The position numbers and the translations under genes are program-made. From the IMG/VR virus record IMGVR_UViG_3300046830_000242, positions 1-24,657 of that record: DNA of 24,657 nucleotides. The stretch is one strand, 5' to 3'. The notes beneath the pieces are model-generated. The model was not told the origin of the DNA and did not search any database. It saw only the letters and a list, made by a program, of their open reading frames with translations. Positions 1-24,657 of this stretch are shown piece after piece. The DNA is from a virus. Within the stretch, counting starts at the first letter, position 1, and each line of letters opens with the position of its first letter.

Positions 1-126
1 GGGCATGAATTGATCCAAGAAAGTCTTCCGAAGCGCGTGGCATTGGGTACTCTTGGCATAGTTAATACCCCGATTATGCCGCGCAAGGGATGCAAGGGAA
101 GCAAAGGCGGTAAGGGTAAGAAGTGA
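1..126 (+). CDS. C-terminal end of an unidentified protein (5' truncated)
   Basis: The frame is open from the first base to a TGA at 124-126 and encodes the last 41 residues of a protein whose start lies left of the window. The end is strongly basic and Gly/Lys-rich, finishing KGCKGSKGGKGKK. The stop overlaps the GTG start of the next gene in a 4-nt GTGA junction, as at other junctions in this block, which supports a real co-translated gene. I do not recognise the family; another virion or packaging protein would fit the position, but that is inference only. The lysine-rich tail could bind DNA or a membrane. Confidence 0.6.
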   Translation, partial: GHELIQESLPKRVALGTLGIVNTPIMPRKGCKGSKGGKGKK

Positions 127-3080
127 CTTACAGCCGTCCCGGTATTCGGCAAGTTGGAGTTGGTGCTGGTCAGCAGCTTTCCAACAATCAGTCGATTGAA
201 CTCCCCGGACCGGGAAGGGTCTCGGCTAATGCGCCGTTTCGGGACAAACGCAACCCTGCTCAAGCCGCAAAAAACGTTGAGATTAAATACAAAGGCATCA
301 ACGCCTTACTCGAGTTCGCAAACAGCGAGACCACTCGCAAGTACGTTCGTGAACAGATAGATCGTCAGGCAAAGAAAGAGGCGGGTTCTGTTCTTGACGC
401 CTATCCGCCAACTGCCACCACCAGTCAGAACAATCCTGAAGCTGACGCTGCCTATAACGCTCTGAGCCCCAGGGCGAAAGACTTTGTCATTGAGGCAAGA
501 GCAGCTGGAGCTGTCTCTGCCTATTCAAAAGCACTCCCGGCACAGCTGGTCAAGGAGACAATCCTTACTGCGCCAGGCTCAACAGCAGAGCAGCGAGCGG
601 AAGCACAAGCTCGTGCAACGAATGCTGCGCGTGATGCCTCGGGTCTGTCGGCTCTTCCGTCGTATCAGCTTGTTGTCAATGCAGACAAGATTGCTTCGAT
701 TGATGGGTCTGTCAAAGGCCAGGCTTATCAAACGAGAATCGTCAAAGAAGCTGATCTGGCGCAGGTCGGTTTAATCCAGGGTGCTGCTTCTGAGCTTTTT
801 GATGGATTTAAGGGCCTTGAAAAGGTTGGAGCTGACGACAGCGCTGGTGATCTGCCATTGACGACAGGCTTAGACGCTTTGGTTCAGGGGATTATTGATC
901 AAGCAGGCAATAACTTTGGGCCTAGCGGCCAGGCAAACATCTTGGCAGGTGGCATCTTTGAAGTATTAAATCGACTCACAGATCCCCAGGAAAAGCTTGA
1001 ACTTGTGCAGCGGCTGCAGGCGATGGCCGCATCGCCAAGGTTTGGTGCCGATGGCAAAACCGATATTTTTTCTATTCCACTGGGAGACACCGGCAAGTCA
1101 ATCAAGGATGTTCTTGCAGAGCAAACTCCACAGCTAGAGGCTGGTGCAGACAATGCAATGATGGGCGCGGCATTCCTGCAAATGGAAGAGCTGCGACTTA
1201 ATAACGATGTGGAGGGAGCCCGCAACCTTGGCTTGCAGACTCTTGGGATGCTCAATGATCAGACCAAGATCCCTGCGTTTATCAATCAAATTGAAGCGTT
1301 GACTCAGCGAGTTACGCCCGAGATGAGGGTCAACGCTAACAAGATGTTTGAAAGGGAGCTTGACGGAGAGAGCGCAAGCAGCTTAGTCAAAAAGATGATC
1401 ACGGCTGATGTCGGTACTTATCCACCGCAGGCAATAAATCAGATGTTCTCTCTTGCCCGTCAAGAGAGTAACGGCGAAAGAACAAATAACCCCTATAAGC
1501 AATCACACGCAGAGTTCAATAGCGCTAGGAAAAATCAAAGCTCGGAGTTTGATATTGGTTTTGCTAACTATCTCAAGTACACCGAAGAAGGCCAGACTGG
1601 CTCTTATTCGGCTGGGCAAAGCGGAGAAGAGCTGAATCTTGCTGGCAAGCGGAATTACGCAAACTTCTTAAGTGAAGCAAGGCAACGTTATTTTGAACTG
1701 CGGGAAGAAGGCCTGGCCAAAAATGACTGGGATCCGGCCAAGGGGATTCAGCAAGCGATTGACGAGACTGTCGGAACCAAAAAGGAAAATATGGTTGGTG
1801 CTGGTAACGCACCTGCTACCCCGCTAGGGGCTTATGCGGCTTGGGGTAATACTTCAAGCAAAGTTCTTGCGGAAACTGCTGCCTCTAATGGCGGGCGAAT
1901 CGCGAACGAGAACATTCCTGCTTCTGCGATTGTCCCGTCAACGCTGAAGGTTTGGCAGCAGAGCAATCCCGGCAAGTCTTTTGACAGTCTGACCGGCAGG
2001 CAGAAGTTGAATCTGTTGGCTGAAGGCATCATGACTTTCAAAAAGTTTGATGAGGCCAGCGGTCAGTTTGTTCCTTACACCAAGAAAGAAGCGATCAAGA
2101 AAGCTGTTGAGATGGTTGAGGGAGCAGAGAAGGATGCTGCAGAGGGACCAATGCCGACTCGTGATCGTGTGCCGGAGTTGGTGCCAGAAACGCCAGAAGA
2201 GCTGAAGCAGTCCAGGCGCCCTCGAATGCAGGGATATGGCCAGAAGCCCATTCAAAACACAATGGAGTTGTTGGAGAAGGCTGCTCAGTTCGCGAAGCCA
2301 AGCGGAACGCAGTCGGATCCGTTCAACTTCAACAAGATCTTCAACAACGGCGGCTTTGGTCCGCAGTCGATGTCATATGTCGATGGCTTTTTGAACCTGA
2401 CGCTTGGGGCAGCCCCGGCCAATGCTGGTGATCTGACGTATGGCACGCCGGAAGGTTTGCAGGCACTGCGCACGTCATGGTCATCTGGTCAGCAGGGACT
2501 AAATACAGCGCCGCTGCCACAGGTGGCCGCGGCCACACCTGTCCGCTACGCGCCAGTTGCCATCACCAGCGATAAGCACGAGCTGTTTGTGATGGTTGGT
2601 GTTGCCGAGGGCACCCGTACAGCAAGCGGTGGTTACACCAAGGCGTATTACGGGCACAGCGATCCAGGAGATGGCAGCTGGAACCGCGGCACCGTTAGCG
2701 GTGGCCGTGGGACCAATGCCTCACCACAAATGGTTGACCGCAGATGGATGGGCACACTGACCAACGTGCAGCAGCGTATGCGTGGCTCACTAATCGGCAA
2801 CGGCTTGAAGCCGGGCACCGCGGGGTTCAACCGGGTGATGTTCAACCTGATTGATCTGACGGTGCAATCACCAGCCGCGGCTAGAGATTTTGCCGGCAAG
2901 TTGCCTGAGATAAAGCAAAAGGGTTGGACAGTCGAAGCGATTGCCAAAGCTCGCGCTGACTCATTCATCAATCCAGCCACTGGTCGGTTGGATGCCCCTG
3001 GCTTTGGGAACAACTATCAAAGGTTGTTCAAGGATCAGCGATCACGAGCAGGGGTTTATGACTACCGGAGGCGCATCTGA
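123..3080 (+). CDS. Large virion/ejection protein with C-terminal lysozyme-like segment
   Basis: The 985-aa protein starts at GTG 123, overlapping the previous stop (GTGA), and ends at a TGA that overlaps the next ATG. Residues 1-750 are Ala/Gln/Glu-rich and helical in character with no motif I can name. The segment from about 820 to the end differs: Glu829 in VAEGTRT, then AYYGHSDPGDGSWN at 841-854, then an Arg/Gln-rich helical part. This pattern (Glu-Gly-Thr followed by YYGH-DPG-G-WN) resembles lysozyme-like domains in cyanobacterial proteins, so it may open peptidoglycan during DNA entry. T7 gp16 carries a transglycosylase domain but at its N-terminus. It is followed directly by two other giant genes, which fits a DNA-ejection set. 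Virion role likely; enzymatic role inferred. Confidence 0.7.
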   Translation: MTYSRPGIRQVGVGAGQQLSNNQSIELPGPGRVSANAPFRDKRNPAQAAKNVEIKYKGINALLEFANSETTRKYVREQIDRQAKKEAGSVLDAYPPTATTSQNNPEADAAYNALSPRAKDFVIEARAAGAVSAYSKALPAQLVKETILTAPGSTAEQRAEAQARATNAARDASGLSALPSYQLVVNADKIASIDGSVKGQAYQTRIVKEADLAQVGLIQGAASELFDGFKGLEKVGADDSAGDLPLTTGLDALVQGIIDQAGNNFGPSGQANILAGGIFEVLNRLTDPQEKLELVQRLQAMAASPRFGADGKTDIFSIPLGDTGKSIKDVLAEQTPQLEAGADNAMMGAAFLQMEELRLNNDVEGARNLGLQTLGMLNDQTKIPAFINQIEALTQRVTPEMRVNANKMFERELDGESASSLVKKMITADVGTYPPQAINQMFSLARQESNGERTNNPYKQSHAEFNSARKNQSSEFDIGFANYLKYTEEGQTGSYSAGQSGEELNLAGKRNYANFLSEARQRYFELREEGLAKNDWDPAKGIQQAIDETVGTKKENMVGAGNAPATPLGAYAAWGNTSSKVLAETAASNGGRIANENIPASAIVPSTLKVWQQSNPGKSFDSLTGRQKLNLLAEGIMTFKKFDEASGQFVPYTKKEAIKKAVEMVEGAEKDAAEGPMPTRDRVPELVPETPEELKQSRRPRMQGYGQKPIQNTMELLEKAAQFAKPSGTQSDPFNFNKIFNNGGFGPQSMSYVDGFLNLTLGAAPANAGDLTYGTPEGLQALRTSWSSGQQGLNTAPLPQVAAATPVRYAPVAITSDKHELFVMVGVAEGTRTASGGYTKAYYGHSDPGDGSWNRGTVSGGRGTNASPQMVDRRWMGTLTNVQQRMRGSLIGNGLKPGTAGFNRVMFNLIDLTVQSPAAARDFAGKLPEIKQKGWTVEAIAKARADSFINPATGRLDAPGFGNNYQRLFKDQRSRAGVYDYRRRI

Positions 3081-5866
3081 TGTCTGACTTCAAACTCAAT
3101 CCTGAAACAGGCGAATACGAATATGTCGGCACGGCTTATGAGGGTGTGCCGGAAGCAGCGGACGATCCCGATGCAGAAAGCGACGGCAGCCTGTTTGCTC
3201 CTAGCTATGGCTCGCCTGAGCTACGAGCAGCGGAAGGGTTAGAGGCTGAGCAGCAGGCAACTGCTGTTGCGGCCCGCGAGGAATACAACGATGAGCGTCC
3301 GTTGTGGGCGGAGAGCCTGGGTCAGTTTGGGAGCGATCTTGGCAAGAACCTGCTCAACCCGGCTGCGGCGCTGGTCACGGACTATGTCGACCTGGGTCAT
3401 GGCCTGGTGGATATTGCACAGCAAACCGGGAACCTGGTTCAGGGCAAGGGGTTTGACTGGAACAAAGTCTTTGATGACAGCGACAATCCGCTGACTGAAT
3501 ATCGGATCAACACGGTTGGTCGGTCTGAGACTGGCGCTGGTCAGTTCTTAAACACCACGTCGCGTGTTGTGGTTGCATTAGCAACGCTTCCAAAGACAGC
3601 GATCAAGTGGGGCATCGTTGCGCCACTCAAGGCACTGAGCAAGGTGCCTGTTGCAGGCAAGCTTGCTGGTGCCGGCGCAAAGCTGGCGACCAAAACTGAT
3701 GACGCGATTAAGGCTGGCCGCGAGGGAACCAAGGCAACCACGACAGCACTTAATGCCATCCAGAAGGGTGCGCCAAACAGCAAGGCAGCCGCTCTGGCTA
3801 ATGCTGATGACTGGCTCAAGTTGACTTACAAGGACGTTGTCAACGCTGGTGCAGAAGGTGGCCGCTTTGCCACGGTGATGCGCTCAACTGAGCGTGCGGC
3901 CAAGAGCCTGACGAAAGGCAAGGCGTCAGTGCGAACGGTGGGTGAAGCGTTGGCATGGGATGCGTTTGTTGCGTTCAACGCTGCGGGTGAAGGCAACCCG
4001 ATGTTGGATGAGACGTTTACCGACTTTCTCGATGAGGCTGGGGTGCCTCACGTTGCAGCGTTCCGCACGTCAATCAGAGACACAGGCTTGGAGCTAAAAG
4101 CCAAGCAGATGCTTGAGGGCACGATCCTTGGTGGCATCGTTAGCAGCGTCACGGATGTGGCGCGGATCTACAGGTTCAGTCGAGCTTTTCAGCGGGCTGA
4201 TGATGCGGAAAAGGCGTTAATTGTCAAAGCGTTGAATGAGGAAGGCGAACGCCTTGGTGGTTCGGTGGGAAGGCTTGGCGAGCAAGCTGAAGCTATTGCG
4301 TTGCTGCCTTCACGGAACCAGACGGCGTCGATGAAGAACTACCAGCTCTTAGATGAGGAGTTGGACAAGGTCAATGCAGTCCGCGATCAAATTGCATACA
4401 CCCAGGAGACGCAGGCGAATCTGCTGAAGCAGCAGCAGGTGAACGCTCAGATCGAAGATCAGATCAATGCGGTCAATCTTCGGAATGCAGACGATGCGAT
4501 GGGACAGCCTATGGCTGGTCCCGAAGGTGCTCCTATTCCGGCAAGCGTTCGGGTAGACGGGCAGGCACAACTGCCGCCTGGCGCCAAAGGTGGAGCGCTT
4601 GCGCCAGATCAGACAATCCAGCCCGCTGACATTCAGGTCATGCGGCCGCCAGAGCCGACGATCACACCGCAGACAATGCGGGCTGGCTTTCAGCAATACG
4701 TTGTCAATCGTTTTGCAGAGCAAGGCGGCGAGTTTATTGACCAATTACTTGACACCACGAAACGGTTGATGCCCCGCAACCGCGTGGATGCCATTGATCT
4801 GTTGGAGCAGTTCCCGCTTAGATACAACGGTCTCGGTGTGATGGAAGCATCCGAGAGCATTACCAAGAACTATCTGATTGAGCGTGGCCTAGCTGAAGGC
4901 TGGATGTCAGTCGATAGCGATCTTGCGTTGATGTATAACCGCAAGTTGGCGTTTGACTTTGACGCCAATCAGTACGCGGTCAAGCAGGCCACCGCGTTGG
5001 ATGAAGCGGCAGAGATTGAGCGATACAACGCCAGGTTGTTAGAGCAGGGTTCTGATCCGGCAACGCAGCCAGTGCAGAATGAACTGGCCAGGATGGAGGC
5101 CCGTGATGCTCTCGATGAAAGTGCAATCGGCAAGTCAACGCTTGGGGAAAGCGCCGATCCGGACATGGCGCTGGTTGAGGCGAAGCGTCAAGAACAGCTT
5201 GCTGCAACTCAGGAGGCTGGTGCAAAGAATGCGGAACAGCAGCAGGTAGACATTGATGCCATCGCCGCTTACGGCGACATCGGTTCAGACCGACAGGTTG
5301 TGGCAGAAATGCTCAATCTGGATCTTGACAATCTGCCGGAGTATGGCATTGAGAAGATTGGCAATCGGCAATATCAGGTTGTTGATGAGTTTGGTGAGTC
5401 GATTGACGGCAACACCTACTCAACGCTGAAGGGTGCTCGTAAGGGTGTTGATGTCGCGGGTAAAGCGCAGCGCAAGGAATACGTCGCGAAGGCCAGGGCA
5501 TTGGCCGACCGTGCAGCAGATCAGCCGGTGCAATCACGTATTGGCGTTGACTTCTACGACTCTCCTGCTGTGCGAGGTGAGTTGAGCTTGACCAAGCGTC
5601 AGGCAGAGATCTTGAACGAGCTAGGTGTTCCCATCAACGGCACCAAGCTTGACCTGAGTCAGGCCGATCTTGCTGGCATGGCTCAAAGCATCAAACAGTT
5701 GATGGAGTCAGTCACGCCCAATCAACGTCGGGTGCTGGGGAACATCCTCAAGCGCGTTGACGAGAAGGTAATTGACCTTGGGCCAAAAGCTCGCCTACAG
5801 GCAGAAGTTGACAAGACGGCTGCTCTGTCCCAGAAGTTCCTTAAAGACGGAGAGATTTGTTTCTGA
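3080..5866 (+). CDS. Large internal virion (ejection-type) protein, 928 aa
   Basis: ATG 3080 overlaps the previous TGA (TGATG) and has a strong Shine-Dalgarno GGAGG at 3067-3071, 8 nt upstream. The protein has an acidic N-terminus (1-60), a hydrophobic/amphipathic part near 160-200 (RVVVALATLPKTAIKWGIVA from residue 162), a long Ala-rich helical region, a Gln-rich coiled-coil-like stretch near 430-465, a Pro-rich linker near 475-530 and a Gln/Glu-rich helical C-terminus. No catalytic motif is recognised. Size, composition and position between the lysozyme-like virion protein and the 954-aa protein fit a T7 gp15/gp16-type ejected core protein. The exact gp15 or gp16 equivalence cannot be assigned by eye. 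Confidence 0.65.
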   Translation: MSDFKLNPETGEYEYVGTAYEGVPEAADDPDAESDGSLFAPSYGSPELRAAEGLEAEQQATAVAAREEYNDERPLWAESLGQFGSDLGKNLLNPAAALVTDYVDLGHGLVDIAQQTGNLVQGKGFDWNKVFDDSDNPLTEYRINTVGRSETGAGQFLNTTSRVVVALATLPKTAIKWGIVAPLKALSKVPVAGKLAGAGAKLATKTDDAIKAGREGTKATTTALNAIQKGAPNSKAAALANADDWLKLTYKDVVNAGAEGGRFATVMRSTERAAKSLTKGKASVRTVGEALAWDAFVAFNAAGEGNPMLDETFTDFLDEAGVPHVAAFRTSIRDTGLELKAKQMLEGTILGGIVSSVTDVARIYRFSRAFQRADDAEKALIVKALNEEGERLGGSVGRLGEQAEAIALLPSRNQTASMKNYQLLDEELDKVNAVRDQIAYTQETQANLLKQQQVNAQIEDQINAVNLRNADDAMGQPMAGPEGAPIPASVRVDGQAQLPPGAKGGALAPDQTIQPADIQVMRPPEPTITPQTMRAGFQQYVVNRFAEQGGEFIDQLLDTTKRLMPRNRVDAIDLLEQFPLRYNGLGVMEASESITKNYLIERGLAEGWMSVDSDLALMYNRKLAFDFDANQYAVKQATALDEAAEIERYNARLLEQGSDPATQPVQNELARMEARDALDESAIGKSTLGESADPDMALVEAKRQEQLAATQEAGAKNAEQQQVDIDAIAAYGDIGSDRQVVAEMLNLDLDNLPEYGIEKIGNRQYQVVDEFGESIDGNTYSTLKGARKGVDVAGKAQRKEYVAKARALADRAADQPVQSRIGVDFYDSPAVRGELSLTKRQAEILNELGVPINGTKLDLSQADLAGMAQSIKQLMESVTPNQRRVLGNILKRVDEKVIDLGPKARLQAEVDKTAALSQKFLKDGEICF

Positions 5867-8730
5867 TGGCCACTCCAACCTGCGCACCATTTGTTGACAC
5901 GCCCTTGTATGCCAACAGGGCTGGCTCCACTGATGAGGAGATGCTTGAGGCTGTTGTCGATCAAGCCAAGAAAGAAGTCCGCGGCACTTACGACAACACC
6001 GACAAGGCAAATGCCAAGCGGATGACGCGGTACTTGAAAAACATGATGGGTATGCAGATGCCCGCTGTTGATGCCTTTGTGGACAAGGTGCTGGAAGCTA
6101 TCCCCAGCAACGATCCTCTGCAATCGACCAAGCGGATGCAGGTCATTGCGATGTCAGAGATCTATTGGGAACGTCGCGGTTCTGGCATTAAGCAGATGGC
6201 TCAGAACTATTTGATGCAGAAGAAAGACGGGCAGCTGGCCGCGGCACAAGCTTTGGAGTTCTTGTTTCAGCTCAAGAGTTTCAACCGCATGGCTCAGCGC
6301 ATTGCGGGCGAAAATTTCGACGCTGGTAATGCCCTGCGGCAGAAGCTGATTGCCAAGCAAGGCGTTGGCGAAAAGATGGCATTCACCGCAAAGCTTTCGA
6401 CTGAAGCGACCAGGACGCCTGAAGCTGCCAATCAAATCGTCGAGAACATTGGCCAGCAATTAGACGGCTTTGATGAAATTGCGAAGCGGATCAACAGCGG
6501 TGATCTGGTTGGTGCGCTGCAAGACGTTGAGAAGGTAGCCAAGCAGATCTCAATGGTTGACGACCCGCGTGACGTGGCGGGCATGGTGAGCCGTTGGAAG
6601 TCGAGTTGGAACACCTGGGATGAAGTTTGGATCAACGGCCTGCTGAGTTCTCCATCCACCTTTGTGGTCAACACGGTGGGTGCCGCGTGGGTGGTGATGC
6701 GCCCAATGCTGCAAAGCGGCTTTGCTCAAGCGTTTGCTGCATCAGGCATTGGTGGGCCGAAGTGGACAAGAGCTGCTAATTCAGCAGCGGCCGAGGCTGG
6801 TGCGCAGCTGGCGGCCATGCAGGCGTCGTTCCAAGACGCAGCCGTTTTGGGTTGGCGTGCAGCCAAGTCTGAGAAGTCGCTGCTGATGGGTACGGATCAA
6901 AAGATCACGGCGAAAAGGCTCAGGGAGGGGGGAGCACTGGGTTTTGATCGCTTGCCGCCTAGTGCCGAGATTGATCGTGCTCTTGATTTGGTTGGCCAAA
7001 TCGTTCGCATTCCCAGCCGAGGAATGCTGGGAATGGATGAGGCGGCAAAGATTTTGGCGCTGCGGGGTGAGGTTGCTGCCAATGGTGTGCGTCGTGCGGT
7101 CCTGAATGGTGTTGATCCCACTGATCAGAAAGCACTCAAGAGGTATGTCGAAGCTGAGATGGAGCTAGCTTTTGACGTGAACGCGGGCGAGATGGCTCAG
7201 CGGTATGCGTTTGATCCGTCTTCAGCAGATGACGTTAATGCCAGAGCGTTTCAGTACCAGCTGAACAACCAGGCAACAACAGGCCGTGACGTTGCGATGC
7301 GGGCACGGGAATCGGTGTTTCAAGAGGAGAACCCGGCAGCAAAGGGTGTCAATAAGTTTGTGAACAGCATGGGGCCGCTGCGTCCATTGCTGAAGCCATT
7401 CATTCCGTTTGTCACCACTCCCACCAACATTCTCAAACAGGGCATTGTTGAGAGCACGCCGATCGGTCCTGCCTACAACGCCTATAAGGTTGCCAAGGAT
7501 CAAGGTTTTAATCCGACCAAAACGTTTTACGAGATTCAAAGTCAACTGCTGAACGATCCAGCTGAGGCCGCGCGTATTGGTGGCCAGATTGCATTCATGA
7601 CGATGGTGGGTGGCACCGTCTACGGCATGGCAATGAGCGGCGCCATTACAGGTGGTGGTCCGGAGCAGTGGGCAACGGGTTACGACGCACGGAAAGCACA
7701 GCAAGCGTGGTTGGCTGCGAAGAACGTTCCTTATTCGATTGATGTTGGCAACGGCGTGCGGATCCCGATTGGCAGGTTGGGTGAGCCGTTTGCGACACCG
7801 CTGCGGATGATCGCAGATCTGGGCATGTATTCCGGTTATATGAGCCGGACAGAGCAAGACACCAACATCGCCAAGATCATCGGCATCATGTCTGCTGGTG
7901 TGTTTGAGGCCAGTTTTCTGCGGGGCCTTGATGACCTGATGGCAATCGTCCGTTCAGGGTTTGAGGGGAATGTTGATTATGAGTTAGGTCGCGGCGTTCA
8001 GAACTTTGTGGCGACACAGATGCCATTTGGCAGCCTGCTGGCTTTTGCTGATCGGGTGACCAATCCTTATCGCGCTGCTTATGAGGGTGCGACTTTCAGT
8101 GAGATGGTCAACTTTGCCGAGATCGAAATGGGTCGCGGTTTGTTCGGGAAGTTGGTGAACAAGATCCCTGGTGTCGAGACGCAGCCAATGCTGGTTGATC
8201 AGATCACTGGTCAGCCGGTGCCGATTGTTCCTGGCACTGGTCCCCAGGGATTAAACCCGTTGATGCAGGCGGTGCCGTTCTTCCCGCGTCAGAGCAGCGC
8301 TGATCCTGTTTGGGATGCGATCTATGCAATTCAGGGCAGCTACACAGAGAAGGGCCTAGGGGAGGACATCAGGGCCACGACTACAGAGCAGCAGGTCTTT
8401 AACAAGGTGATGTCAGAGACCAAGATCAACGGGAAGACGGTTGCTCAAGCGATCTTGGAGTTCCGTCGTCGGCCTGATGTTATTGAGTACCTGGCAAAGA
8501 GCGGGGTAACGATTAAGGGCACTGGTATCAAGAAAGAGTTCAATGCGTTGTTGATGATGTATCGCAACAGGGCTCGCACTCAGATGCTCAGCAACAGTCC
8601 TAATCTTGCGCAGCGTCTTAGCACTGCTGAAGCTCTTGGCTACGCAAAGAGTGTTAGCGACGTTGACGGTATTAAGGCGCTAGAAAGTCAGCTTGATGAA
8701 CTTGTTCTGCGAGCCAAGAAAGGGTACTAG
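5866..8730 (+). CDS. Large ejection-type virion protein, 954 aa (gp16-like)
   Basis: I start at ATG 5866, which overlaps the upstream TGA (TGATG) and has GGAGAG at 5849-5854; a TTG three codons earlier (5857) is a poorer choice. Residues 256-271 read INGLLSSPSTFVVNTV, and 510-525 contain KPFIPFVTTPTNILK followed by a hydrophobic Gly-rich stretch at 572-599 (GGQIAFMTMVGGTVYG). Such blocks recur in very large DNA-ejection proteins of podoviruses, where hydrophobic segments are thought to help form the conduit across the cell envelope. It ends at TAG 8728-8730, followed by a second in-frame TAG two codons on. I call it the best gp16-like candidate in the window; T7 gp16 is longer (about 1318 aa), so the function may be split among this and the two preceding genes. 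Confidence 0.7.
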   Translation: MATPTCAPFVDTPLYANRAGSTDEEMLEAVVDQAKKEVRGTYDNTDKANAKRMTRYLKNMMGMQMPAVDAFVDKVLEAIPSNDPLQSTKRMQVIAMSEIYWERRGSGIKQMAQNYLMQKKDGQLAAAQALEFLFQLKSFNRMAQRIAGENFDAGNALRQKLIAKQGVGEKMAFTAKLSTEATRTPEAANQIVENIGQQLDGFDEIAKRINSGDLVGALQDVEKVAKQISMVDDPRDVAGMVSRWKSSWNTWDEVWINGLLSSPSTFVVNTVGAAWVVMRPMLQSGFAQAFAASGIGGPKWTRAANSAAAEAGAQLAAMQASFQDAAVLGWRAAKSEKSLLMGTDQKITAKRLREGGALGFDRLPPSAEIDRALDLVGQIVRIPSRGMLGMDEAAKILALRGEVAANGVRRAVLNGVDPTDQKALKRYVEAEMELAFDVNAGEMAQRYAFDPSSADDVNARAFQYQLNNQATTGRDVAMRARESVFQEENPAAKGVNKFVNSMGPLRPLLKPFIPFVTTPTNILKQGIVESTPIGPAYNAYKVAKDQGFNPTKTFYEIQSQLLNDPAEAARIGGQIAFMTMVGGTVYGMAMSGAITGGGPEQWATGYDARKAQQAWLAAKNVPYSIDVGNGVRIPIGRLGEPFATPLRMIADLGMYSGYMSRTEQDTNIAKIIGIMSAGVFEASFLRGLDDLMAIVRSGFEGNVDYELGRGVQNFVATQMPFGSLLAFADRVTNPYRAAYEGATFSEMVNFAEIEMGRGLFGKLVNKIPGVETQPMLVDQITGQPVPIVPGTGPQGLNPLMQAVPFFPRQSSADPVWDAIYAIQGSYTEKGLGEDIRATTTEQQVFNKVMSETKINGKTVAQAILEFRRRPDVIEYLAKSGVTIKGTGIKKEFNALLMMYRNRARTQMLSNSPNLAQRLSTAEALGYAKSVSDVDGIKALESQLDELVLRAKKGY

Positions 8731-8735
8731 CGATA

Positions 8736-8752
8736 GGATTTAACTAAAATCC
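8736..8752 (+). promoter_or_regulatory. Small perfect inverted repeat upstream of tail-fibre gene
   Basis: The 34-nt gap between the ejection protein and the tail fibre is the longest gap in the plus block. It holds a perfect 6-bp inverted repeat, GGATTT-AACTA-AAATCC. The stem is weak and has no U-tract, so it is not a convincing terminator. AT-richness and position would also suit a phage promoter or operator. The tail-fibre ATG at 8765 has no clear Shine-Dalgarno. Confidence 0.3.
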
Positions 8753-8764
8753 GTCGCTGGTTCC

Positions 8765-10591
8765 ATGGCAGTACCCAACTACAAGTACAGCGGGGTCTGT
8801 TATACAGCGACGGCAGATCAGAAAACGTTTGCCCTTACGACATCTGAGGGCGAAAGCATCGGATACCTTAAGGAAGAACATATCAAGGTACGCACAAGTG
8901 CTGACAGTGGTAACACTTGGACTGGGCTCAGTATTAACACTGACTATGTATTTGCTGATCCAGCCACTTCTATTGTCCTAAACACTGGTGCATCAGCTGG
9001 AACGCTGGTTGACATCAAACGGCAAACGCCGATGGAGGACGATTACATCGACTTCCAGGCAGGCAGTTTGCTGACTGCTGGTGAGCTGAACACCTTTGAC
9101 ACCTGGCAGCTCTACATCGACCAAGAGCTGGATGATGGCAAGTCTGCAATTGACGGGACGGTTGAGGGCGAAGCCGTTAAGGAAGTCACTGGCACGGTGC
9201 CAATCCTTGTCGATAACACCAACAACCAAACGCCTGTCGTCTCAATTGATCAGACATACGTTCTCGACAACCCAAACGACTTGGTCAGTGATACCAAGGT
9301 CATGTCAGAGAAGGCGATTGACTCCGCCTTCTCGCAAATCATTGGGCCAGACCCTGGTTATCCGGCGCAAGGTTATGCAGGCAAAATTGGCAAGCTTCGG
9401 ATTGATCCCAGCGGAGCAATCCCTAACACCTTTTTCTGGAGTGGTTCTGCCTGGGTGCAGATCCAAACCAAGGGTGAGCAGGGCGATCAAGGCCCACCAG
9501 GCCCTGCCCCTGGCTTGCAGGACCCGGCCGCAACAGCGGTCAATGTCCCGCTGCAAGGTGATGGCTCTTTAGGAACAGCAACAGCTGATGTTCTGCAGGA
9601 CCCAGCAACCAAGGATCTCAAATTCCTGTTTGGTATCCCGGTTGGGCAGAAGGGAGATAAGGGTGAAGACTCGACAGTTCCAGGGCCACCGCCTGGGTTA
9701 CAGGATCCTGCGGCGCTTGCTTATGCGATCGGGGTTAAGCCAGACGGAACTGTTAATGAGCCAGAAGCGGAGGTTACTCAGAACAGCAATGGCGACCTGC
9801 AGTTCGCTTTTGGTATCCCAACTGGTCAGACCGGAGCAAAGGGAGAAAAGGGCGACCAGGGTGATACCGGTCAAGCGGTCAGTTACAAGGGACCGATTGA
9901 TGCAACAACAGCAGCAGAGCCAACTGATCCGGCCAACGGAGATTTTTACGTCAACACGGTTGATGGCACCAGCTCATGGACAGGGTTGAGCGATGTCATA
10001 GATGGCACGCGGATTATCTGGAACGGCACGACAAACAAGTGGGATGCCTATGACCCCACTTATGCAGCAAATCTTGGTTACACAGCTGCAGCAGACAAGG
10101 GCACAATTACCAACACCAATGGCAGTGATGCTGAGCTGCCGCTGGTAACGCTTTCCAATGCGGGCCTGATGAGCCCCGCAGACAAAGGAAAGCTGAACAA
10201 TGTTGAGGCAGGGGCGCAGGTCAACCCAGATCTGAGCACTTATCTGCAGTCCGGGGACAACGTCAGTGAGTTGACGAACGACGCGGGCTACATCACATCA
10301 GCAGATGTCCCGGCTTCTCCTGTTACCAGCGTCAATTCACTGACGGGAGATGTTGAGCTGGGGCTCCAGGAGGTATTGGATCAGGGCAACACCTCGACTA
10401 CTGATCTGTGGGTTGGTGATGCGGGTGAGACGGTCAAGTTGTTGAACACCGGAACGGTTGAAGCCAGCGGCAGTGTTGAGGCACCCAGCGTGGTGGCAAC
10501 TGGGGGCGGATTTAGTGGTACCGGATTACAGGTGAGCGGATCTGTTTCGGCTGGCTCTTATCGCATTGACCTTCTCCCTGCACTGCCATGA
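8765..10591 (+). CDS. Tail fibre protein, T7 gp17-like N-terminus with collagen-like repeats
   Basis: The 608-aa protein opens with a domain like the T7 tail-fibre N-terminus that docks on the tail (residues 1-130: NYKYSGVCYTATADQKTFAL, then IKRQTPMEDDYIDFQAGS and LNTFDTWQLYIDQELDD). Collagen-like Gly-X-Y runs follow at about 236-250, 294-302 and 354-370, within a 61-residue tandem duplication. The middle holds LMSPADKGKLNNVEAGAQVN (near 465) and a Ser/Gly/Val-rich beta-repeat C-terminus, both typical of fibre shafts. The C-terminus is short and the next gene starts within the stop (ATGA), so receptor binding may fall to the 1195-aa neighbour. Tail-fibre identity is secure; receptor unknown. 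Confidence 0.9.
   Translation: MAVPNYKYSGVCYTATADQKTFALTTSEGESIGYLKEEHIKVRTSADSGNTWTGLSINTDYVFADPATSIVLNTGASAGTLVDIKRQTPMEDDYIDFQAGSLLTAGELNTFDTWQLYIDQELDDGKSAIDGTVEGEAVKEVTGTVPILVDNTNNQTPVVSIDQTYVLDNPNDLVSDTKVMSEKAIDSAFSQIIGPDPGYPAQGYAGKIGKLRIDPSGAIPNTFFWSGSAWVQIQTKGEQGDQGPPGPAPGLQDPAATAVNVPLQGDGSLGTATADVLQDPATKDLKFLFGIPVGQKGDKGEDSTVPGPPPGLQDPAALAYAIGVKPDGTVNEPEAEVTQNSNGDLQFAFGIPTGQTGAKGEKGDQGDTGQAVSYKGPIDATTAAEPTDPANGDFYVNTVDGTSSWTGLSDVIDGTRIIWNGTTNKWDAYDPTYAANLGYTAAADKGTITNTNGSDAELPLVTLSNAGLMSPADKGKLNNVEAGAQVNPDLSTYLQSGDNVSELTNDAGYITSADVPASPVTSVNSLTGDVELGLQEVLDQGNTSTTDLWVGDAGETVKLLNTGTVEASGSVEAPSVVATGGGFSGTGLQVSGSVSAGSYRIDLLPALP
9497..9862 (+). repeat. Tandem 61-aa duplication in the tail fibre
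   Basis: Two copies of about 61 codons (residues 245-305 and 306-366) share the order PGP-x-PGLQDPAA, a variable acidic middle, DLKFLFGIP or DLQFAFGIP, then GQ-x-G-x-KG(E/D). The copies have diverged at the DNA level. The unit joins a collagen-like triplet run to a short beta element, so duplication lengthens the fibre shaft. Confidence 0.75.
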
Positions 10592-10743
10592 GCACGATTC
10601 AAGACAACGACCAGTTTCTGGTTCAACGCGGCACCACTTCTTTCAAACAAAGCGCAGCTGATCTCATGAGCACTATTGAAGACACCGACCTGATGCTCGT
10701 CCAGCGAGGGACTGAGAGCTACCAGGTGACGTGCCTCGATGTC
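10588..10743 (+). repeat. Two 26-codon copies encoding a D-x-LVQRGT motif
   Basis: Codons 1-26 and 27-52 of the adhesin gene are tandem copies: each starts ATGAGCAC, encodes MSTI, and carries LVQRGT-x-S(F/Y) about 10 residues later. The motif looks like a small virion-docking unit, and its position at the N-terminus suggests it anchors the protein to the tail. That role is inference. Confidence 0.6.
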
Positions 10744-13700
10744 AAAGATCAGCTTGGCAGTGGCGGTGGCGGTGGCGGTGGCGGTGAGCCATCAGTGGGG
10801 TCAGTCACGTTGGTGCAAAACCCTCCCGTCGACGCCAACCGCTTTACCGGCAAGAGCTTCACCACAATGCTGGAAGGCAAGGCGCCTGACCAGCTGGCAA
10901 TGACGGGTCAGGTCGTTGGCGTTTTGGCGGTGGGCATTGGCACAGACCCAATCGTCACTGATGACGTGGACGGGCAAGCACCGGTTGAGCTAACGCTGCA
11001 AAGCGATTTGAACCTAGGCACAAATGCCATTGAAGTTGGCGACAAGGTCAAGGCCAACACGATTTACAAACCTAAAACCAGCACGATCGCCAGTGTTGGG
11101 CCAAACAATACATACGACGGAGACATTACTGGCGGTGTGGGCAACGAACCGACCTGGACAGTTGCCAATTCAGAGAGAGCGTTTGACGGGAGCTTGGATA
11201 CTTATGCAACGGTTCAATGCGGTGCATCAGATCAAATAGGCAATTATCGATTTATGTTTACCGCTATTGATCCAGTAGCGGGTGGCATCCCTTACACAAG
11301 CAAGGTGCGGGTTCATATTCAAACTTATTACAACGGCGCTTTGAACGACCCATTTTTTGAATGGGGAGCCTCCACCCAGATAGGAATCAATAACGGAGGT
11401 AAAACCAAGCTTGATAACAGCAAAGCCCCTAACGGTTGGTTTGACGTCGCCAATGGCAGCGGTGTACTTGAATCCTTTGATATTATTTGCTGGGCTTTAG
11501 GCACTGGTCCCAACAATGGCCCCAAAATTCGGGCCTTTGAGGTGGATGGAGAGATACTGATAAACAACCAAATTGAATTGACTTTGGAAGACAATACTGA
11601 CATCAATTTATTTCAGACTGGCGATATTGTTCAAACAAGTGGAACAGGTAATCCTGATTGGAACGAAACACAGATTTGGGACAAGAACGCAAACAATGTT
11701 ACTGACTGGTACGCGACAGGTGAATTAATTCTTGCTCATTTGTTTGACGGGAGTGTCACTACTCTTTGTCAATCGCGCAGTACAGACGCCTATTGCTATT
11801 TCACAAACCCGGTAATAGCTACCAGCAAGATCCGGGTCTTTTATCGCGGGCCTTCTAAGTCATGGTTCCTTGTTATTGATGGTGTTGATGTTCCGGTTTC
11901 TGATGCTGCTGGCGATCAACCGGGTGATGAGGCTTGGTATGACGTGCCCGCATCGTTCCCGTGTGAAATTTCTGGAGTCAGGAATAGAGGAACCGGCGAA
12001 GCGTATGCGATTGAAATTGACGACAAGATCCTTGTAAATGGCACGCTTGAAAACACGATTGCTTTGGTTGATCCAGCGGCTAATCGTGTTGACATTGCAG
12101 GCGGCGGTGCATGGTTAGGCGCTGATGGCAGTGGCACCCCAGGTGGAGCAACGTTTGTTCAAACCATGGACCCCAAGCGTGGTGAGGGTACGGTTTCAGC
12201 CATTAATGGCGCACAGGTAACGATTGATCCTGTTGTCGATAACTGCTTTAAGACTGGGCAGTATTTGACCGCCAACAAGAACGTTGAGATCCAGCCAATC
12301 ACTGACCCTATTGCTGGCTATGACTTGCCCAGCAAAACACTGACGCTAAATGGTGCCAAGGATTTATTGAACCTGGAAGTCGGTGATGAACTGTTCATGA
12401 CCGACGTTGACGGCAACCTCGCAACCGGCGATTACGAAACAAGTGCTTTGACGGCTTATGAATACACGTCAGTATCATCTAGAACGATGACGTTTGATGA
12501 TGCCAACGACCTGGAGTTTTTGACTCAAGGTGTTGTGATTACTTCTGACACGGAAACAACGCCTGTTTCTGGCGCCATAACTAATGTTGAGCCAGGCGTT
12601 GTTGAATACTTTGTGGTTGAGGGTGAAGACCAAACGCCAATTGACCTTTCGACTTATCCAGCTAATGCTGTTCTTGACATTCTTGTTTTGAAGAAAGGTG
12701 ATGACAGCCCCTCGCCTGGTCAGCCTGCCGCTGCAGATGGCGGTGACCAGGGTTGGGTTTACATGCGAAACACAACAATTGGCGAGTTTGAAAGCACCAC
12801 TTTTATTCCCAACAGCGGCAACAATTTTAATGGTGTTCAACTAAACACCAACCAAACCAGAGGCAACGGTGGCAGCGGTGGTCAAGCAAAAAGCAATGGC
12901 ACGTCACCTACGATGGATCTGGAATCAATTAGGTCCGCATTCACAGGGTTTACGTGGAATCATGGCGCAGGTGGTGAAGGTGGCAATTCAAGTGGCATGG
13001 TCGAGCAATACGGCGGTGGCGGTGGCGGCGGTGGTCTCTTAATTGACATTGGCGATTACGACGGAGACAATGCTGTCACTATTTCTCCCAACCCAACTGC
13101 GGACACAGGCGGTTCAGCCAGCTTTGCAACTCCTGGTCAAGGCGGTGTTGGTTGGGGCGCAGGCAGTGGCGGACGGGTTGGTCAACCGTCAAGATCTCTA
13201 GAAGAGAAAGGTGAACCGTTAGATCCTCCTGTTTCTGATGATCCTGCACCATTCGTGTCAACGAATAGTAAAGGTGCACCTGGAATTACTTTTGTTAAAG
13301 TCTTCAAGCCTCACAAACTTACGCTTGCTTCTGAGAAAGATTACGACGGGTTCATGCCCGGTGATTCTGTAACTCAAAGCGACGGTAACGCTACTGGTGA
13401 AGTTGTAAGCACGGATTTGTTAAACAGCACGATTGATATTTATCGAGTAACCGGAGATTGGCTGAAGGATGGTTCAACCACGATTGTCGGTGTTCCTCGC
13501 TTTGCAACTAGCACGGTTCAATCAGGGTCGGCACAAACGCTGCAAGCTTCAATCGTGCCCATCGAAGGGGCATGGCACGTAGGCTCAAAGGCACAGTTCA
13601 GTAAGACTGGAACTGGCACTGTGTTGTCGATCAACCTGTCACTGCAGTTGATCACAATGTCGGAAAGCAATGACCAGTGGGTGCCGGGCTATTACGCCAG

Positions 13701-14175
13701 TAGTTCAATTCGGCCTGCTGCCACGACGACGGCCTACCTGAAGTTCAATGCTGATGGTGAGGTCACTGGCTACGACTCAGCACCAGTTGAGCCACGGGTG
13801 ATGACAGCTCAAAACAACGTCGTCCTGCAGTTCCCCGAAACGTTCGCGGACACGGGCACTGCACCTGACGTTGAATTCCCTGATCCGGATGCATTCATCC
13901 AAACAACAGTGACGCTGACCAATACCGGCAGCGACCCGGTGAGTAAGGCATCAAACGTGTTGATCCCAGACTCAACCGCTGTTGATGCAGTCAAGGCCAT
14001 TGGCGAGTTCAGCAGCAATGCTGACGCTGTCAAAGCAATGGCGATTCAAATTGCCACCTACGACCAAAGAGCCGTTGAACACAGGGCAGAACAAGTCAAG
14101 ACTGCTGTTGCCAACTTCGAGACAAAGCTCGCTGATGCCCCGTCTCTAAGCGTCAACGACAGGTTGACGCCTTAG
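10588..14175 (+). CDS. Large putative tail adhesin / receptor-binding structural protein, 1195 aa
   Basis: The ATG lies inside the tail-fibre stop (ATGA overlap). Order of parts: two copies of a 26-aa motif (1-52; ...DQFLVQRGTTSF and ...DLMLVQRGTESY), an 8-residue poly-Gly linker (59-66), a first discoidin-like beta module (about 170-325, from AFDGSLDTYAT to IRAFEVDGEILIN), a second (about 355-490, LFDGSVTT to AIEIDDKILVNG), beta-rich repeats, a Gly-rich region (about 757-870, including eight consecutive Gly), and a helical C-terminal end. Discoidin-like modules usually bind carbohydrate, and Gly-rich domains occur at the tips of some phage adhesins. Adjacency to the fibre gene supports a receptor-binding role. 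The modules are recognised by motif order only, so the function is inference. Confidence 0.7.
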   Translation: MSTIQDNDQFLVQRGTTSFKQSAADLMSTIEDTDLMLVQRGTESYQVTCLDVKDQLGSGGGGGGGGEPSVGSVTLVQNPPVDANRFTGKSFTTMLEGKAPDQLAMTGQVVGVLAVGIGTDPIVTDDVDGQAPVELTLQSDLNLGTNAIEVGDKVKANTIYKPKTSTIASVGPNNTYDGDITGGVGNEPTWTVANSERAFDGSLDTYATVQCGASDQIGNYRFMFTAIDPVAGGIPYTSKVRVHIQTYYNGALNDPFFEWGASTQIGINNGGKTKLDNSKAPNGWFDVANGSGVLESFDIICWALGTGPNNGPKIRAFEVDGEILINNQIELTLEDNTDINLFQTGDIVQTSGTGNPDWNETQIWDKNANNVTDWYATGELILAHLFDGSVTTLCQSRSTDAYCYFTNPVIATSKIRVFYRGPSKSWFLVIDGVDVPVSDAAGDQPGDEAWYDVPASFPCEISGVRNRGTGEAYAIEIDDKILVNGTLENTIALVDPAANRVDIAGGGAWLGADGSGTPGGATFVQTMDPKRGEGTVSAINGAQVTIDPVVDNCFKTGQYLTANKNVEIQPITDPIAGYDLPSKTLTLNGAKDLLNLEVGDELFMTDVDGNLATGDYETSALTAYEYTSVSSRTMTFDDANDLEFLTQGVVITSDTETTPVSGAITNVEPGVVEYFVVEGEDQTPIDLSTYPANAVLDILVLKKGDDSPSPGQPAAADGGDQGWVYMRNTTIGEFESTTFIPNSGNNFNGVQLNTNQTRGNGGSGGQAKSNGTSPTMDLESIRSAFTGFTWNHGAGGEGGNSSGMVEQYGGGGGGGGLLIDIGDYDGDNAVTISPNPTADTGGSASFATPGQGGVGWGAGSGGRVGQPSRSLEEKGEPLDPPVSDDPAPFVSTNSKGAPGITFVKVFKPHKLTLASEKDYDGFMPGDSVTQSDGNATGEVVSTDLLNSTIDIYRVTGDWLKDGSTTIVGVPRFATSTVQSGSAQTLQASIVPIEGAWHVGSKAQFSKTGTGTVLSINLSLQLITMSESNDQWVPGYYASSSIRPAATTTAYLKFNADGEVTGYDSAPVEPRVMTAQNNVVLQFPETFADTGTAPDVEFPDPDAFIQTTVTLTNTGSDPVSKASNVLIPDSTAVDAVKAIGEFSSNADAVKAMAIQIATYDQRAVEHRAEQVKTAVANFETKLADAPSLSVNDRLTP
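10762..10785 (+). repeat. Hexanucleotide repeat (GGCGGT)x4, poly-Gly linker
   Basis: Four perfect GGCGGT units encode eight consecutive glycines (59-66) between the N-terminal motif copies and the first beta domain. It is a flexible linker and a possible site of slippage in steps of six bases, which would keep the reading frame. Confidence 0.8.
14150..14170 (+). other. Perfect 8-bp hairpin at the end of the adhesin gene
   Basis: GCGTCAAC and GTTGACGC form a perfect 8-bp inverted repeat around the loop GACAG, ending 2 nt before the TAG stop (14173-14175). No U-tract follows, so it does not qualify as an intrinsic terminator. It could stabilise or process mRNA. The arms contain the same GTTGAC/GTCAAC half-sites as the palindrome before the AbrB-like gene. 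Confidence 0.45.
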
Positions 14176-14200
14176 AAGAAACTCTCAAGAGGTACTTATC

Positions 14201-14503
14201 ATGACCCTGCTCGAATCTCATCAACCCAATTTTCCTGAGAAACCATCTGATGGCTTTCAGATCAAGAAAGATCTGCCAGATGGCAACGGCTATGTGATTT
14301 GGACGTACAACGCTCAATTCAATGAGTGGACAAACGAGGTCTTCAAGGCAGCCTTAACTGGCTATGTCTACACCGATCAGGTGCGGACAAGGTCAGAGGA
14401 GATCGCGACTCAACAGGATATCAACCTATACATCGCTGACACTATGACCAAGAGGGTCTCAGCGTTGGAAGAGAAGGTAGAAAGACTGCTTGAAAAACAG
14501 TGA
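14201..14503 (+). CDS. Small fibre-linked protein with C-terminal coiled coil (hypothetical)
   Basis: The 100-aa protein starts at ATG 14201 with a good Shine-Dalgarno (AAGAGG at 14187-14192, spacing 8). A compact N-terminal part contains NGYVIWTYNAQFNEWTNE (residues 29-46) and GYVYTDQVRTR, a Trp/Tyr-rich beta-like pattern. The last 30 residues form a likely coiled coil ending VSALEEKVERLLEKQ. Its position right after the fibre and adhesin genes suggests a tail-fibre accessory, chaperone or trimerisation protein. I do not recognise a named family. The stop overlaps the GTG of the next gene. Confidence 0.65.
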   Translation: MTLLESHQPNFPEKPSDGFQIKKDLPDGNGYVIWTYNAQFNEWTNEVFKAALTGYVYTDQVRTRSEEIATQQDINLYIADTMTKRVSALEEKVERLLEKQ

Positions 14504-14715
14504 AACGTGAAACGTTTTTGTTGTGGATGTTGGCTGGCCTGCTTACGTGGCAGGCCGCCATCTTTTCCTACGGGACGGTGATGTGTACCAGGGCGATGGA
14601 ACCTAAGGAGGTATGCCCCGAATTAGGTGATCGCTTTGATGGCTTTGTGAATACCAGCCTTGGTGCAGTGTTGGGTCTGCTGGCTGGCAGCGTTGCTACG
14701 CGGCAACGGCCATGA
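14500..14715 (+). CDS. Small two-helix membrane protein, holin candidate
   Basis: The 71-aa protein starts at GTG 14500, overlapping the upstream TGA (GTGA). It has a short basic N-terminus (MKRE), a hydrophobic helix at about 6-28 (FLLWMLAGLLTWQAAIFSYG), a 20-25 residue polar stretch with two cysteines, a second weaker helix at about 52-66 (TSLGAVLGLLAGSVA) and a basic end (RQRP). Size, two helices and the charged tail fit a small phage holin, but no lysin is adjacent; the lysozyme-like domain is in the virion protein at the other end of the block. Small spanins or membrane anchors are alternatives. Its last 20 nt are antisense to the end of the AbrB-like gene. Confidence 0.6.
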   Translation: MKRETFLLWMLAGLLTWQAAIFSYGTVMCTRAMEPKEVCPELGDRFDGFVNTSLGAVLGLLAGSVATRQRP

Positions 14716-15055
14716 CCTTAGTGAGGATGAGGCAGTCATCTTCCTGCTCAACCTTCACGTATTCACCAGGCTGAACGTTGATCATTTCTGCGTAGCAGCT
14801 GCTCAACGGGATCACCCCACGGCTGCTGGCTTTCACCTGATAGCTGGGCTGACGATGGCCAGTGCCAGGTGCGTGGGTTTCGCCAATGGTCAAACCTTGA
14901 GCAGCAGATAGAGCAGTAAAGAACTCAGTCTTTTTAAGGCTGGCCTTGCCATTGCGGATAGCTACATAACCAGCATTGGTGAGCATGGTTGGCATATCCA
15001 GCCCTGGATTAGCTGCGACGTAATCGACTAGCTCTTGCCCTGAAAGCTTTGACAT
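14696..15055 (-). CDS. AbrB-like transcriptional regulator of the cyanobacterial type (cyAbrB)
   Basis: From ATG 15055 the protein is 119 aa; a TTG at 15070 would add five residues but lies inside a palindrome, so I prefer the ATG. It follows the cyAbrB layout: LSGQELVDYV at the N-terminus, a middle with AGYVAIRNGKASL and FFTALSAAQGLTIG, an Arg-Gln-Pro-Ser-Tyr linker, and a C-terminal swapped-hairpin-like DNA-binding part with GVIPLSSCY, VQPGEYVKVEQ and CLILTKV. In cyanobacteria cyAbrB proteins regulate nitrogen and carbon metabolism genes. It is the last gene of the head/tail operon, 29 nt after the gp14-like gene, with possible promoter elements of its own. It could reprogram host metabolism or time phage transcription; both are inference. 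Family assignment is strong. Confidence 0.85.
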   Translation of the reverse strand: MSKLSGQELVDYVAANPGLDMPTMLTNAGYVAIRNGKASLKKTEFFTALSAAQGLTIGETHAPGTGHRQPSYQVKASSRGVIPLSSCYAEMINVQPGEYVKVEQEDDCLILTKVMAVAA

Positions 15056-15062
15056 TGACCAT

Positions 15063-15078
15063 GTTGACAACTGTCAAC
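15063..15078 (-). promoter_or_regulatory. Nested palindrome before the AbrB-like gene, candidate operator
   Basis: The 29-nt gap before ATG 15055 carries a perfect 7-bp dyad GTTGACA-GT-TGTCAAC, read on the minus strand. A second dyad ACTGT-TG-ACAGT overlaps its upstream half, and TATACT, a plausible -10 box, lies just upstream. No Shine-Dalgarno is visible, and the dyad ends 7 nt before the ATG. It could be an operator (for example AbrB autoregulation) or an RNA hairpin that gates translation. Confidence 0.5.
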
Positions 15079-15084
15079 AGTATA

Positions 15085-16338
15085 TCAACGGAAGCCTAGT
15101 GATCCATCGGCCTTTGTATAGCTCATGCTCATTGCGCCTTGTGCAGCGCTGACACCTGCACCTAGCAGGATTGATCCCCAACCAGGCTTGGCTGCTTTGG
15201 TATACATCATCTTCTCTGGCTTCAGTCCAGCGATTGGCTCCAGCGGATCAAAGATGATTGCCTCGCGGTAAGGAGTTGATGCACCCTTGATCGTGTTGAT
15301 GGTGCTGCTGACCAATGACGTGAACTCTCGCTCGCCTTGGCGTCTGGCTAAGTCAAAGCCAGGCTTGGTGAGTTGGTCGAAGTTGCGCATCAATGAATTG
15401 GTCTCAAAGGCATACGCCTTGTTTGCGCTCTGAGCTTGGCTCGCAAGGTTGGCCAACGTCAGCTGGTTGGAGTTCTTGCTGTAGTTCATCGATCGCATCT
15501 CCCCTTCAATCTCGGTGGCGATCTGCGCCATCTGCGAGGCTGTCTCGCCAGACAGGGATGCGTTGTAGTTGTTGAGTTGGTTGCGTCGTCTGCGTTGTTC
15601 TGTCTTCAGCAGGCCATAGCTGCGGCCAAAGGCTTTCATGTTGTCCAGCGCTATAGCGCGGGAGCTATTGCTGCCGCCCTGTCTGGCTGTAGCCCCAGCT
15701 CTGGTATCAGCGTCTTGCGCCAACGCTGTGACATATTCCGCGTCACGCTGCAGGGTGTCGAGCTGCTCGCCAATAACGATCTGCTCTTGGATTTGTTGGC
15801 CCTCAGCTTGTTTCTTGGCAAGCAACGCATCGCTCTGTTGGCCGCGTTGTTTGATTGAGTTGAGATAGCCGGCGATGTCATCCCTTGTCTTCAGCAGCGA
15901 TTGCGCCGCTTGAAAGTTCAGACCGGACAAGGTGTCATCACGCTTCATCTCTGATGAAGTCAGATCGTCTGCCAGCTGTGTTGTGACCTGAACAGCACGC
16001 AGCTGCTCGGCTTCAATGTATTGATCCCGCAGTGCGCCAATGTTCAGATCAAGGTTGGTCAGTGCAGTGTCGATGACTCGTGATTGCTGTGCCTCATAGT
16101 CTTCCTTGCGCACACGGTCGATGTATCGCTGAGCCTCAACATCAGCCAGGTTCCATGCGTGCTGTCGCCAGCCTTCAGCTCTATTAATCTCCCACTCTTT
16201 AGTGTCCCGCTCTAATTGAGCCTGTGCAATTTTCTCTTGCTCTGCATTCTGAGCATCAGCAGCTGAGCGTTGCTGACTGCCTTGCATGATTCCTGAAAGG
16301 CCGCCAATAGCAGCGGCCGCGATAGCGCCCCAGGCCAT
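15085..16338 (-). CDS. Internal virion protein, gp14-like (ejection protein)
   Basis: The 417-aa protein starts with a hydrophobic Ala/Gly-rich segment (AWGAIAAAAIGGLSGIMQGS, residues 2-21) followed by a long Gln/Glu/Arg-rich region likely to form coiled coils (about 25-320), and it ends with another small hydrophobic Gly/Ala stretch (SILLGAGVSAAQGAM). That layout, and its position directly after tail tubular protein B (5-nt gap), matches the gene 14 internal core protein of T7-like phages, which inserts in the outer envelope during ejection. T7 gp14 is shorter (about 196 aa); cyanophage versions tend to be longer. Assigned by layout and synteny rather than a signature motif. Confidence 0.65.
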   Translation of the reverse strand: MAWGAIAAAAIGGLSGIMQGSQQRSAADAQNAEQEKIAQAQLERDTKEWEINRAEGWRQHAWNLADVEAQRYIDRVRKEDYEAQQSRVIDTALTNLDLNIGALRDQYIEAEQLRAVQVTTQLADDLTSSEMKRDDTLSGLNFQAAQSLLKTRDDIAGYLNSIKQRGQQSDALLAKKQAEGQQIQEQIVIGEQLDTLQRDAEYVTALAQDADTRAGATARQGGSNSSRAIALDNMKAFGRSYGLLKTEQRRRRNQLNNYNASLSGETASQMAQIATEIEGEMRSMNYSKNSNQLTLANLASQAQSANKAYAFETNSLMRNFDQLTKPGFDLARRQGEREFTSLVSSTINTIKGASTPYREAIIFDPLEPIAGLKPEKMMYTKAAKPGWGSILLGAGVSAAQGAMSMSYTKADGSLGFR

Positions 16339-16343
16339 AACTC

Positions 16344-16997
16344 TTACGCAGCTTTCTCTCTGTCACTGTAAACGCCCTTCCATGACGCGCTAGTGACAGT
16401 GACGGGTAGCCAGGAATCTGACTCGATGATCACTGAACACTTGTCGTTCTGACTGCATACGGGAGCAGTGATGTTTCCGCTCTCCAATGACATGTCGCTT
16501 TTGTCGAGAGTGCTATTCATTACATCCAAAATGCGTGCTCGGAAGTTCACAACTGTGTCATTGCTCCGGTTCTCTCGCTTTACCCGCAGCGTGTAGGCCC
16601 CGGTATCAACGTGGTTCACCGTCCATCGCAGAATCTGAGTACGGCCAGCAAGCTGACCAATCCTCCTGTTACCTGACTCATTGGTGTCAGGCACATACCC
16701 AGTGTTGAACTCATACTCAAACTTGTACGGCTCACCAAACGCCACCTGATAGCTCGTCCAATCCCCAGGTGGATCACACACCAATGATGTGGTGGTTGTC
16801 TCCCCTAGCTTCAGACCTTGGTAGTCAGCATTGGTGAAGCGCACCACCGCCACTGTCTTCTCCGCCGGTGTGTACGGAATGGTGAATGTCGTCTTATTGG
16901 TGGTCGCGTCATACGCCGCAGTCACCGTTGCTGATGGTGCAATGAACCCTGACGTTGGATACTGCAGCAACCTGTCCAGATGGATCTGTGGTGTTGT
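16344..16997 (-). CDS. C-terminal part of tail tubular protein B, beyond an in-frame UAG
   Basis: This frame directly continues the upstream ORF after TAG 16998-17000: 9 codons (TTPQIHLDR), then 208 more to a TAA at 16344. There is no ATG or GTG at the beginning; a TTG at 16970 is the first possible start and has no ribosome-binding site. The sequence matches the C-terminal part expected for gp12-type nozzle proteins: an LDR motif, a beta-rich domain with EPYKFEYEFNTGYVPDT, RRIGQLAGRTQILRW, and a final IIESDSWLPVTVTSASWKG segment. The 217 sense codons have stayed open and well conserved in character, so this is not decayed sequence. It is likely made by readthrough, unless the stop is an error or recent mutation. 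Confidence 0.8.
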   Translation of the reverse strand, partial: TTPQIHLDRLLQYPTSGFIAPSATVTAAYDATTNKTTFTIPYTPAEKTVAVVRFTNADYQGLKLGETTTTSLVCDPPGDWTSYQVAFGEPYKFEYEFNTGYVPDTNESGNRRIGQLAGRTQILRWTVNHVDTGAYTLRVKRENRSNDTVVNFRARILDVMNSTLDKSDMSLESGNITAPVCSQNDKCSVIIESDSWLPVTVTSASWKGVYSDREKAA

Positions 16998-17000
16998 CTA
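16998..17000 (-). other. In-frame UAG codon inside the tail tubular protein B gene
   Basis: The codons around it read GAG ATC GAG GTA TAG ACA ACA CCA CAG. Both flanking ORFs are in one frame: 18926 to 16344 is 861 codons exactly. TAG also ends the genes at 8730, 14175 and 14696, so general UAG reassignment is unlikely. Confidence 0.9.
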
Positions 17001-18926
17001 TACCTCGATCTCATCGTTCAGCTGCAGGCAGAAGTACGTGCCCGTACTGTCCGTCACCAGCATGTAGAGAGCGTTGTCCATGAACTTCACCCACTGCACA
17101 TCTTGGTTGAATTCCCAATGACTCCAGCTGCGCTGGATCTTCTGTTGCCCAACCTCACCTGTCTGCCACAGGTACTTGTAGACAAAGACATCTTTCCTGT
17201 TGGTCGGTGACACGATCACCGCGGCATCGATGTTCTGACCTACATCCCAGTGCGTGACTGAACCAGTGATGTATTTCGGCACATAGTTCGTGACGTCCAG
17301 GCTGCTGCCTAGGTTCAGACCCAGCTTGGTGTTGCGCTGGTTGTAGAAGTTGAACTCACGGAAATGCGTATAGCCAAAGTATTCCGTGGCAAATAGAACC
17401 TGCGCACCAGACAGTTTGGGCCTGACGTTCGGGTTCATCTCCAGATTGCTAAGCCGGAAGATCTCACCCGTTAGCGGAGTCAATACATCTGCATCAGCTG
17501 CTCGCACCTGGAACTGTGAGGTGGACGAGAATGCAAGGATGCTGTCCTCAACAGGGATCATCCATTCAATTGGTGAGCTGCGTTCACTGGTGCCACGCAA
17601 TCCAAATGGATCCGTTGCCTGCACAGCAAGCGACGTGTCATTGAAGAAATTAAAGATGTCATCTGTCTCGCTGAACTGCACTGTCTCCTCAGCTGCCACC
17701 ACATAGCGGCTGCGAAACAACGCATGATCCCTGATCTTTTTGCCAACAAACTCAGGGTCAGGTGATGAGATGTCATCACCAGCTGTGCGCTCTGCCCACT
17801 TCGGAAACGTGTACTTGTATTCCTTGCCATCAACGGTCTGCGTCTCCTCGGCTCCATCCGCTGGCCCAACAAAGAACACGTCTTCAGCTGCGCGATAGAT
17901 GACCAGTGGCATGGTGTTGGAATCCAGCGCATAGGTAATCCCTGGCTTAACTGTCTCCTGCCAGGCACCATCGCCAAAGTCACCTGAGCCGAACGTGCTG
18001 AACTTCAACCAGCGGTTATCGACGGTTGTTGATGGGTCGCTTTCCACTTCAACGACATACCCGTCAGGCGCAATGACTGGCAGGTTCGCCAGGCTCTGTA
18101 CCTTTGTCGTAAACGCATTGGCCAGTTCGCTGCTGCGGCCGTCGTCGATCGTTATCTCAAAGTCGCTGTTGTCATCCTTGGTGACATAGATGACGTACTG
18201 CTCAACCCGTGCGGTGTAACCGCCCTGCCCATTGATCTGGCCCTGCAGTTCGGACGCAACGATTGATGTGCTGATGACGTTGTCGTCTGCCCCAGCGTCA
18301 GGCGTGGTGAAGCTCGCAACCTCGCTGCCGTTGATCTTCACCGTATAGGTGACGTTGTATGCAACAGCTCTAATGAACACCAGGCCTTTGCCTGTTTGCT
18401 GAGCAACGGTCGTGGGATTGTATGCAGTTTCCTTCTCACGGTTGAGCAGCAGGCCAACAGGACCAGTGCTAATCAGCGCGTACTTTTTGTAGTAATGCTC
18501 TGGATCGTTATAGATGTAGGAGTCGCTGTTGCCAGTGATGATTCCGTTGACAGCACTCAACCCAGTGCCATGGGTTTTGATTGTGGCTGGTGTCCCGTTA
18601 CGCCGCAGGTCGATGAACGTTTGATCAGTACCAGGGCGGCACAGGATTGAATACTGCTCGCCCTGTTTGATGTCCATCATCTCCAGATAGAAATCCGTGA
18701 GGATGTCATCGCTGATCTTGGACTGAAGCCGCATCGCGTTCCGCTTGGTCAGTCCCTCCACAGGGCTGGACCAACCGTTGATCTGCCGCGTGCCTTGCCC
18801 CGGTGTACGGAGATGCGGCGGCTGTTGCGAGACACCTTGGATCAACGTATCCAGATCACGACGGATCGGTGCGCTGGCTTTGTCAGGTGTTTTGCCCTTA
18901 CGGAACTTCGACTTGGTGCGGGCCAT
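16998..18926 (-). CDS. Tail tubular protein B (gp12-like nozzle), ends at in-frame amber
   Basis: ATG 18926 overlaps the TAA of tail tubular protein A (TAATG). The N-terminus carries the hallmark of the family, LIQGVSQQPPHLRTPGQGTR (residues 29-48) and SSPVEGLTKRNAM. Central motifs include IRDHALFRSRYVVAAEETVQ and FGLRGTSERSSPIEWMIPVE, also typical of gp12. The ORF stops at TAG 16998-17000 after 642 codons, short for the family (T7 gp12 about 794 aa). Reading through the TAG gives 860 residues including the conserved C-terminus. The protein forms the tail nozzle below tail tubular protein A and contacts the fibres. Identity is secure; the stop is the oddity. Confidence 0.92.
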   Translation of the reverse strand: MARTKSKFRKGKTPDKASAPIRRDLDTLIQGVSQQPPHLRTPGQGTRQINGWSSPVEGLTKRNAMRLQSKISDDILTDFYLEMMDIKQGEQYSILCRPGTDQTFIDLRRNGTPATIKTHGTGLSAVNGIITGNSDSYIYNDPEHYYKKYALISTGPVGLLLNREKETAYNPTTVAQQTGKGLVFIRAVAYNVTYTVKINGSEVASFTTPDAGADDNVISTSIVASELQGQINGQGGYTARVEQYVIYVTKDDNSDFEITIDDGRSSELANAFTTKVQSLANLPVIAPDGYVVEVESDPSTTVDNRWLKFSTFGSGDFGDGAWQETVKPGITYALDSNTMPLVIYRAAEDVFFVGPADGAEETQTVDGKEYKYTFPKWAERTAGDDISSPDPEFVGKKIRDHALFRSRYVVAAEETVQFSETDDIFNFFNDTSLAVQATDPFGLRGTSERSSPIEWMIPVEDSILAFSSTSQFQVRAADADVLTPLTGEIFRLSNLEMNPNVRPKLSGAQVLFATEYFGYTHFREFNFYNQRNTKLGLNLGSSLDVTNYVPKYITGSVTHWDVGQNIDAAVIVSPTNRKDVFVYKYLWQTGEVGQQKIQRSWSHWEFNQDVQWVKFMDNALYMLVTDSTGTYFCLQLNDEIEV

Positions 18927-19552
18927 TAGCGGACTCGGTAACGGGTGCCACCTGCTGGGATGTAACCAATGCCCTGGGTTGCCCCGCGGTCATTGCCCCA
19001 CAGCAAGTTGTTGTTGAGGGTGTTCTCTTCTGACCGGATCAACAGCGTCCGTGCTTGATCCTCATCCGCCACCGTGTAGGTGAAGACGATGGAGCTGGCG
19101 ACATAGCGATCAGAGAAGATCCGAGCGCTACGGATGGTGATGTACTGCTGAGCAGCATGGGGTAGTTCATCCCATGGCAGCTGCGATACAACCTTGGCAG
19201 CAGTGATCGGAGCATTGTCAATCACTGAGCCAAAGTCATACCGCTGGCTGTTGCGGTCATAGACCCGCAGGCCCCGCATCACGTACTGAGTGTCGGGGTA
19301 GGTGTTGGGTGAGAAGTTGACAGTCAGAGTGTTGCCAGGAACAACGTATGTCCCTTGTGCAGTTGGGTTGATCTGCACGGATTCATCAGTGTTCCAACTC
19401 CATGCTTCTGACTGCACATCACGACTGACCTCTTGCAATGTGCGTTGAGCCATCGCTTGGTCAGTGACCTGGCTTATGTCATCAGAAAGGCTGGCGACTC
19501 CAGCCTCTCCAATGGTTGCCAGCACTGTGTTTACAGCCTCTAGCTCAGTCAT
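18926..19552 (-). CDS. Tail tubular protein A (gp11-like adaptor)
   Basis: The 208-aa protein matches T7 gp11 in size (about 196 aa) and style: N-terminal ELEAVNTVLATIGEAGVASL, a helix with QAMAQRTLQEVSRDVQSEAW, WSWNTDE, and a C-terminal helix with HAAQQYITIRSARIFSDRYV. It forms the ring between portal and nozzle. The ATG lies within the stop of the 60-aa gene (ATGA), and its TAA overlaps the ATG of tail tubular protein B. No Shine-Dalgarno is visible, so translation is probably coupled. Confidence 0.9.
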   Translation of the reverse strand: MTELEAVNTVLATIGEAGVASLSDDISQVTDQAMAQRTLQEVSRDVQSEAWSWNTDESVQINPTAQGTYVVPGNTLTVNFSPNTYPDTQYVMRGLRVYDRNSQRYDFGSVIDNAPITAAKVVSQLPWDELPHAAQQYITIRSARIFSDRYVASSIVFTYTVADEDQARTLLIRSEENTLNNNLLWGNDRGATQGIGYIPAGGTRYRVR

Positions 19553-19731
19553 TTCGCAGACTTAGTTGTGGTTGCTTTGACTGCTTGTGCTTTTGGTGCT
19601 GATGTTGGGTAGCCCTCTGTTAGGTCATTACTGAGAGCGACAATGTCAACAACTGCAGCAGGGTCAAGCAGTTGATCGTCTTGCCATGTCCAGTCGGCCA
19701 CTGTGCCGTCAACCTTGATAGTTGTTGCCAT
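19549..19731 (-). CDS. Small hypothetical protein between capsid and tail tubular A
   Basis: The 60-aa protein starts MATTIKVDGTVADWTW and ends in a Lys/Thr/Ala-rich tail. No family is recognised. The ATG at 19731 sits 1 nt after the T-tract of the post-capsid terminator and has no Shine-Dalgarno, so expression must come from terminator readthrough or from a promoter inside the capsid end. It overlaps tail tubular protein A by 4 nt (ATGA), which argues that it is translated. Small genes at this place are common in T7-like cyanophages; possible roles are head completion or a minor virion component, both unproven. Confidence 0.65.
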   Translation of the reverse strand: MATTIKVDGTVADWTWQDDQLLDPAAVVDIVALSNDLTEGYPTSAPKAQAVKATTTKSAK

Positions 19732-19732
19732 G

Positions 19733-19755
19733 AAAAAAGGGGCATTGCTGCCCCT
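19733..19755 (-). terminator. Intrinsic terminator after the capsid gene
   Basis: Read on the minus strand: AGGGGCA-GCAA-TGCCCCT, then further T's. The stem is a perfect 7 bp with a GNRA-type tetraloop and a six-T tract, including the last stem base. It lies 31 nt after the capsid stop (TGA 19787-19789). T7 has its late terminator T-phi at the same place, after gene 10. It would boost capsid over downstream tail genes by partial termination. Confidence 0.85.
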
Positions 19756-19786
19756 AAGTTAATCTCCCCTCGCTAGTGAAACCAGA

Positions 19787-20824
19787 TCACAGAGAGTTAG
19801 AGATCTCGACGCAGCACTCAGGACGCAGGCAACCAACGCCCAGGGCGAACTTGGCAGTCATCAACGTGGCGTTATACATCACGTCGTAATCATTGCCGGT
19901 CATGCCCATGCTCAGGTCACGCAGTTTCACAACACCTGCTGAACCTTTCTGGAAGGCAAGCATCTTGGTGTTGCTCATGTCTGCAGTTGACTTGACCACA
20001 GATCCATTACTCACATAACCCTGCTCACCACTCTTAGCAGTGACAGAACCCTGAGCAATGTTGTTGCTGCTGTAGATAGAGAAGCCAGCAAGCTTGGCGA
20101 TCTGACCTTCCTTGTAGGAACCATTGGTTCCGGTCTGGTTGAAGTCAAAATTTATCGCACGCGATGACTGAATCAGGGTGTAGTAGCTCTCGGGAGTACA
20201 CACCAGGACGCGGCCCTCTTTGCTGACATCCTTGGAATCCAAGGCTTCAGCTGCAGCAAACACACTGGCGACAAGATCGTCAGCAGTGGGGGTTGCTTTG
20301 TTGATGTCGATGACAGTACCGGTGCGGTACGGATCATCGGGGCTCAGGCCTGCAGGCAGGTTTGCAGTCAGGTCAGCGGTTGAGGTGCGGGCACCCAGTG
20401 CAATCGTGCGAGCCAGACGCTTGTCATGCTCACGGGCCAGTGCTTCACCCAGCTCGGTCGAATAGATCGAACGGATGTCGTAATGAGCCTTGGCCTCTTG
20501 CAAGCTGTAGAGCGAGCAGTCAGCGATGAGGTAGTCATCAATGCGGATGACAACCTCGTTCTGCGCCATGTCACCCTGGCCGACGATCATCTCGCCGGGA
20601 GTGTGATACTTAGCAGTGAAGCGACCAGTCACAGGGAACTGCGCTGAGCGTCCGTTCTGGATGGTGCGGGTTTGCACCAGACCCTCGAAGATGTTTGTCC
20701 GCTTGAAGGCCGTTAGCACCTCTCCGGAAAAGACCTTGAGAAATAGGGCGTTGTCCTTATCCCAAGTTCCGGTGTCGGCGTTAATAGCACCGGGGGTGGA
20801 CAGTGTTAGTGAAGGGGCAGCCAT
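19787..20824 (-). CDS. Major capsid protein (gp10-like)
   Basis: The 345-aa protein matches T7 gp10A in length and in key regions: an N-arm followed by FLKVFSGEVLTAFKRTNIF (near 28-46), GRSAQFPVTGRFTAKYHTPG, IDDYLIADCSLYSLQEA, LAREHDKRLARTIALGA, EGRVLVCTPESYYTLIQSS and a C-terminal MYNATLMTAKFALGVGCLRP. It builds the HK97-fold icosahedral shell. It lies between scaffold (137-nt gap) and a strong terminator, the usual arrangement for the most abundant late protein. The leader lacks an evident Shine-Dalgarno but contains inverted repeats. No slippery site for a T7-like 10B frameshift product is seen near the stop. Confidence 0.95.
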   Translation of the reverse strand: MAAPSLTLSTPGAINADTGTWDKDNALFLKVFSGEVLTAFKRTNIFEGLVQTRTIQNGRSAQFPVTGRFTAKYHTPGEMIVGQGDMAQNEVVIRIDDYLIADCSLYSLQEAKAHYDIRSIYSTELGEALAREHDKRLARTIALGARTSTADLTANLPAGLSPDDPYRTGTVIDINKATPTADDLVASVFAAAEALDSKDVSKEGRVLVCTPESYYTLIQSSRAINFDFNQTGTNGSYKEGQIAKLAGFSIYSSNNIAQGSVTAKSGEQGYVSNGSVVKSTADMSNTKMLAFQKGSAGVVKLRDLSMGMTGNDYDVMYNATLMTAKFALGVGCLRPECCVEISNSL

Positions 20825-20961
20825 TTGTCAGGACTGTTGTTGTTGTGAACAGTGACCAACCGGTGCATCACGCATCCCCACTTCTGTTGTCCTTAGGTAC
20901 GCAGTGCGGCTAAGGGAACAGATCCTGTGGTGTTGAATCTGCTCCCATTCTTACAACAAAG
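20825..20961 (-). promoter_or_regulatory. Capsid leader with two inverted repeats
   Basis: This 137-nt gap is the longest in the minus block. At 20891-20915 CCTTAG and CTAAGG enclose an inner CGC-AGT-GCG stem, giving a nested hairpin. At 20833-20853, ending 8 nt before the capsid ATG, ACTGTT and AACAGT enclose a 9-nt loop. Neither has a U-tract. A capsid promoter, RNA processing site or translational control element would fit the place; I cannot identify a promoter consensus. Confidence 0.4.
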
Positions 20962-21639
20962 TCAACGTTGGTTAAACACATTGCTGACTGCAATGCGTTG
21001 CTCAACCTCTTTGATGTACGCCGGGTCATTCCCATAGCGAGGATCCTGCATTGCTGCAATCACCTGTGCTTCTGATGCAAACCCACGCACGTCATTGGTT
21101 GGAGCACGACCGCCAGTCAGCTTGGGTTCATAACCCGTCGCCATCATGTAGTCGTATTGAATGCCCTTCACCTGCGCAAGGATTGATGCTTCATCCCCAT
21201 CGTTCAAAGATTCATTGAACGCTGAGATGCGTGATGCATCCAGGTTTTGACTGGCCCAACCAAGCAACGCCGTCAACTTCTCTTGACCGCCGGTCTGTTT
21301 GAAGATGCTTTCGCGGATCTGCTGAGCCTCCTCTGCTGATCTGCCGCCTTCCTCATCATCATCGTCATCGTCTGACTCATAGCCAGCCCCCGGTTCCTCT
21401 TCCTCTTCCTCGCCACGCAAGCGTTCGTTCTCGCGCTGCAGGTTCTTGTAGGCCTCAACCAGATCGTCCTGGCTTTTGTACTTGCCAAGGATTAGATCCT
21501 CGCTTTCCTCTTGCTGCTCAGGGGGCTGGCCGCCTGTTGCCTCGTCGTACAACTCTGCGCGAGCTGCATCAACTCTGGCCTGTTCATCAATGGCACCTTG
21601 ATCGGCAGTGTTGTCCTGCCCAGTTTCAATTACTGGCAT
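20962..21639 (-). CDS. Capsid scaffolding protein (gp9-like)
   Basis: The 225-aa protein is highly acidic, with a Glu run followed by an Asp run at about 75-97, and has a helix-rich body and a C-terminal helix with FASEAQVIAAMQDPRY and YIKEVEQRIA, typical of T7-type scaffolds that bind the inner capsid surface. It lies between portal and capsid as expected. ATG 21639 is 5 nt after the stop of the small 52-aa ORF and lacks a Shine-Dalgarno, so coupling with that ORF may control it. T7 gp9 is longer (about 307 aa). Confidence 0.9.
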   Translation of the reverse strand: MPVIETGQDNTADQGAIDEQARVDAARAELYDEATGGQPPEQQEESEDLILGKYKSQDDLVEAYKNLQRENERLRGEEEEEEPGAGYESDDDDDDEEGGRSAEEAQQIRESIFKQTGGQEKLTALLGWASQNLDASRISAFNESLNDGDEASILAQVKGIQYDYMMATGYEPKLTGGRAPTNDVRGFASEAQVIAAMQDPRYGNDPAYIKEVEQRIAVSNVFNQR

Positions 21640-21644
21640 TGCTA

Positions 21645-21803
21645 TCAGCGGATAAAGTTGTCAGTGATAATCATTTGGCCACCGTCAGGCAGTGGCCTTA
21701 AGTGTGAGCCGGGCTTGACCTTTTCCTCAGGCTGCTGCTGCTGTTGGTCCACCACTGGGGACTGCCGGCGGCGGCGCGTTGAAGACTCCGGAGTTGGCTG
21801 CAT
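21645..21803 (-). CDS. Unlisted 52-aa ORF overlapping the portal 3' end
   Basis: An open frame, +1 relative to the portal, begins at ATG 21803 inside the portal gene and runs 52 codons to TGA 21645, only 5 nt before the scaffold ATG. The first half overlaps portal for 77 nt and is Arg- then Gln-rich. The free second half reads PEEKVKPGSHLRPLPDGGQ then MIITDNFIR, which looks like real protein rather than spacer. GAGGAG lies about 13 nt upstream of the ATG; GTG codons at 21755 or 21752 are alternative starts. It could equally be a +1 frameshift extension of portal. No family recognised. Confidence 0.45.
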   Translation of the reverse strand: MQPTPESSTRRRRQSPVVDQQQQQPEEKVKPGSHLRPLPDGGQMIITDNFIR

Positions 21804-23319
21804 TGCTAGCAAGTTGCTCCTCTAATGCTACCTTCTGTTGTTGACTTTGTTCGGCTTGTAGTTCTTCCTCAGTCTTAACAAGTCCAGCAATATCAATGCC
21901 ATCGCTAGCTGCAAACCTGCGAATCAATTCAGTTGGATTGATCAGTGACAACATCTGCTCTGGTCCCAGTGCTGCACTTGTGACCTGCAGGAAGTTGGTC
22001 AACCGTTGCTTGTCATTGCCGCGGCCAATAGCTTCCAAGCCAGTGGTGATCTGTGGGTCAACCAAGTCAACAGGAATCGGTGGGATCTCACCCGCTTGCT
22101 CCATCAGGAACAGCACCCGCTTGATCAACGGCAGCTGCAACTCTTGGCTCAGCATTGAGTACACACCCGCCAGGCCAGACTCCAGCTGCTCAGCCATCAG
22201 CCTGATCTCTTCTGCTGTTACCCGTTCAGCATCACGCTGCACTGATTCATTCATCAGGAACGTGAAGCTGATCCGCCTCTCCAACAACTGAATGGTCTGC
22301 AGCGCCACGCTCATGTCTGCTGCCTTGCCAACCTGCAACGCCTCAACATCAGCAGCATTGCCGGCAACGATCGCACCGTTCTCTGCACGCGCCAGGCTGT
22401 CAGCTCGGGTCACACCATTGGGGTTGACCAAGAACATTGCCTTGGCACTGATCAAGCTGCCCTCAACAATCGCCTTGCTCAGCGACTCCAGGCTGTTGAG
22501 ATCACCCAGCACTTCCTCGCACAAGCTGCGGCCATAGCTCTCGCCTGCAATCTTGTGCAGCCTGAGCACCAACCAAGGGCAGTTATCAATACGGCTAAAG
22601 CCACGGGATCCCTTGACTACCTTGCCGTGAAATTCTTGGTGCCACTCAACACGATCTTCAGTCGCGTCGAACTTGACGTGGGTATAGATGTTGTTGGCCT
22701 TGGCCTTGCCGCTGGCTGAATCCTCATCAGGCTTCTCACCTTCGGGCAGGTACTTATCGCTGACCGTTTCTTTGATGACGACTTCGCTGACGTTGCCCTC
22801 CGGGTCACGGTCAACCACGTAACTACGCAGTGACCACATCCGCAGGTTGTCTGGGCCGACATACAGCAGAGCGTTGCCACCAACAATCAAATGTTTGATG
22901 GCCTCGAACAACGCTGGCCTGGTCTGCATCTTGTCCAGTCGCCCCAGGATCTGGCGCTCGATGCTGGACAGAGCAACGTCTAGTTGGCTGAGGGTCTCCT
23001 GCTCTTCCCCGCCGGTCTCCTCCAGGTACTTACGGACCTGTCCCTTATCAATCACCAACCGAAAGAATGGTTGGCTTGGGGGATAGAGAGCAAGCAACAG
23101 CTTCGCGCTGATCGAACTACAGCCGCGGGCTCCTGCCCCTTGATACAGGCTGCGCAGTCTGTTGTAGGGCTCGGCTCCCGTCTGATAGTTCTGGTCCGAC
23201 TCAGGGATCAGTGATGGGATGGTTAGCTGACTGCAGTCAATAGCTCGCCGCAGGTAAATGCTGCGATACATCGACAGGTCATCGAACCTGGCTTGCGCTG
23301 TGTTTTTAGTGGTGGCCAT
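21727..23319 (-). CDS. Portal / head-tail connector protein (gp8-like)
   Basis: The 530-aa protein equals T7 gp8 in length (536 aa) and has its typical segments: RFDDLSMYRSIYLRRAIDCS near the N-terminus, GARGCSSISAKLLLALYPPS (near 61-80), FEAIKHLIVGGNALLYVGPD, SYGRSLCEEVLGDLNSLESL (the clip/stem region) and RVTAEEIRLMAEQLESGLAG. It forms the dodecameric DNA gate at one capsid vertex. The C-terminus is Gln-rich and ends Pro/Gly/Ala-rich. Its ATG overlaps the TAA of the 283-aa gene (TAATG). Confidence 0.95.
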   Translation of the reverse strand: MATTKNTAQARFDDLSMYRSIYLRRAIDCSQLTIPSLIPESDQNYQTGAEPYNRLRSLYQGAGARGCSSISAKLLLALYPPSQPFFRLVIDKGQVRKYLEETGGEEQETLSQLDVALSSIERQILGRLDKMQTRPALFEAIKHLIVGGNALLYVGPDNLRMWSLRSYVVDRDPEGNVSEVVIKETVSDKYLPEGEKPDEDSASGKAKANNIYTHVKFDATEDRVEWHQEFHGKVVKGSRGFSRIDNCPWLVLRLHKIAGESYGRSLCEEVLGDLNSLESLSKAIVEGSLISAKAMFLVNPNGVTRADSLARAENGAIVAGNAADVEALQVGKAADMSVALQTIQLLERRISFTFLMNESVQRDAERVTAEEIRLMAEQLESGLAGVYSMLSQELQLPLIKRVLFLMEQAGEIPPIPVDLVDPQITTGLEAIGRGNDKQRLTNFLQVTSAALGPEQMLSLINPTELIRRFAASDGIDIAGLVKTEEELQAEQSQQQKVALEEQLASNAANSGVFNAPPPAVPSGGPTAAAA

Positions 23320-24170
23320 TAGGCGAGCTGTAGACCAGCGAGGGGATTAGCGGTAGTGCCCAGGCCACTGAGGATTGTCAGATCACTGAGTTGGTTGTTG
23401 GCTGCCTTGCGATCAGTCTTGCGCTGGTCGCCGTAGCTGATCGACAACGCATTGGGGTTGGCCTGCGGCACAAATGCATTGCGCATGTTGTCGGCACGTT
23501 GATTGGCTGCAGCCAGGGCAGCGTTAGCTGATGCCAACTGCTGCGTCATCATCTGATCAAGGCCTTGGAACTTCTGGTCGTAGCCAGACTGAATGCCAGC
23601 CAAGGTTTCAGCGTTGGCTGCATTGATGTCTGCAATCCGTTGTTCAGCTTCCGCTGCTTGCTTGTCAAGAAGATCCTGAAGGGCACTCGTGTCGGGGCCA
23701 GCGGGGGCAGCGCCACCACCACCGCCACCACCGCCACCACCGCCGCCGGTCAGGCCGCCGCCAAGGATGTCGTTCAACCTATCCAGAACTTCCTGGTTGC
23801 CACCGGAGCTGGGGTTCCTGTTTGCAAGGTCACGAGCTGCCCTGTTCCCGGCATCGCGATCCTGCCCCATCGCTCCAACAATGTCCTCGAACTTGCCGCT
23901 GTCGCGGTCATAAGTCTTTGGCTTGCTGTCGTTGTTATTCCGGTTTTTGTTGTTGTTCTTCTGGCTGGCCCGTGAGTCTTTGTAGGCAGCTTCTCTGATC
24001 TTGAACTCTTGCAGTCCGCGAGGGCTGCGCTGTGCTCTGGCGCTGTTGTTCCATCTCTTTTTGCTGGCCTTGTAATCGCTCTTCTTTTTCCAGGACTTGT
24101 TGTCCGGATTCTTGAGGTACCGCTTCCAGGCTGGTTGCTTTTTGTTTTTGCTGTTGTTCTTCTTACCCAT
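23319..24170 (-). CDS. Lys/Asn-rich protein with poly-Gly linker upstream of portal
   Basis: The 283-aa protein has three parts. Residues 1-90 are extremely basic and Lys/Asn/Ser-rich (MGKKNNSKNKKQPAWKRYLK at the start), as if to bind nucleic acid. A 12-residue glycine run at 142-153 is the hinge. Residues 160-240 form a probable coiled coil (LLDKQAAEAEQRIADINAAN), and the tail ends NPLAGLQLA. It sits between the exonuclease cluster and portal, the place of T7 gp7/7.3; gp7.3 is a virion tail protein, so a structural role is plausible. ATG 24170 has GAGG 8 nt upstream and overlaps the previous stop by 8 nt. No named family recognised. Confidence 0.7.
   Translation of the reverse strand: MGKKNNSKNKKQPAWKRYLKNPDNKSWKKKSDYKASKKRWNNSARAQRSPRGLQEFKIREAAYKDSRASQKNNNKNRNNNDSKPKTYDRDSGKFEDIVGAMGQDRDAGNRAARDLANRNPSSGGNQEVLDRLNDILGGGLTGGGGGGGGGGGGAAPAGPDTSALQDLLDKQAAEAEQRIADINAANAETLAGIQSGYDQKFQGLDQMMTQQLASANAALAAANQRADNMRNAFVPQANPNALSISYGDQRKTDRKAANNQLSDLTILSGLGTTANPLAGLQLA
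23712..23747 (-). repeat. Twelve consecutive glycine codons (GGT/GGC)
   Basis: A run of GGT and GGC triplets in the 283-aa gene encodes 12 glycines. Units are imperfect triplets of the pattern GGTGGTGGC. It is a flexible hinge between the basic N-terminal and coiled-coil parts and could change length by slippage without loss of frame. Confidence 0.8.
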
Positions 24171-24351
24171 TGGTCAGGCCTCGCAAAAAGCGGATGACGG
24201 ATCTCTGACCCGAAGCGTACCTAACTTGATCAATAGAGTCAGTTAGTTCAGGAGTGCGCTCCGGGAACAAAGTATCCAGTGCATCCAGCATCTCACTTGT
24301 AAGACGCTGGCCGACAATCTTCTTTAGGACTTCAGGGTTGGTGGTGTCCAA
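24163..24351 (-). CDS. Small conserved-looking phage protein between exonuclease and virion genes
   Basis: The 62-aa protein contains LDTLFPERTPELTDSIDQVR and YASGQRSVIRFLRGL. The SGQRSVIRFL pattern is one I associate with small proteins found near the portal gene in T7-like and other phages, function unknown. The only upstream start in frame is TTG 24351, just after an in-frame stop, and no Shine-Dalgarno is visible; an internal ATG would remove 20 residues. It overlaps the exonuclease end by 28 nt and the 283-aa gene start by 8 nt, which supports translation in this compact cluster. Confidence 0.6.
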   Translation of the reverse strand: MDTTNPEVLKKIVGQRLTSEMLDALDTLFPERTPELTDSIDQVRYASGQRSVIRFLRGLTNG

Positions 24352-24657
24352 AGATCAACAGTGCGCGTCTCTGCATTGTACTCGCCATGACGAAGTATTC
24401 GCACTAGCCGCGCTTGTTGCAGTGCAACAGTCTCTGGTTCCCGAAGGTCTTTCTTCTTACTGAGCGCTGTTGCAAACTGAGCCACAATTTCTTGCCAACA
24501 TTCCACAGGTTCCGCCGTGTTGAAGTTGTTGACAATGCGCTTTGCTCCGACCGCGCCGATGCCCGAGCAGCCGGGAATGTTGTCCGTTGAATCACCAATC
24601 AATACCTGTGAATAGAAATGCCTGTCGCAATAGTCCTGGTCAACAATCCACTCGACT
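24324..24657 (-). CDS. 5'-3' exonuclease (T7 gp6-like), C-terminal part, cut by window edge
   Basis: The frame is open from the right edge to TAA 24324, giving the last 110 residues. DRHFYSQVLIGDSTDNIPG followed by CSGIGAVGAKRIV is the classic Asp-rich metal site plus helix-3-turn-helix DNA-binding motif of the FEN/Pol I-type 5' nuclease family. In T7, gp6 degrades host DNA, removes RNA primers and supplies nucleotides. It marks the junction of the replication and structural regions. The N-terminal catalytic half lies outside the window. A TTG at 24602 is not a start, since coding continues upstream without a stop. Confidence 0.9.
   Translation of the reverse strand, partial: VEWIVDQDYCDRHFYSQVLIGDSTDNIPGCSGIGAVGAKRIVNNFNTAEPVECWQEIVAQFATALSKKKDLREPETVALQQARLVRILRHGEYNAETRTVDLWTPPTLKS

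Follow-up and report, generated by a model that had tools for sequence, protein, structure and literature searches.

What would a phage do with a gene for a cyanobacterial AbrB (cyAbrB) regulator at the end of its virion genes? Host cyAbrBs control carbon and nitrogen as well as day/night genes (PMC9241938). An earlier note on the viral contig studied here (IMG/VR record IMGVR_UViG_3300046830_000242; all 24,657 nucleotides, called the window) had read such a gene as a means either of taking over host metabolism or of timing the phage's own late transcription. We examined the gene, its protein, its upstream region, and its relatives in phages and hosts with these two ideas and several others in mind.

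The abrB-like gene, its locus, and its descent

The abrB-like open reading frame (ORF) lies on the minus strand at positions 14696 to 15055, starts with ATG, codes for 119 amino acids, and has no internal stop codon. Its assignment to the cyAbrB family is confirmed by a profile search, in which the protein matched PF14250 (“AbrB-like”) with 30.8 bits (E value of 3.1e-7) against a gathering cut-off of 25. No other gene of the 24.7-kb contig matched this profile, and a PHROGs search of the 119-aa protein gave no match. Structural genes for portal, capsid, tail tubular A, nozzle, and an internal protein precede abrB on the minus strand, and abrB comes last in this leftward-running structural unit; the phage is a Krakvirus-like podovirus (Autographiviridae). 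The gene directly upstream (15085 to 16338, minus strand), a homologue of the “T10G3.5” gene of AP013549, belongs to the phage structural block, and its stop codon abuts a conserved block in front of abrB. At its 3′ end abrB overlaps by 20 bp a convergent plus-strand ORF (14500 to 14715) of 71 aa, which has two hydrophobic stretches, appears holin-like by eye, and is homologous to positions 24188 to 24412 of AP013549. The earlier note is thus right that abrB closes the late operon, but only as to position: transcription of abrB may be independent of the structural unit, since a conserved block with a −10-like hexamer lies before the gene. The nozzle (tail tubular B) gene of the window consists of two ORFs in different frames (16344 to 16970 and 16998 to 18926, minus strand), unlike the undivided gene of AP013549, L004, and L003; this is either a contig frameshift or a genuinely split gene.

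The nearest named relative is AP013549.1, the uncultured phage MedDCM-OCT-S39-C11 (Krakvirus S39C11, Autographiviridae). Its protein BAQ94494.1 is 92% identical to the window protein, is encoded at the same locus, and is already annotated as “AbrB family transcriptional regulator.” In this genome two convergent arms meet, with overlap, at abrB: one arm closes with the genes for portal, capsid, tail tubular A, and nozzle, an internal gene, and abrB, whereas the other begins at terL, continues with large internal and fibre genes, and finishes with a 71- to 75-aa ORF. About a dozen further IMG/VR contigs carry abrB at the same locus (66 to 98% identity), and since the gene recurs at this position in AP013549 as well as in these contigs, the ORF is more than a chance reading frame. 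The locus is also kept in a more distant relative, L338, with AbrB 46%, capsid 77%, and nozzle 51% identical. Matches to PF14250 above the cut-off were likewise found in L010, L019, L212, and L338 (27.9 to 36.8 bits). In collections that were sampled, and in which many contigs are fragments, a close relative of the abrB gene occurred in 1 of 50,697 phage records, and cyAbrB-like genes occurred on many IMG/VR contigs.

The host is indirectly indicated to be cyanobacterial, by the PF14250 match together with a terL and an RNA polymerase that are nearest to those of the P-SCSP1 cyanopodoviruses. These are the nearest cultured phages by score (about 40% identity for terL and about 25% for RNA polymerase). 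A search for attP around the AP013549 integrase found nothing tRNA-like, and an att search of 400 Cyanobiaceae genomes gave no meaningful match; a host for group G9 was not assigned by Mizuno et al. 2013 (PMC3861242).

PF14250 is present in all 61 sampled Cyanobiaceae genomes, with up to 13 copies each. Paralogues are strongly expanded (7 to 13 per genome) in the picocyanobacteria G194, G191, and G180. Among 300 Cyanobiaceae genomes, the best host matches to the window protein reach 28 to 35% identity. A tree of 66 sequences, built on few columns and rooted only at the midpoint, has a 100/99 branch that parts the Krakvirus proteins and the L212 protein from all host and other viral copies. Recent capture from a host is ruled out by the identity of at most 35% and by this separate side of the tree. 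From these comparisons we conclude that abrB is an old phage lineage that krakviruses have passed down vertically at a single locus.

A divergent protein in two halves

Two parts can be recognized in the protein. Residues 4 to 54 (14894 to 15046, minus strand) correspond to the N-terminal module of cyAbrB (N-module) and are modeled as helix-helix-hairpin-helix, while residues 67 to 119 (14699 to 14857, minus strand) are predicted to form an acidic SpoVT-AbrB swapped-hairpin domain with a “GVIP” motif. The N-terminal half falls outside PF14250, yet it matches host cyAbrB. A hidden Markov model (HMM) of the N-terminal 56 residues of host cyAbrB scored the window protein at 20.0 bits (E value of 0.0026 for 100,000 proteins), L010 at 26.7 bits, and L212 at 94.7 bits, with unrelated ORFs and shuffled controls at 4.6 bits or less. 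The structural model of this module found winged-helix-like matches only, weak and tied (Z of about 2).

For the C-terminal half, the corresponding host HMM gave 14.6 bits on the window protein (E value of 0.12). A structure model made from 4 sequences had no usable fold match, and one made from 28 sequences did. Residues 67 to 119 of this model aligned in VIA-align with the N-domain of Bacillus AbrB (1z0r; Z of 6.2, rmsd of 1.9 over 52 residues), and the top rows were all SpoVT-AbrB-type folds (AbrB, Abh, MazE, SpoVT, VapB, and Sso7c4); Foldseek alone gave a best E value of 0.07 for the same C-terminal model.

The window protein resembles the cyanobacterial cyAbrBs (Sll0359/cyAbrB1 and Sll0822/cyAbrB2) in size, in the order of its halves, and in the AbrB fold predicted for its C-terminal half, and it shares the N-module motif L-G-x-x-L ... 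GYV ... G ... F-x-x-AL-x-A-G. It differs in its acidic C-terminal half with the GVIP motif, in having a palindromic site of its own, and in the absence of the sequence that typifies the DNA-binding half in hosts (NGN..IG.AYT, PGDEFEIKLGRK). In the alignment, the cyAbrB patterns NGN..IG.AYT and KLGRK correspond to SRGVIPLSSCY and EQEDD. Because the host-type sequence is absent from this half, we class the protein as a phage-borne, divergent form within the cyAbrB family and not as a host-type cyAbrB. The GVIP motif and the acidic strand are nearer to Bacillus AbrB, Abh, and SpoVT and to MazE (PF04014) than to cyAbrB, and these proteins are also like the window protein in the predicted fold of residues 67 to 119. 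However, their partner domain is unlike that of the window protein, which scores 12.1 bits with PF04014 (SpoVT-AbrB/MazE), below the cut-off of 24.7. The net charge of the AbrB half is −1 (host median, +3), and the pI of the complete protein is 6.07 (host median, 8.36; host range, 5.1 to 10.4). An acidic AbrB half is unusual for a DNA binder and counts against reading the protein as a transcription factor.

Contig L212 (4667 to 5158) encodes a protein that joins a host-like cyAbrB N-module to a window-like GVIP AbrB half; its gene lies within a group of head genes but is read from the other strand. By its composition this protein is an intermediate form between host cyAbrB and the window type.

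An operator-like palindrome before abrB

Only about 30 bases separate abrB from the stop codon of the gene before it. They hold the −10-like hexamer TATACT (15079 to 15084, minus strand), a proposed host-sigma promoter of abrB, and, immediately behind it, the perfect inverted repeat TGTTGAC-AGTT-GTCAACA (15062 to 15079, minus strand), which lies 6 nt before the start codon. This is the only such perfect repeat in the window, where 0.05 would be expected. The palindrome is present before abrB at every abrB locus examined, and TATACT, which stands 20 to 30 nt before the start codon, is kept at all abrB loci with the palindrome, L338 included. In its conserved form the palindrome can be written as TTGAC-AGTN-GTCAA. 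A scan for the sigma-70 consensus found nothing at abrB, and TATACT has no −35 partner there. Over 12 loci, the 23-bp upstream block has a mean pairwise identity of 96%; in the coding DNA that flanks it upstream the value is 61% (120 columns), and no other window of 23 columns exceeds 78%. In L338 the corresponding sequence before abrB is TATACTTGACAGTAGTCAACC; in L010 and L011 the loop is altered and the palindrome lengthened (ATACTGTTGA-CATCTT-TCAACAGTAT), and in AP013549 the final base is changed (GTCAACC). Overall, the arms are near-invariant and the loop varies (AGTT, AGTA, ATCT), with no compensatory changes seen. The palindrome is probably the operator of abrB itself. L338 has a second, weaker copy (10478 to 10495), flanked by the capsid gene and a terminator-like hairpin.

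Related sites lie elsewhere in these phages. L022/L018 represents a sister phage with a 65% identical RNA polymerase. Two perfect copies of CTGTTGA-N6-TCAACAG are found in the 13.7 kb of L022, against an estimated chance expectation of about 5e-5, and in L022/L018 the copies directly precede the start codons of a lysozyme gene (PF00959) and of a gene for an NrdR-like zinc-ribbon protein (PF22811). The latter protein, of 69 aa, is encoded at 10026 to 10257 of L022, right behind the perfect palindrome, and no counterpart of its gene was seen in AP013549. AP013549 and L232 have only a half-site between terL and the lysozyme gene. Exact ACTGTTGACAG has three copies in the 42-kb AP013549, all outside annotated genes. 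The early sigma-70-like promoter of AP013549 and L028 (TTGACA-N17-TATGTT) carries the related TGTTGACAGTNNNCAA over its −35 box; because TTGACA is itself the −35 consensus, this site may be coincidental. Upstream of the early promoter, L015 (about 3828 to 3846) and L028 (about 428 to 446) share a conserved block, GCATCTATATGTATTGGGG, possibly a second promoter for the host or the phage polymerase. The full palindrome was not found near lysozyme or terL in L234 and L236 to L238, contigs with more distant terL genes that exclude the abrB locus. In hosts, the palindrome occurred in 8 of 201 Cyanobiaceae genomes, against a rough chance expectation of about 2, which rules it out as a standing host regulon.

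Since the site stands at every abrB locus examined, we infer that its reader is AbrB rather than, for example, a MarR-like protein. With a confidence only a little above even, we lean toward the abrB product being a cyAbrB-family transcription factor that is specific to the phage and controls its own gene. An AbrB dimer would bind the palindrome. At abrB the bound dimer would sit where the host RNA polymerase, directed by TATACT, begins transcription, so that AbrB would limit its own synthesis by negative autoregulation. For the lysozyme gene, the NrdR-like gene, and the early promoter with its weaker site over the −35 box, the effect would be to time or damp transcription by the host polymerase during infection. 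The absence of a −35 box at abrB, the mere half-site at the lysozyme gene of AP013549 and L232, and the presence of a MarR-like gene speak against this reading. With respect to the two initial ideas, self-timing thus gains support from a conserved palindrome that recurs and lies at a putative promoter, and takeover lacks such support.

The palindrome might instead act as an RNA hairpin, for translation control or as an RNase III site, or be the operator of another regulator such as a MarR-like protein, with AbrB as a bystander. Its position just upstream of the start codon would allow a 7-bp hairpin, and a MarR-like gene, which in L028 has a half-site upstream, is a conserved neighbour of the integrase and RNA polymerase genes. 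We regard both variants as unlikely, because constant arms with variable loops and no compensatory changes suit DNA recognition better, and because the site stands before every abrB examined but not before every MarR gene.

cyAbrB modules in other phages and a possible link to host gene silencing

Host-like cyAbrB genes were found at 72 IMG/VR loci, with a terminase match in 15 of the 32 records tested; viral contigs that carry such a gene without a terminase may include host DNA. In L178, L182, L199, and L203 the cyAbrB gene follows terL on its strand at a distance of no more than 100 bases, and in L169 too a host-like cyAbrB comes straight after the large terminase gene. The placement of a cyAbrB gene after virion genes, which the earlier note had called unexpected, is therefore not peculiar to the window, as several uncultured phages have one right behind the terminase gene. 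Host-like genes such as those of L182, L199, L203, and L178 are phage-borne beside late genes, as in the window; unlike the window gene, they are next to terL, encode a host-like DNA-binding half (48 to 76% identity to a host copy), and do not share the palindrome. One viral contig, L221, has two adjacent cyAbrB paralogues (3468 to 3827 and 4071 to 4427).

The N-module also occurs without an AbrB half. It stands alone, with 52 aa, in P-TIM68 (L144, 2501 to 2659), and is fused to other sequence in B23 gp246 (L145, 2465 to 2893). A fusion to an ArdA-like antirestriction domain is found in S-B28, WH11-B, 7B11-B, S-CBP1, DSL-LC07, and more than 100 IMG/VR contigs. Loci of N-modules without the AbrB half include L017 (1647 to 2207), L248 (1127 to 1693), L249 (1471 to 2049), L250 (1489 to 2049), and L251 to L326. 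The ArdA-like domain of the fusions matches PF07275 weakly and belongs with phrog_36653. In hhalign, the N-module of the fusions matched the host cyAbrB module with a probability of 98.2 (E value of 6e-14; control pairings, 0.7 and 2.7). The S-B28 match looked like noise in the phage search (E value of 0.7), and N-module profiles showed it to be a true match. In the Synechococcus podoviruses S-CBP1 (S-CBP1_0005), S-B28, and DSL-LC07, the N-module is homologous to that of the window, and the C-terminal half is ArdA-like, not AbrB. We found no description of cyAbrB or its modules in cyanophages in the open-access literature.

It is tempting, though decidedly tentative, to regard the cyAbrB N-module as a recurring building block with which cyanophages engage or counter host cyAbrB. 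The forms it takes might then be, with equal reserve, a decoy in P-TIM68, a fusion with an ArdA-like DNA mimic in Synechococcus podoviruses, and a re-tuned AbrB domain with its operator in the window. Through its N-module, the window protein itself might mix with or displace the host cyAbrB nucleoid protein and so keep phage or host genes open. Synechocystis cyAbrB2 binds AT-rich DNA broadly and represses it, and a role in defence against foreign DNA has been suggested (PMC11368403). Since such DNA is coated and repressed by cyAbrB2, a nucleoid protein, this is a serious rival of, or complement to, autoregulation by AbrB, and the N-modules that cyanophages carry alone or fused point the same way. 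It nevertheless leaves the conserved palindrome unexplained, and the divergence of the window N-module makes mixing with host dimers uncertain; as the main function of the protein we think it unlikely.

Takeover, in which the phage protein would regulate host nitrogen and carbon promoters in place of host cyAbrB, draws on family membership (PF14250). It is still less probable, as even the closest host copies are so distant in identity, the DNA-binding half has lost its basic, cyAbrB-type residues, and the phage palindrome is rare in host genomes. That abrB is the antitoxin of a toxin-antitoxin pair, as a C-terminal half MazE-like in predicted fold and weakly in sequence might hint, is very improbable and is ruled out by gene order, there being no co-directional partner between the structural-block gene upstream and the convergent small membrane ORF downstream.

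Autoregulation by AbrB provides a specific and testable candidate operator for a phage-encoded relative of cyAbrB. Host cyAbrBs are reported to bind DNA broadly, with a preference for AT-rich DNA or with weak specificity. If the operator is real, the phage would offer a simple, sequence-specific model of the cyAbrB family and a handle on the timing of host-polymerase transcription in uncultured marine T7-like phages. Beyond this locus, cyAbrB modules that are shared, truncated, and fused across cyanophages suggest a previously unreported contest with cyAbrB-based gene silencing, and the building-block reading, if true, would make these proteins a cyanobacterial counterpart of phage anti-H-NS factors.

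Follow-up and report, generated by a model that had tools for sequence, protein, structure and literature searches.

A premature in-frame TAG in the tail nozzle gene of a Krakvirus-like phage contig: readthrough or contig-specific lesion?

What does a single in-frame stop codon mean when the conserved C-terminal part of the gene continues, in the same frame, beyond it? The question is raised by the tail nozzle gene of the IMG/VR virus record IMGVR_UViG_3300046830_000242, analysed here over a stretch of 24,657 nucleotides (the window). An earlier note, made from the sequence by itself, had offered three options, namely programmed or suppressor-dependent readthrough, a fresh nonsense mutation and a sequencing error; the second and third have held up, and the evidence is against the first. 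Very probably, the nozzle gene is an ordinary Krakvirus-like one except for a stop that belongs to this contig alone, either as a fresh nonsense allele or through an error in the consensus.

The nozzle frame and its setting

Translation confirmed that the ORFs 18926-16998 and 16997-16344 share one frame: on the minus strand, 18926-16344 comprises 861 codons, made up of 642 sense codons, TAG, 217 further sense codons and TAA (Table 1). Both parts are gp12-like, C-terminal domain included, just as the note had held. The first matches positions 4-573 of the 794 in the Pfam family Phage_nozzle (PF25675; E 2.5e-149) and the second matches positions 601-793 (E 3.9e-37). The matches are collinear and do not overlap, and the shared frame is accordingly no coincidence; PHROG 457 is matched by both in the same manner. 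Membership of the PF25675 family is given by the profile match, which is near full-length when the two parts are joined. An uninterrupted frame is a property of the intact members rather than of family descent, and it is this property that the TAG at codon 643 removes; the window gene is accordingly classed as a family member whose copy here is broken or misread. The LDR motif that had been noticed in the second part is indeed there, and is invariant across 18 relatives.

Table 1. Features of the nozzle locus (coordinates are those of the window)
Feature	Coordinates	Strand	Basis or remark
Tail adaptor (tail tubular protein A, gp11-like), intact, directly upstream of the nozzle	18926..19552	-	PF17212 Tube
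Nozzle (tail tubular protein B, T7 gp12-like), codons 1-642 and premature TAG	16998..18926	-	PF25675 positions 4-573; phmmer to 6r21 and 8i4m
Premature in-frame TAG, codon 643	16998..17000	-	17000-17001 are the only differences from the sister contig L003 within 16746-20008
Remaining nozzle frame, 217 codons and TAA; should hold most of the fibre dock and the C-terminal platform	16344..16997	-	PF25675 positions 601-793; PDB matches; content from position in T7 gp12 and the domain order in PMC6702177
Gene after the nozzle, 417 aa, intact	15085..16338	-	Homologue of AP013549 BAQ94493

The late module of the window (portal, scaffold, capsid, adaptor and nozzle) is T7-like, and the nozzle stands in the context usual for its family, adjoining the tail adaptor with the capsid, scaffold and portal genes beyond. 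The closest named genome is AP013549.1, of the uncultured phage MedDCM-OCT-S39-C11 (Krakvirus S39C11, Autographiviridae). The product of the gene after the nozzle has 641 residues in AP013549 against 417 in the window, the difference being internal and both ends conserved; its homologue in the relative L004 also has 417. Positions 123-14715 contain probable internal virion protein genes, a T7-type tail fibre gene (PF03906 at the N-terminus of its product) and a gene for a 1195-residue protein, all on the strand opposite to the head-tail module, a divergent layout shared with AP013549. A search of genome contigs for the host gave one contig: a nozzle relative with 60% identity (L102:8001-10589) lies on contig NHDG01000121.1 of the MAG Planctomycetia bacterium TMED53, which may be a clue to the host or may be a phage contig that was mis-binned.

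What would be lost if translation ended at the TAG? In T7 gp12, the chain passes from the propeller to the fibre dock and ends in a C-terminal platform, which rests on the adaptor and to which the N-terminus contributes three strands (PMC6702177). By alignment, residue 631 of the window protein corresponds to residue 572 of T7 gp12, and residue 727, the 84th of the second part, to residue 666. On this alignment the stop would thus fall after the propeller and remove the C-terminal share of the platform, and we infer that most of the fibre dock would also go with the truncation. The 642-residue chain should not dock on the adaptor, so that a working short isoform is improbable and the product is better regarded as a broken nozzle. 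An AlphaFold model from the nozzle alignment was of low confidence (mean pLDDT 53.9) and was set aside.

The stop site among relatives

Relatives were collected by protein-guided scans of IMG/VR and read in frame against the window protein. All 72 distinct relatives are free of in-frame stops in the nozzle gene. The stop site is spanned by 65 of them, which have 14 different residues there (Pro, Ala, Lys, Thr, Val, Leu, Gln, Arg, Ile, Met, Glu, Asp, Ser and His), a spread as expected for a tolerant, variable linker, which from the alignment this site appears to be; it lies between the end of the propeller and the LDR motif. The closest relative that reaches the end of the gene (L004) has an uninterrupted ORF of 860 residues. 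A search of the viral contig collection with a degenerate pattern for a stop in this position gave no match, although the pattern was narrow and the negative is a weak one.

A further comparison is with the sister contig IMGVR_UViG_3300047364_000085 (L003/L031), which overlaps window positions 16746-23926 with 21 differences in 7,181 bases (99.7% identical) and ends within the nozzle gene. Throughout 16746-20008 the two contigs differ only at the adjacent bases 17000 and 17001, where L003 has GTG AAG (Val-Lys) and the window has GTA TAG (Val-stop); the nozzle DNA of the overlap is otherwise identical. It follows that the stop either arose after the split from a strain identical over the rest of the shared nozzle part, or is not real. 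Of the remaining 19 differences, most leave the protein unchanged and most are grouped in the capsid, scaffold and portal genes; several of the window alleles recur in other relatives, so that strain variation of the ordinary kind seems the likely source. Nine of the base differences from L003 are crowded into 23193-23227 of the portal gene, and include a three-base serine switch (TCG/AGT); this cluster suggests that strains have recombined or that the assembly is mixed.

In comparisons of the window with four relatives, dN/dS was about 0.1-0.18 for the first part and 0.1-0.14 for the second; this shows past purifying selection on both parts, and thus that the entire frame encoded a functional protein until very recently. 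Decay could not yet be visible after so young a stop, so the ratios say nothing about continued translation of the second part in this contig; as the window and L003 are otherwise identical around the stop, the selection on the second part reflects its history before the stop.

Could the stop be decoded?

Readthrough, suppression, gene splitting and recoding are improbable even when taken together. In the first, programmed readthrough would give a major 642-residue and a minor 860-residue nozzle, in the manner of the coat and A1 proteins of Q-beta. The long open frame beyond the stop, under purifying selection, would suit this idea, as would the A that follows the UAG, but the selection is a record of the time before the stop arose. 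A conserved stop with coding selection beyond it, the usual mark of readthrough, was not found, there being no stop in the 65 site-spanning relatives or in the near-identical L003; there is likewise no conserved stop context, because no relative has a stop. The RNA 3' of the TAG showed no unusual structure (folding z-score -0.15 over 123 nt) and no stimulatory sequence or structure of the kind associated with readthrough, and the short form would be without its adaptor-docking platform. The earlier note had proposed an alignment of homologues as a test of whether a sense codon stands at the site; one does in the relatives, and we regard programmed readthrough as highly unlikely. Its further idea, that a minor long form might vary fibre attachment, does not fit either, since the long form is simply the ordinary nozzle.

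Of similarly low probability is a conditional amber allele, with growth only on a host possessing a CUA suppressor tRNA that inserts a residue at codon 643. As relatives tolerate 14 different residues at the site, a working nozzle could be expected from almost any suppressor. Against this, the stop is confined to one contig, TAG terminates three other genes of the window (5857-8730, 10588-14175 and 14696-15070, in accord with what had been noted), and tRNA genes were found neither in the window (itself a fragment) nor in ten related loci; Rfam gave no matches in the window.

Still less likely is a split gene, in which the second part would be re-initiated and the two chains would co-assemble. 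The break is well placed for this, since the linker it falls in is variable and separates the end of the propeller from the LDR motif, but the earliest possible in-frame start 3' of the stop is a TTG at 16970 with a ribosome-binding site that is unconvincing by eye (the second part had already been described as having no credible start), this TTG simply encodes leucine, at a position that varies among relatives, and no relative is split at this place. Finally, reassignment of TAG to sense throughout the phage, as in code 15, which would account for an in-frame TAG in a late gene, may be dismissed, the note having already thought it unlikely: the nozzle is the only listed gene with an internal in-frame stop, in the roughly 7,800 codons of the listed genes TAG occurs in frame once rather than many times, TAG is not avoided as a terminator (three genes end in it), and the window and ten related loci contain no suppressor tRNA.

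The nature of the lesion, and known systems

We therefore return to a lesion specific to this contig. The gene would be an ordinary 860-codon nozzle gene of the T7 gp12 type, in a marine Krakvirus-like phage of the family Autographiviridae, in which two adjacent base differences have turned GTG AAG (Val-Lys) into GTA TAG (Val-stop) in a variable linker, with no decoding mechanism attached. Either the sampled particles have acquired a nonsense mutation very recently or the consensus is wrong, and we see these as about equally probable. What sits awkwardly with this reading is that the changed bases are adjacent, a result rarely given by independent single-base errors; being adjacent, they probably represent one event, biological or technical, which could be either a multi-base mutation or a local error in the consensus. 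The valine codon GTA that precedes the stop occurs naturally in the relatives L006, L009 and L011, so part of the change may be real variation. The possibility that the TAG was templated from a known strain was considered and rejected, as no relative has a stop at the site and only the GTA valine occurs. Contig-private lesions do occur in this set, as exemplified by L096, in which a private tandem repeat of about 22-23 bases (L096:5200-5320) shifts the nozzle frame; that repeat is either an assembly artefact or a real duplication.

If the TAG is real, translation would end at residue 642, retaining the tip and the propeller; the chain, by inference lacking the C-terminal platform that binds the adaptor as well as most of the fibre dock, should not assemble, so that genomes with the TAG would not be viable unless rescued by complementation or by chance suppression. 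It seems to us very unlikely that an amber allele of this essential tail gene exists in the wild and that the population persists through host suppression or complementation in co-infection; were such an allele genuine and widespread, it would be a sign of nonsense suppression or complementation in natural populations of marine phages. More generally, a single in-frame stop in a metagenomic phage contig ought to be checked against near-identical contigs before readthrough is proposed.

How does the window gene compare with known systems? Searches of the literature turned up no account of this phage and none of a similar stop in a nozzle gene. T7 gp12 (PDB 6r21) and gp23 of cyanophage P-SCSP1u (PDB 8i4m) are, by sequence, of the same family as the window nozzle, but their chains, of 794 and 806 residues, are continuous. 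The nozzle of AP013549.1 is the same gene, with about 76% protein identity over both parts and the same neighbours, and differs in being one uninterrupted gene with CCA (Pro) at the site. L003 has AAG (Lys) in place of the TAG. The Q-beta A1 protein resembles the window gene in that a stop is followed by a long in-frame extension. In Q-beta, the stop is conserved and the extension gives a minor, essential product, whereas in the window the stop is private and the full-length nozzle is the norm.
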